DNA of 50,354 bases from Acidobacteria bacterium 5-1 (GTDB lineage: Bacteria > Acidobacteriota > Blastocatellia > Pyrinomonadales > Pyrinomonadaceae). Made by a program: the position numbers and the translations under genes. The notes under the pieces are model-generated. The model worked only from the letters and a program-made list of their open reading frames with translations. It made no database searches and was not told the origin of the DNA. The DNA is taken from NCBI GenBank assembly GCA_002050455.1, contig MWZA01000169.1, positions 1-50,354 on the forward strand, written 5' to 3'. Shown here piece after piece: positions 1-50,354 of the stretch; positions within the stretch are counted from its first letter, which is position 1, and each line of letters begins with the position of its first letter.

Positions 1-110
1 TTAACAATCCTAAATTGAGCAATAATCGCATCATTAAAGCCTTGCCCGTTTTCAGCGCGTTTGTCATAGCTTGTGTTGGCGCGGTTATCTGCTATAACTC
101 TTTAATATAG
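1..110 (+). CDS. C-terminal fragment of a NicO/RcnA-like metal permease (partial)
   Basis: Frame 3 is open from the window edge to TAG at 108-110, giving 35 residues. They form one hydrophobic helix (ALPVFSAFVIACVGAVI) preceded by a short polar stretch, which resembles the last membrane helix of NicO/RcnA-type nickel/cobalt permeases. The next gene is a Ni/Co-type permease only 28 nt downstream on the same strand, which supports a metal-transport operon. The fragment is too short for a firm family call, and any polytopic membrane protein could end this way. Confidence 0.45.
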   Translation, partial: NNPKLSNNRIIKALPVFSAFVIACVGAVICYNSLI

Positions 111-138
111 TTTTAATTTTTTGGTAAAGAGTTTTCCA

Positions 139-879
139 ATGACAGAATTTTTATTGATTTTTGCGACTTCAACGTCGGGCGTTTTATTTCTCGGGTTTTT
201 TCTCGGCTTAAAACACGCGACGGAAGCCGACCATCTGGCGGCGGTTTCAACTATTGTTTCCGAACGCAAAAGCCTTTGGAGTTCAGCATTTGTCGGCGGA
301 TTATGGGGCTTGGGTCATACGATTTCGCTTTTTATCGCGGGAATTTTTGTGCTTTTGCTGAATTTTCAAATCAGCGAAAAGACCGAACAGGTGTTGGAAT
401 TCGGCGTCGGCATAATGTTGGTTTTTCTCGGTTTGAATGTTTTGCGAAAATTGCTCAAAGGCGGAAAACTTCATTTTCACACACACGAACACGGCGAACA
501 CGCGCACGTCCATCCGCACGTTCACGAAGTAGGACACGAAGACGAACCGCATACGCATCACGGTTTTTCGTTTAGTCCACGCGCACTTTTAATTGGAATG
601 GTTCATGGATTGGCAGGCAGCGCGGCGTTGATGCTGATTGTGATTCCAACTATCGAATCGCGCGTTATGGGTCTGCTCTACATCGTAATTTTCGGCATCG
701 GCTCAATCGGCGGAATGATGTTGATGAGCCTTCTCGTTGGATTGCCGTTTCACCTGACAGCTTCGCGGCTTAATCGCTTTAATTATCTGCTGCAAAGCAT
801 AGCGGGATTTGTCAGCATCGGTCTCGGACTTTACATTATCTACGAAAAGGGTATTACCGAAGGTTTGTTTAGGATTTAA
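139..879 (+). CDS. Nickel/cobalt permease of the NicO/NiCoT type (UreH-like)
   Basis: The gene encodes a polytopic membrane protein of 246 residues, probably a nickel or cobalt transporter of the cytoplasmic membrane. The first helix carries HATEADH, the HX4DH signature that binds metal in NiCoT/NicO permeases. A histidine-rich loop in the middle (many HxH pairs around HTHEHGEHAHVHPHVH) is typical of RcnA, HupE and UreH-like relatives. About six hydrophobic helices are visible. The ORF track starts at TTG 121, but ATG 139 has AAAGAG about 9 nt upstream and gives a normal N-terminus, so I chose it. It follows another permease fragment, so the two may form one system. The direction of transport cannot be read from sequence; the His-rich loop fits either uptake or efflux members. 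Confidence 0.8.
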   Translation: MTEFLLIFATSTSGVLFLGFFLGLKHATEADHLAAVSTIVSERKSLWSSAFVGGLWGLGHTISLFIAGIFVLLLNFQISEKTEQVLEFGVGIMLVFLGLNVLRKLLKGGKLHFHTHEHGEHAHVHPHVHEVGHEDEPHTHHGFSFSPRALLIGMVHGLAGSAALMLIVIPTIESRVMGLLYIVIFGIGSIGGMMLMSLLVGLPFHLTASRLNRFNYLLQSIAGFVSIGLGLYIIYEKGITEGLFRI

Positions 880-1010
880 TTCCAAATTTTACATTCCAAA
901 TTCCAGATTCATTTTCTCGCATCACAAAAACTGTCAAAAACTTTGCAAAATATCTCACTTCTCGTTACGCTTTGGATAGCTAAAACAGCACAAGGAAGTT
1001 ACAAAGCGAA

Positions 1011-2954
1011 ATGATAAATTTTAATTCGGGAATCTGCACAAATTTTCAAAGCGCAACTTCGCGCGAATGGCTGGAAACAAACGGCATCGGCGGTTTTGCG
1101 TCGTCAACAATTTCGGGCGCGAACACGCGCCGTTATCACGGACTTTTGACAGCCGCCGTCAATCCTCCGCTCGGGCGCGTAACGATGCTTTCAAAGTTTG
1201 AAGAAACCCTCGTCATTGACGGCGAAAGATTTGAACTTTCTTCGAATCAATATCTTAATGCGATTTATCCCGAAGGCTATAAGTTTCTGAAAAACTTTCG
1301 CTTAGAGCCTTTTCCAATCTGGAATTATCAGATAAACGGAATTGAAATTGAAAAGTCAATTTTTATGGCTTACGGAGAAAATACCACCGTTTGCCGATGG
1401 TCAATCAAAAATCGAACCAACAATAACCAAATCGAATTAGAATTAAAACCGCTTCTGTCCTTTGTTGATTATCACAGTCTTCAGCACGAAAACGACGATA
1501 TAAATCCGTCATTTGAGGTTTCGGAAAATCTTGTAACAATTCATCCATTTGACGGAATGCCTTCGCTCTGTTTTACGAATAACGCGAATAAGGTTGAAAA
1601 AACCGGCGTTTGGTATCGCAATTTTGAATACGCCATTGAAAAAGAGCGCGGTTTTGATTTTTTGGAAGATTTGTTTCAGCCGTTTAATCTGAAATTTGAT
1701 TTATCCAAAGATGCAGCGGTTATCGCTTCGCTTGAGCCGCAGGATTTATCGAAAGTTTTGAGTTTGCAAAAATCGGAAATCGGACGGCGTGAAGCATTGA
1801 TAAAAACCGCCAAAGTGAAAGACGATTTTACCAAACAACTCGTGTTGGCGGCTGACCAATTTATCGTTTCGCGCGGCGACGGCAAGACCGTTATCGCCGG
1901 TTATCATTGGTTTTCTGATTGGGGACGCGACACCATGATTGCCCTAAACGGTTTGACTTTGGCGACCAATCGCTATTCGATTGCAAAAAGTATTCTTCTC
2001 GAATTTTCCAGACATATTTCCAAGGGAATGCTGCCGAATCGCTTTCCCGACGCGGGCGAAATGCCGGAATACAATACGGTTGACGCGACGCTCTGGTATT
2101 TTGAAGCAATTCGCGCTTACGCCGAAAAAACCGAAGATTACGATTTTATTCGCAATAGTCTATACGAAAAACTTGTCGACATTATTCTCTGGCATCTGAA
2201 AGGAACTCGCTACAATATTCATATTGACACGGACGGCTTGCTTTACGCGGGCGAAAAAGGCATGCAGCTAACCTGGATGGACGCGAAAGTCGGTGAAACG
2301 GTTTTTACGCCGCGCACGGGAAAAGCCGTCGAGATACAAGCACTTTGGTATAACGCTTTGTGCGTTATGGCGGATTTTGCCGAAAAATTCGGCGATAAAA
2401 AAGATAAAGAAAAATATTTGGAAATGGCGGACAAAGCCCAACAAAGTTTTAACGATTTATTTTGGAACAAAGCGGAAGAATGTTTGTCTGACGTGATTAA
2501 CGGCGGAGAAAAAGACGCTTCTGTCAGACCAAATCAGGTTTTCGCGGTTAGTTTGCCAAACATGATGGTAAGTATCGAAAAAGCGCAAAAAATCGTGAAA
2601 AAGATTGAAGATGAACTGCTGACACCATACGGTTTGCGCTCACTTTCGCCGAAAAACAAAAATTATTGTCCGTATTACGTCGGCTCGCCGTTTGAGCGCG
2701 ATTTCGCTTACCATCAAGGCACGGTTTGGTCGTGGCTTACCGGCGCATTTGTAGTCGCTTATCGCAAAGTTAATGCTGACGGGCGCGAAACCGAAAATCG
2801 CGTGAACAAAATTTTAGAAAATTTCAAAAATCATTTAACCGAAGCCGGACTTGGGCAGATTTCCGAGATTTTTGACGGCAACGCGCCGCACGCGCCGCGC
2901 GGCTGCATTGCACAGGCTTGGAGCGTAGCAGAAGTTTTGCGAATTTGCCTCTAA
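1011..2954 (+). CDS. Glycogen debranching enzyme (archaeal/bacterial type, amylo-1,6-glucosidase)
   Basis: This 647-residue cytoplasmic enzyme matches the GDE_N plus GDE_C architecture. The N-terminal beta domain (about 1-260) holds the diagnostic NGIGGFASSTISGANTRRYH segment. The C-terminal (alpha/alpha)6 barrel (about 270-640) holds HWFSDWGRDTMIA, TWMDAKVGE and YHQGTVWSWLTGAF, which form the active-site cleft in this family. The predicted role is hydrolysis of alpha-1,6 branch points of glycogen. Length is normal for the family. GGAAG lies about 16 nt before the ATG, so the ribosome binding site is only fair. It stands alone between a permease and a convergent AAA+ gene. A GH15 glucoamylase-like enzyme at 42.8-44.8 kb could act on the same polymer. 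Confidence 0.9.
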   Translation: MINFNSGICTNFQSATSREWLETNGIGGFASSTISGANTRRYHGLLTAAVNPPLGRVTMLSKFEETLVIDGERFELSSNQYLNAIYPEGYKFLKNFRLEPFPIWNYQINGIEIEKSIFMAYGENTTVCRWSIKNRTNNNQIELELKPLLSFVDYHSLQHENDDINPSFEVSENLVTIHPFDGMPSLCFTNNANKVEKTGVWYRNFEYAIEKERGFDFLEDLFQPFNLKFDLSKDAAVIASLEPQDLSKVLSLQKSEIGRREALIKTAKVKDDFTKQLVLAADQFIVSRGDGKTVIAGYHWFSDWGRDTMIALNGLTLATNRYSIAKSILLEFSRHISKGMLPNRFPDAGEMPEYNTVDATLWYFEAIRAYAEKTEDYDFIRNSLYEKLVDIILWHLKGTRYNIHIDTDGLLYAGEKGMQLTWMDAKVGETVFTPRTGKAVEIQALWYNALCVMADFAEKFGDKKDKEKYLEMADKAQQSFNDLFWNKAEECLSDVINGGEKDASVRPNQVFAVSLPNMMVSIEKAQKIVKKIEDELLTPYGLRSLSPKNKNYCPYYVGSPFERDFAYHQGTVWSWLTGAFVVAYRKVNADGRETENRVNKILENFKNHLTEAGLGQISEIFDGNAPHAPRGCIAQAWSVAEVLRICL

Positions 2955-2982
2955 GTCTCCAAAATATTTCAGTTACTATTTT

Positions 2983-3124
2983 AGGACTTTCTCAAAATAC
3001 AGAGAAAAAGCAAAATTATTAACTGATTTGCAAATAAAAATCTTTTTTACCGAAAGACAGTTGATAGTTAATAGTGGGCAGCTAATAGTTTGCTGGCAGA
3101 ATCTTCGATTTTTGAGATAGTCCT
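2983..3124. repeat. Imperfect 15-nt inverted repeat enclosing about 140 bp; possible MITE or IS remnant
   Basis: The left arm (2983-2997, AGGACTTTCTCAAAA) and right arm (3110-3124, TTTTGAGATAGTCCT) are inverted copies with one mismatch. They enclose a gene-free AT-rich stretch between two convergent genes, which also contains short-period repeats (GATAGTTAATAGT). The size and terminal symmetry would suit a MITE, but I see no target-site duplication and no second copy in the window. Confidence 0.3.
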
Positions 3125-3130
3125 GTATTT

Positions 3131-3161
3131 AAAATAAAAAGTGAGGACAAACTGTCCTCAC
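3131..3161 (-). terminator. Rho-independent terminator of the Clp-like ATPase gene
   Basis: A perfect 9-bp stem (GTGAGGACA/TGTCCTCAC) with a 3-nt loop spans 3141-3161. On the minus strand it is followed by TTTTTATTTT. It lies about 50 nt past the stop of the minus-strand ATPase gene. Confidence 0.85.
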
Positions 3162-3209
3162 GATAATCAGTCAAAAGTTGGATTTGCATTTTCCAACGAT
3201 TTTTCGAGA

Positions 3210-4415
3210 TTAATTCTCGTAATGTTCGCTGGTTGATTTACTTCTCTCGGTAGTATTTGCTTGCGGAAGCGGCAAACCGACGGCATCGTATTTTGCTTCG
3301 GGTTCGTCGTCCGTCAAATCTTCTTCATATTCGCTGACAATCATCTTGCCCGCTTGTTTCGAGAAAATAAGTTTGGCTTGTTTTTCATCAAAATCAACCG
3401 TTACCATATCACCCGTTTCAACTTGCTGGGTTGCCACCAGATTAGATAACGGATAAACCAAAAAGCGTTCAATCGCGCGTTTTAAGTGTCGTGCGCCGTA
3501 TTTCAAATCAATACCTTCACTCAACAAGTATTCCTTTGCTTCGGTTGTGCATTCAAAAGCGAATTTTGTTCCGGCGGATTCAGTAATGCGATCTTGAACC
3601 GAGCGCAGTTCGATTTCTAAAATCTGGCGCAGATGATGTTCTTTCAAACTGCGGAACACAACAACTTTATCAATGCGGTTCATAAATTCGGGCGAGAACT
3701 TACGTTTTGCGGCTTCCAGCGCGGTGCGATAAATTTTCGTATCAATTTCGTTATCATCTTGATTTTTTCCGGCTTTTGTCGGAGCAAATCCGATGCCGCC
3801 GGAAATCATTTCCGACATTTCGCGTGCGCCGAGATTTGAAGTCATAATGACAACCGTTCTCGAAAAATCAACGCGGCGATTATCGCCCAAAGTCAGTGTC
3901 GCTTTATCCAAAATGCCTAACAGAAGCTGCCACAGCGCGTCCGAAGCCTTTTCGATTTCGTCAAAAAGAACAAAAGTTAATTTTGTATCTTCAGTGTGCG
4001 CTTTGTCGAGGTTTTCCTGCGTCAACATCGGCGAAGTTTCGCGGTGTCCCAAATATCCGGGAGGCGAGCCGATAAGTTTGGCAATTTCGTGCGAATGTTG
4101 AAATTCGGCGCAGTCAATTTTAACAACCGAATGCGGCTCGCCAAACAAAACTTGCGCCGCCGCTTCGACCACGCGGGTTTTTCCCGAACCGGTCGGACCG
4201 AGAAAAAGCATTGTGCCGAGCGGACGCGCCGGATTGTTCATTCCCGCCAGATAGATTTGGAAAATTCCGCTCATCCGCCGGACGGCGCGTTCCTGTCCGA
4301 CAATAAAAGCCGAAAGTTTGTCTTCAAAATCTTTGGCTCGCGGACTCTTTTTATCCGGGTCAAGCAAAAATAATTTTTCGGTAGTTTCTTTCTTTTTAGC
4401 CATTTCGTTTTTCAT
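3210..4415 (-). CDS. Stand-alone Clp/Hsp100 D2-like AAA+ ATPase with an IGF tripeptide
   Basis: This 401-residue protein is a single AAA+ module of the ClpA/B/C second-domain type (AAA_2 plus the C-terminal small domain). Counted from the chosen start, it shows Walker A GPTGSGKT near 73-80, the substrate-gripping pore loop GSPPGYLGH near 117-125, Walker B FVLFDEIEKA near 148, sensor 1 TSNLGA near 190, an arginine-finger region (SPEFMNRID) and sensor 2 YGARHLKRAIERF. It lacks the Clp N-domain, the D1 ring and the ClpX zinc finger. Between TSNLGA and SPEFMNRID it carries GGIGFAPT, placing an IGF tripeptide where ClpA and ClpC have their ClpP-docking loop. The ORF track starts at TTG 4469, but ATG 4415 has GAGGAGAG ideally spaced upstream. 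It is monocistronic with its own terminator. Predicted role: ATP-driven protein unfolding in the cytoplasm, with a ClpP partner possible but unproven. Confidence 0.8.
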   Translation of the reverse strand: MKNEMAKKKETTEKLFLLDPDKKSPRAKDFEDKLSAFIVGQERAVRRMSGIFQIYLAGMNNPARPLGTMLFLGPTGSGKTRVVEAAAQVLFGEPHSVVKIDCAEFQHSHEIAKLIGSPPGYLGHRETSPMLTQENLDKAHTEDTKLTFVLFDEIEKASDALWQLLLGILDKATLTLGDNRRVDFSRTVVIMTSNLGAREMSEMISGGIGFAPTKAGKNQDDNEIDTKIYRTALEAAKRKFSPEFMNRIDKVVVFRSLKEHHLRQILEIELRSVQDRITESAGTKFAFECTTEAKEYLLSEGIDLKYGARHLKRAIERFLVYPLSNLVATQQVETGDMVTVDFDEKQAKLIFSKQAGKMIVSEYEEDLTDDEPEAKYDAVGLPLPQANTTERSKSTSEHYEN

Positions 4416-4749
4416 TTCTTTTCTCTCCTCGTCCGTTAAAAGAACGCTTTTTCTGCGAGCGTCTTGCAAAATATAGACGAATTTTCAAAACTGAGTTTGC
4501 CGGAAAGATTCACGGCAAATTCTTGTCTATATTGATGATTTCAAAAGATTTTACGTTGGCTGGACTTTGGATTATGGAAGGCTTTCGTCCATCGGAATGC
4601 GAACCGATTTCATACAAATTGCGGCTCTGCTTAATGTTTAACATAGATTAGTAAAATAATGCAAGCAAAATTTTATTGTGAAGGATGCCGCGAAGAATAA
4701 ATTTTTGAGCATTTTGAGAAATAGAGAAATTCAGCAACGAACAACAGTT
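4416..4749. other. Intergenic region without a supported gene
   Basis: This 334-nt stretch is upstream of the minus-strand ATPase gene and presumably holds its promoter. A 38-codon plus-strand frame (ATG near 4533 to TAG near 4648) has no ribosome binding site. A short hairpin (ATCGG/CCGAT) occurs near 4590. I see no tRNA or other recognisable element. Confidence 0.5.
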
Positions 4750-5025
4750 CTATTTTGTAGTTGTCTGTTTGATATTTTGCAGAGATTTTTGGCTATACTT
4801 TGGGTTGTCATTATTTATTTCGATAAATTTTATCATGGCAGACATTTTATTCTTTTCAACTTCGCTTCTCATAAATTCATAGTGATGTTGACAAGAAGCT
4901 AATTCTATTCCCATTCCTTCAAAAATGACTTTGTATTTAATTGGTTCAAGACAGCCAAAAATTGTGTCATCTTCAATAAAGTTAATTATTTGACATATCT
5001 CTAATGCTTCAATTTCATTTTCCAT
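4750..5025 (-). CDS. Unknown small protein, 91 aa
   Basis: I do not recognise this gene. The predicted product is a soluble, acidic-to-mixed protein of 91 residues with an amphipathic N-terminus (MENEIEALEICQIINFIEDD), two adjacent histidines and a lysine-rich C-terminus; there are no membrane segments. Codon use looks like real coding sequence, and the plus-strand ORF over it (4678-4902) is less protein-like. The ribosome binding site is weak. A perfect 17-bp palindrome lies only 17 nt upstream of the ATG, so expression may be controlled by that hairpin or by a protein that binds it. It stands alone in a 1-kb gap. Confidence 0.5.
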   Translation of the reverse strand: MENEIEALEICQIINFIEDDTIFGCLEPIKYKVIFEGMGIELASCQHHYEFMRSEVEKNKMSAMIKFIEINNDNPKYSQKSLQNIKQTTTK

Positions 5026-5041
5026 ATAATTATTACTTTTT

Positions 5042-5079
5042 TGTGTCTGTTGAAAATTAAATAATTTTCAACAGACACA
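5042..5079. repeat. Perfect 17-bp palindrome with a 4-nt loop
   Basis: Left arm TGTGTCTGTTGAAAATT (5042-5058), loop AAAT, right arm AATTTTCAACAGACACA (5063-5079). There are no mismatches. It sits 17 nt upstream of the ATG of the 91-aa minus-strand gene, so it is either in its promoter/operator or in its 5' leader. There is no T-run on either side to suggest a classic terminator. Confidence 0.8.
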
Positions 5080-5282
5080 GCCACATTTTGTAAATCTTAG
5101 TTCCAAACCGATATCAAAAAACTCAAAAATATAATTGCAAGGAAAAACTATCAAAATGTTTTCAATAATACAATCAAATTTTTGTCTGAGATGTTTCAGT
5201 GAAATTTAATAGTAAGGTTTTTTACATAACGCTTTGCTAAGATAAATTGTGCATATTGTTGACAAGAAAAGTTTAGAATCCA

Positions 5283-5432
5283 AACTTTAGCTTGTGTTTG
5301 TTTGAAGGAAGACACGCTCTTTGCGTGAACTCTGAACAAAAGAAGAATTGATTTTACCAGCCGTTAAATCAAATTTGGAATTGAGCAATTGAGAGATGAA
5401 ATATGAATTGAATTTCATCTCTCAATTTTTTT
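5283..5432 (+). ncRNA. Candidate small RNA ending at an orphan terminator
   Basis: No plus-strand gene lies upstream of the strong terminator at 5387-5432, so a short untranslated transcript is a reasonable guess. TTGACA occurs at 5259-5264, but no good -10 box is found at 16-18 nt. Inside the interval a small hairpin (CACGC-TCTTT-GCGTG) follows a GAAGGAAG purine tract. The 5' end is arbitrary. It does not match the SRP RNA core and I cannot assign it to 6S or any known family. Confidence 0.25.
5387..5432 (+). terminator. Strong terminator-like hairpin without an upstream gene
   Basis: A perfect 16-bp stem (AATTGAGAGATGAAAT, 5387-5402, with ATTTCATCTCTCAATT, 5412-5427) has a 9-nt loop and runs into a T7 tract at 5426-5432. 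It is oriented for plus-strand transcription. The nearest upstream plus-strand gene is more than 2 kb away, and the next gene starts 75 nt downstream, so it may end a small RNA or act as an attenuator for the acyltransferase gene. Confidence 0.65.
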
Positions 5433-5506
5433 AAATTTAAGAAAAACAGTCAAGTTTTAACAACTCAAGTGAGAAATTAAACAAATAGTTTGGTATTTTC
5501 TATTAA

Positions 5507-6217
5507 ATGACGCAAAAAATCGAAAATTCCTACCGCCGTGCTGATTTGTCCACTTACTCTTTCAAGCAAAGGATTTTGATTCATTTTGCCGATTGGACAT
5601 TTTATTTGTTGATAAAGTTTATCGGTAAAACTATCAGATTTGAAACCGAAGGCTGGGAAAATTTTGAGAAAATAGAGCGCGACGGCAAAATTCCGGTTTA
5701 TGCAACTTGGCACAATCGGATTTTTCCGTCAGTCTATTTTCTCAAAAATCGCGGCATCGTCGTGCTGACTTCACAGAGTTTCGACGGTGAGTATATTGCT
5801 CGATTTATCAGGCGTTTCGATTATGGTGTGGTGCGCGGTTCGTCAACGCGCGGCGGCGTTGGTGCGCTGGTTGAAATGATTCGCCTGATGCGGCAAGGTT
5901 TGCCGATGTGTTTTACGGTTGACGGTCCGAAAGGCGCACGTTACATTGCCAAAAAAGGCGCGATTTTGCTGGCGAAAAAGACGGGAAATCCGATTGTGCC
6001 GTTTTTGGTTGAAGCCGAAAAATTTTGGACGCTCAACAGTTGGGACAAACTGCAAATTCCGAAGCCTTTTACGCGGGCAAAAGTTTTTATCGCCGAACCG
6101 ATTTATGTGGCGAAAAACGCGGACGATGAGGAAGTCGAAAATAAACGCCAAGAGCTGCAAAAAAAACTTGACCAAACGACTACACTTGGGAAGCAATGGC
6201 GGGAAAGCGAAAAATGA
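5507..6217 (+). CDS. DUF374-family lysophospholipid acyltransferase-like protein
   Basis: This 236-residue protein matches the DUF374 branch of the lysophospholipid acyltransferase (LPLAT) superfamily. The catalytic histidine is in YATWHNRIF (H69), where DUF374 proteins have HNR instead of the classical HX4D. The conserved blocks RGSSTRGGVGAL (about 109-120) and FTVDGPKGARY (about 137-147) follow in the usual order. An N-terminal hydrophobic stretch (FADWTFYLLIKFIG) suggests membrane attachment at the cytoplasmic face. The likely role is acyl transfer in envelope lipid or lipid A-type synthesis; the substrate is not known. The ribosome binding site is weak. Confidence 0.85.
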   Translation: MTQKIENSYRRADLSTYSFKQRILIHFADWTFYLLIKFIGKTIRFETEGWENFEKIERDGKIPVYATWHNRIFPSVYFLKNRGIVVLTSQSFDGEYIARFIRRFDYGVVRGSSTRGGVGALVEMIRLMRQGLPMCFTVDGPKGARYIAKKGAILLAKKTGNPIVPFLVEAEKFWTLNSWDKLQIPKPFTRAKVFIAEPIYVAKNADDEEVENKRQELQKKLDQTTTLGKQWRESEK

Positions 6218-6297
6218 CTTTTTGTAATAACAACTTTGAATTGTTTATGATAAATTTAGTCAGTTTTTGATTGTAATCAAATGGAGAAAATAAAAAG

Positions 6298-6975
6298 ATG
6301 CCGTCATTTAATGAAATTATTAATCAAGCAAAGGAAAAATTTAATTTAGGCGACAGGACGGAAACATTGTTTTCGGCTTTGTCGGCTTTGATAATTGATA
6401 AAGACGATGGCGGTTTTGCAGGGTTTTTGCAAAGATTTAACGACGCAGGCTTGGGCGATACGGCTTCTTCTTGGGTAAACTCAGGCGTGAACACGCCAAT
6501 TTCTAATGAACAACTTGAATCAGTTTTGGGAGAAAATACGCTCAATGAAATCTCCCGAAATGTCGGACTTGATTACCAAACGACAACTTCCGTTTCTGCT
6601 TTTATGATTCCGCAGATCGTTGATGAATTAACCCCAGAGGGCGTTCCGCCCGCAGAAAATAATTTGCTTTCGAGAATCGGAAGAACTGTCAGCGACATAC
6701 CGCCCGGCGAACCTTTTGACCGCGTGGGAACTGCTGCCGCCGGAACGATTAACGAAGAAAACAGAGTGGTTGAGGCAAATTTTGGCGCGGTTGCCGAAAG
6801 CGAAAATAATTCGGCTTTGGGGTGGATTTTACCGCTGATTATTCTCGCTTTGTTATTAGCTCTGGGTTTTATGTTTTGTAGTAAATCCGAGCCGATTGCT
6901 GATACCGTTAATATGAATGTAAATCAGTCGGCTATAAGTGTAAATTCAAATTCTGTTGTAAATGTCAATAAATAA
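6298..6975 (+). CDS. YidB/DUF937-like protein with a C-terminal membrane anchor
   Basis: The product has 225 residues. The N-terminal 120 residues match the YidB (DUF937) family: the GFAGFLQRFNDAGLGDTASS and SWVNSGVNTPIS segments, then a helical LDYQTTTSVSAFMIPQIVDEL part leading to LTPEGVPP. One membrane helix near 178-195 (WILPLIILALLLALGFM) is followed by a short Asn/Val/Ser-rich tail. Some related proteins carry an OmpA-like domain after this helix; here the chain ends after about 30 residues. The function of the family is not established. A GGAG ribosome binding site precedes the ATG. It is convergent with ctaA and separated from it by a two-way terminator. Confidence 0.75.
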   Translation: MPSFNEIINQAKEKFNLGDRTETLFSALSALIIDKDDGGFAGFLQRFNDAGLGDTASSWVNSGVNTPISNEQLESVLGENTLNEISRNVGLDYQTTTSVSAFMIPQIVDELTPEGVPPAENNLLSRIGRTVSDIPPGEPFDRVGTAAAGTINEENRVVEANFGAVAESENNSALGWILPLIILALLLALGFMFCSKSEPIADTVNMNVNQSAISVNSNSVVNVNK

Positions 6976-6995
6976 ACTTTATTTTTATTGTTTGG

Positions 6996-7030
6996 AAAAA
7001 GCTGACGCGAAACAATATGTCCGCTTTTTT
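6996..7030. terminator. Bidirectional terminator between the YidB-like gene and ctaA
   Basis: The stem AAAAAGC.GAC/GTC.GCTTTTT contains one T-C mismatch and a 12-nt loop. The A-run on one side and T-run on the other allow termination in both directions between two convergent genes. Confidence 0.6.
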
Positions 7031-7076
7031 ATTGAAGAAATTTTAACTTAAACCTCTCTTGATATGCTTTTTGAGT

Positions 7077-8027
7077 TTATTGCAAATTATTTTTTGCAAA
7101 GATTTTATCTTCCGCCAAAACGCTTGCCGCCAACAAAACAAACGAAATCCAAACCGCATCTGCCAAAAAAAGATGAATAATTTGCATGACAATTGGCGAA
7201 AGTGTTAAAAGCGTCAACGCGCCCGACGCAAATTGAATCAAAACCAAGATTGTCAAAATATTTGCCCAGCGATTTACCCAAAAAATTTCTTTTGCTTTCG
7301 ACTTTAACCAACCTGCTAAAAATATCAGAAAAACTCCAACCGAAACTGACAAAATTGGATGACTGACGCGCAGACGAAGAAGAATATGCGAAGTTTCAGA
7401 GAAATCTTTCGTAAAACCTTCGGAAAGCGTCGCTGACGGAAAAAGCATACTGCTCAAAGCCGCCACCGAACCGCTCATTCCGACAAAAAATACGCCTAAA
7501 ATTGCTAAGCCGAGCAATAATAATACTTTTGGTTGAGCCTTAAAATTAAAAGTCTTGCCGCCGCTGGCAAACCACGCGGTCAAACTCAAGGAAGCCAATA
7601 AAATAAAGGTGTTCGTTAAATGTCCAATCATCCAAAACGGACGCGCCGCCGTCAAAGTTTCCGCCGTATTGCCTGTCAAAACCAAACCCGCGCCGACAAG
7701 TGCTTCGGTGATAATAAAAATAAACGAAATCAACGCTGTTTTTCTGACCGCATTACCTTTTACAAATTTGCGGAATGCCCAAATCAGTAAAATCAAAACC
7801 ATCACAAAAGCCAAACCGCTGGTTAAACGATGCGAATACTCAATCACGGTTTTCAGTTGCGGTGCAGACGGAATGACTTCGCCATTGCACGTCAGCCAAT
7901 GCTGTCCGCAACCGTCGCCCGATTTTGAGGCACGCAGGAAAACGCCCCAAATTATCACAAGGATATTAAAAGCCAACACAAACCAAGCGTATTTGGCGAA
8001 CTTTGACAGTTTTAATTCAGCGTTCAT
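7077..8027 (-). CDS. ctaA: Heme A synthase (COX15/CtaA family)
   Basis: This 316-residue, eight-helix membrane protein oxidises the C8 methyl of heme O to a formyl group, making heme A for aa3-type oxidases. The four heme-binding histidines are visible in IEYSHRLTSG, IGHLTNTF, RLRVSHPILS and QIIHLFLADA. The first external loop has GDGCGQHWLTCNG, the paired cysteines (C39 and C46) of the Bacillus-type enzyme. Length is normal. It is monocistronic here. The heme A-requiring oxidase ctaCDEF lies 22 kb away on the other strand. No ctaB (heme O synthase) is in the window. Confidence 0.92.
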   Translation of the reverse strand: MNAELKLSKFAKYAWFVLAFNILVIIWGVFLRASKSGDGCGQHWLTCNGEVIPSAPQLKTVIEYSHRLTSGLAFVMVLILLIWAFRKFVKGNAVRKTALISFIFIITEALVGAGLVLTGNTAETLTAARPFWMIGHLTNTFILLASLSLTAWFASGGKTFNFKAQPKVLLLLGLAILGVFFVGMSGSVAALSSMLFPSATLSEGFTKDFSETSHILLRLRVSHPILSVSVGVFLIFLAGWLKSKAKEIFWVNRWANILTILVLIQFASGALTLLTLSPIVMQIIHLFLADAVWISFVLLAASVLAEDKIFAKNNLQ

Positions 8028-8114
8028 TTTGTTAAATTCAATTTATCGGTTTCAAAAAATAGAATAACACTTAAATTTTGAAACCTAAATGGCACACAAA
8101 ATTAGAAAAACTTA

Positions 8115-8300
8115 ATGGAAATCGAACATTTTTTTACTTGTCCATATTGTTGGCAGGAAAATTCGATGGTTTTGGATTTATTAATTGACGAACAAAATTA
8201 CACCAAAGACTACGAAGTTTGCTGCTGACCAATTCAAATCAGTTTCGCGGCGGAAAATTTTGAGTTGAAGGAATTTTGGGCTGACAACATTGAGCAATGA
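8115..8300 (+). pseudogene. CPXCG-type cysteine-rich protein gene interrupted by in-frame TGA (codon 38)
   Basis: The frame opens with MEIEHFFTCPYCWQENSM, which is diagnostic for the small CPXCG zinc-ribbon family. It reaches EVCC, then TGA at 8226-8228. The same frame continues without any shift through PIQISFAAENFELKEFWA to a second TGA at 8298-8300. Read through, it gives 61 codons, the usual family length, and its stop overlaps the tlyA start as ATGA, as expected for a coupled gene. The codon after CC is usually Asn or Arg in relatives, so CGA to TGA is the simplest explanation. The alternatives are UGA read-through as selenocysteine (no convincing SECIS loop downstream) or a sequencing error. 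The ORF track misses the gene because each half is too short. Confidence 0.75.
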
Positions 8301-9046
8301 AAAAAGAACGGATTGACAAAATTTTGTTTGAAAAGGGAATTGCCGAATCAGTAACAAAAGCGCAGGCACTTGTTATGTCTGGCGTTGTGCTTATTAATGA
8401 ACAGCGAATTGAAAAACCTTCGGAAACTTTTCCAGTTAATACAAAAATCAGAATTAAAGGTCAAACTGCTGAATCAAAATACGTTGGACGCGGCGGATTA
8501 AAACTTGAAAAAGCGTTGGAAGAATTTCACATTCGCTCAAACGAATATATTTGTCTTGACATTGGTGCTTCAACCGGCGGATTTACCGATTGTCTATTGC
8601 AAAACGGCGCAAAAATAGTTTATGCGGTTGATGTCGGGACAAATCAACTTGTTTGGAAACTTAGAAATAATGCGCGTGTCGAAGTCCGTGAAAATGTTAA
8701 TGCCAGATATTTAAAACCTGAGGATTTTAACGAAAAGTTTGATTTAATTGCAATAGATGTTTCCTTTATTTCTGTGACTAAAATTTTACCGGCACTTATT
8801 TTACTTTTAAAAGATGACGGAAAAATTATTACGCTGATAAAACCTCAGTTTGAAGTTAGGAAAGGTGAAGTCGGCAAAGGCGGAATCGTGCGCGACGAAT
8901 CAAAACATGCAAGCGTCGTTGCGGAAATAAATTCTTTTGCCGAAACTTGCGGCTTGAAAGTTTCTGGCGTAATTGATTCGCCGATTTTGGGCGCGGACGG
9001 TAATAAAGAATTTTTGGCTCTGTATGAAAAATCTACAAGAAGTTAA
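8297..9046 (+). CDS. tlyA: TlyA-family rRNA 2'-O-methyltransferase
   Basis: The product has 249 residues. An N-terminal S4 RNA-binding domain (about 1-65: RIDKILFEKGIAESVTKAQA) is joined by YVGRGGLKLEKAL to an FtsJ-like methyltransferase domain with the SAM-binding LDIGASTGGFTDCLLQ and the later DVSFISVTKILPAL and LIKPQFE motifs. Family members methylate ribose in 16S rRNA helix 44 and/or 23S rRNA helix 69 and are also called hemolysin A. The start overlaps the stop of the CPXCG gene (ATGA), and the 3' end overlaps the DUF5522 gene by 23 nt, so the three are translationally linked. Length is typical. Confidence 0.92.
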   Translation: MKKERIDKILFEKGIAESVTKAQALVMSGVVLINEQRIEKPSETFPVNTKIRIKGQTAESKYVGRGGLKLEKALEEFHIRSNEYICLDIGASTGGFTDCLLQNGAKIVYAVDVGTNQLVWKLRNNARVEVRENVNARYLKPEDFNEKFDLIAIDVSFISVTKILPALILLLKDDGKIITLIKPQFEVRKGEVGKGGIVRDESKHASVVAEINSFAETCGLKVSGVIDSPILGADGNKEFLALYEKSTRS

Positions 9047-9206
9047 GGAAACCGACAAACCAAGATTTGTTGAAGGCGTTGATTATTATTTTGAGAACGG
9101 CTTGATGGTTTTAACCGCCCATTTTCTCAAGAAACGCGGCGATTGTTGTGGGAGCGGTTGTCGTCATTGCCCTTATCCGAAAGATAAAATAGCCGAATCA
9201 AAGTAA
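9024..9206 (+). CDS. DUF5522-type small cysteine-rich protein
   Basis: The 60-residue product has YYFENGLMVLTAHFLKKRG followed by DCCGSGCRHCPYP, the C-terminal cysteine cluster of the DUF5522 family, likely a metal or Fe-S site; the function is unknown. The ORF track begins at 8973 inside tlyA, giving a non-homologous N-terminus. ATG 9024 is the natural family start, so the gene overlaps tlyA by 23 nt. The 3' end overlaps the 3' end of arsR on the opposite strand by 9 nt. Confidence 0.8.
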   Translation: MKNLQEVKETDKPRFVEGVDYYFENGLMVLTAHFLKKRGDCCGSGCRHCPYPKDKIAESK

Positions 9207-9644
9207 AAAAGTTTCCAATTCTTCTTTTGGTTTGGAAGTTATATGCGCTTCAGCAAATGTTTTGGGTGTCGGCGCACGGGCAATCGTTACGGGAACTTCC
9301 ATCGAACAACAAACCGCCGCCAATTTTTCAAAATCGCCGCGCATTTCGTCCTGCGCTTTCAGCCATTCAAGCGTATCCTGTAAAATTTTTTTGGCAAAAG
9401 GATTTTCAGGCATTTCAATTTGGTAGTGCATCCATTTGCCTTCGCGCCGTGCCGAAACAATGCCAGCATTGCGTAGATAAGCAAGATGACGCGAAACTTT
9501 CGGTTGACTTTCGCCTAAGACCTCCGAAAAATAACATACACAAATTTCATCTTCGCGCATCAGATTTAAAAGCCTTAACCGCGTTTTATCCGCCAAAGCC
9601 AAAAATAAGTTTTCCATATCCGCTAAAAAGTTTTTTTCACTCAT
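9198..9644 (-). CDS. arsR: ArsR/SmtB-family arsenic-responsive repressor
   Basis: This 148-residue winged-helix regulator has ALADKTRLRLLNLM, then the metalloid-sensing EICVC in the alpha-3 region, and the recognition helix SQPKVSRHLAYLRNAGIV. The paired cysteines of CVC are the As(III) ligands in classical ArsR. A further CC occurs near residue 111 (AAVCCSMEV), and the C-terminus is longer than usual. It is divergent from arsI with a 117-nt gap containing two dyads, so it very likely represses the arsI-aquaporin-arsC operon until arsenite or methylarsenite binds. An alternative start at M10 would also fit the family. Confidence 0.9.
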   Translation of the reverse strand: MSEKNFLADMENLFLALADKTRLRLLNLMREDEICVCYFSEVLGESQPKVSRHLAYLRNAGIVSARREGKWMHYQIEMPENPFAKKILQDTLEWLKAQDEMRGDFEKLAAVCCSMEVPVTIARAPTPKTFAEAHITSKPKEELETFLL

Positions 9645-9677
9645 ACAAAAAAATTATCACAAAATTGGAATTTTGTC

Positions 9678-9706
9678 TTGACAAAAATGAATATAGAGAA
9701 TACATT
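9678..9706 (+). promoter_or_regulatory. Promoter of the arsI operon
   Basis: TTGACA at 9678-9683, a 17-nt spacer and TACATT at 9701-9706. The -10 box is the left part of a dyad, which allows repression by ArsR. AAGGAG at 9746-9751 is the ribosome binding site for arsI, 10 nt before its ATG. Confidence 0.7.
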
Positions 9707-9734
9707 CGTTTTAATGTATATGCTAAGGCATATA
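9700..9734. promoter_or_regulatory. Probable ArsR operator (two adjacent inverted repeats)
   Basis: Dyad 1 is ATACATT-N6-AATGTAT (9700-9719) over the -10 box. Dyad 2 is TATATGC-N4-GCATATA (9717-9734) just downstream. The ATA-N-TAT style symmetry and position between divergent arsR and arsI fit an ArsR-family operator. Which dyad is bound cannot be told from sequence. Confidence 0.6.
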
Positions 9735-9761
9735 TGAAATTTAATAAGGAGTAAAATAATT

Positions 9762-10340
9762 ATGTCAAAAACGGAAGTCACAACCCTGAAACCGCATATT
9801 TCGTTAAATGTGCAAAATGTCGAAGATAGCGTCAATTTTTACCGCAAACTTTTCGGAATCGAACCGATGAAGTTTATCAAAGGAAACACAACGGTTCATT
9901 CGATTGTGCGCGATAATTTAGGTTTGGAAAGCGAAGAGCCGCGTTTTGGTTACGCCAAATTCGACGTGCAAAATCCGCCATTAAATTTCGTTTTGAACGA
10001 AGTTTCTTACAGTCAAGGCGGAACGCTTTCGCATCTCGGAATACAGGTTGAATCAACCGAAGATGTTCTAAAAATTCGTGAAAGATGGCTTGCCGAAGGA
10101 CTTTTGACGGTTGACGAAATGAAAGTTGACTGTTGCTACGCTCTGCAAAATAAAACTTGGGCGCGAGACCCCGACGGCAACGAATGGGAAGTTTTCGTAG
10201 TTTTAGAAAATACCGAAGCAAGAAACACTTGTACTTGCGGCGAAAAAGTTGAGCATCAGGAATTGTCAACTTCAGGTTGTTGCACGGAAACCGACAAGAC
10301 GGTTAGCATCAATCGCGAAACTCAAAAATCTTGTTGTTAA
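9762..10340 (+). CDS. arsI: ArsI-type C-As lyase (VOC dioxygenase superfamily)
   Basis: This 192-residue member of the vicinal-oxygen-chelate superfamily matches ArsI/CadI. ArsI uses Fe(II) and O2 to break the C-As bond of methylarsenite or trivalent aromatic arsenicals, giving As(III). The metal ligands are visible as H12 (PHISLNV), H91 (LSHLGIQ) and E143 (NEWEVFVV). The substrate-binding vicinal cysteine pair is C124-C125 in KVDCCYALQNK, and ARDPDGNEWEVF is the family signature. The last 40 residues add CTCG, GCC and a terminal CC, so the tail could bind extra metalloid. It is the first gene of the ars operon under the divergent ArsR. Confidence 0.9.
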   Translation: MSKTEVTTLKPHISLNVQNVEDSVNFYRKLFGIEPMKFIKGNTTVHSIVRDNLGLESEEPRFGYAKFDVQNPPLNFVLNEVSYSQGGTLSHLGIQVESTEDVLKIRERWLAEGLLTVDEMKVDCCYALQNKTWARDPDGNEWEVFVVLENTEARNTCTCGEKVEHQELSTSGCCTETDKTVSINRETQKSCC

Positions 10341-10436
10341 TTTGAAGAAAAAATGCAGGAAAAATCATTTTTTACTTTGGCGGTTCACGCGGACAAGCGA
10401 AGTAATAAAGGATTTGACAAATTCGCTAAAGCAGAT

Positions 10437-11105
10437 ATGAATTTAACTCGAAAACTGGCGGCGGAATTTATTGGCACGGCATTTTTGTTGGCGATTGTTG
10501 TTGGTTCGGGCATAATGGGCGAAAATCTTTCGGGCGGAAATGTCGCCATTGCTTTGCTTGCCAATACAATTGCGACGGGCGCAGGATTGGCTTTTTTAAT
10601 TTTGAGTTTTGCTGATATTTCGGGCGCACATTTTAATCCGGTTGTAACTTTAACCGAAGCGTTTCGCGGAAATCTGAGTTGGCGTGAAAGTGCGCTGTAT
10701 ATTTTTTGGCAAATTGCGGGCGCGTTTTTCGGTGTCGGAATTGCAAATTTGATGTTTGATTTGCCAATCTATTTTGCTTCAACCAAAGCCAGAGTCGGAA
10801 ATTCGCAGTTTTTAAGTGAGTTTGTCGCCACATTCGGACTAATTATGGTGATTCAAACAGGCGTAAAGTTTCGTCCGAATCTGGTTTTTTTGATGGTTGC
10901 GACATATATCACGGCAGCTTATTGGTTCACGGCTTCGACATCTTTTGCAAATCCGGCGGTTACTTTGGCGCGTTCGGTTTCCGACACATTTGCGGGAATA
11001 AATCCAAATAATGTTCCGATGTTTTTACTCGCGCAGATTTTAGGCGCGTTTGCGGCAACCTTTGTTTTTAGATGGCTTTTGAAGGAAGAAAAAGAAAATG
11101 TCTGA
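10437..11105 (+). CDS. Aquaporin/aquaglyceroporin of an arsenic operon
   Basis: This 222-residue MIP-family channel has about six helices and two half-helices. The pore motifs are GAHFNPVVTL (NPV instead of the first NPA) and FANPAVTLAR (second NPA with the pore arginine). In ars operons such channels let arsenite leave the cell, as described for AqpS of Sinorhizobium; that role is inferred from context. The ORF track starts at 10353, but the 28 extra residues are hydrophilic and unlike the family, whereas MNLTRKLAAEFIG is a normal aquaporin N-terminus. Neither start has a good ribosome binding site. It overlaps arsC by 8 nt. There is no ArsB or Acr3 pump nearby. Confidence 0.85.
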   Translation: MNLTRKLAAEFIGTAFLLAIVVGSGIMGENLSGGNVAIALLANTIATGAGLAFLILSFADISGAHFNPVVTLTEAFRGNLSWRESALYIFWQIAGAFFGVGIANLMFDLPIYFASTKARVGNSQFLSEFVATFGLIMVIQTGVKFRPNLVFLMVATYITAAYWFTASTSFANPAVTLARSVSDTFAGINPNNVPMFLLAQILGAFAATFVFRWLLKEEKENV

Positions 11106-11523
11106 AAAAATTTTGATTTTATGCACGGGAAATTCGGCGCGTAGCCAAATGGCAGAAGGATTGTTAAAATACATCGGTCAAAGCAAATATGAAATTTTTA
11201 GCGCGGGAACAAGACCGAGTGTTGTGCGCCCTGAAGCAATAAAAGTCCTACGGGAAATCGGGATTGATATTTCAAATAATCAGTCAAAATCAGTTGATGA
11301 GTTTGTCAATGAAGAAATTGATTATGTTTTGACGGTTTGCGACAACGCGCAGGAAAATTGCCCGTATTTCCCTACTAAAACGAGACTTATTCATCATTCT
11401 TTTGCAGACCCGGCGGAAGTTGAAGGCGGCGAAGAGACACGGCTGGCGGCATTTCGCCGGGTGCGAGATGAAATCAAAGAATATCTCAAAAATGATTTTG
11501 TCAAAACCATCAATGCGGAATAA
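11098..11523 (+). CDS. arsC: Arsenate reductase ArsC, low-molecular-weight phosphatase type
   Basis: This 141-residue enzyme reduces arsenate to arsenite with thioredoxin-linked cysteines. The P-loop ILCTGNSARSQMAE provides the nucleophilic cysteine (C9), and VCDNAQENCPYFP provides the two resolving cysteines used in the thioredoxin-type cascade. HHSFADPAE holds the general-acid aspartate. The start overlaps the aquaporin gene by 8 nt, so the two are coupled: arsenite made here could leave through the channel. Length is typical. Confidence 0.93.
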   Translation: MSEKILILCTGNSARSQMAEGLLKYIGQSKYEIFSAGTRPSVVRPEAIKVLREIGIDISNNQSKSVDEFVNEEIDYVLTVCDNAQENCPYFPTKTRLIHHSFADPAEVEGGEETRLAAFRRVRDEIKEYLKNDFVKTINAE

Positions 11524-11847
11524 AATCTCACAAAAACAAATTCCAAATCTAAAATTTCAAATGACAAACATTCGCAGGAATGTTTAAAGAATTTAAGTGG
11601 AATTTTGCCCGTGTCTTTATATTCAGTAGGACTTAGTTTTGCAAAAGCTCTCATGAAGAAAAGGCGCAAAGACACACTCGACTCGTCGTGCGTGTTTCCG
11701 CATTTTTACGATTAACGGTTTCCTTTGACCGCTCAAAGCGCAGAGAGAAAGTCTTCATTTTCAGGTAAATCACATTATCCGCAAACACATCTTGTTACAA
11801 TTCGGTTAATCTTTTATACTTTTGCACTTATCGGAGGACAATTATCA

Positions 11848-13164
11848 ATGGTTGAAAAAGGAGTGGAAATTGCACCGGCAAGCGGCAAACTCGGCATACT
11901 GCTGGTCGGACTCGGCGCGGTCAGCACGACATTTGTCGCAGGCGTAGAAGCAATTCGCAAAGGAGAGTCAAAACCAATCGGCTCTTTGACACAGATGGGA
12001 ACGATTCGTTTGGGCAAACGGACGGAAAATCGCGTTCCGCTCATTAAAGATTTCGTGCCGCTCGCCGGTTTGGATGGCATCGTGTTTGGCGCGTGGGACA
12101 TTTTTTCTGATTCGGCTTACGAAGCCGCGCTTCACTGCGGAGTTTTGGAAAAAGCCTTGGTTGAAGATTTACGTGAACAACTCGAATCTTTAAAGCCGAT
12201 GCGAGCCGTGTTTTCACAAAATTATGTTAAGCGTTTAAACGGCGAAAACGTCAAAACAGGCAAGAACAAAATGGAACTTGCCGAACAGCTGATTGCCGAT
12301 ATCGCTAATTTTAAGGAAGAAAAAAATTGCGACAGATTAGTAATAATTTGGGCGGCTTCGACAGAGATTTTTCTTGAACAATCGGAAGTTCATCAAACCA
12401 TCGAAGCGTTTGAAAAAGGTTTGTATGACGACGACGAGCGTATCGCGCCTTCGATGATTTATGCTTATGCCGCGCTTAAATCGGGCGTTCCGTTTGCCAA
12501 CGGCGCACCGAATCTGTCGTGCGACATTCCCGCTTTGACAAAACTTGCCGAAGACAACAATGTGCCGATTTGCGGCAAAGATTTCAAAACCGGACAAACC
12601 TTGATGAAAACCATCCTCGCACCCGGTTTGAAATCTAGAATGCTCGGACTCGACGGCTGGTATTCGACAAATATCTTGGGCAACCGCGACGGCGAAGTTC
12701 TCGACGACCCCGAATCTTTCAAAACAAAAGAAGAAAGCAAGTTATCAGTTTTAGAACATATTTTGCAGCCGGAAGTTTATCCCGATTTATACGATAATTT
12801 CTCGCACGTCGTCCGCATCAATTATTATCCGCCGCGTGGCGACAACAAGGAAGGCTGGGACAGCATAGATATTTTCGGCTGGCTCGGTTACAAAATGCAG
12901 ATAAAAATTGATTTTATGTGCCGCGATTCAATCCTTGCCGCGCCGCTCGCGCTTGATTTGGCATTGTTTTTGGATTTAGCCCAACGCGCCGGAATGAAAG
13001 GCGTGCAGGAATGGCTCTCGTTTTATTTCAAAGCCCCGCAAACCGCACCTGAACTTTATCCCGAACACGATTTATTTATTCAACTGATGAAACTAAAAAA
13101 CACTCTACGGCATCTGCAAGGCGAAGATTTAATTACGCATTTAGGACTTGAGTATTATGATTAA
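11848..13164 (+). CDS. ino1: Inositol-3-phosphate synthase
   Basis: This 438-residue enzyme converts glucose 6-phosphate to 1D-myo-inositol 3-phosphate with bound NAD. The Rossmann motif GILLVGLGAVSTTFVAG is at the N-terminus. The catalytic core shows CGKDFKTGQTLMKT and LGLDGWYSTNILGN, and DSIDIFGWLGYKMQIKIDFMCRDS near 370 is family-specific. The ORF track starts at TTG 11725, but ATG 11848 has CGGAGGAC 10 nt upstream and begins directly before the NAD fold. Inositol may be used for phosphoinositide lipids or solutes. A DedA protein lies 3.5 kb away, but no inositol lipid gene is in the window. Confidence 0.92.
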   Translation: MVEKGVEIAPASGKLGILLVGLGAVSTTFVAGVEAIRKGESKPIGSLTQMGTIRLGKRTENRVPLIKDFVPLAGLDGIVFGAWDIFSDSAYEAALHCGVLEKALVEDLREQLESLKPMRAVFSQNYVKRLNGENVKTGKNKMELAEQLIADIANFKEEKNCDRLVIIWAASTEIFLEQSEVHQTIEAFEKGLYDDDERIAPSMIYAYAALKSGVPFANGAPNLSCDIPALTKLAEDNNVPICGKDFKTGQTLMKTILAPGLKSRMLGLDGWYSTNILGNRDGEVLDDPESFKTKEESKLSVLEHILQPEVYPDLYDNFSHVVRINYYPPRGDNKEGWDSIDIFGWLGYKMQIKIDFMCRDSILAAPLALDLALFLDLAQRAGMKGVQEWLSFYFKAPQTAPELYPEHDLFIQLMKLKNTLRHLQGEDLITHLGLEYYD

Positions 13165-13218
13165 TTTAACTTTGCTTCTACTTAAATGAAGACTGTGCAT
13201 AAATCAAGAATATTTCAT

Positions 13219-13287
13219 CGCAGAGAATCACAGAGTAGGCACAGAGACAGATTAAAACTCCGTGTCTGCTCCATGTCTTCTATGGTG
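13219..13287. repeat. Short-period (about 10 nt) intergenic repeat
   Basis: CGCAGAGAATCACAGAGTAG and GCACAGAGACAG are degenerate units of about 10 nt, followed after a short gap by opposite-polarity units (CCGTGTCTGCTCCATGTC). The units resemble those at 20541-20577. It lies between convergent ino1 and the helicase gene. Confidence 0.4.
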
Positions 13288-13360
13288 AAAAAACTGCCGG
13301 TAAAACACACAACATTAATTTATACAGCCTTTATTTAATTATTAGCCTTTCAGTGAAATA

Positions 13361-15433
13361 TTAATTGATAAAATCCGGCTTTTTCTCATCAAGCAAATTT
13401 ATAGGCGCATCAAATTGCGGCGTGTCTTCTTCCAAATTCCAAACCTCGAACAGTGCGGGCGGAACTTCCATAATATAACGTGAAGGTTTTTGCAGAACGG
13501 TTTGGCGGTTGTAATCCGTAATCATCAAAGGATAAGTCAGATAAAGTTCGTCTTTGGCGCGGGTTAGAGCGACATACCACAAACGGCGTTCTTCTTCTTC
13601 GCTGTCAATTTCATTCAAACTACGGGGTGAAGGAAATTTGCCTTCCGCCGCCCAAATTAAAAAGACTGCTTTCCATTCCAAGCCTTTTGCTTGATGAATG
13701 CTCGTTAATGTTAAAAGTTCGTCTTCTTCGCCGCCTTCCGCGACATCTTCACCGACAATTGCCTGCGGCGAGCCGAATCTTTCCGTCGAAAGCAAGGCTA
13801 GTTCGGAGAGAAAACTTTCGGTCGAGTCATATTTTGAAGCGTAAAGCGCGAGTTGGCGCAAATCTTCGGTTCGGGCTTCGGCGTTCTCAAAAGTTTCCTG
13901 CAAATGCTGTTCGTAGCCGCTCGTCAAAATCAGTTCGATTTGTTTGGCGGGATTATTGCGATTTGCGTCTGAAACAAGATTTTCAAGCAAATCAACAAAC
14001 GAAGTCCAAGCATTTGAACTGCGCGGTTTGTATTGAAAATCTTCTCGTCTGACAAGCGCAAATGGATTTTCGGCATAAGCAATTGATTCAAAAATCTTGT
14101 TCGCCGTCGCGCTGCCGACGCTCGGAACCATTTTCAAAATGCGTTTCCAAGCCAGTTCGTCACGCGGGTTGACAATGATTCTCAAGTAGGAAACAACGTC
14201 CTTAATATGCGCTTGTTCAAAAAATCTCACGCCCGATTGAATGCGATATGGAATGTTGCGACGCGTTAATTCAAGCTGCAATTCCAAGGAATGATAATGT
14301 GAACGATACAGAACCGCGATGTCTTCAAGGCTCGTGCCTTCATCTCTTAATTCCAAAATTCTTGACGCGATAAACGCCGATTGCTGTTCGACATCGGAAC
14401 ACGGAACGAGCGCGGGCGCAAAGCCTTTCGGTTTTTTCACGGCTTCGAGAGTTTTCGGAAACTGCTTGCGGTTACAGGCAATTGAAACATTCGCCAGAGC
14501 GAGAATTTCCGGCGTGCTTCGGTAATTTAGTTCAAGTTTATAAATTTCGGAATTCGGATAACGCTTGGGAAATTCGTAAATATTTGTAAATTCCGCGCCG
14601 CGCCACGCAAAGATTGATTGCGCATCGTCGCCGACAACCATCACGTTTTTATGTTTGACCGCAAGTAAATCTATAATTTCGGCTTGCAGTCGGTTCGTGT
14701 CCTGATATTCGTCAACCAGAATATGTTGAAACTGTTCGGCATAAACGGCGGCGATGTCGGGTTTTTCGATTAAAAGCCGCTTCCAATTTAGCAGCAAATC
14801 GTCATAATCCATTACGTTGCGTTCTCGTTTGCGCTCCATATAAATCGCATCAATGCGTTTGATTTGCTGCGTTAGCAACTCAAAATACGGATATTTTTTG
14901 ATAATCACATCTTCAATCGACTTGTCCGTATTGTTCGCGTAAGAAATAATGTCTTGGACGATTTGCGGTTTCGGAAAACGCTTTGCCTTTGTATCAATTC
15001 CCGCTTCGTCAATACAGACACTGATAAAATCCCGCGCATCTTCCGCGTCTAAAATCGAATAATTTGAATCAAAGCCAATTGAAACGGCGTGTCGGCGCAA
15101 AATCAAATTGGCGATGCGGTGAAATGTTCCGCCCCAAATTCGATGGACGTTTTGGCTGCCGGTTAAAAGTTCGACGCGCTTGAGCATTTCTCGTGCGGCG
15201 CGGTTGGTAAATGTTGCAAGTAAAATTCTCTGCGGCGAGATGCCTTGTTCGATAAGGTAAGCAACGCGGTAAGTTATCGTGCGCGTTTTGCCCGTTCCCG
15301 CGCCGGCGACGACCAACATCGCGTTTGGTTTCGCGGTAACGACGCGAAATTGTTCCTCGTTTAATTCTTCGCGGTAACGAGTTAATTTTTCCGGCAAACC
15401 GCTTTGGTCGCGTTTGAGAATATATTTTTTCAT
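13361..15433 (-). CDS. UvrD/PcrA-type ATP-dependent DNA helicase
   Basis: This 690-residue superfamily 1A helicase is complete. Motifs in order are Walker A AGAGTGKTRT (43-50), motif Ia LLATFTNRAAREML, motif Ic GTFHRIA, Walker B ILVDEYQDTN, motif III VVGDDAQSIFAWRGAE, motif IV LELNYRST, motif V TLTSIHQAKGLEWKAVF and motif VI LWYVALTRAKDELYLTYP. Members unwind DNA 3' to 5' in excision repair, mismatch repair and removal of RecA filaments. The length suits UvrD, PcrA or Rep, and I cannot choose between them. It is monocistronic between convergent ino1 and the GHMP kinase gene. Confidence 0.92.
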   Translation of the reverse strand: MKKYILKRDQSGLPEKLTRYREELNEEQFRVVTAKPNAMLVVAGAGTGKTRTITYRVAYLIEQGISPQRILLATFTNRAAREMLKRVELLTGSQNVHRIWGGTFHRIANLILRRHAVSIGFDSNYSILDAEDARDFISVCIDEAGIDTKAKRFPKPQIVQDIISYANNTDKSIEDVIIKKYPYFELLTQQIKRIDAIYMERKRERNVMDYDDLLLNWKRLLIEKPDIAAVYAEQFQHILVDEYQDTNRLQAEIIDLLAVKHKNVMVVGDDAQSIFAWRGAEFTNIYEFPKRYPNSEIYKLELNYRSTPEILALANVSIACNRKQFPKTLEAVKKPKGFAPALVPCSDVEQQSAFIASRILELRDEGTSLEDIAVLYRSHYHSLELQLELTRRNIPYRIQSGVRFFEQAHIKDVVSYLRIIVNPRDELAWKRILKMVPSVGSATANKIFESIAYAENPFALVRREDFQYKPRSSNAWTSFVDLLENLVSDANRNNPAKQIELILTSGYEQHLQETFENAEARTEDLRQLALYASKYDSTESFLSELALLSTERFGSPQAIVGEDVAEGGEEDELLTLTSIHQAKGLEWKAVFLIWAAEGKFPSPRSLNEIDSEEEERRLWYVALTRAKDELYLTYPLMITDYNRQTVLQKPSRYIMEVPPALFEVWNLEEDTPQFDAPINLLDEKKPDFIN

Positions 15434-15566
15434 TCAGCGAGTATTTTACTTCGATGAGTGTTCATCAACCAAGTGAAAAAGTTTCCACAAACTTATAAGT
15501 TTTTGCATTTGTTTTGAAACTTTGACACTAATCACTGACGCGAGCGCAAAACAGTTTTTGAAGCAG

Positions 15567-16574
15567 CTATAATTCTTTGACAGTCAAGCCTTCTTTGCAC
15601 AAATTCCACTGCAAAACTTCCGCCTCAAGTTCTTTGGCTAATACTTTTTCGACATCATTTTTACGACCTTCTTCGCAAAAGAAAGCGATGCAGCCGCCGC
15701 CGCCTGCGCCGCAAACTTTGGTTGCAATCGCGCCATTGTTTTCGGCTTTTTTAATCAGCAAATTCATTTGCGGAGTTGTGATATTCGGCGACAGACTTTT
15801 GCGTTGCGGATGAGCAGCTTTCAGAATTTCACCTGTTTTTATCCAATCGTTTGCCAGAAGCGCTTCGCGCAAATTGAGCGACGTATCACGAATGCCTTCG
15901 AAAACTACAAATGTTTTTACGTCGCCGTCAATGTGGCGTTTGGTGATTTCCCAGTTATTTGTGCCGGAATTGCGCGGCTCGCCCGTGTAACAAACAACGA
16001 TTCTTTCTTCGAGCGTCTTTGTGTCAAAGTCCAACGCTTCGCGCTCAATGCCGTCGGAACGAAAATGAATACACGCCGCACCGCCGTATTGGGCGGAATA
16101 ATAATCTTGAAAACCAGCCGGAACTTTGATAACTTGCGTTTCGACGTTTGCCGCAATCGGTATAAATTTGTCGGGCGTGTAGCGGTTGCCGACCAGACGA
16201 TTTAACGCGCCGATGCAGGCGATGTTCAGCGTCGAAGAACCTCCAAGCCCTGCGCCTGCCGGTGCTTCCGATTTGGTTGTTATGGTAAATCCGACCTCGG
16301 GCTTGAAAAAATAAACGAGTTTCGAGAGCAGTTCCAGACGCAGTTCGTCTTTTAGCTGGCTGATTTTACCGAGCGAAGTTTCAAACTTTTCGGCACGGTC
16401 GATTGATTCAATGACGATTTTATCGTCGTCGCGCGTTTCAATCCGACAGTGTGCCATTAAATCAACGGCAAAATTTACGGTCGCCGCGTCTTCGTGAAAC
16501 AAAAAAAGCGGCGGAATGTCAATTGTTCCGCCGGCTAAATCAACTCTGGTCGGGGCGCACGATTCGATTATCAT
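15567..16574 (-). CDS. GHMP-family sugar kinase (heptose-7-phosphate-kinase-like)
   Basis: The product has 335 residues. The N-terminal motif SCAPTRVDLAGGTIDIPP, the ATP loop EAPAGAGLGGSSTLNIA (about 107-123) and the C-terminal motif KVCGAGGGGCIAFF define a GHMP kinase. RVDLAGGTID resembles the sugar-binding start of D-glycero-D-manno-heptose 7-phosphate kinases and fucokinase-type relatives more than galactokinase. The substrate is probably a phosphorylated sugar for surface polysaccharide, but no other such genes are nearby. It is followed closely by the DedA gene upstream on the same strand (53-nt gap), so the two may share a transcript. Confidence 0.8.
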   Translation of the reverse strand: MIIESCAPTRVDLAGGTIDIPPLFLFHEDAATVNFAVDLMAHCRIETRDDDKIVIESIDRAEKFETSLGKISQLKDELRLELLSKLVYFFKPEVGFTITTKSEAPAGAGLGGSSTLNIACIGALNRLVGNRYTPDKFIPIAANVETQVIKVPAGFQDYYSAQYGGAACIHFRSDGIEREALDFDTKTLEERIVVCYTGEPRNSGTNNWEITKRHIDGDVKTFVVFEGIRDTSLNLREALLANDWIKTGEILKAAHPQRKSLSPNITTPQMNLLIKKAENNGAIATKVCGAGGGGCIAFFCEEGRKNDVEKVLAKELEAEVLQWNLCKEGLTVKEL

Positions 16575-16627
16575 AAATTTTTCGGTTTTTAGTCTTGGAT
16601 TTTCGGTACTCGGAAGATTGCAGCCCG

Positions 16628-17374
16628 CTACCGCAGACGGTTCTGACCTCTCCGCGTCGCCTTTCTCCCTTTCTCCCCGTCTTCTTTATTCGGCGAACCT
16701 GTTAAATGAAGCCGTTCGCCGAGGTCGTGCAGTTTTTCTTTGCCGACCTCTTCTATATTGTGTATTTTTTCTTCTATCTTATGAATCGTTTCCGGCTTTA
16801 CATCCTCGACCTTTTCCGAAAGCCAGTAACGTTCAATCAAATAAAAGACTATTATGCCGACCATCACGATAAAAAACAGTGCAATGCCGATTTGCTTAAA
16901 ATCGCCGATAATGCCGGTTATCGCGCCGCTAAAAAAATAACCGACGCCCACCAACAGCAAAGCCCAAATTGAACAGCTAATAGCGTCGAGCAGCAAAAAG
17001 CGCGGAAAAGGCATCTTGCCGATGCCGTAAGAAAGACACATCGCCACCCGAATGCCATAGATGTATTTTGAAATAATAATGGCAAATCCGCCAAACTTGT
17101 CAATCAGCTTTTCGATGCGCGGCTGCGCCATTTTATAAAAACGATAATCCGTAACCGACTTACGGAAAGTCCGCCCAATCGTATAACCGATGGTATCGCC
17201 AACCATACCGCCGAGCGTTCCGGCGAGAAAAACCTTCAAAAAGCTGTATGGTCCGAAAAAACCGCCGTGCGCCATCGCGCCCGATAAAAGCAAGGTAATA
17301 TCGCCTTCCACCGTGCAAAGGACAGACACCGCGTAAATGCCGTAAGTTTCGATTAGCTCTGATATATGTTCCAT
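16628..17374 (-). CDS. DedA-family membrane protein (VTT domain) with a charged C-terminal tail
   Basis: This 248-residue membrane protein has a DedA/VTT core (about 1-190): a re-entrant start with VLCTVEGDITLLLSGAMA, then GGMVGDTIGYTIGRTFRK and the IISKYIYGIRVAMCLSYGIG segment that replaces the usual GRxxPxxR block, followed by two C-terminal helices. A hydrophilic tail of about 55 residues (KIEEKIHNIEEVGKEKLHDL) could form a coiled coil and is longer than in common DedA proteins. The family is thought to act in lipid scrambling and membrane homeostasis driven by proton motive force. It lies upstream of the GHMP kinase gene. Confidence 0.8.
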   Translation of the reverse strand: MEHISELIETYGIYAVSVLCTVEGDITLLLSGAMAHGGFFGPYSFLKVFLAGTLGGMVGDTIGYTIGRTFRKSVTDYRFYKMAQPRIEKLIDKFGGFAIIISKYIYGIRVAMCLSYGIGKMPFPRFLLLDAISCSIWALLLVGVGYFFSGAITGIIGDFKQIGIALFFIVMVGIIVFYLIERYWLSEKVEDVKPETIHKIEEKIHNIEEVGKEKLHDLGERLHLTGSPNKEDGEKGRKATRRGQNRLR

Positions 17375-17614
17375 ATATGAAAGTTTTTATTTCCAAGAAA
17401 CAACTATCAAAGAGTAACTTTCAAAACTATTTGAGTCAAAGGAAAATTTTCAACTTTGCAAAATAGGCGTAGATGTCCTTAATTCTGATATGTAGAAATA
17501 TGTAGAAAAATTCTTGATATTTTGTTTTGGCTGCTATATGCTTTCCGTGTTTTTCCGGCTCAATAAAATTGTCGCAGAAGGTTACAATACTAATAATGGG
17601 AGTCTAAGAAATTA

Positions 17615-18448
17615 ATGAAAAGAGAAAATTATATGTTACCGAAAATTATTTTTATATGTTTTGCTCTTTTCTTTATTGCGATGTTACAGCATAGCATTCC
17701 TATTATTAGTCAAGCGCAACAATCAAATTCACAAGTTCGACCTTTTACGGATTTAACATTTGAGATTTCCGTGCCGACGCAAACATTATTGCCGCTTCAA
17801 CCAATTCCGATTGTTTTAAAGCAGAGCAACAGAACAAATCAGGCAGTTCTTGGCTATAAATCAATTGGCTTTGGTAAGATACCTGTTTACTTATATGTCC
17901 AAAAAAGCGGAAGCGATGAAAAAACTCTGATTAGTCAGTTAACTCCATTATCAAGTTTAACCGAGTACAAAAATATTGAAATTTCGCCCAATGCGAGTTA
18001 CACGGCAAAAGAATGGATAACGCTTGGCTTGAATATGGATTTTCCCGAACCGGGAACCTATGAAATACAAGCTGTTCTTGCTAATGCCGACAGAACGCAG
18101 TTCATAGAATCGAATAAAGTAAGTATTGAGATACAAGAGCCGACTGGATCAGACCGCGAAGCATATAATTTGATAAAAAACAGTTCGTCAAAAGAATATT
18201 TATTTAGCGGCGCACAGTTTAATAAGGTGAAAAATACTTTGGGAGCAATAACTACAAGATTTCCAAATAGTGTTTACGCAAAGGGTAGTTCTTTTGTGCT
18301 TGGAGAAGTATACTTTGGACGTAAAAACTATTCGCAGGCATTACTGAATTTGCTAAGACTGGAAAACGACAGAGATTTTATCTTTGCCGAAAAGGTAAGA
18401 AATTACTTGGCGGAAATCCGCCGATTGCCGATAAATCAACAGCAGTAA
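17615..18448 (+). CDS. Secreted protein of unknown function with a TPR-like C-terminus
   Basis: I do not recognise a family. The 277-residue product begins with a signal peptide (hydrophobic IIFICFALFFIAMLQHSI, likely cleavage after QAQ), so it is exported. Residues 45-170 look like a beta-sandwich (alternating polar and hydrophobic strands, GTYEIQAVL). The C-terminal 75 residues (FPNSVYAKGSSFVLGEVYFG followed by a second helix pair) resemble a TPR/YbgF-like helical hairpin. The ribosome binding site GGGAG is about 13 nt before the first ATG; a second in-frame ATG follows six codons later. It is monocistronic. Confidence 0.6.
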   Translation: MKRENYMLPKIIFICFALFFIAMLQHSIPIISQAQQSNSQVRPFTDLTFEISVPTQTLLPLQPIPIVLKQSNRTNQAVLGYKSIGFGKIPVYLYVQKSGSDEKTLISQLTPLSSLTEYKNIEISPNASYTAKEWITLGLNMDFPEPGTYEIQAVLANADRTQFIESNKVSIEIQEPTGSDREAYNLIKNSSSKEYLFSGAQFNKVKNTLGAITTRFPNSVYAKGSSFVLGEVYFGRKNYSQALLNLLRLENDRDFIFAEKVRNYLAEIRRLPINQQQ

Positions 18449-18670
18449 AATAGATACTTTCAAAACAATAATTCAATAAGCAGAAACATCGAAAAGCTAT
18501 TTGTTTGGTAGATAAAACTATCAAAAAGGTAGCTTTATTTATGTAAAAGATATTTAAAGCCATTCAAAAAGATATTGTTGCCTTGCCTCGTTTGACAGTT
18601 TTAAGACGAGTGTCTAAAATCGCGTTAGTTTCTCAGCTAAATAATAACAGAGTTAAGGTTTTATAAAGTG

Positions 18671-19594
18671 ATGAGCGAAAGCCCTGCGAACATCGAAAAA
18701 CTTATCGGAGTTGAAGTTTCCAATTCTGCGCTGAAAGCCATTTGCATAAATAGAAACGGTATTTTGACGGATATTTATCAAGTTGCGACGGACAAAAATC
18801 AAGAAACTTTTGCTCAACTTGTCAATTTTATCAATGAATTAAAGAATAAATTTGGCGGTTTTGACCAAATCGGGATTGCCGTGCCGGGACTTGTTCACGC
18901 GCAGACGAAACGAGTTGCTTTTTCAACTTATATTCCCGAACACGAGCAAATTGATTTTTTAACCGAACTGGAAACTGCTGTCCGATTGAAAATTACGATT
19001 GAAAACGACGCCAACGCCGCAGCTTACGGTGAATTTCTGCAAGGCGCGGGGCGCGATTCAAAAAGTATGTTTTATGCGACGCTCGGCACAGGCATCGGCG
19101 GAGCATTGATTTTAAACGGCAAAATCTGGCGCGGCGTATCCGGTTTCGCTGGTGAATTTGGACATATCGCCATTAATTCGGACGGAGTAAAACTTGAAGA
19201 TGTTGCCTCTACTGCCAATATCGTCCGGCGCACACGAAGCCGTTTTCATCAAGACCAAACTTCCTCGTTAAGCAAATTAACCGAAGAAGAGATTAGATTG
19301 TCGAATGTAGTGCGGGCGGCGCAAAAAGAGGACGATTTTGCCCGAATGATGCTCGAAAGAACGGGAACGTATATCGGCACGGCACTCGCCGGTGTCATAA
19401 ATTTACTTAATATCGAAAAAATTGTCGTCGGCGGCGAGATTTTGCAAGCCGGATATCTGGTTTTGGACGCAATTATTCACCGCGCACGGGAACTTGCTTT
19501 CCCGCCGTCATTTGAAGCAACCGAAATTGTCGAAGGCGAACTTGGCGAAAACGCCGCCGCTGTCGGTGTCGCTTTACTTTTAGTCGAACCTTAA
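18671..19594 (+). CDS. ROK-family sugar kinase-like protein lacking the zinc motif
   Basis: This 307-residue protein has the ROK/ASKHA fold: phosphate-1 region LIGVEVSNSALKAICIN, IGIAVPGLV, ENDANAAAYGEFLQGAG with the catalytic aspartate, adenosine and phosphate-2 loop FYATLGTGIGGALI, and the ligand loop GFAGEFGHIAIN. After GHIAI, ROK kinases normally have a zinc-binding CXCGXXGCXE. Here that stretch reads NSDGVKLEDVASTANIVRR with no cysteine. The protein could be a kinase of glucose or another sugar with a re-modelled active site, or a regulator. Start: GTG 18668 and ATG 18671 are adjacent; I chose ATG. It is monocistronic, upstream of the act operon. Confidence 0.8.
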   Translation: MSESPANIEKLIGVEVSNSALKAICINRNGILTDIYQVATDKNQETFAQLVNFINELKNKFGGFDQIGIAVPGLVHAQTKRVAFSTYIPEHEQIDFLTELETAVRLKITIENDANAAAYGEFLQGAGRDSKSMFYATLGTGIGGALILNGKIWRGVSGFAGEFGHIAINSDGVKLEDVASTANIVRRTRSRFHQDQTSSLSKLTEEEIRLSNVVRAAQKEDDFARMMLERTGTYIGTALAGVINLLNIEKIVVGGEILQAGYLVLDAIIHRARELAFPPSFEATEIVEGELGENAAAVGVALLLVEP

Positions 19595-19839
19595 TGTTTC
19601 AAAAATTGGAAAGTTTAATTAACGTTATCAGTTAAACTTATTTAGTGAAAACTTGCACAAAGTCTGTAAAAAATTTATTTTTAATGTAGAATTTGCGGAA
19701 TTTGTGAGATTCTGTAAAATCAATTTTAGGTTTTACAAGAAGTCTTAATAAATAGAAAATCTTGAGTTTATTAAATTTACCTTAAATTTATAAAAATTTA
19801 GGACTCGGCAAACTATAAATTTTGGACAAGAGATAAAAA

Positions 19840-20499
19840 ATGGCACAGATATTTCATCACGCAGCAAACAATGTTGCGAAAATAAGTATAGTCGTTGCAA
19901 TACTTCTCGGAGGTGTGGCGTTTTTTGTTTATTCGCAGGTTGCACGTTCTTCTTATCTGACCGGACGTTACGCAGAAAAGCAACAACCCGTGCAGTTCAG
20001 TCATAAACACCACACGGGCGACGACGGCATTGATTGCCGCTATTGTCATACATCGGTTGAAACTTCGTATTCGGCAGGTATTCCGCCGACGGAAACTTGT
20101 ATGAACTGCCACAGCCAAATTTGGGCGGACAGCCCGTATCTTGAGCCGGTTCGCGCCAGTTATCGGGAAAATAAACCGATTGAATGGGAAAGAGTTCACG
20201 ATTTGCCCGAATATGCGTATTTCAATCACAGTATTCACGTTGCCAAAGGTGTCGGCTGCTCGACCTGCCACGGGCAAATTGACACGATGCCCGCCGTTTT
20301 TCAAGTAGAAACTTTGCAGATGGAATGGTGTTTGTCGTGCCACCGCGAACCGGAAAAATATATTCGTCCGAAATCGGAAATTTACAATATGCAGTGGGAT
20401 GGAAACGATTTATCGGCAGACGAAAGAAATCAATTAAAAGCCGATTATAAAATTCGTCAGAAGGAAGTATTGACAAGCTGTTCTACTTGTCATCGGTAA
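19840..20499 (+). CDS. actA: Alternative Complex III subunit A, pentaheme cytochrome c
   Basis: This 219-residue protein has one N-terminal membrane anchor (ISIVVAILLGGVAFFVYS) and five CXXCH heme sites: CRYCH, CMNCH, CSTCH, CLSCH and a C-terminal CSTCH. This matches ActA, which passes electrons from the iron-sulfur subunit toward ActE or the oxidase in the periplasm. Extra histidines (FSHKHH, FNHSIH) are probable distal heme ligands. It is the first gene of actABCDEF, and the order of the following genes confirms the assignment. Confidence 0.93.
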   Translation: MAQIFHHAANNVAKISIVVAILLGGVAFFVYSQVARSSYLTGRYAEKQQPVQFSHKHHTGDDGIDCRYCHTSVETSYSAGIPPTETCMNCHSQIWADSPYLEPVRASYRENKPIEWERVHDLPEYAYFNHSIHVAKGVGCSTCHGQIDTMPAVFQVETLQMEWCLSCHREPEKYIRPKSEIYNMQWDGNDLSADERNQLKADYKIRQKEVLTSCSTCHR

Positions 20500-20506
20500 G
20501 AAATAT

Positions 20507-20609
20507 GCCGCAAAAAGGCACAAAAACGCAAAAAAAAGAAATATGAAACCACAGATTAACACAGATAGACGCAGATAAAATTTTTGTGCTTTTTGTGCTT
20601 TTTTGTGGC
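20507..20609. repeat. Inverted short-period repeat between actA and actB
   Basis: GCCGCAAAAAGGCACAAAAA (from 20507) and TTTTTGTGCTTTTTTGTGGC (to 20609) are inverted and could form a long stem. Between them ACCACAGATT, AACACAGATA and GACGCAGATA are three degenerate 10-nt units. This is a non-coding insertion in an operon. Confidence 0.6.
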
Positions 20610-20635
20610 TGATAAATTGAGGAATCAAAAATAAA

Positions 20636-23600
20636 ATGCCCAGCAAAGACAGCAAAACTAACTTTGCATTACTGCGAGATAAAATTCTCCAAAAGAGCGG
20701 AAAAGATTATTGGCGGAGCGTCGAAGAATTCGCTGACGCGTCGGAATTTGAAGAATTCGTCAAGCACGAATATCCAAGCCAAGCCGAAGAATGGGAAGAC
20801 GGTTTGAGCCGCCGCAACTTTATTAAAGTGATGGGCGCGTCCTTAGCATTTGCCGGATTGAGCGGCTGCGTGATTCAACCGGCGGAAAAAATTGTGCCGT
20901 ATGTTCGCCAACCCGAAGAAATCGTGCCGGGAAAAGCTCTGTATTTTGCAACGGCGATGTCGCTCGGCGGCATTGCGACGGGTTTGCTCGCTGAATCAAA
21001 CGAAGGTCGTCCGACTAAAATCGAAGGCAATCCAGAACATCCGGGCAGTTTGGGCGCGACGGATGTTTTCGCGCAAGCCTCGCTTTTGCAGATGTATGAC
21101 CCGGATCGTTCGCAGGCAACTCTCTATCGCGGAAATCCGACGACCTGGCAAAATTTTATGTCCGCTATTCGCGCTGCGATTGATGAGAATCGCGTGGACG
21201 GCGGCGCAGGCATTCGATTTTTAACCGAAACCGTTACCTCCCCGACGCTTATCGGGCAATTCAAGCAAATTCTTACCGAACTTCCGAATGCCAGATTATA
21301 TCAATATCAGCCGGTCAATACCGATAATGCAATGGCTGGCGCACAGATGGCTTTCGGCTCGCCGGCTCACACGGTTTATAAATTTGACCAAGCGCAGCGT
21401 ATTTTGTCGCTCGATGCCGATATATTTTCAGGTTTTAATGTTCGTTACATCAAGGATTACACCAAAGCCCGTGCTTTTTCCGAAGAAAAGAAAGAGATAA
21501 ATCGTCTTTACGTCGTCGAAACGACAATGAGTTTAACGGGCGCGAAATCCGACCACCGTTTGCCGGTCAAACCAAGCCAATTGCCGGAAATTGCCAAAGC
21601 GATTGCAGCGGCTCTGGGAGTTTCGGGCGCAAATCCGTCAACTGCAGGTTTTACGCCGGAAACCGTGCAGTGGATTGACGCGATGGCGAAAGATTTACTC
21701 GAACACAGAGGCAGGTCAATCGTCGTCGCCGGTGATAATCAACCGCCGATTGTTCACGCGCTGGCTCACGCAATAAATGCCGCGCTCGGAAATATCGGGC
21801 AAACGGTTGTTTATACCGAGCCGCTGCATCCGAATGCGGAAATGCTCCAAGTTGAAAATTTGCGCCGATTGATTAGCGAAATTGACGGCGGCGCGGTGAA
21901 AATGCTTGTCATTCTGGGCGCAAATCCGGTTTACAACACGCCGTCAGATTTAAAACTAAATGCGGAGAGAATGAATAAAATTCCGCTTCGCGTTCACGTC
22001 GGAATGTATGGCGACGAAACCGCCGAACTTTGTCATTGGCACGTTTCGGAAAAACATTATCTTGAAATGTGGAGCGATACACGCGCCTATGACGGCACGG
22101 TTACATTTGTTCAGCCCTTGATTCAACCGCTTTATGACAGCAAGAGCATACACGAAGTTGTGCAGGTTTTTGCTCAAGAAAATTACGATAAAAAAGATTA
22201 CGACATCGTTAAAGAATTTTGGCAAAAGCAAGGTTTGACAAATGCGCCGCTCACTTTGGGGCTTGTGCCAAACACAACGGCAAATGCCGCAGCACAAAAT
22301 GGAGAAGTGAGAACCCAAACCGCGCTGACAGCAACTCCAGCCGCAACTCCGGGCGCGACAACAGCAGCATCACCGACATCTGCGCCGCAATCTGCACAAA
22401 CAGGAAATACGGCTTCTTCTGCTCCAAACCAAACTGCGCCGGCTGCAGCGGCTTCTCCTGCGTCAAATAATTTTGAAGATATGTGGCGAAGAGCTGTTCA
22501 CTTGGGTTTTATTCCAAATTCGGCAGCACCAACCAAATCGGTTTCCGCGAACACCGAATTTTTGGCGCAGCCGGCGGCAAATCCGATAGTCAGCAGCGGT
22601 GCATTGGAAATTTCAATTTTGCCCGACCCGACCATTTATGACGGACGTTTCAGCAATAGCGGTTGGCTGCAGGAACTTCCCAAACCTTTAAACAAAGTAA
22701 CTTGGGACAATGTGGCTTTGGTCAGTCCGCGCACTGCCGCACGTCTGGGCATTAACCAGGACATTAAATACAACGAGTATGCGGGCGGAGAGCAAGGAAC
22801 AACCTTTGTCAACACTAAAGGCGGAAATTTATTTTCCGATTTGGCAACGCTCACTTATCAAGGTTCGATAATAAATAAACCTGTTCCGATGTGGATTGCG
22901 CCCGGTCAGCCCGACGATGTAATTACGATTTATCTCGGTTACGGACGAACACGCGCCGGACGAGTCGGCACGGGCATCGGTTACAATGCTTACGATGTCC
23001 AAAAAGCCGACGCGATGTGGTATGGCACGGGCGATATAGCAAAAACCGGAACGCAAACGACAATTGCTTCGACGCAAATCCATTTCAATATGGAAGGACG
23101 CGACATCTTGCGCGTTTGGGACATCAATGATTTGGATAATGAAATCAAGCACGGGCATCAGGAAAACTTTTACGACGCTTCGATGTATCCGAAGTTTGAA
23201 TACTTAGGTAACAAATGGGGAATGACAATTGATTTGAATTCCTGCGTCGGATGCAATGCCTGTATTATCGCGTGTCAGGCGGAGAATAATATTCCGGTGG
23301 TCGGCAAAGAGCAGGTTGAACGAAGCCGCGAAATGCACTGGCTGCGGGTTGATACATATTTTAGCGGCGAAGATATTAACGACCCGTTAGGACCGCATTT
23401 TCAGCCGGTTTTGTGTCAACAATGTGAACTCGCGCCGTGCGAAACGGTTTGTCCGGTTCACGCGACGGTTCACAGCGCGGAAGGTTTGAACGATATGGTT
23501 TATAACCGTTGTATCGGAACGCGCTATTGCTCGAACAACTGCCCGTATAAAGTCCGGCGTTTTAATTTTCTGCTTTATCAGGATTGGAATACGCCGCAGT

Positions 23601-24004
23601 ATAAATTGATGCGAAACCCGGAAGTTTCGGTGCGCAGTCGTGGCGTGATGGAAAAATGCACTTACTGCACACAGCGCATCGCGGCGGCACGAATCGAAGC
23701 CGAAAAATCCGAGCAAAAAATTCCCGACGGCGCGATTTTAACGGCGTGTCAGTCGGTTTGTCCGGCGGACGCGATTGTTTTCGGCGATTTGAATGACAAA
23801 GACAGCAAAGTCGTTAAATTAAAAAACGACCCGCGAAATTACAATTTGCTTAACGATTTAAACACGCAGCCGCGCACGACTTATCTGGCGGCTCTGAAAA
23901 ATCAAAACAAGGAAATGCCCGATTATATTGTGCCGAAGATAAGAGAAAGTAATCTGGAAGAACCGGGCGAGATAGGAGTGCAGCCGACCGAATCGGAACA
24001 TTAG
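20636..24004 (+). CDS. actB: Alternative Complex III subunit B, molybdopterin-oxidoreductase-like plus Fe-S fusion
   Basis: This 1122-residue peripheral subunit faces the periplasm. Residues 58-64 (LSRRNFIKVMG) form a twin-arginine motif and AGLSGC78 a lipobox, so it is probably a Tat-exported lipoprotein. Residues 80 to about 860 resemble a molybdopterin oxidoreductase, but in ActB this domain binds no molybdenum cofactor. The C-terminal 260 residues carry four cysteine groups for Fe-S clusters: CVGCNACIIAC, CQQCELAPCETVCP, CIGTRYCSNNCP, and CTYCTQR with CQSVCPADA. Unusual is a Thr/Ala/Pro/Ser-rich linker of about 50 residues near 559-611 inside the first domain. GAGGAA upstream serves as ribosome binding site. 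Confidence 0.93.
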   Translation: MPSKDSKTNFALLRDKILQKSGKDYWRSVEEFADASEFEEFVKHEYPSQAEEWEDGLSRRNFIKVMGASLAFAGLSGCVIQPAEKIVPYVRQPEEIVPGKALYFATAMSLGGIATGLLAESNEGRPTKIEGNPEHPGSLGATDVFAQASLLQMYDPDRSQATLYRGNPTTWQNFMSAIRAAIDENRVDGGAGIRFLTETVTSPTLIGQFKQILTELPNARLYQYQPVNTDNAMAGAQMAFGSPAHTVYKFDQAQRILSLDADIFSGFNVRYIKDYTKARAFSEEKKEINRLYVVETTMSLTGAKSDHRLPVKPSQLPEIAKAIAAALGVSGANPSTAGFTPETVQWIDAMAKDLLEHRGRSIVVAGDNQPPIVHALAHAINAALGNIGQTVVYTEPLHPNAEMLQVENLRRLISEIDGGAVKMLVILGANPVYNTPSDLKLNAERMNKIPLRVHVGMYGDETAELCHWHVSEKHYLEMWSDTRAYDGTVTFVQPLIQPLYDSKSIHEVVQVFAQENYDKKDYDIVKEFWQKQGLTNAPLTLGLVPNTTANAAAQNGEVRTQTALTATPAATPGATTAASPTSAPQSAQTGNTASSAPNQTAPAAAASPASNNFEDMWRRAVHLGFIPNSAAPTKSVSANTEFLAQPAANPIVSSGALEISILPDPTIYDGRFSNSGWLQELPKPLNKVTWDNVALVSPRTAARLGINQDIKYNEYAGGEQGTTFVNTKGGNLFSDLATLTYQGSIINKPVPMWIAPGQPDDVITIYLGYGRTRAGRVGTGIGYNAYDVQKADAMWYGTGDIAKTGTQTTIASTQIHFNMEGRDILRVWDINDLDNEIKHGHQENFYDASMYPKFEYLGNKWGMTIDLNSCVGCNACIIACQAENNIPVVGKEQVERSREMHWLRVDTYFSGEDINDPLGPHFQPVLCQQCELAPCETVCPVHATVHSAEGLNDMVYNRCIGTRYCSNNCPYKVRRFNFLLYQDWNTPQYKLMRNPEVSVRSRGVMEKCTYCTQRIAAARIEAEKSEQKIPDGAILTACQSVCPADAIVFGDLNDKDSKVVKLKNDPRNYNLLNDLNTQPRTTYLAALKNQNKEMPDYIVPKIRESNLEEPGEIGVQPTESEH

Positions 24005-24019
24005 TTTTTGAGGAAAGCT

Positions 24020-25447
24020 ATGGAAGACGTAAAAGAAATTCAAAGAAGACTTCATCCGCCAATGGTCGAAGGCGACCATACTTTTGCCACCGCGACGGAT
24101 AGAATCAGCGATATAACGCTGAAAAGGAAAACGCCGTTCGGTTGGTTTATCGGGTTTGGCATCGGGTTTATTCTCCTCCAAATTATGATGATAACGGTAA
24201 CTTATCTTGTTTTTACCGGTATCGGCATTTGGGGAACTAATCAGCCGGTTGGTTGGGCGTTTCCGATTATCAATTTTGTCTGGTGGATTGGTATCGGACA
24301 CGCGGGAACGCTGATTTCCGCGATTTTGCTGCTCTTAAATCAAAAATGGCGAACTTCAATCAATCGTTTCGCCGAAGCAATGACGCTTTTCGCGGTGGCT
24401 TGTGCGGGTGTCTATCCGTTACTGCACACTGGTCGCCCATGGCTCGCTTACTGGATGTTCCCGTATCCGAACACGATGGGGATGTGGCCCCAATTTCGCA
24501 GCCCTTTGATTTGGGACGTTTTTGCGGTTTCAACTTATGCGACTGTTTCGCTTCTATTTTGGTATGTCGGCTTGATTCCCGACCTTGCGACTTTGCGCGA
24601 CCGGGCGAAAAACAAATATTTTAGAATCGCCTACGGATTACTCTCGATGGGTTGGCGCGGTTCGGCGCGGCATTGGCATCGTTATGAAATCGCCTATTTG
24701 CTTTTGGCAGGACTTTCCACGCCGCTTGTGCTTTCGGTTCACTCAATCGTTAGTTTGGACTTTTCGGTTTCGCAGCTTCCGGGCTGGCACGCGACAATTT
24801 TCCCGCCGTATTTTGTGGCAGGGGCGATTTTTGCGGGCTTTGCGATGGTGCTGATTCTGTGTATTCCGCTTCGAGTTTGGTATAACCTGAAAGATTTTAT
24901 CACCGACACGCACCTTATTTATATGGGCAAGGTGATGTTGGCGACCGGTTTAATCGTCTGTTATGGTTACGTGATGGAAGCATTTTTCGGTTGGTATAGT
25001 GCCGGTGAATTTGAGGTTTTTATGATAAAGAACCGTATTTGGAACGGTCCTTACTGGTGGTTTTATTGGCTTTTGATTTTGTGCAACGGCGTATCAATTC
25101 AATTTTTGTGGTTCAAACGTTTTCGTGAAAGCGCGTTCTGGCTGTTTATCATTTCTTTGGTTGTCAGTGTCGGAATGTGGTTGGAGCGGTTTGTAATTAT
25201 TGTTACGAGTTTGCACCGCGATTTTCTGCCGTCTTCGTGGGCGATGTATGCACCGACGATTTGGGATTGGTCAATGTTTTTCGGCACACTTGGATTGTTT
25301 GTTACCTTGATTTTCCTATTTGTCAGGTTTCTGCCCGTGATTTCGATTTTCGAGGTGCGAACGCTTTTGCCCGAAGCCAATGTTCACGGACATCAGGAAG
25401 ATTTTGAAGAGAATGTTTTGGAATCGCAGCGAGGAATTAAGTCGTAA
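24020..25447 (+). CDS. actC: Alternative Complex III subunit C, NrfD/PsrC-like quinol-oxidising membrane subunit
   Basis: This 475-residue protein has about ten membrane helices of the NrfD/PsrC type. It likely holds the quinol site next to ActB. Conserved pieces include WWIGIGHAGTLISAILLL, GRPWLAYWM, LSVHSIVSLDF and the C-terminal SLHRDFLPSSWAMYAPT. The ORF track uses TTG 24008, but ATG 24020 has TTGAGGAAAG at proper spacing. The gap to actB is only 15 nt. Confidence 0.93.
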   Translation: MEDVKEIQRRLHPPMVEGDHTFATATDRISDITLKRKTPFGWFIGFGIGFILLQIMMITVTYLVFTGIGIWGTNQPVGWAFPIINFVWWIGIGHAGTLISAILLLLNQKWRTSINRFAEAMTLFAVACAGVYPLLHTGRPWLAYWMFPYPNTMGMWPQFRSPLIWDVFAVSTYATVSLLFWYVGLIPDLATLRDRAKNKYFRIAYGLLSMGWRGSARHWHRYEIAYLLLAGLSTPLVLSVHSIVSLDFSVSQLPGWHATIFPPYFVAGAIFAGFAMVLILCIPLRVWYNLKDFITDTHLIYMGKVMLATGLIVCYGYVMEAFFGWYSAGEFEVFMIKNRIWNGPYWWFYWLLILCNGVSIQFLWFKRFRESAFWLFIISLVVSVGMWLERFVIIVTSLHRDFLPSSWAMYAPTIWDWSMFFGTLGLFVTLIFLFVRFLPVISIFEVRTLLPEANVHGHQEDFEENVLESQRGIKS

Positions 25448-25464
25448 GTTTGGTAAAATTGAAA

Positions 25465-25552
25465 TTGTAATCAGCCGACTCTGCCCGCATTCGGAATATC
25501 AGGGCAACTCACCCATGTCAAGCCGTCTGCCAGCACAGACGGCTGATTACAA
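25465..25552. repeat. Structured intergenic element between actC and actD
   Basis: Outer arms TTGTAATCAGCCG (25465-25477) and CGGCTGATTACAA (25540-25552) are perfect 13-bp inverted repeats. Inside, AGCCGTCTG-CCAGCA-CAGACGGCT forms a 9-bp hairpin (25521-25544) and TGCCC/GGGCA a shorter one. The outer stem and the inner hairpin share CGGCT, so they compete or form a three-way junction. It looks like a REP-type element or RNA switch inside the operon. Confidence 0.6.
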
Positions 25553-25565
25553 GCGATAAAAAGTT

Positions 25566-26099
25566 ATGGACAAAAATATCTACGGATTGTTAGCTGAATT
25601 CGATACGGCGACGCAAATGGTTGACGCGGCGCGTGCAATTCGGGATGCGGGTTATACGAAAACCGACGCTTTTTCGCCGTTTCCGCTTCACGAGATTGAC
25701 GAAGCACTCGGTGTGAAAAAAAGCATTTTACCGTTTTTGGTTTTAGGCGGCGGAGTTGCCGGCTTGTTGACCGGACTCGGTTTGCAGTATTACGTCCATG
25801 TCATTGATTATCCGCTTGTCGTCGGCGGTCGCCCGTTTTTCAGCTTGCCGGCATTCATTCCGCCGATGTTTGAGTTGACAATTCTATTTGCGGCATTCAC
25901 GGCGGTTTTCGGAATGCTTTTTCTCAACGGTTTGCCGCAGCCGTATCATCCGGTTTTTAATGTGCCGCGTTTTGCTTTGGCAACGAGAGAGAAATTCTTT
26001 TTAGTGATTGAAGCCAAAGACCCGAAGTTTGATTACGAGGAAACGAAAAGTTTTATGGAAAGCCTGAATCCGCAGGAGGTTTTTGATGTCGAGGAATAA
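25566..26099 (+). CDS. actD: Alternative Complex III subunit D (DUF3341)
   Basis: This 177-residue protein matches the DUF3341 family: YGLLAEFDTATQMVDAARAI, a soluble N-terminal domain of about 50 residues, then two membrane helices (LPFLVLGGGVAGLLTGLGLQ; MFELTILFAAFTAVFGMLFL) and a soluble tail. It is a structural membrane subunit of the complex. The 3' end overlaps actE by 14 nt, and the actE ribosome binding site lies within it. Confidence 0.93.
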   Translation: MDKNIYGLLAEFDTATQMVDAARAIRDAGYTKTDAFSPFPLHEIDEALGVKKSILPFLVLGGGVAGLLTGLGLQYYVHVIDYPLVVGGRPFFSLPAFIPPMFELTILFAAFTAVFGMLFLNGLPQPYHPVFNVPRFALATREKFFLVIEAKDPKFDYEETKSFMESLNPQEVFDVEE

Positions 26100-26838
26100 T
26101 TATCAGTTATCAGTCATCAGTCATCAGTTATCAAAATTCGGAAAATGGAAAATGCTCTGTTTACTGCTGACCGTCGGCTGTTCACTGTCTGCGGGTTGCC
26201 GTTACGATATGCAAGATCAACCGCGTTATAAAGCCTATGAAAAGAGTGAATTCTTTAGCGATGATAAAGCGATGAGAGATTTGCCCGAAGGCACGGTGGC
26301 GCGTGGTTTTTTGCGTGAAGATAAGGCTTTTTATACAGGCAAAAAGGAAAATGCCGGAACGACGACCACGCCGGTTGAAACAACGACGGACGCTTCCGGC
26401 AATACGTTAGTGTCAAGTTTTCCCGACGCGATTGAAGAATTTCCCGTGCCTGTTACCAAAGAATTGCTTGACCGCGGCGAAGAAAGATATAAGATTTTCT
26501 GCATCGTTTGCCACGGTCCGGTTGGAAACGGCGATGGAATGATTGTCCGACGCGGATTTCCGCAGCCGCCGACCTATCACGACGACCGTTTGCGAAACGC
26601 GCCCGTCGGACATTTTTTCGACGTGATGACTAACGGCTGGGGCAAGATGAACAGTTACGCATCGCAAATTCCGCCTGCCGACCGTTGGGCGATTGTGGCA
26701 TATATTCGGGCTTTGCAAATCAGTCAAAATCCAAGCGGAATGAGTTCATTGCCAATGACGGAAACAGGAAACACGACAAATACGACGGCAACGCCGTCCG
26801 CGTCGCCGAATGCAAACACACGAGGAGGCGCGAAATAA
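26086..26838 (+). CDS. actE: Alternative Complex III subunit E, monoheme cytochrome c lipoprotein
   Basis: This 250-residue exported cytochrome has one heme site, CIVCHGPVGNGDGM, with a methionine ligand probably in WGKMNSY. ATG 26086 follows AGGAGG by 6 nt, so it is the start; the TTG used by the ORF track is 3 nt earlier. The first 20 residues are encoded by intergenic-type heptamer repeats (YQLSVISHQLS). They precede a lipoprotein signal whose lipobox LSAGC places the lipidated cysteine at 38. The C-terminus is a Thr/Asn/Ser/Pro-rich tail. The subunit carries electrons between ActA/ActB and the oxidase. Confidence 0.92.
   Translation: MSRNNYQLSVISHQLSKFGKWKMLCLLLTVGCSLSAGCRYDMQDQPRYKAYEKSEFFSDDKAMRDLPEGTVARGFLREDKAFYTGKKENAGTTTTPVETTTDASGNTLVSSFPDAIEEFPVPVTKELLDRGEERYKIFCIVCHGPVGNGDGMIVRRGFPQPPTYHDDRLRNAPVGHFFDVMTNGWGKMNSYASQIPPADRWAIVAYIRALQISQNPSGMSSLPMTETGNTTNTTATPSASPNANTRGGAK
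26103..26130 (+). repeat. Heptamer tandem repeat inside the 5' end of actE
   Basis: Four 7-nt units TCAGTTA, TCAGTCA, TCAGTCA, TCAGTTA, followed by TCAAAAT. The same unit occurs between ctaD and ctaE. It begins 17 nt after the start codon of actE and is translated. Confidence 0.85.
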
Positions 26839-26839
26839 A

Positions 26840-28060
26840 ATGACAAACGCGAAGTTTGACGCTGCGGATTTTCAAGCACCGGCGGAAGTAAATCGCTGGC
26901 GCACGCTGGCACTCGGTATCGGCGGAATTTTTACGATTATTTGGGCAATCGGGTGTTTTTTTAATGTCGAACAGGGATTGCGTTCTTGGCTGTTGGGTTT
27001 TATTTTCTGGGGCGGCATCGGCATCGGAAGCATTGGCATTTTACTCTTGCAATATTTGACTGGCGGTGCGTGGGGCGTGGTTATTCGCCGTTTTGCCGAA
27101 GCCGGTTCGCGCACACTGCCGCTTCTTTTTATACTATTTTTACCAATTTTAATCGGCGTTTCTTCGATGTATGAGTGGACACATCTGAATGACCGGATTA
27201 TTCAACATCGTCAGCCGTATTTAAGCATTGAATGGTGGATTTTCCGCGCCGTTTTGTATTTCGTTTTGTGGGGCGTGATGGTGTATTTGCTCAATAAATG
27301 GTCGTGGCAGCAAGACCAGAGCGACAATTACGAAGATTCGGCGAAATTTTTGGCAGATGCGTCAAAGTTTTCCGGTCCGACAATGGTTTTCTTTGTGCTG
27401 GTCGTCAGCTTTGCCGCGATTGATTGGGTAATGACGCTTGACCCGCACTGGTATTCGACAATGTGGGGATTTCTTTTTGTCGCGGGTTGGGCTTTGAGTT
27501 GTTTCTGCTTTATGGTGGCGATTATGGCGGCACTTGCCGATAAACCACCGATGAATCGCGTTTTGGGAAAAAGACATTTTCACGACATTGGTAAATTGAT
27601 GCTCGCGCTGGTGATGGTTTGGGCGTATTTCAATTTTTCGCAGTATCTGATTATCTGGTCGGGAAATTTGCCCGAAGAAACAAATTGGTATCTCACGCGC
27701 CAGGAAGGAGCGTGGGGCGCAATTGGCGCGATTTTGATAATTTTACATTTCGCTTTTCCTTTTCTCGTTTTGCTTTCGCGGGACATCAAGCGAAACGCCA
27801 GATGGCTGGCGTATCTGGCGTTTTTTATTCTGCTTCTCAGACTTGTTGATATGTATTATATGATTGGTCCGAGTCCGAGAATCGGAATGCACGGACAGGA
27901 AGTTCCATTCGCGCTTAGTTTTAGCTGGATGGATATTGTCGCACCCATTGCGGTCGGCGGAATTTGGCTGTGGTGGTTTTTCGGTGAACTGATGAAACGT
28001 CCGCTTGTTCCCGTCAACGACCCGTTTTTGGAAAATGCGATTGAGCATGGGAAGCATTGA
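26840..28060 (+). CDS. actF: Alternative Complex III subunit F, NrfD-related membrane subunit
   Basis: This 406-residue protein has about ten membrane helices and is a distant homolog of ActC. Typical pieces are FFNVEQGLRSWLLGFIFWGG, SSMYEWTHLN, AIDWVMTLDPHWYSTMWG and YYMIGPSPR. It probably carries a proton channel together with ActC; this is from work on other Alternative Complex III enzymes, not visible here. ATG 26840 has AGGAGG 11 nt upstream, so the ORF-track start (26810, inside actE) was rejected. It follows actE after 1 nt. Confidence 0.93.
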   Translation: MTNAKFDAADFQAPAEVNRWRTLALGIGGIFTIIWAIGCFFNVEQGLRSWLLGFIFWGGIGIGSIGILLLQYLTGGAWGVVIRRFAEAGSRTLPLLFILFLPILIGVSSMYEWTHLNDRIIQHRQPYLSIEWWIFRAVLYFVLWGVMVYLLNKWSWQQDQSDNYEDSAKFLADASKFSGPTMVFFVLVVSFAAIDWVMTLDPHWYSTMWGFLFVAGWALSCFCFMVAIMAALADKPPMNRVLGKRHFHDIGKLMLALVMVWAYFNFSQYLIIWSGNLPEETNWYLTRQEGAWGAIGAILIILHFAFPFLVLLSRDIKRNARWLAYLAFFILLLRLVDMYYMIGPSPRIGMHGQEVPFALSFSWMDIVAPIAVGGIWLWWFFGELMKRPLVPVNDPFLENAIEHGKH

Positions 28061-28061
28061 G

Positions 28062-28133
28062 AATTACGAATTTCAAATTACGAATTACGAATTAAAGAAA
28101 TATTCTAACATTCGTAATTTGAAATTCGTAATT
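28062..28133. repeat. Perfect 24-bp inverted repeat built from AATTACGAATT units
   Basis: Left arm 28062-28085 begins AATTACGAATTTCAAATTAC and right arm 28110-28133 is its exact reverse complement, separated by 24 nt. Both arms are made of 7-11-nt units of the AATTACG type. It occupies the gap between actF and the next gene and ends 17 nt before that gene's ATG. Confidence 0.8.
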
Positions 28134-28150
28134 CGTAATTGATTAAAATT

Positions 28151-28684
28151 ATGGCTAAACACGAAAAAACTTTTGTAGATTACGATAAACCTTATGAAAC
28201 AAATCTCATCGGGTTTCGCGGAGTAATTTATTTTGGTGTCGGATTATTTTTGTTGATCGTCGTAACTTTCGGTTTGATGTGGTTTTTGCAGAATATAATG
28301 GAAGAGCAGGCAATCGAAGCTAAAGACCAAAAAAATCCGATGGCGATGAATGAACAAGAGCGTTTGCCGCCCGAACCGCGTCTGCAAGCTGCGCCCGGTT
28401 TTGGGGTTGATTCTGTGCCGGGTCGCGTTAATCTTGAACTGAATGCACCGCAATCGGAATACCGCGAACTGCACCAGCAGTGGGAAAAAATTTGGAAAGA
28501 CGGACAAACAGATCCGCAAACGGGAACGGTTATTTCTTTGCCGATTGAACAGGCAAAAGAAAATTTTTTGCAGGAAAATGTTAAGTCTGATAGTAGCGAG
28601 AAAGAACAAAAGATGTTGAAGGATTCGCGTTCAATGTTTTCGTCTTCGAGCGCGGGGCGCGTCGCTTCAGATGTGAGAAGATAA
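28151..28684 (+). CDS. Small membrane protein of the act-cox cluster
   Basis: This 177-residue protein has one N-terminal membrane helix (GVIYFGVGLFLLIVVTFGLM) and a periplasmic domain. LPPEPRLQAAPG followed later by ISLPIEQAKENFL resembles short conserved motifs of unnamed proteins that sit in act/cox clusters of Acidobacteria and relatives, where the pattern PPEPRLQ and IPIxxAMxL recurs. The function is unknown; a structural or assembly role in the ACIII-caa3 supercomplex is a guess. TTG 28139 in the ORF track lies in the repeat; ATG 28151 is preferred although its ribosome binding site is weak. Confidence 0.65.
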   Translation: MAKHEKTFVDYDKPYETNLIGFRGVIYFGVGLFLLIVVTFGLMWFLQNIMEEQAIEAKDQKNPMAMNEQERLPPEPRLQAAPGFGVDSVPGRVNLELNAPQSEYRELHQQWEKIWKDGQTDPQTGTVISLPIEQAKENFLQENVKSDSSEKEQKMLKDSRSMFSSSSAGRVASDVRR

Positions 28685-28721
28685 AAAGGCAAAATTTGGA
28701 ATTCCGAATTTGAGGTAAAAA

Positions 28722-29615
28722 ATGAAAAAAAGTTCAGCTATTTCAGCAGTTTTGAAACTGACACTTTTATTAAGTTTGAGTGTTTTGTTAATTCCGGCAA
28801 TCGTTTCGGCACAAAAGGCAGAGCATTATAATTCGCCGCTTTATTCGCCGAAAACATATGACCCGAACCAAGCGGGAACAAGCAACGGTATGCCGCCGAT
28901 TTTGCAAAAGGTCGGCATTGAGCAAAAACTTAACGGGCAACTGCCGATTGACGCACAGTTTAAGGACGAAAACGGCAATATCATCAAACTCGGCGATTAT
29001 TTTAATAACGGCAAGCCAGTTATTTTGGCACTCGTTTATTACGAATGCCCGATGCTTTGCAATGAAGTTTTAAACGGTTTGACAGGTTCGCTAAAAGGCA
29101 TTTCGTTTAATGCGGGCAAAGATTTTGATGTGATAGCAATCAGCTTTGATGCGCGTGAGAACGAGAAACCGGATTTAGCCAAAAACAAAAAAGCCAGCTA
29201 TCTGGCGAGATACGGGCGCGAAGGCGCGGAAAACGGCTGGCATTTTCTAACCGGAACACAACCGGAAATTGACAAAGTAACACAAGCCGTCGGATTTAAT
29301 TATATGTTTGACGAAAGCACCAATCAATTTGCCCACGCCGGCGGAATTATGGTTCTGACACCCGAAGGCAAACTTTCGCGCTATTTTTACGGCATTGACT
29401 ACGCGCCGAAGGATTTGAAATTCGGCATTATGGATTCGGCAAACAATAAAATCGGAAATCCGGCTGAACAATTATATCTTTATTGTTTCCATTATGATCC
29501 GGCTTCAGGAAAATACGGTTTTGCGATTTTGAAAGTTTTGCGGCTGATGGGAGTTGCTACTGTTCTCGGTTTAATCGGTATGTTCTTGGTTTTTTGGCGA
29601 TATAATAGAAGGTAA
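28722..29615 (+). CDS. SCO1/SenC-family copper chaperone for the CuA site
   Basis: This 297-residue protein has a signal peptide (LLLSLSVLLIPAIVSAQ), a thioredoxin-like domain and a C-terminal membrane helix (LMGVATVLGLIGMFLVFW). The copper-binding pair is YYECPMLCNEVL and the histidine ligand is in NQFAHAGGIMV. The C-terminal anchor is the arrangement seen in many SCO proteins from act-cox clusters. It precedes ctaC, whose product carries the CuA site. GAGGT is the ribosome binding site. Confidence 0.9.
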   Translation: MKKSSAISAVLKLTLLLSLSVLLIPAIVSAQKAEHYNSPLYSPKTYDPNQAGTSNGMPPILQKVGIEQKLNGQLPIDAQFKDENGNIIKLGDYFNNGKPVILALVYYECPMLCNEVLNGLTGSLKGISFNAGKDFDVIAISFDARENEKPDLAKNKKASYLARYGREGAENGWHFLTGTQPEIDKVTQAVGFNYMFDESTNQFAHAGGIMVLTPEGKLSRYFYGIDYAPKDLKFGIMDSANNKIGNPAEQLYLYCFHYDPASGKYGFAILKVLRLMGVATVLGLIGMFLVFWRYNRR

Positions 29616-29652
29616 AGCGGCAGATTTGAAATCTGGAATTTCTTAAAAGGTT

Positions 29653-30786
29653 ATGCAACAGAATTCTTCGTGGGTTCCATTATTTCCCGAACAGGCTTCG
29701 ACTTTCGCGTGGCAGGTAGACGGATTGTATTTTTATTTGCTCGCCGTCAGCGCGTTTTTCACTGTTGGAATTGCCGCGGCGATATTTTTTTTCGCCGTGA
29801 AATATCGTGAAAAAGAAAAATACGCGACGGGCGCGGAAATTCATGGGTCAATAGCACTCGAAACGCTGTGGTCAATTATTCCATTTATCATCTCAATCAC
29901 TATTTTTCTCGGCGGCGCAATCGTTTTTTACAATCAATATCGTCCGCCCGCCGATGCAATGGAGATTTACGTTGTCGGAAAGCAATGGATGTGGAAACTT
30001 CAGCACGAAACAGGTCAGAGAGAAATTAATGAACTGCACATTCCCGTCGGGCGCAATGTCAAGCTAACAATGACAACCGAAGATGTTATCCACGACTTCG
30101 CTATTCCGGCATTTAGAACCAAAATTGACGTTGTGCCGGGACGATATACGACCATTTGGTTTAACGCGACAAAGCCGGGTAAATATCGCTTGCAATGTAT
30201 GGAATACTGCGGATTAAACCATTCGGGAATGAACGGTTGGGTTTATGTAATGGAGCAGCGCGATTTTGACAATTGGTTGAGCGGAAATGTGTCAGGTCAA
30301 ACGCCGGTTGAAGCGGGCAGAGATTTATTTGAAAATAAACTCGGCTGCGCTTCGTGTCACGCGGGCGGAGCTAATCAGCGCGGCGCGGTGCTTGAAGGTT
30401 TATTCGGTAATCAAGTTAAATTAACTAACGGGCAAACCGTTATAGCTGATGAAGAATACATCCGCAATTCAATTTTGAACCCGTCCAGTCAAGTCGTGGA
30501 GGGCTATCAGCCGATTATGCCGACCTTCAAAGGTCAGATTACGGAAGAACAGCTCATTCAACTTGTCGCTTACGTTAAATCTTTGAGCGGCAGCAATAAC
30601 GGCAGCAGTTCGACTCCAACCGGCGGCACGACCACGAATTCAGGCAACGGAAATATGATGAGAACAGGAGAGGCAAACTCAAACAATCCGGTTGCGCCGC
30701 AAGCCAATCGGGGCGGTACAAACAGTCAGGGAAGTAATCCGAATGCGCCGAAGAATCAGCCCGAACCGACTAATAGGCAGAGATAG
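29653..30786 (+). CDS. ctaC: Cytochrome c oxidase subunit II with fused cytochrome c (caa3 type)
   Basis: This 377-residue subunit has two N-terminal helices, a cupredoxin domain with the CuA ligands H in VIHDFAIPAF and CMEYCGLNHSGM (about 183-194), and a C-terminal class I cytochrome c with LGCASCHAGG (about 230) and a methionine in PIMPTFKGQ. The fusion defines a caa3 oxidase that can accept electrons directly from ActE. The last 65 residues are Asn/Ser/Thr/Gly/Pro-rich and disordered. It follows sco by 37 nt. Confidence 0.94.
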   Translation: MQQNSSWVPLFPEQASTFAWQVDGLYFYLLAVSAFFTVGIAAAIFFFAVKYREKEKYATGAEIHGSIALETLWSIIPFIISITIFLGGAIVFYNQYRPPADAMEIYVVGKQWMWKLQHETGQREINELHIPVGRNVKLTMTTEDVIHDFAIPAFRTKIDVVPGRYTTIWFNATKPGKYRLQCMEYCGLNHSGMNGWVYVMEQRDFDNWLSGNVSGQTPVEAGRDLFENKLGCASCHAGGANQRGAVLEGLFGNQVKLTNGQTVIADEEYIRNSILNPSSQVVEGYQPIMPTFKGQITEEQLIQLVAYVKSLSGSNNGSSSTPTGGTTTNSGNGNMMRTGEANSNNPVAPQANRGGTNSQGSNPNAPKNQPEPTNRQR

Positions 30787-30819
30787 AGTATTTATAACAA
30801 GGGAAAGTAGTAAATAGTT

Positions 30820-32493
30820 ATGGAAAACGTAAATGCAGCAAATGTTGGAAATATCAGACCCGAACCGAAGGTAAATTATTTGACAAACGGTTTTACGGCA
30901 AAATCTTGGCTTTTGACAAAAGACCACAAGCGGATTGCGATTCTGTATTTGTTGACGGTTTCGGTATTTTTCGCGCTCGGTGGTATTTATGCTTCATTAA
31001 TTCGGCTTGAACTGCTGACGCCGGCGAGCGATTTGCTCGAATCGGGAACATATAACCGGGTCTTTACGCAGCACGGAGTCTTGATGGTTTTCTTTTTTCT
31101 GATTCCGTCAATTCCGGCGATTTTGGGAAATTTTCTGATACCGATTATGATTGGCGCGAAGGATTTGGCGTTTCCGAAAATAAATCTGCTCAGTTGGTAT
31201 CTTTTTATGGCAGGTGGCGGTTTAACGCTTTACGCTTTAATGCTGGGCGGTGTTGATACGGGTTGGACTTTTTACACGCCATACAGCACGACCTTTTCCA
31301 ATAGTTACGTGATGTTGGTTGGGATGGGAATTTTTATCAACGGGTTTTCTTCAATTCTGACCGGACTGAACTTTATCGTTACGATTCACACGATGCGTGC
31401 GCCGGGAATGACCTGGTTTCGCTTGCCGCTTTTCGTCTGGGCGCATTACGCGACAAGTTTGGTAATGCTTTTGGGAACGCCGGTTATTGCTATCACAATT
31501 TTGCTGATGGCTTTAGAGCGTCTTGCTCACGTTGGTATCTTTGACCCGGCAATCGGCGGCGACCCGATTTTGTTCCAACATTTATTTTGGTTTTACTCGC
31601 ATCCGGCGGTTTATATTATGGTTTTGCCGGGAATGGGCGTTATCTCAGAATTGATTTCCAATTTTTCGCGCAAGAAAATTTTCGGCTACGAATTTATCGC
31701 TTTTTCGAGTATTGCAATTGCCGTTTTCGGTTTCCTTGTCTGGGGACATCATTTGTTTGTCAGCGGACAATCAATTTACGCGGGTTTGGTTTTCTCATTT
31801 TTGAGTATGGTGGTTGCCATTCCTTCGGCAATTAAGGTGTTTAACTGGACGGCGACGCTTTACAAAGGTCATATTTCCTACGATACGCCGATGCTTTACG
31901 GCTTATTCTATATCGGACTGTTTCTAATCGGCGGATTAACCGGACTGTTTCTCGGCGCAATGGGCTTGGATGTGCATTTAACCGATACTTATTTCGTTGT
32001 TGCGCATTTTCATTATGTAATGGTCGGCGGAAGTGTTCTGGCTTATCTCGGCGGTTTGCATTACTGGTGGTCGAAAATTACGGGCAAGTTATACTCGGAA
32101 TTTTGGAGCAAAATTTCCGCGATGCTCGTTTTCGTCGGATTTAATTTAACATTCTTTCCGCAATTTATTTTGGGATATATGGGAATGCCGCGCCGTTATG
32201 CTTCATACCCGGAAGAGTTTCAGGTTCTGAATATCTTCTCGACGGCGGGCGCGTCAATTTTGGCAATCGGCTTGGTAATGCCGCTGGTTTATTTTACATA
32301 TTCAATCTTTTTCGGTGAAAAAGCACCGGCAAATCCGTGGCTGCTGCCCGGACTTGAATGGCGCACATCTTCGCCGCCACCGACTGAAAACTTTGAGGAA
32401 ACACCGATTGTTACTTGGGAAGCCTACGATTTTACCGAAGAAAGCGGTCTGGATTTGGAAGACGCGAGAAATAAATATAAGGTAACGGTTTAA
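30820..32493 (+). CDS. ctaD: Cytochrome c oxidase subunit I, A2-type
   Basis: This 557-residue heme-copper subunit has about 12 helices. Heme and copper ligands are visible: FTQHGVLM (low-spin heme), [15 protein letters not shown] (CuB histidine and cross-linked tyrosine), [10 protein letters not shown] (CuB pair) and [12 protein letters not shown] (both hemes). The loop reads YSHPAVY instead of HPEVY, so the D-channel glutamate of A1 enzymes is replaced; this YS form marks the A2 subfamily. It works with ctaC, ctaE and ctaF and needs heme A from ctaA. Confidence 0.95.
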
Positions 32494-32494
32494 T

Positions 32495-32540
32495 CAGTTA
32501 TCAGTCAACGGTCAACAATAAAACTGATAACTGATAACTG
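32495..32540. repeat. Inverted heptamer repeats between ctaD and ctaE
   Basis: CAGTTATCAGT (32495-32505) is inverted relative to ACTGATAACTG (32523-32533) and an adjoining GATAACTG copy. The TCAGTTA unit is the same as the repeat in actE. It fills the whole 52-nt gap upstream of ctaE. Confidence 0.75.
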
Positions 32541-32545
32541 AAATT

Positions 32546-33481
32546 ATGAATACACACGAACACTATCATCCGCCTGGTCTTCAGCATCAATTTGAAGATA
32601 TGGCGCAACAAGCGGAATCCGATGCGATTGGAATGTGGATGTTTCTCGTCCAGGAAATTATGTTCTTTGGCGGGCTGTTCACGGTTTATCTGGTTTTTCG
32701 TTCCAAATATCCGATGGCGTTCGCCGCCGGAAGTAACCATTTAAATGAGTGGCTCGGAATGGCGAACACGCTTATTCTTATTGTCAGCAGCTTAACGATG
32801 GCTTTGGCAGTTCATTACGCGCAACTCGGAAAGCGAAACGCGCAAGTCGTTTTAATTATTCTGACAATGCTTTTCGGCGTAGCGTTTTTGGGCATTAAGG
32901 CGTATGAATACGCGGAGAAATATAACGAAGGTATTGTCCCTGTATTAGGTTTGAACGCAAAAACCGATAAAAATATCGCTGCAAAAGATGAACATTACGC
33001 GGCAAATCCCGAATCACAAATAAGGAATTCTTTGGATTTTTCAGGTTCGGTTGAAAACAATCCTGATATTCACGCCGAAAACGGTCAAGCTGAACATGAA
33101 GAATATGTCAATCCGCGCGGTGATTTTATTTGGAAAGATATTACTTTAGCGAATAAAGCCTTAGCAGAAGGTTATCTAACCGATAGCGAAAAAATCGGCT
33201 ATATGGCAAACGGCGAAATCAGCCAAGCCAAGTTTCAGGACAAAGTTCGCATCTTTTTTTGGATTTATTTTGCGATGACCGGACTTCACGCTTTACATAT
33301 GGTTATCGGTCTTGGAGTTATGTCGTGGCTGTTGTGGAAGGCTTGGAAATATACTTATACGCCCGAATTCTACGCACCGGTGGAAATGGCGGGTTTGTAT
33401 TGGCACTTTGTTGATATTGTTTGGATTTTCCTTTTCCCGCTGCTTTATTTACTCGGCAGACATTTCGGAGGACACGGTTAA
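32546..33481 (+). CDS. ctaE: Cytochrome c oxidase subunit III with a large hydrophilic insertion
   Basis: This 311-residue protein shows the CoxIII pattern: DAIGMWMFLVQEIMFFGGLF, helix FLGIKAYEYAEKY, then FFWIYFAMTGLHALHMVIGL and GLYWHFVDIVWIFLFPLLYL. Between residues 130 and 232 there is an insertion of about 100 mostly charged residues (NAKTDKNIAAKDEHYAANPE and onward) that ordinary five- or seven-helix CoxIII proteins lack. The insertion would lie between two helices, probably on the outside. The flanking conserved segments show no frameshift. ctaF starts 3 nt after the stop codon. Confidence 0.92.
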   Translation: MNTHEHYHPPGLQHQFEDMAQQAESDAIGMWMFLVQEIMFFGGLFTVYLVFRSKYPMAFAAGSNHLNEWLGMANTLILIVSSLTMALAVHYAQLGKRNAQVVLIILTMLFGVAFLGIKAYEYAEKYNEGIVPVLGLNAKTDKNIAAKDEHYAANPESQIRNSLDFSGSVENNPDIHAENGQAEHEEYVNPRGDFIWKDITLANKALAEGYLTDSEKIGYMANGEISQAKFQDKVRIFFWIYFAMTGLHALHMVIGLGVMSWLLWKAWKYTYTPEFYAPVEMAGLYWHFVDIVWIFLFPLLYLLGRHFGGHG

Positions 33482-33484
33482 AAA

Positions 33485-33835
33485 ATGGCAGAACATAACA
33501 CAGATAAAAACGAAGGATTTCATGACGCGGAACATCATATCGTTGCAATTCCGCTTTATTTAATGGTTTTCGGCATCTTGGTTTTCGGAACGATTTTGAC
33601 ATCAATTGTTGCCCGTTTTGACCTCGACTTTATTTTTCCGGGCGCAAATACGCTGTTGGCTTTGCTGATAGCTTTTACCAAAATGACGTTTGTCGCGCTG
33701 ATTTTTATGCACGTCAAATACAGTTCGCGCTTGATTTGGCTGACGGCGATTGCCGGATTTTTCTGGCTGGCGATCATGTTTGCCTTTACGATGCAGGATT
33801 ATTTAACACGTGCGCCGGGCGTTTTTAACAGGTAA
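33485..33835 (+). CDS. ctaF: Cytochrome c oxidase subunit IV family protein
   Basis: This 116-residue protein has three helices of the bacterial CoxIV family (LYLMVFGILVFGTILTSIVA; TLLALLIAFTKMTFVALIFM, then HVKYSS; and IWLTAIAGFFWLAIMFAF). FTKMTFVALIFMHVKYSS is the family signature. It is the last gene of the oxidase cluster, and a terminator-like hairpin follows. Confidence 0.92.
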   Translation: MAEHNTDKNEGFHDAEHHIVAIPLYLMVFGILVFGTILTSIVARFDLDFIFPGANTLLALLIAFTKMTFVALIFMHVKYSSRLIWLTAIAGFFWLAIMFAFTMQDYLTRAPGVFNR

Positions 33836-33859
33836 TTTTGAAAACTTAAAAATTTTGAA

Positions 33860-33902
33860 ACGCGGAGCGGTGAGCAAAATGCTTATCTTTTCCGCGTCTT
33901 TT
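33860..33902 (+). terminator. Probable terminator after ctaF
   Basis: ACGCGGA (33860-33866) pairs with TCCGCGT (33891-33897), with an inner imperfect stem TGAGCA/TGCTTA, and CTTTTG follows. The T-run is short, so it may be weak. Confidence 0.5.
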
Positions 33903-34034
33903 GCTTGTTAGGACAAACTCTTTTCCCGTGCTATCATTTTTGTTTTGGTTTTTAATTTAAAAGTATTTATAAAGATTTTTGTGGGAGTATTTTCAGGACA
34001 ACAGACTGTTATCCGAAAACATCTCAACCGACTG

Positions 34035-35120
34035 ATGTTAAAACAAAGCTATTCATTAAAATTATATTTTATTATTCTGATTTTGTTCACATTAATTCTT
34101 GGCGGATGCAGCGGCGGCATTATCAAAACAAAAGACAAACGGGCGACTTTGCTGAAAGCCGAAGACGCTACGCAAGCGCAGTTGATTGAACAAATAAGCA
34201 ATTTTGCCAAAGTTAATTCGATGCGTGCCAAGATGGATTTGAAGTTTGAAGATAATTCCTACGCCGAACTTGGCATCGCGGAAAAATACCGAACGGCGGA
34301 CGGCGAAGTGGTTGTTCAGCGTCCGGCAAGCATTTTATTAAAAGTCCAAGTTCCGGTTATTAAAACCGACGTTGTGCAGATGACTTCGGACGGCGAAAAG
34401 TTTCGCGTGGCAATTCTTGAAGACGGCGGAAGCGGAAAATACAAAAAATTTGTTTTAGGCACAAACAATGCGGATTATTCTGTTTTGCAGGATGAAGTCA
34501 GCAAAATGGATTTTGACAAAAACGGTAAGCTGTTAAAACAAAACGTCAATGCTTTTTCCAATCTGCGTCCGCAGCATTTTACCGATGCGATGCTGATGCG
34601 CTCCATTGATACCGCCGCCAATGTTTATGTGCAAAGCACAATTCTGCAAGAAGAAGAAACTCCTGACGTAGCAAAAAAATCACCTTTGGCGAAGGTTTTG
34701 CGCGGTTATTATCTGCTCGACGAACTTCGCAAAAATGATGACGGCAGTGTAACGATTTCGCGCCGTTTCTGGTTTGACCGAGTCGGCACGGTCAGACTTG
34801 CGCGGCAGCAGATTTTCGATGCAAAAGGCGAGATTGATTCGGATATTGTTTATGGAGATACCGGAAATTTGACGGACACGGGCGAATACAACAATTTGCC
34901 TTTGCGGATTGAGGTTACGCGCCCGAAGGAAAAATATAAAATGCGGTTGACCTACCAATCGCCCGAAACGGTTACTATCGGTAAGAATTATCCGGGTGAG
35001 GCTTTTGTTTTGGAAAATCGCTGGAATCTCGAAGAAGTTGATTTAGACAAAAAACTGCAGAGTGCAAAAAGTCAAAAAATAGGAAATGAAAATCAAAAAG
35101 CCAATGCACGAAATCAGTAA
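34035..35120 (+). CDS. LolA/LolB-fold lipoprotein of unknown role
   Basis: The 361-residue product starts with a lipoprotein signal peptide (LYFIILILFTLILGGC, lipidated C25). The rest looks like a LolA/LolB-type half-barrel: repeated strands such as SMRAKMDLKFED, VVQRPASILLKVQVP and MTSDGEKFRVAI. This fits proteins that bind acyl chains or lipoproteins in the periplasm. The ORF track starts at TTG 33945, but ATG 34035 gives a normal signal peptide. It is followed by a LolD-like ATPase and, 1.3 kb on, by a LolA protein, which suggests a lipoprotein-trafficking locus. Confidence 0.65.
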   Translation: MLKQSYSLKLYFIILILFTLILGGCSGGIIKTKDKRATLLKAEDATQAQLIEQISNFAKVNSMRAKMDLKFEDNSYAELGIAEKYRTADGEVVVQRPASILLKVQVPVIKTDVVQMTSDGEKFRVAILEDGGSGKYKKFVLGTNNADYSVLQDEVSKMDFDKNGKLLKQNVNAFSNLRPQHFTDAMLMRSIDTAANVYVQSTILQEEETPDVAKKSPLAKVLRGYYLLDELRKNDDGSVTISRRFWFDRVGTVRLARQQIFDAKGEIDSDIVYGDTGNLTDTGEYNNLPLRIEVTRPKEKYKMRLTYQSPETVTIGKNYPGEAFVLENRWNLEEVDLDKKLQSAKSQKIGNENQKANARNQ

Positions 35121-35184
35121 ATTTGTAAATGGTTAATCGATGAGTTTTTACAATTGACTATTTGCCATTTATTATAACTTCTTA

Positions 35185-35859
35185 ATGAACACGATTTTAC
35201 AAACCGAAAATCTAACCAAAATCTACAAAATCGGAAAGGTCGAAACACACGCTCTGCGCGGTGTTTCGCTCGATATAAAACAAGGCGAATTTGTCGCCGT
35301 CATGGGACAATCCGGTTGCGGTAAATCCACGCTTCTTCATATTTTGGGCGGACTTCTTTCACCAACCGGCGGGAAAATTATCATTGACGACGAAGATTTA
35401 TCAAAAGTTACCGATGCGCGGCGCACCGATATTCGGCGGCGTAAAATCGGTTTTGTGTTTCAAAGATTTAATCTTTTTCCGACCTTGACGGCGGACGGCA
35501 ATTTGCGTCTGGCGGAACGAATCCATTCAGGAAACGGCGGAAATGCCGAACGGCGGCGCGAAGTTTTGAGTTTGCTGAAACTTGAAAACAAAATGAACAA
35601 TAAACCGCTTGAACTTTCCGGCGGCGAACAGCAAAGAGTTGCGTTAGCGCGTGCCGTCATCAATAATCCGGCGATAATTTTGGCGGACGAGCCGACAGGG
35701 AATCTCGACACGGAAAATTCGCACATCGTGCTTGATATGTTCAAAGAATTAAACGAGCGTTACGGGCAAACGATTATAATGATTACGCACAACCCGAATG
35801 CCGCCGAAAACTGCAACCGTATTATAAACATGCGCGATGGCTTGATTATTGACGAATAA
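35185..35859 (+). CDS. ABC transporter ATPase of the LolD/MacB type
   Basis: The 224-residue ATPase is complete: Walker [15 protein letters not shown] (near 40), Q-loop [10 protein letters not shown], signature [15 protein letters not shown], Walker [13 protein letters not shown] and the switch histidine in [32 protein letters not shown] at the start and [17 protein letters not shown] are typical of the LolD/MacB group that drives lipoprotein release or MacAB-type work without moving substrate through the membrane. No permease gene (LolC/E, FtsX-like) is nearby, so its membrane partner is unknown. Neighbouring LolA-like genes support a lipoprotein role. Confidence 0.88.
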
Positions 35860-35861
35860 TC

Positions 35862-35974
35862 AAACAAGATAGACAAAGGCGGGCAGGATGAAACCAATGA
35901 TTTAAAAACATTTAGATTGAAAGTCCGAGTTTGTCTAACAAATAAAAATCCTGTTTGTCCTGTCTATCCTGTTT
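35862..35974. repeat. Inverted short-period repeat downstream of the ABC ATPase gene
   Basis: AAACAAGATAGACAAAGG (from 35862) and TTTGTCCTGTCTATCCTGTT (to about 35973) are imperfect inverted copies made of 9-10-nt units (CCTGTTTGT, CCTGTCTAT, CCTGTTTAG). It is the same style of element as at 13.2 and 20.5 kb. Confidence 0.65.
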
Positions 35975-35995
35975 AGTTTTTTTAACGAATAGTAA

Positions 35996-36301
35996 ATGTT
36001 CGAGTCAATCAAAAAACTTATTCTTTGGCAGTATGACCGCGAATCAACTCCATATCTTATTTTTTGTTTGCTGATTGTCGCATTTATCTTTCTCACGCCG
36101 AAAACTTGGTTTGACAAAAAAGAAAGGCTTGCAACCCAAACGGCGCGTTTAATCGTCAAACCGGAGGATTTTTCGCTGGATAAAAGCGTGATGGAAGGGC
36201 GGGTGAAAAATTGGAGCGGAAATCCAAACGCTGAAATTTTAGATTGGCACAAAAAGACGAATGCCGATGGCGAAACTATTTACGAGATTGACATTCGCTA
36301 G
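35996..36301 (+). CDS. Unknown small membrane protein, 101 aa
   Basis: I do not recognise it. One membrane helix near 19-35 (PYLIFCLLIVAFIFLTP) separates a short cytoplasmic N-terminus from a polar domain of about 65 residues with two tryptophans (VKNWSG, LDWHKK). Its position between the ABC ATPase and the LolA gene suggests a shared function. Coding quality is fair, and the minus-strand ORF over it is less protein-like. Confidence 0.55.
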   Translation: MFESIKKLILWQYDRESTPYLIFCLLIVAFIFLTPKTWFDKKERLATQTARLIVKPEDFSLDKSVMEGRVKNWSGNPNAEILDWHKKTNADGETIYEIDIR

Positions 36302-36380
36302 GCTTTTCCGATATTTTATACTTTTCAAACAACCTTCCGAACAACGATAACAACACATTTATACAGGAGTTATAATTTTT

Positions 36381-37076
36381 ATGAAAACATTTTTAAGGCT
36401 AGGTTTTGTGGCAGTTGCACTTATTTTATTTTTCAACGCATTCGCCGTAACCGAAACAAAAGCTCAAGGCATTTTGGGTGATATTCTTAAACGAATGGAA
36501 GTAAATCACAACACTTTGGTGTCGCTTCGGGCAGATGTAAAGATGGTTAAATATGATTCGCTTTTGAAGGAGTCCGATACAACTGAAGGAAAGTCAATTT
36601 ACTTGCCTTTAAAGGGACGCGACGCGCTCGTCAGGATTGATTGGACAAAACCGGCGCAGGAAACTTTAGCGGTGGCAGAAGGTCAATATGTTCTCTTTCG
36701 ACCGCGCTTAAATCAAGCAATTATCGGCAATGCCAAGAACGCGAAAGGAAGCGGTAAGGCAAACAGCGCATTGAGTTTTATGAATATGTCGAAGGGACAA
36801 CTGAAAGCCAATTACAACATTAAATATCTCGGACAGGAAAACGTCAGCGGCGGAATTCCGACCTGGCATTTGGAACTTACACCAAAAACAGCCCAAAATT
36901 ATAAATCCGCCGAACTTTGGGTTGACAGCGACGGGATGCCGATTCAAGCGAAAGTGGTCGAAAAAAACAACGATACAATTACTATCCTACTTTCCAAACT
37001 TGAAAAAAATAAGACAATAAATACAAATGATTTTGTTGTTAAATTACCGAAAAATGTGAAACGCATTAATGGTTAA
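36381..37076 (+). CDS. LolA-like outer-membrane lipoprotein carrier protein
   Basis: This 231-residue protein has a signal peptide (LGFVAVALILFFNAFAV, likely cleavage after TKAQ) and a LolA-type domain. Recognisable parts are ILKRMEVNHNTLVSLRADVK, the strands DALVRIDWTKPAQETLAVAE, YVLFRPRLNQAI and the C-terminal AELWVDSDGMPIQAKVVEKN. LolA carries lipoproteins across the periplasm to the outer membrane. AGGAG about 10 nt before the ATG is a good ribosome binding site. A terminator follows. Membership in the LolA superfamily is clear; the exact cargo is not. Confidence 0.8.
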   Translation: MKTFLRLGFVAVALILFFNAFAVTETKAQGILGDILKRMEVNHNTLVSLRADVKMVKYDSLLKESDTTEGKSIYLPLKGRDALVRIDWTKPAQETLAVAEGQYVLFRPRLNQAIIGNAKNAKGSGKANSALSFMNMSKGQLKANYNIKYLGQENVSGGIPTWHLELTPKTAQNYKSAELWVDSDGMPIQAKVVEKNNDTITILLSKLEKNKTINTNDFVVKLPKNVKRING

Positions 37077-37100
37077 ATTTTATTCAATATGGTTCTGCCA

Positions 37101-37136
37101 AAGGCTCTGGCTGTTATCTGCCGGAGCCTTTTGTTT
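37101..37136 (+). terminator. Rho-independent terminator of the LolA-like gene
   Basis: AAGGCTCTGGC (37101-37111) pairs with GCCGGAGCCTT (37120-37130) with one T-G wobble, loop TGTTATCT, followed by TTGTTT. Confidence 0.75.
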
Positions 37137-37205
37137 GAAATTTGAAAAGACGGCGGATAAAAACTATAATTTCAAGTTTGGAATCATTAAACCTCTGAGG
37201 AAGTA

Positions 37206-37407
37206 ATGGAATTAACTATAAGCGATGAAAAAACTAAAAGAATTATTGACTGAAGTTTTAGTCGAAATGATTCAGCGAAAACTTGAAGTTTTTCAGGAAA
37301 TTTTTTTGGAAGCGTTAGAAGAAGTCGGTTTGGGAAACGCCATTGCAGAAGGTGGAAAAGACGATTTTGTTGGCGAAAATGAGATATTGAATGTTTTAGA
37401 AGGGTAA
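37206..37407 (+). pseudogene. Frameshifted antitoxin gene of a RelBE-like pair
   Basis: ATG 37206 has GAGGAAG just upstream and reads MELTISDEKTKRIID, then hits TGA at 37251. In the +1 frame the coding continues as TEVLVEMIQRKLEVFQEIFL and ends at 37407 with ENEILNVLEG. Joined, this gives an antitoxin-like protein of about 66 residues. The ORF-track start at 37225 has no ribosome binding site and starts inside the same codons in the other frame. I read it as one gene with a single-base indel near 37225-37250. If translation does begin at 37225, a 60-residue protein could still be made. Confidence 0.6.
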
Positions 37408-37410
37408 AAA

Positions 37411-37644
37411 GTGGAAATCAAATACGAGAAAAGTTTTGTTGAAAAGAGTAAAAGTTATTATTGATGAAGTTAAAAAGCCAAAAGTCTTAAAGAAATAAAT
37501 AATCTTAAAAGATTAAAAGGTTATGATACTTTTTATTGAATCAAATTTGGTGATTATCGAGTCGGATTTGAAGTTATTGAAGACAAAGTAATTTTTACCC
37601 GATTTTTACATAGGAACGAGGTTTATCGGTTTTTCCGTAAAATA
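37411..37644 (+). pseudogene. Decayed RelE/ParE-type toxin gene
   Basis: Three frames pieced together give a RelE-family toxin. GTG 37411 reads VEIKYEKSFVEKSK. A frameshift follows and KVIIDEVKKPKVLK continues from 37451. A second shift near 37490 leads to EINNLKRLKGYDTFY, then TGA (37537-37539) where relatives have arginine, then IKFGDYRVGFEVIEDKVIFT and RFLHRNEVYRFF. At least two indels and one nonsense codon make it non-functional. It starts 3 nt after the antitoxin stop, as expected for an operon. A further indel near 37640 would restore the stop before the radical SAM gene. Confidence 0.75.
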
Positions 37645-37649
37645 AGTTT

Positions 37650-38675
37650 ATGCCAAAGGCAAGCAGTTTCAGTCGTTTTACGCGTGGAATCCGGCACACG
37701 ATTCGCGCTTTTGCTTCAACTAAACATCCTGTTTTGGTTCACATCGTCCCGATGCGGCGATGCAATCTGGCTTGCGCTTACTGCAACGAATATGACAAAA
37801 CGAGCGAGCCGGTGCCGATTGCGGAAATGCTCAAACGGATTGATAAATTGGCGGAATTCGGCTCATCCGTTATCACGATTTCCGGCGGCGAGCCGATGAT
37901 GCATCCGGAAATTTACGAAATAATCGCGCGGATTCGGTATCACGGAATGATTGCCGGACTTATTTCCAACGGCTATTATTTTCAAACCGAGAAAATCAAA
38001 AAATTAAACGAAGTCGGTCTTGATTATCTACAAATTTCGATTGATAACGTCAATCCCGACGAAGTTTCCAAAAAGAGTTTGAAGGTTCTTGACGGCAAAC
38101 TGAAAAATCTCGCCGAACACGCAAAATTTAAGGTTAACATCAATTCGGTGGTCGGCGGCGGCGTGGCAAATCCTGACGAAGCACTGGTTATTGCCAATCG
38201 CGCCGTTGAATTAGGATTTTCTTCAACTGTCGGCGTTATTCACGACGACGATGGTTTAATAAAAGGTTTAACGGAACGCGAAAAGGAAGTTTATAAAGAA
38301 ATCAAAGCCAAAGGCACGCGAAGCTATGCGCGTTGGAATTGGTTTCAGGACAATTTGGTTGACGGCAAAGAGTATAATTGGAAATGCCGCGCCGGTGCGC
38401 GATATTTGTATGTTGACGAAGCGGGGATCGTCTGTTGGTGTTCACAGCAGCGCGGAACGCCGGGAATTCCTTTATTAGAATACACGCACGAAGATATGCG
38501 GCGCGAATACATCACCGAAAAATGGTGTGCGCCGACCTGCACAATTCAATGCGTTCACCAAGTCGGACACCTCGACGCTTGGCGCGACCCGCAAATTTCA
38601 TTAAACGATTACAATAAACGCAATGGAAAAGGTTTGAAAAAAGAAACCGTCGCGCAGGTTTTAAGCGCGAAGTAA
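37650..38675 (+). CDS. Radical SAM protein with a cysteine-rich C-terminal (SPASM/twitch-like) region
   Basis: This 341-residue enzyme has the [4Fe-4S]-SAM motif [10 protein letters not shown] (C38, C42, C45), the SAM-binding [13 protein letters not shown], and LQISIDN in the barrel. The C-terminal third has further cysteines ([25 protein letters not shown]) that could bind an auxiliary cluster, as in SPASM or twitch domains. The substrate is unknown. No precursor peptide or partner gene is obvious; the next genes encode the TIGR02587/TIGR02588 membrane pair. The ribosome binding site is weak, and the start follows the decayed toxin gene directly. Confidence 0.82.
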
Positions 38676-38730
38676 GTTTTTAAATACAAAAAATTGCGAA
38701 TATTTGAAATAACTCAATCCAAATTATTTT

Positions 38731-39591
38731 ATGCCCGAAACTTACGCCGAAAGCAATAAAAAACCAATCTACAACCGGCGATTTCTGATTGGTCTGGCGC
38801 GTGCCTTTGGCGGTGCGATTTTGTTTTCCTTTCCGTTGTTTATGACAATGGAAATGTGGTGGAACGGCTTTTTTATGGACAGATTTCGCCTCGCACTGTT
38901 TATTTTTCTCTCAATTCCTCTGCTTTTCGGATTGTCTTATTTTGACGGCTTTGAAAACACCAACAGTTTAAAAGACGACGCGGTTGATACTTTTGTCGCT
39001 TTTGCGGTTGGGTTTGTTAGTTCGGCGGCGATATTATCCGTCTTAAATTTAATAAATTCGGATATGTACACTGATGAAATAATCGGTAAAATCTCTCTGC
39101 AAGCCGTCATCGCAAGTTTTGGCGCGTTGTTTGCTCAAACTTTGCTCGGCGGCAATACCGACGATGACAAAAGCGATAAAAGTCCAAGCCTGATAGTTCA
39201 ATATCTCGGACAACTTTTTTTGATGGCAGTGGGCGCGATTTTTCTTTCGATGAACATTGCCGCCACCGAAGAAATGATTTTGCTCGCCTACAAAATGACG
39301 AATTGGCACGCCATTATTCTTGCACTCGGAACAATTTTAATGATGCACGCCTTTGTTTATGCCGTCGAATTTAGCGGGCAGGAAGAAGTCCAACCTGAAG
39401 GAAGTTCAATGTGGAGTGCTTTTTTCCGCTATACGGTTGTCGGCTACGCGATAGTTTTGCTTATCAGTTTTTATCTTCTCTGGACGTTTGGAAGAGTGGA
39501 CGGAACGGGAACAACCGAGTTGGTGAAATCAATTATTGTGCTTAGTTTTCCGGGCGCACTCGGCGCGGCGGCATCACGCCTGATTTTGTAA
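38731..39591 (+). CDS. TIGR02587-family (DUF2391) integral membrane protein
   Basis: This 286-residue protein has about seven or eight helices and the family features FLIGLARAFGGAILFSFPLF at the start, MTMEMWWNGFF, the central VDTFVAFAVGFVSSAAIL and the C-terminal LSFPGALGAAASRLIL. The function is unknown. In known genomes it pairs with a TIGR02588 protein, which is exactly the next gene (11-nt gap). The C-terminal part is conserved and there is no signal peptide. Confidence 0.8.
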   Translation: MPETYAESNKKPIYNRRFLIGLARAFGGAILFSFPLFMTMEMWWNGFFMDRFRLALFIFLSIPLLFGLSYFDGFENTNSLKDDAVDTFVAFAVGFVSSAAILSVLNLINSDMYTDEIIGKISLQAVIASFGALFAQTLLGGNTDDDKSDKSPSLIVQYLGQLFLMAVGAIFLSMNIAATEEMILLAYKMTNWHAIILALGTILMMHAFVYAVEFSGQEEVQPEGSSMWSAFFRYTVVGYAIVLLISFYLLWTFGRVDGTGTTELVKSIIVLSFPGALGAAASRLIL

Positions 39592-39602
39592 GCGGTAAAA
39601 AT

Positions 39603-40067
39603 ATGTCAGAACAAGAATCGAAACAAAAAAACTCTGATAACGAAAATTCGGAATCCGAACAAGCAGCCGAAAATCAGAAGAACGGCGAGGAACAAGAAAT
39701 TCCGCTTCTTGAATGGATTGCGGCAGGCATTGGCTTGATATTAGTTGTCGGAGCAATTGGTTTTATGCTCTATCAGGCGATAACTTCAAAATTCGCGCCG
39801 CCAATTATTAAAATAACAATTGAATCGGTAGTTTCCACCGATACAGGTTATCTGGTTATTTTTGAAGCACAAAACACGGGCGAAGAAACCGCTTCCAATG
39901 TTGCGATTGAAGGCGAAATCAAAAACGGAGACGAAAGCGTGGAGAAAAGCGACGTTACGATTGATTATGTTCCTTCCTGCTCTAAAAGAAAAAGCGGATT
40001 ATATTTTACAAAAAATCCGCAGCAGTTTGATTTGCAAATCCGCGCCAAAGGCTACGAAGAACCTTAA
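39603..40067 (+). CDS. TIGR02588-family membrane-anchored protein
   Basis: The 154-residue product has an acidic N-terminus of about 35 residues, one membrane helix (WIAAGIGLILVVGAIGFMLY) and an external immunoglobulin-like domain with YLVIFEAQNTGEETASNVAI, typical of TIGR02588. It pairs with the TIGR02587 gene upstream. The function is unknown; the domain resembles those that stabilise membrane complexes. A weak hairpin follows near 40090-40120 without a T-run. Confidence 0.78.
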   Translation: MSEQESKQKNSDNENSESEQAAENQKNGEEQEIPLLEWIAAGIGLILVVGAIGFMLYQAITSKFAPPIIKITIESVVSTDTGYLVIFEAQNTGEETASNVAIEGEIKNGDESVEKSDVTIDYVPSCSKRKSGLYFTKNPQQFDLQIRAKGYEEP

Positions 40068-40223
40068 ATGAATATTACAAAACGGCAATTCTCTCCGCTT
40101 GATTAACCGGAGCGGATTTCAGCCAAATGCGAGCCAACTTCGGAATAGATGACAGATAAAAGATGGTAATTATGCAAATATTTTTTTGACAAGCAAGTTA
40201 TTTTTACAAAATTTGCTTTCCGG

Positions 40224-41672
40224 CTATCTTCGTGGCACGTCTTCGCCAACCGTCCAGACCACAACCGAACTCGAAAGACCTAAACCTGAAAGCCGTCCCG
40301 CCATCATCACGATTGTTTCGCCCTTTTCGACCACATCTGCTTTGAGCAAAGTTTTTTCACCTTCTTTGAGCATTCCTTCGGTAGTTTTTGAATCTTCGTG
40401 GCAAAGCGGTTCAACGCCCCAAATTAAAGATAATTGATTTCGGACATCTTTGGTTGAAGTCAGCGCAAAGGTTTGCAGACCGGAACGAATTGACGACAAT
40501 CGCCGCGCCATCACACCTGATTCGGTAAAAACTGCGACTTTATCCGTCAGCATTTCCCGCGCACACATCGCGGCGGCTTTGCACAATGCTTGCGAAGTTC
40601 TGCCCGTCGGTTCTTCCGAAAATTTGACGGGACGTTTTAATTTCGTGGTTTTGACCGTTTCCGCCGAATCAATAATTCGTTTCATCGTCGCCACGGCTGC
40701 GACCGGATATTTTCCCGCCGCCGTTTCCGCCGAGAGCATAACGGCATCCGTGCCGTCCCAAACGGCGTTGGCAACGTCGGACGCTTCGGCGCGGGTCGGA
40801 CGCGGATTGTCAACCATTGATTGCAGCATCTGAGTTGCCGTAATCACAAATTTATCGTTCAAAACCGATTTTTCAATGATTTGTTTTTGATAGACAGGAA
40901 CGAGTTCGGGGCTGGTTTCCACGCCCAAATCGCCGCGGGCGACCATCAAACCGTCGGTTGCTTTGATAATTTCATCCAGATTTTCAATCGCTTCCGCCTT
41001 TTCGATTTTCGCCACCAGAAGCGGTCTGCCCATCTTGCGTTTGTTCAACTTTTTGATTAAATCTTTGACTTCCGTACAGTCTTCCGCCCGCCGCACAAAT
41101 GACAGCGCAATGTAGTCAACATCCTGCATTATCGCCCATTCCAAATCTTCGCGGTCTTTTTTGGTTAGCGAGGGAATCGGCAGTTTTGTGTTCGGCAGAT
41201 TGATACCTTTACGTTCAGACAAAATTCCGCCGTTGACAACGAGCGTGATGACATCGGTTTTCGTAACCTTTTTAACCTTTAATTCAATCGCGCCGTCGTC
41301 CAGCAAAATTCTTGCGCCTTTTTCAACAAGTTTCGGCAATTCCTTAAAATTGGTCGAAACTTCCGTTATATTTCCGCTGATATCGCGCGAGGTAATGGTG
41401 AAATCGGCACCGGTTTCCAACGCTACGGGCGTGGCGTTTTGCAATAATCCGGTTCGGATTTTTGGTCCCGATAAATCAACCAGAACCGCTAACGGTTTAT
41501 CCAATTTTTCCGCCGTGCGTCGCGCAATTTCCATTGTTGCGATGTGTTCGTCGCGCGTTCCGTGTGACATATTTATCCGCACGGCGTTGAGTCCGGCTTT
41601 GATAAGTTGTTCGATAACTTCAGACGTTTTTGAAGCAGGTCCGAGTGTGGCTAAAATTTTTGCTCGACGCAT
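40224..41672 (-). CDS. pyk: Pyruvate kinase
   Basis: This 482-residue glycolytic enzyme converts phosphoenolpyruvate and ADP to pyruvate and ATP. The start RRAKILATLGPAS, the substrate site INMSHGTRDEH, the catalytic LLVAKIEKAEAIENL, the metal-binding VARGDLGVE and the signature NPRPTRAEASDVANAVWDGT with DAVMLSAETAAG are all present, and the C-terminal regulatory domain is complete. Length is normal. A weak stem follows the gene, but no strong terminator is seen. Confidence 0.95.
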   Translation of the reverse strand: MRRAKILATLGPASKTSEVIEQLIKAGLNAVRINMSHGTRDEHIATMEIARRTAEKLDKPLAVLVDLSGPKIRTGLLQNATPVALETGADFTITSRDISGNITEVSTNFKELPKLVEKGARILLDDGAIELKVKKVTKTDVITLVVNGGILSERKGINLPNTKLPIPSLTKKDREDLEWAIMQDVDYIALSFVRRAEDCTEVKDLIKKLNKRKMGRPLLVAKIEKAEAIENLDEIIKATDGLMVARGDLGVETSPELVPVYQKQIIEKSVLNDKFVITATQMLQSMVDNPRPTRAEASDVANAVWDGTDAVMLSAETAAGKYPVAAVATMKRIIDSAETVKTTKLKRPVKFSEEPTGRTSQALCKAAAMCAREMLTDKVAVFTESGVMARRLSSIRSGLQTFALTSTKDVRNQLSLIWGVEPLCHEDSKTTEGMLKEGEKTLLKADVVEKGETIVMMAGRLSGLGLSSSVVVWTVGEDVPRR

Positions 41673-41709
41673 ATATGTGTAATTTTATATTTTTTAAGAG
41701 AAGAAAATG

Positions 41710-42633
41710 TTACAACTTATCAGATTTATTTCTCAAATCAACAATTTCGATTTCATTGAAATTAACTTTCCCTTCTTTCGGCAAAGCGTTGTCGGCATAA
41801 ACTGTCCATTTTATTTCCAAACCGTTTTTGCTAAGTTCCGCAAAATCTTCTTTGAGCGGGATTTTCCAGCTCATTGACATATTTCTCAAAAGCGGAAAAT
41901 TCGCCTTAAAATTTTCGTCGCCGAATTCCTGATTGAGATTAAACAAACGATGCCGATAATACCTTCCGCCGTCTTTGACATTGATTTTGTTTTTAATATC
42001 GTGCAAAACCGCCACGGGAACATCCAAAAGACAGGCGACGTATTGCGCGAAAGCCGAGCCGACGTTACGGGCTTGAACAATTAAATTATAAAAAATCTGA
42101 TTTTCCAAAGCTGTTATCTCAATCAAAAAAGTTAAAACAGTATTCGGCGTTTGCTCACGGAAAATCACATCGCGGACTTCGTAATCTTCCATCGGCACGG
42201 ATTGAAAATTAAAGCGTTTGTAATAACGGTGGTCTGAGGCTTGATGCGCCGTGTTGCTTTGCGGAATTTCGACGACGTAGACAACATCATTTTCGCCGGA
42301 ACTCAAATTAACCGAATAAATAACAATGCCGTCAATGCGCGGGCGAATCGCATTGATTATTTGCTCAACCCACTCGCGCGGAAATCTGGCGCGGTCAACC
42401 GGCGTTATTTTTTCCGGCAAATGGCGTTTGTCCGGCTCGGAATACTCGCTGATGCCGTAAATTAAAATCCCGCCTGCCGCGTTTGCCATTGCTGAGACAT
42501 CTTTTGTGATTTCCTTTTTTTTGTAATCGGTTTTCTCAAGTGCTTCGGCGGATTTGTATTCAAGCGTCAGGCTTTCTTCAATCTCGCCGGTGATAAAGTT
42601 TTGAATTTTAGCTTCGTTCCAATTTTTCGCCAT
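41710..42633 (-). CDS. AlbA_2 (Schlafen-like) domain protein
   Basis: This 307-residue protein has an N-terminal AlbA_2/Schlafen-type domain (about 10-160): ESLTLEYKSAEALE, the conserved DVSAMANAAGGILIYGISE, VVYVVEIPQSNTAHQ and HRYYKRFNFQSVPM. In transcription regulators and defence proteins this domain binds nucleic acids. The C-terminal 140 residues are not recognised and appear to be beta-rich. There is no nuclease or ATPase motif. It is upstream of pyk on the same strand with a 37-nt gap, so the two may be co-transcribed. Confidence 0.72.
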   Translation of the reverse strand: MAKNWNEAKIQNFITGEIEESLTLEYKSAEALEKTDYKKKEITKDVSAMANAAGGILIYGISEYSEPDKRHLPEKITPVDRARFPREWVEQIINAIRPRIDGIVIYSVNLSSGENDVVYVVEIPQSNTAHQASDHRYYKRFNFQSVPMEDYEVRDVIFREQTPNTVLTFLIEITALENQIFYNLIVQARNVGSAFAQYVACLLDVPVAVLHDIKNKINVKDGGRYYRHRLFNLNQEFGDENFKANFPLLRNMSMSWKIPLKEDFAELSKNGLEIKWTVYADNALPKEGKVNFNEIEIVDLRNKSDKL

Positions 42634-42699
42634 CTCTGCTAATCATTTATTTGAAGGCTTGTGCAAATTAAAGTTGTCTGTATTTCAAAGTTTGATTTT

Positions 42700-42787
42700 C
42701 CTGCAAAGGCGCAAAGGCGCAAAGAAAGAAAAAATAAACTTAAAAGGCGTGCTTTAGCTTTCCTTTGCGGCTTTGCGGCTTTGCGGG
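42700..42787. repeat. Inverted repeat of GCAAAGGC-type units
   Basis: CTGCAAAGGCGCAAAGGCGC (from 42701) and CCTTTGCGGCTTTGCGGCTT (to about 42782) are imperfect inverted copies of about 29 nt made of 8-9-nt units. They are separated by about 29 nt between the AlbA_2 gene and the GH15 gene. Confidence 0.7.
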
Positions 42788-42840
42788 AAAGATTTTTGGC
42801 GTTATGCACGCGCCTTCATTTATTTTAATAATTTTAGATT

Positions 42841-44799
42841 CTACTCTTCTATTTCACACAATTGTTTAAGTTTCCGCAAATAATTCATTACCGTCGCCAC
42901 AAAAGTCGAATGCGACCAGGTCAGCGGCGATACAGAAACAGCTTCGCCCGTCGACGGATTGACTTGCTCTGCCAGAACGCCCGACGGCAGAGCGTTTTTC
43001 GCCGCCCACTCCAAAATCTCAATCACGCCCGTTAAATCTTCCCGTGTTTTGGCAACCGCAATTCGGTAATCAGCCAGCCAAAATGTGCAGACAAACCAAG
43101 CATTGCCCGTAACTTCTTTGGAAACCTGCATATAATCATCGTTTTCAAAACGCGCCACGCCGCCGATTTCCGTATCAATCCAAAGTTTTTTCTCAATCGC
43201 CCGCATCGTGTTTCTGACAAGTTCGTCTTCGGCGCAAAAAACTCCGAAATAAAACGTGCCGAACAAGGAAGCGTCAACGGTTGTGTCGGCATCAAAAAGT
43301 TCGTCGCCGTGAAACTGCAAACAGCGCAGAAATCTGCCAAGTTCTTCGCTGTAAAGATACTCGCGCATCGCCGCGACAATTTCATCGGCAGCCGTTTCAT
43401 ATTTTTCGGCGCGTTCGTGTTCGGCAAACATCCGCGCAAAATTTGCCGCCGCGCGAAGTCCGCCGACAACCGTCGCACAAGTAAATGTATGAATACCGCG
43501 CTGATTTTCCCACAAATTCCACGACGGAAGCGGCAGTTTTAGATTTTCATCGCGGAACGCGCACATAAATTCCGCCGCTTTGACAATCAGCGAGCGATAA
43601 AAACGACGGACAAATTCGATTTCACGAAATTGGTCGTAATGTTCCCACAAAGCCCAGATGACCAACGCGGTTTCGTCTTCCTGAATCGGCACGAGCCGCT
43701 TTTGCGCCCAAACGTCCCACGCCGCGTGCCAGCCCGAAGCCACCGTGCCGTCGGAATTATATTTTTGCAGAAAATAACCGTCGTCGTGAATAATTTTCGC
43801 GCACAGCTCGAAAAAATTGCGCGTCAGAAACGGATAACCGGCGAGGTCGAGCGCATTGGCGACAAATGCGCCGTCGCGTGTCCACAGATAACTGTAATGG
43901 TCGGTTGCTCTATCGGTAACGTCTGAATCATTGGCGGCTAAAATCGCGCCGCCCGCGTCAACCTGCGTGCGGATTATAAGCAGCGAACGCTTAAAAAGAT
44001 TTATCACTTCGGGCGATAAATCGGCAAAATCCATCTCGTTTTTATTGACCCAAACGCGCCAGTAATTCTCCGTGTAATTTAAATATGTTTGGGGCATTTG
44101 TTCATGAACGTGATTATTAAGTTTAATGATTTCATCGTGCGAAAATCCGGCGCAAATCCAATAAAAAAACTCTTTCGTTTCCTGCGCTTTGAGATTCAGA
44201 TAAATTCCGATGGTCGAATCAACCGAGCCTTCCGTTATTGCGCCGCCTTTGAGTTCGCCGTCTTCAGCATCGCGCCAAGTTCCTTCCGCGTCGCGGAAAG
44301 CCTTTCTGCCCGTCGAAAAAACGTCGAAATGCGGCGCGGTATTGATTAAAAAGTAACGATGTTTTTTGTAATGAACAAGCGCAAGGCTTTCCGGGTCGTA
44401 AAAGGCGGTGTCGCCGAATTTATTTTCGTAGATGCGAAAATCGTGATGCAGAAAAACGCGGATTTCTCTTTGGTAATCGCGTAAATTTGCAACACGAACG
44501 CGCCGCAAAAAGATATTTTCGTGGCTGGCAACCGTGTCGTTGCAAACGATTTCAATGCCGAGCGTTTCGTTGGTTAGCCGAACGTCGGTTACGAGCGTTT
44601 CCGGCAAATAACAAAGTTTCCGTTTCCAATCATCCGAAAAAATCCACGAAAACTCGCCGTCCGCCCAAATACCGAACCGAAACGGAAAACCTTCCGTGTG
44701 ATTTTCCTGCCCGACGTGCGGAAAATAAACGTCGCGGATTTGGTATTTATCGTCAAAAGTTACGAGCAATGAGCCGTTTCCGACGGGAATATCACGCAT
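42841..44799 (-). CDS. GH15-family glucoamylase-like glycoside hydrolase
   Basis: This 652-residue protein has an N-terminal beta-sandwich (about 1-250, starting MRDIPVGNGSLLVTFDDKYQ) and a GH15 (alpha/alpha)6 barrel. Catalytic segments are HYSYLWTRDGAFVANALD, VPIQEDETALVIWALWEHY (general acid glutamate) and LAEQVNPSTGEAVSVSPLTW with SHSTFV (general base glutamate). It probably removes glucose from alpha-1,4 or alpha-1,6 glucans, or trehalose as in some GH15 members. No signal peptide is seen, so it acts inside the cell. The vapBC pair lies just upstream on the same strand (6-nt gap). Confidence 0.88.
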   Translation of the reverse strand: MRDIPVGNGSLLVTFDDKYQIRDVYFPHVGQENHTEGFPFRFGIWADGEFSWIFSDDWKRKLCYLPETLVTDVRLTNETLGIEIVCNDTVASHENIFLRRVRVANLRDYQREIRVFLHHDFRIYENKFGDTAFYDPESLALVHYKKHRYFLINTAPHFDVFSTGRKAFRDAEGTWRDAEDGELKGGAITEGSVDSTIGIYLNLKAQETKEFFYWICAGFSHDEIIKLNNHVHEQMPQTYLNYTENYWRVWVNKNEMDFADLSPEVINLFKRSLLIIRTQVDAGGAILAANDSDVTDRATDHYSYLWTRDGAFVANALDLAGYPFLTRNFFELCAKIIHDDGYFLQKYNSDGTVASGWHAAWDVWAQKRLVPIQEDETALVIWALWEHYDQFREIEFVRRFYRSLIVKAAEFMCAFRDENLKLPLPSWNLWENQRGIHTFTCATVVGGLRAAANFARMFAEHERAEKYETAADEIVAAMREYLYSEELGRFLRCLQFHGDELFDADTTVDASLFGTFYFGVFCAEDELVRNTMRAIEKKLWIDTEIGGVARFENDDYMQVSKEVTGNAWFVCTFWLADYRIAVAKTREDLTGVIEILEWAAKNALPSGVLAEQVNPSTGEAVSVSPLTWSHSTFVATVMNYLRKLKQLCEIEE

Positions 44800-44804
44800 A
44801 ATGT

Positions 44805-45203
44805 TTAGATTGTGAGAATATTTTTGACAAGATTCGGAGCGACTTTATCAAGCCGATTGTCGTTTGTCCAAAATTCGTCGCAGTTATGATAAACGGCGGC
44901 AAGATGCAAAGCGTCGGGTGTTTTTAAGCCTGTGAAATCAGCGCGAAGTTTTGCCGCTTTGTCGAAAACCTTGCTTGGCATAGCGAGAATTTTTTGCGCG
45001 TTGAAAAATGCTTGATAAAGTTTTTGCAGTTGGAAATCTTTTGTTCTGAGCGGTATCACCAAGCATTCGAGACGAGCCAAAGGCGAATAACAAAAATCGG
45101 CTGACGGCGAAGCGTTCATTAAGGTTTCAATTCGACTTGAATAAATCAGATGCTTTTCGACAATGTAGATAATGATGCAGGCATCGAGATAAATTCTGCT
45201 CAT
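44805..45203 (-). CDS. PIN-domain ribonuclease toxin (VapC-like)
   Basis: This 132-residue PIN-domain protein has the acidic residues of the nuclease site: D in RIYLDACIIIY, E in ARLECLV, D in LKTPDALHLAAV and D in FWTNDNRLDKV. VapC toxins cleave tRNA or rRNA. ATG 45203 overlaps the antitoxin stop (ATGA), so it is preferred over TTG 45209 of the ORF track. The pair is intact. Confidence 0.88.
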   Translation of the reverse strand: MSRIYLDACIIIYIVEKHLIYSSRIETLMNASPSADFCYSPLARLECLVIPLRTKDFQLQKLYQAFFNAQKILAMPSKVFDKAAKLRADFTGLKTPDALHLAAVYHNCDEFWTNDNRLDKVAPNLVKNILTI

Positions 45204-45448
45204 TCCCAAGAATTCCTCGCTTCATTGATTTGCGCTTCGATTTCTTCCGCCGAATAGCTTTTTCGATTGGCAAATTCAGGACTTTTGAGCAATTCCAAAA
45301 CTTCCCGCGCATTGCCTTCGACTTTCTGCGCTCCGTTTGTTTCTTCGAGCAAAGTAACAATTGCCCGCGCTTTTCGCGTTACGCGCAAAGGCTCAAGCAA
45401 TCTGACACTGCCGTCAACATCAATTTCCGCTTCGACTGTTTGCAGCAT
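45200..45448 (-). CDS. VapB-like antitoxin with an AF2212-like N-terminus
   Basis: The 82-residue protein has an N-terminal beta segment (VEAEIDVDGSVRLLEPLRV) like the AF2212/DUF104 antitoxins and a helical C-terminus (YSAEEIEAQINEARNSWE) suited to wrap a PIN toxin. ATG 45448 is 9 nt after GGAG; the ORF-track start at TTG 45463 lies before the ribosome binding site. The stop codon overlaps the toxin start, which is typical of vapBC. An extended -10 promoter lies 25 nt upstream. Confidence 0.8.
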   Translation of the reverse strand: MLQTVEAEIDVDGSVRLLEPLRVTRKARAIVTLLEETNGAQKVEGNAREVLELLKSPEFANRKSYSAEEIEAQINEARNSWE

Positions 45449-45472
45449 ATTTTTCTTCTCCAAAACACTTCA

Positions 45473-45481
45473 ATTATAGCA
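45473..45481 (-). promoter_or_regulatory. Extended -10 promoter of the vapBC-like pair
   Basis: On the minus strand TGCTATAAT is a perfect extended -10 element (TGN-TATAAT), placing the transcript start about 18 nt before the ATG. No good -35 box is seen, which is common for extended -10 promoters. It lies just past the end of the kinase remnant. Confidence 0.6.
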
Positions 45482-45499
45482 CGAAATAAACCGTCGTTA

Positions 45500-45678
45500 T
45501 TATTTCAAATCCGCAATCCAAATGTTGCCCGTCGTTTCGGCATATTCAAAAGCGATTTGATTTCCCAAAGGCAACCACGTCGGATAGCGAACCTAAGAAT
45601 TTAACTTCGCGTAATTCGTCAATTGTTTTTGTTGTTTGTGTTGAGCGCGAAACCCGATAGAGATTCCAAACGCCGTTA
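45500..45678 (-). pseudogene. 3' remnant of a third kinase paralog with PD40/TolB-like propeller end
   Basis: Directly after the stop of the complete kinase gene the minus strand reads RNGVWNLYRVSRSTQTTKTI. After a frameshift near 45580-45600 it continues RYPTWLPLGNQIAFEYAETT then GNIWIADLK and a stop at 45500-45502. This is the typical C-terminal end of the beta-propeller found in many acidobacterial Ser/Thr kinases, not of TPR proteins. So a kinase with another sensor type once ended here. Confidence 0.7.
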
Positions 45679-48372
45679 CGGAATACCGACGCGCCTAACC
45701 AATTCATGATAGCGCGGGTCGCCGCGCAGCGGATCAAGGCGCGGGTCCACTTGAAGATAAGCCATCCACAGCTCTCGCTCCTGATATGATTTTTCCAGAT
45801 ATTCAAACGCTTTATCCTTATCCCCTATCTGGGCATTTATACACGCGCCAGAAAAAGAATGAGCCGTGCTGTATTCATAATACCTTTTGGCATGCTCGCG
45901 CAAAACTCCCTGCCAACCCGATGTTTGATATGCGGTCTTAAAAAGCTGTCTGGTTTTTTCGTCTGTTTTCGCTAATGTTTGAAATCTCATGAGCCGTTCA
46001 AACGCTTCCGAGTTATTGCCCTGCATTTCTAATCCCCCAACATACCAAAAGATGCCGACGGCGCCATTCGGATTCATGGCAGCGAGTCTTTCTAATTGCT
46101 GGTCAGCCTCGTCATAGCGGCGGGCATAAGTCAAAACAATCTTATATATCGCTTGATGATAATACGCTGCTGGGTCGAGGTCGATGGCGGTCTTAATTTC
46201 CGTAATCGCCTCGTCAAAACGTCCGCCCGGACCCATCAGAAAACGCGCATAAATATTATGTGCCTGCGGAGAATCGGGCTTTAACTCGATGGCGCGTTTA
46301 CACGACGCTTCCGCCCCGGCAAAATCATATTCGTAATACATTTTGTTTTCGCATAACACGCTATACGCTTCTGACAAATTCTGATCCAGCTCCAGCGCCT
46401 TATTGATTGCATCCATCGATTGTTGGTGCTCCTCGTGGACGTTAGTAGCTCTGCTCCCAAAATTGGAAAATGAGCGGTGGGCGTGAGCCTTGCCCGCCCA
46501 CGCCCGCGCATAATTCGGATCAAGCCGGATAGCTTGCTCAAAAGCCTCCACCGCCTTCCGTGAATCCGTTGTGGTTCTCTTGTCATTTAAATAAATCCCT
46601 TGCAGATAGAGCCGATACGCTTCTTCGTTGGTCGTCCCGCGCTTTGCCGTCGCACCGCTCGACGTGCTGCCGAATCGCGCCGACAATTTGTTTCCGACTT
46701 CGCCCGCGATTGCGTCCTGCATCGCAAAAACATTCGCCGCATCCTTCTCAGTTGTATAAGTTTCTTCTATCTGACCGCTCGCCACATTAATAAGCTGTGA
46801 TGTAACGCGGATTTTCCCGCCCGCCAATTGATAATTCGACGCGAGAACGTAATCAACCTGCTGCTCCTGCCCGGCGGCAAGCGAGTCTTGATTGATGTCC
46901 GCATATTTGCGCGTCGCGCTCAAAGGTCGAACAATGAAACCTTTTATCGAACCGAGTTTGAGAATCAATGAATCGGCAATCCCGATTTCGTAAATCTCGT
47001 CGCGGTTCGCCGCGCCGATTGGTTTAAGCGGCAAAACAGCGATTGATTTTTTGCCGCCGCCCATCGCGGGTTTCGCTCCGGCGTAAAAATAATAAGCGAG
47101 AGCGATTACGCCGCCGAGCAAGACAATCGAAACAATCGCGGCGAGCGATTTACGCCGTTTGATTTGCCGCGAAAAACTGTATTGCGTCTCGTTGGTTTGA
47201 ACGTTCGCGCCGCCGGTCGCGGCGCGTAAAATTTCAGTCGCGCCTGCGTCCGACGCGCCGGAACGCGCTAGTTTTTCGTCCGCTTTCAGATTTTCACGCA
47301 AATCCTTTAAATCCGTGAGAACGTCCTTCATCGTTTGATAACGCTCGTCCTTGTTTTTGCGAAGCGTTTTCGAGACGATGCGCTGCATTTCGTTCGGCAC
47401 GTCTTCTGAAAAGCGCGAAAGCGGATGCGGTTCGGAATTTATCAAATTGGCGAAACTCTCCGACACCGAATCGCCCGCAAACGGCGTTCTGCCCGCAAGC
47501 ATTTCATAAATCAACACGCCGAGACTGAAAATATCTGTCCGCTCGTCAACCCGCTCGCCCTTCGCTTGTTCGGGCGACATATAGTTGACCGTCCCCAGAA
47601 TCACGCCTTGTGCCGTTTCGTTTTGTTTGACGGTTGATTGTTCCAAGCCGAGAATGGATTTGTTTTTTTGCTCGACGAGCTTTGCCAATCCAAAATCCAG
47701 AATCTTCACATAACCGTCGGGGCGAATCATTATATTTTCGGGCTTGATGTCGCGGTGAACCAGATGCGCTTCGTGCGCCGTGCAGAGTGCGCCTGCGATT
47801 TGAATCGAGATGTCCAAAACTTCCGACAGTTTCAAAGGTTTTTCCTTGAAAGTCTCGCGCACGGTTTTGCCTTTGATAAATTCGCTGACAATGTAATGCG
47901 CTCCGTCCGATTCGCCGATTTCATAAATAACCAAAATGTTCGGATGATTTAACGACGATGCGGCTTTTGCTTCCTGAATAAAACGATTGAGATTCGATTC
48001 GTCCCGACTGAATTTTTCGTTGAGGATTTTGACGGCGACTTGGCGGTCGAGTTTTTTGTCTTCAGCAAGATAAACCTCGCCCATTCCGCCTTCGCCAATG
48101 AGTGCAATAATTTTATAACGGTCAAGCCATTGTCCGATTTCGAGTTTGTTTTCCGCTGCGACCATCATTTCCGCGACTTCGCCGATTGGCGCTTGCTGCA
48201 TAAAGTGGTCGTCATCCGCGTTTTCAAACGATGCCAGCAAAATTTCGACTTCACGGCGCAGACCGGCATCGTCAGCGCAGGCATCGGCTAAAAACACTTC
48301 GCGCTCGTCGGGCGCGTGTTCGAGTGCCGATTGAAAAACCTGTTTTACCTGTTGCCATTTTTTGCCTGTCAT
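45676..48372 (-). CDS. Ser/Thr protein kinase with TolB-like and TPR domains
   Basis: This 898-residue membrane protein has an N-terminal helical part (1-80), a PknB-type kinase domain (about 85-345: G-loop IGEGGMGEVYLAE, K115, HRDIKPENIMIR, DFGLAKL, GTVNYMSPEQAKGE, TDIFSLGVLIYEML), a linker, one membrane helix near 410-430 (LAAIVSIVLLGGVIALAYYF), a TolB N-terminal-like domain (KKSIAVLPLKPIGAANRDE, IADSLILKLG) and about five TPR units (EAFEQAIRLDPNYARAWAG and similar). It ends DPRLDPLRGDPRYHELVRRV. Kinases of this build probably sense signals outside and phosphorylate proteins inside the cell. The partner is unknown. Confidence 0.92.
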   Translation of the reverse strand: MTGKKWQQVKQVFQSALEHAPDEREVFLADACADDAGLRREVEILLASFENADDDHFMQQAPIGEVAEMMVAAENKLEIGQWLDRYKIIALIGEGGMGEVYLAEDKKLDRQVAVKILNEKFSRDESNLNRFIQEAKAASSLNHPNILVIYEIGESDGAHYIVSEFIKGKTVRETFKEKPLKLSEVLDISIQIAGALCTAHEAHLVHRDIKPENIMIRPDGYVKILDFGLAKLVEQKNKSILGLEQSTVKQNETAQGVILGTVNYMSPEQAKGERVDERTDIFSLGVLIYEMLAGRTPFAGDSVSESFANLINSEPHPLSRFSEDVPNEMQRIVSKTLRKNKDERYQTMKDVLTDLKDLRENLKADEKLARSGASDAGATEILRAATGGANVQTNETQYSFSRQIKRRKSLAAIVSIVLLGGVIALAYYFYAGAKPAMGGGKKSIAVLPLKPIGAANRDEIYEIGIADSLILKLGSIKGFIVRPLSATRKYADINQDSLAAGQEQQVDYVLASNYQLAGGKIRVTSQLINVASGQIEETYTTEKDAANVFAMQDAIAGEVGNKLSARFGSTSSGATAKRGTTNEEAYRLYLQGIYLNDKRTTTDSRKAVEAFEQAIRLDPNYARAWAGKAHAHRSFSNFGSRATNVHEEHQQSMDAINKALELDQNLSEAYSVLCENKMYYEYDFAGAEASCKRAIELKPDSPQAHNIYARFLMGPGGRFDEAITEIKTAIDLDPAAYYHQAIYKIVLTYARRYDEADQQLERLAAMNPNGAVGIFWYVGGLEMQGNNSEAFERLMRFQTLAKTDEKTRQLFKTAYQTSGWQGVLREHAKRYYEYSTAHSFSGACINAQIGDKDKAFEYLEKSYQERELWMAYLQVDPRLDPLRGDPRYHELVRRVGIP

Positions 48373-48446
48373 CCTTTTAGGTTTCAGATTTTAAGCCGAT
48401 TTGAAATTTGAAAGTTAATACTGTTCATCTCGTCAATTCAAAACTT

Positions 48447-49768
48447 TCATTGCCGAAGACCGACGCGCTTGACCAATTCATCAAATCGCGGGTCGTCGCG
48501 CAACGGGTCGAGGCGCGGGTCAACCAGTGCGCCGGGACGAATTTTACGGTTTTCAAAACGCTTGTTCAGCAATTCAAATGCTTTATCCTTTTCGCCCAAC
48601 GCGGCGTAATACGTCGTCAGATTATCCCACGATAAATCAAATTGTTGGCTTTCATCGGTTATCGTTCGCAAGAATCCTTGCCAACCGCCTTTGGCAAAAC
48701 TTTCGCGTAATAAAGCCGCCTTTTGCGGTTCGCCGTTTAGTTCCTGATATTTAGCCTGTTCTTCGACCGCTTCGGCATAATTGCCTTTCATCCAATAAGC
48801 GAGAGAGAAATTGTAATGCACCGACGGATAAGTGGCATCAAGTTCGACCGTTTTCTTCAACTGTGCGATTGCCTCGTCGTATCTTCGCATAATAAAATAT
48901 ATCATGCCGTATTCACGATTGATGATGAGTGAGAACGGCTCAATTTCCAGTGCCCGCCTTTGCATTGCTAAAGCCTCTTCATACTTTTTCTGCGAACCCA
49001 ATAAATTGCGGTAATAATGATATGTCATCGCGTAGTTCGGATTAAGTTCGATGGCGCGTTGATACTCGCGCTCCGCTCCATCGTCATCGCCGTCCTGAAA
49101 CAAGACTAGTCCGAGAGCAGTGTGCGCTTCGCCTAACTCCGGGTCGAGCGATAAGGCTTTCAGCACGGCATCTTTCGCTTTCGGCTTTGTTTCGCTCAAC
49201 GGCGCGATGCGATAACTTTCAAATGCCAGATAGTTTTCGGCAATTCCGGCATAACCGAGCGCGTAATTCGGGTCAACCGCGACCGACTGCTGAAAATAGT
49301 CAAGTGCTTTCTGCATATCCGACTTCGTGCGTTTGTTCAAATGGAAACGCCCTTTCAGATAAAGCTGATAGGCTTCCGGGTTTGTCGTGGAGTTCTTCGC
49401 CAGACGTTGCTCGTCCGCGCCTGAGAATTTCACCCGCAGTTTGTTTGAAACATCGCGGGCAATCTCGCTTTGCAATGAAACAAGGTCGATAGTTTTGCGG
49501 TTGTATTGCTCGCTCCAAATCACGTTTTCTGTCTGCGCGTCAACCAATTCCAGACTCAATGTTAATTGCTCGCCGCGCTGGACGACGCGCCCGTTAACAA
49601 TCGCCTGCACGTTTAGCTCTTTGCCGACGGTTTGCGGATTTGTTTCCTTACCTTTGTAACGAAAAACGGTTGAACGCGCCTTGACATTCAGATTCGGCAA
49701 TTGCGACAAACTGCCAATCAGCGTTTCGGTCATTCCGTCCGACAGATACTCGATGTCCGCATTACCGC
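48447..49768 (-). CDS. TolB-like and TPR part of a second Ser/Thr kinase (5'-truncated at an inverted junction)
   Basis: Reading from the junction, the minus strand encodes NADIEYLSDGMTETLIGSLS (TolB-like domain), then YQLYLKGRFHLNKRT and several TPR units, ending RLDPLRDDPRFDELVKRVGL. It is a paralog of the upstream-ending kinase (same end motif). The ORF track extends it to 49883, but the first 38 residues (from MPMMRSNSLG) are the antisense of kinase codons and are not real. Its true 5' part (kinase C-lobe and membrane helix) lies in reverse at 49768-50354. Confidence 0.85.
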
Positions 49769-50354
49769 CGTTTGCGGGCGAAACAACGAGCGACACGATT
49801 AGCGCGATTCTGAGTAAAAATCCCGCCCCTCTTGCCGCAAGCGTTCCTGACATTCCCAAAGAATTGGAACGCATCATCGGCAAAACGCTCAGAAAAAACC
49901 GCGAGGAACGCTATCACCATATCAAGGAATTGCTGATTGATTTGAAAGATTTCAAAAAAGAATTGGAGTTTAACGAAATACTTGAGCGTTCAACCGCGCC
50001 TTCAACAAATGATGAAGCGGCGACTAATAATTCGGCGGTTGTTACATCTGCACAAACCGCGCAACCGGCATCGAGCGCGGAATATATTTTCGGGGAAATC
50101 AAACAGCACAAGCGCGGAGTTCTGGCAGTTTTAGCGATTTTGCTGGTGTCGTCGATTGGTTTTGGCTACTGGTTTTTATCGCATCGCGTGGCTTCAACCA
50201 ATGTTCGGCAGATTGAATCAATCGCCGTCTTGCCTTTTATAAACGAAAGCGGTAATGCGGACATCGAGTATCTGTCGGACGGAATGACCGAAACGCTGAT
50301 TGGCAGTTTGTCGCAATTGCCGAATCTGAATGTCAAGGCGCGTTCAACCGTTTT
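49663..50354. repeat. Perfect 106-nt inverted repeat closing the window
   Basis: 49663-49768 is the exact reverse complement of 50249-50354, with no mismatch seen in 106 nt, and the arm may continue past the window end. The 480-nt middle holds the plus-strand kinase part. Inverting the whole segment joins that part to the minus-strand TPR part in frame. Confidence 0.95.
49768..50354 (+). CDS. Kinase C-lobe, membrane helix and TolB-like start of the second kinase (partial, both ends missing)
   Basis: This frame is absent from the ORF track because it has neither start nor stop. From 49768 it reads PPFAGETTSDTISAILSKNP, LERIIGKTLRKNREERYHHI, a linker, a membrane helix near GVLAVLAILLVSSIGFGYWF, IESIAVLPFINESGNADIEY and runs open to the window end at RSTVF. 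It matches residues from about 300 on in the complete kinase (PFAGDSVSESFANLI, KTLRKNKDERYQTM). The kinase N-lobe and catalytic loop are missing upstream, where the sequence switches to the opposite strand of the same gene. Confidence 0.85.

Follow-up and report, generated by a model that had tools for sequence, protein, structure and literature searches.

The window, i.e., the whole stretch of 50,354 nt analyzed here, constituted contig C180 in its entirety (1-50354), part of a draft genome that comprised 3.21 Mb in 223 contigs, with an estimated completeness of 79% and a contamination of 0.5%. Genes resembling a respiratory alternative complex III/cytochrome oxidase cluster, as judged by eye from the translations, were located at 19840-33481, including putative genes for cytochrome c, a molybdopterin-type subunit, an SCO-like protein, and cox subunits I-III. 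The minus strand contained two tandem kinase-TPR genes at 45676-49768. Between 48447 and 49768, Pfam TPR hits on this strand identified the TPR region of a Ser/Thr kinase-TPR protein, which shared 65% identity with an intact same-genus protein of 891 aa over the C-terminal half of the latter, extending from NADIEY via RYKGK to the end. The plus strand harbored a loop and the second arm of an inverted repeat (Table 1), which together aligned (BLASTP) to residues 293-483 of the 891-aa orthologue, a region that covers the final ~52 kinase-domain residues, a linker, a transmembrane (TM) segment, and NADIEY...STV. The two arms were exact reverse complements of 106 nt each (100% complementary) that were separated by 480 nt, and the chance expectation for an exact inverted repeat of this length in 50 kb is about 1e-54, i.e., negligible. 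Because the window represents the whole of contig C180, arm 2 terminates on the final base of the contig, and no further contig sequence follows position 50354. The coordinates and complementarity confirmed the perfect 106-nt inverted repeat that an earlier, sequence-only reading had placed at the window end. Its assignment of the TPR part to the minus strand and the kinase part to the plus strand was also borne out, the latter consisting of the end of the kinase domain and the TM segment.

Table 1. Features of the split kinase-TPR gene in the window and terminal fold-backs at ten further contig ends (L, stretches of the same assembly).
Feature	Coordinates	Strand	Description
TPR (C-terminal) part of the split kinase-TPR gene	48447..49662	-	Pfam TPR hits; 65% identity to orthologue
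Arm 1	49663..49768	-	Codons NADIEYLSDGM...STVF with correct continuation into RYKGKETN and the TPR part; colinear with intact orthologue
Chimeric junction (probable)	49768..49769		ATTACCGC^CGTTTGCGG; sole point departing from intact orthologues in order and strand
Loop	49769..50248	+	Last ~52 kinase-domain residues from PFAG, linker, TM segment, up to NESG; BLASTP against orthologue
Arm 2	50249..50354	+	Inverted-repeat copy; final base is the contig terminus
Terminal fold-back, L027	1..33		
Terminal fold-back, L028	1..106		
Terminal fold-back, L086	1..76		
Terminal fold-back, L097	1..88		
Terminal fold-back, L113	19543..19599		
Terminal fold-back, L137	1..123		
Terminal fold-back, L163	1..79		
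Terminal fold-back, L169	5983..6073		
Terminal fold-back, L184	15685..15767		
Terminal fold-back, L192	19894..20000		

The closest relatives, which belong to the same genus, each contained one intact Ser/Thr kinase-TPR gene (889 aa and 891 aa, respectively). The order of the orthologue was kept within arm 1 and the TPR part, as well as within the loop and arm 2, and the sole break was situated at the junction. Unfolding the repeat generated 599 stop-free codons across the arm, compared to 487 as assembled. It had been proposed that inverting the segment gives one continuous gene; continuity between PFAG (residue 293 of the orthologue) and the stop codon was indeed obtained, but a complete gene was not, because the equivalent of orthologue residues 1-292, i.e., most of the kinase domain and the whole catalytic core, was absent from the contig. 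Measured against the single-frame arrangement of Pkinase domain, TM segment, and TPR region, the contig contained the TPR part and the kinase-domain end, both colinear with the orthologue, but not the kinase core. The plus-strand ORF showed no Pfam kinase hit, and neither orientation contained a catalytic loop or an activation segment. The best N-terminal matches to the missing first half of the kinase in the assembly were the neighboring paralogue and other family members. A kinase truncated at the end of contig C112 was not taken as the missing half, as it was only 52% identical to the orthologue and diverged before PFAG. The kinase ORF at the start of C112 (L217 1-60) leaves the family after ...TDARTD (VVGCFTKKF...) near the contig end, which perhaps represents another chimeric tail; the source of this divergent tail was not found among the contigs read.

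A real phase-variable inversion that switches the kinase gene would be in agreement with perfect arms inside a signaling gene and with a frame that is restored from PFAG to the stop codon by unfolding. However, such a switch is implausible because the catalytic core occurs in neither orientation and the far flank is absent, and it was rejected on these grounds. No sequence extends past arm 2, so that the unique flanks on both sides that characterize an invertible element were not present, and neither orientation provided a functional gene or promoter in view of the lack of a kinase catalytic core. Inverting the 480-nt loop between the arms would place the antisense arm upstream of PFAG instead of the remaining kinase domain. 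The arms consisted of ordinary coding sequence that is conserved in relatives, and no recombinase was evident by eye among the ORFs at 44-50 kb. A genomic inversion at this locus is therefore considered extremely improbable.

The TPR part matched 34 times in this genome, and as many as 62 matches were counted in a relative, indicating a strongly expanded family. The tandem arrangement of this family, with an adjacent paralogue, is also what a local inverted duplication in the genome, or gene conversion between tandem paralogues, could draw on. On the other hand, the arms were 100% identical, whereas other family members in the genome reached a DNA identity of only 66-77%, and such an event would leave the pattern at other contig ends unexplained. 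Inverted duplication was rejected because the end of the arm coincides precisely with the contig terminus and other contigs show the pattern as well; we give this origin hardly any credence. The 22-nt sequence just past the junction occurred once in the whole assembly, and the 480-nt loop segment was not found at high identity in its other contigs. The gene resembles the acidobacterial membrane Ser/Thr kinase-TPR proteins (Pkinase PF00069 and TPR) in its 65%-identical TPR part and in the loop, which encodes the segment just before it; in contrast to those proteins, the present copy is split, very probably by an artefact, and is devoid of the equivalent of residues 1-292. Its cellular version presumably encodes a membrane Ser/Thr kinase of ordinary type that carries a TPR output domain.

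The same structure was encountered elsewhere in the assembly. Among the 224 contig ends of the 114 contigs read (121 stretches, 1.51 Mb), 11 folded back exactly onto their own contig (C18, C19, C24, C35, C49, C55, C102, C180 (the window), C181, C200, and C218), with arms of 33-123 nt and loops of 359-5546 nt; C16 presented a weak case with 21 nt. The genes at the ten ends outside the window (Table 1) are likely broken or misordered. Because ten other contigs end likewise at unrelated places, the repeat in the window is almost certainly a copying and assembly error rather than a genetic switch. Within the 1.51 Mb, ten looped inverted repeats were exact over 45 nt or more, and all ten touched a contig terminus, which is vanishingly unlikely to occur by accident; the only interior exact inverted repeats of this length were two self-palindromes (46 and 48 nt). 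Of the 72 control contig ends, 43 came from relatives (30 public loci, MAGs in nearly every case) and 29 from two other draft genomes, with four control contigs of G008 that were all N left out; none of the 72 showed a fold-back. The difference between 11/224 and 0/72 (Fisher p = 0.04) is a weak contrast alone, and the controls differ in assembler; the contrast between interior and terminus inside the assembly is a stronger control than outside contigs. Unlike in the window, unfolding the other ten fold-backs did not consistently lengthen the frame of arm 1. This test is uninformative outside the window because the assembled path can possibly run through a hairpin in either direction. Furthermore, an exact inverted match of 89 nt was observed between L095 1-89 and the inside of L013 (10933-11021), which is possibly a fold-back chimera linking two contigs. 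Taken as a class, the fold-backs are very unlikely to be genuine structures of cellular DNA, such as DNA with hairpin ends, rearrangements, or a true inversion at the kinase gene.

The contig ends also carried traces of the assembly procedure. At least 15 of them had exactly 127-128 nt in common with another contig, and the 127-nt overlaps point to a de Bruijn graph with k = 127. All fold-back arms were shorter than 127 nt, as would be expected if longer ones merge with the original in the graph and shorter ones survive as dead-end tails; this may also explain why the arms vary in length instead of measuring exactly 127 nt. Several contig ends shared only 28-60 nt with other contigs. Such short overlaps are typical of low-coverage breaks and would suit a fold-back chimera that arose during library preparation rather than MDA, through enzymatic fragmentation or through the snap-back of neighboring single strands in end repair, and was kept at a low-coverage end, a process that would result in the same terminal inverted repeats with arms shorter than k. 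However, the loops of up to 1-5.5 kb exceed usual library fragments, and the sole retention of a chimeric path at many loci should require amplified chimeric molecules. A library origin is thus regarded as improbable.

The repeat is very probably a technical artefact, namely an inverted chimera of strand-displacement amplification (MDA/phi29) that became fixed where the k = 127 assembly reached a dead end. MDA allows displaced 3' ends to prime synthesis on displaced strands in the vicinity. During strand-displacement whole-genome amplification (MDA, phi29-type), an antisense strand would have been extended along the gene up to the PFAG codons, its 3' end would have folded back over about 480 nt and primed at a few matching bases beside the NADIEY codons, and the NADIEY-STVF stretch would then have been copied back in the opposite direction. 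A de Bruijn assembler with k = 127 could not recognize a repeat of 106 nt as a repeat, and its path would run through the chimeric junction and stop where the supporting sequence ends, before a full 127-mer merges with the gene's own sequence. The preference of the sequence-only reading for a fold-back chimera or an assembler stop over a real inversion gained support from the ten other ends and the k = 127 overlaps, as well as from the intact orthologues and from the finding that neither orientation has a catalytic core.

At several junctions, the bases may reflect such priming. The window junction (short form ACCGC^CGTTTGCGG) was compared with the adjacent paralogue, which reads AACGCCGTTTGCGG / AGAACGCCGTTTGCGG at the same motif and was used in place of the true flank, which is missing upstream of PFAG. 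This comparison suggests that CGC, about 3 nt, is shared at the window junction. The microhomology of CCGCCG proposed earlier was accordingly retained only in part, in that some bases appear to be shared but not necessarily CCGCCG. Past five of 12 junctions, 7-10 matches were present within the ten positions after the first mismatch (the chance of at least 7 is 0.6%), an outcome that priming at partly matching sites would give.

The class of artefact is already known. In one study, more than 85% of MDA chimeras were inverted with intervening deletions, the two partners were mostly no more than 10 kb from each other, and their junctions commonly showed complementarity of 2-21 nt (Lasken and Stockwell, 2007, PMC1855051); distances from 0 to >5,000 nt, with overlaps that peak at 6 nt, have also been described (PMC4595205). 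The cases presented here fit MDA chimeras in orientation and distance, as they join inverted segments of one locus over distances below 10 kb (480 nt in the window and 359-5546 nt at the other ends) and recur at unrelated loci of one sample (11/224 contig ends). They have in common with the published chimeras (PMC1855051; PMC4595205) inverted joins within a few kb, partly matching junctions, and many occurrences per genome, whereas those chimeras were seen in reads and the present ones as assembled contig ends, with MDA as the presumed chemistry. Palindromic reads in amplified DNA (PMC13265396) are similarly mirror-image chimeras that harm assemblies; however, they were found in tardigrade mitochondrial long reads, in contrast to the short terminal arms below k in an apparent k = 127 assembly. 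A pipeline for soil bacteria that combines single-cell MDA with SPAdes at k up to 127 (PMC12010503) demonstrates that this combination exists, not that the present genome came from it. A literature search for the same signature as named in single-cell assemblies found nothing direct.

The value of these results is a warning rather than biology. Of the contigs read, roughly one in ten (11/114) terminates in a mirror-image tail, by which sequence is misoriented or genes are broken, and these tails may be misread as invertible switches, hairpin termini, or split genes. They can be detected by a simple scan for the last 20-126 nt of a contig that recur reverse-complemented in the same contig. The gene underlying the present case is an ordinary member of the large acidobacterial kinase-TPR family.
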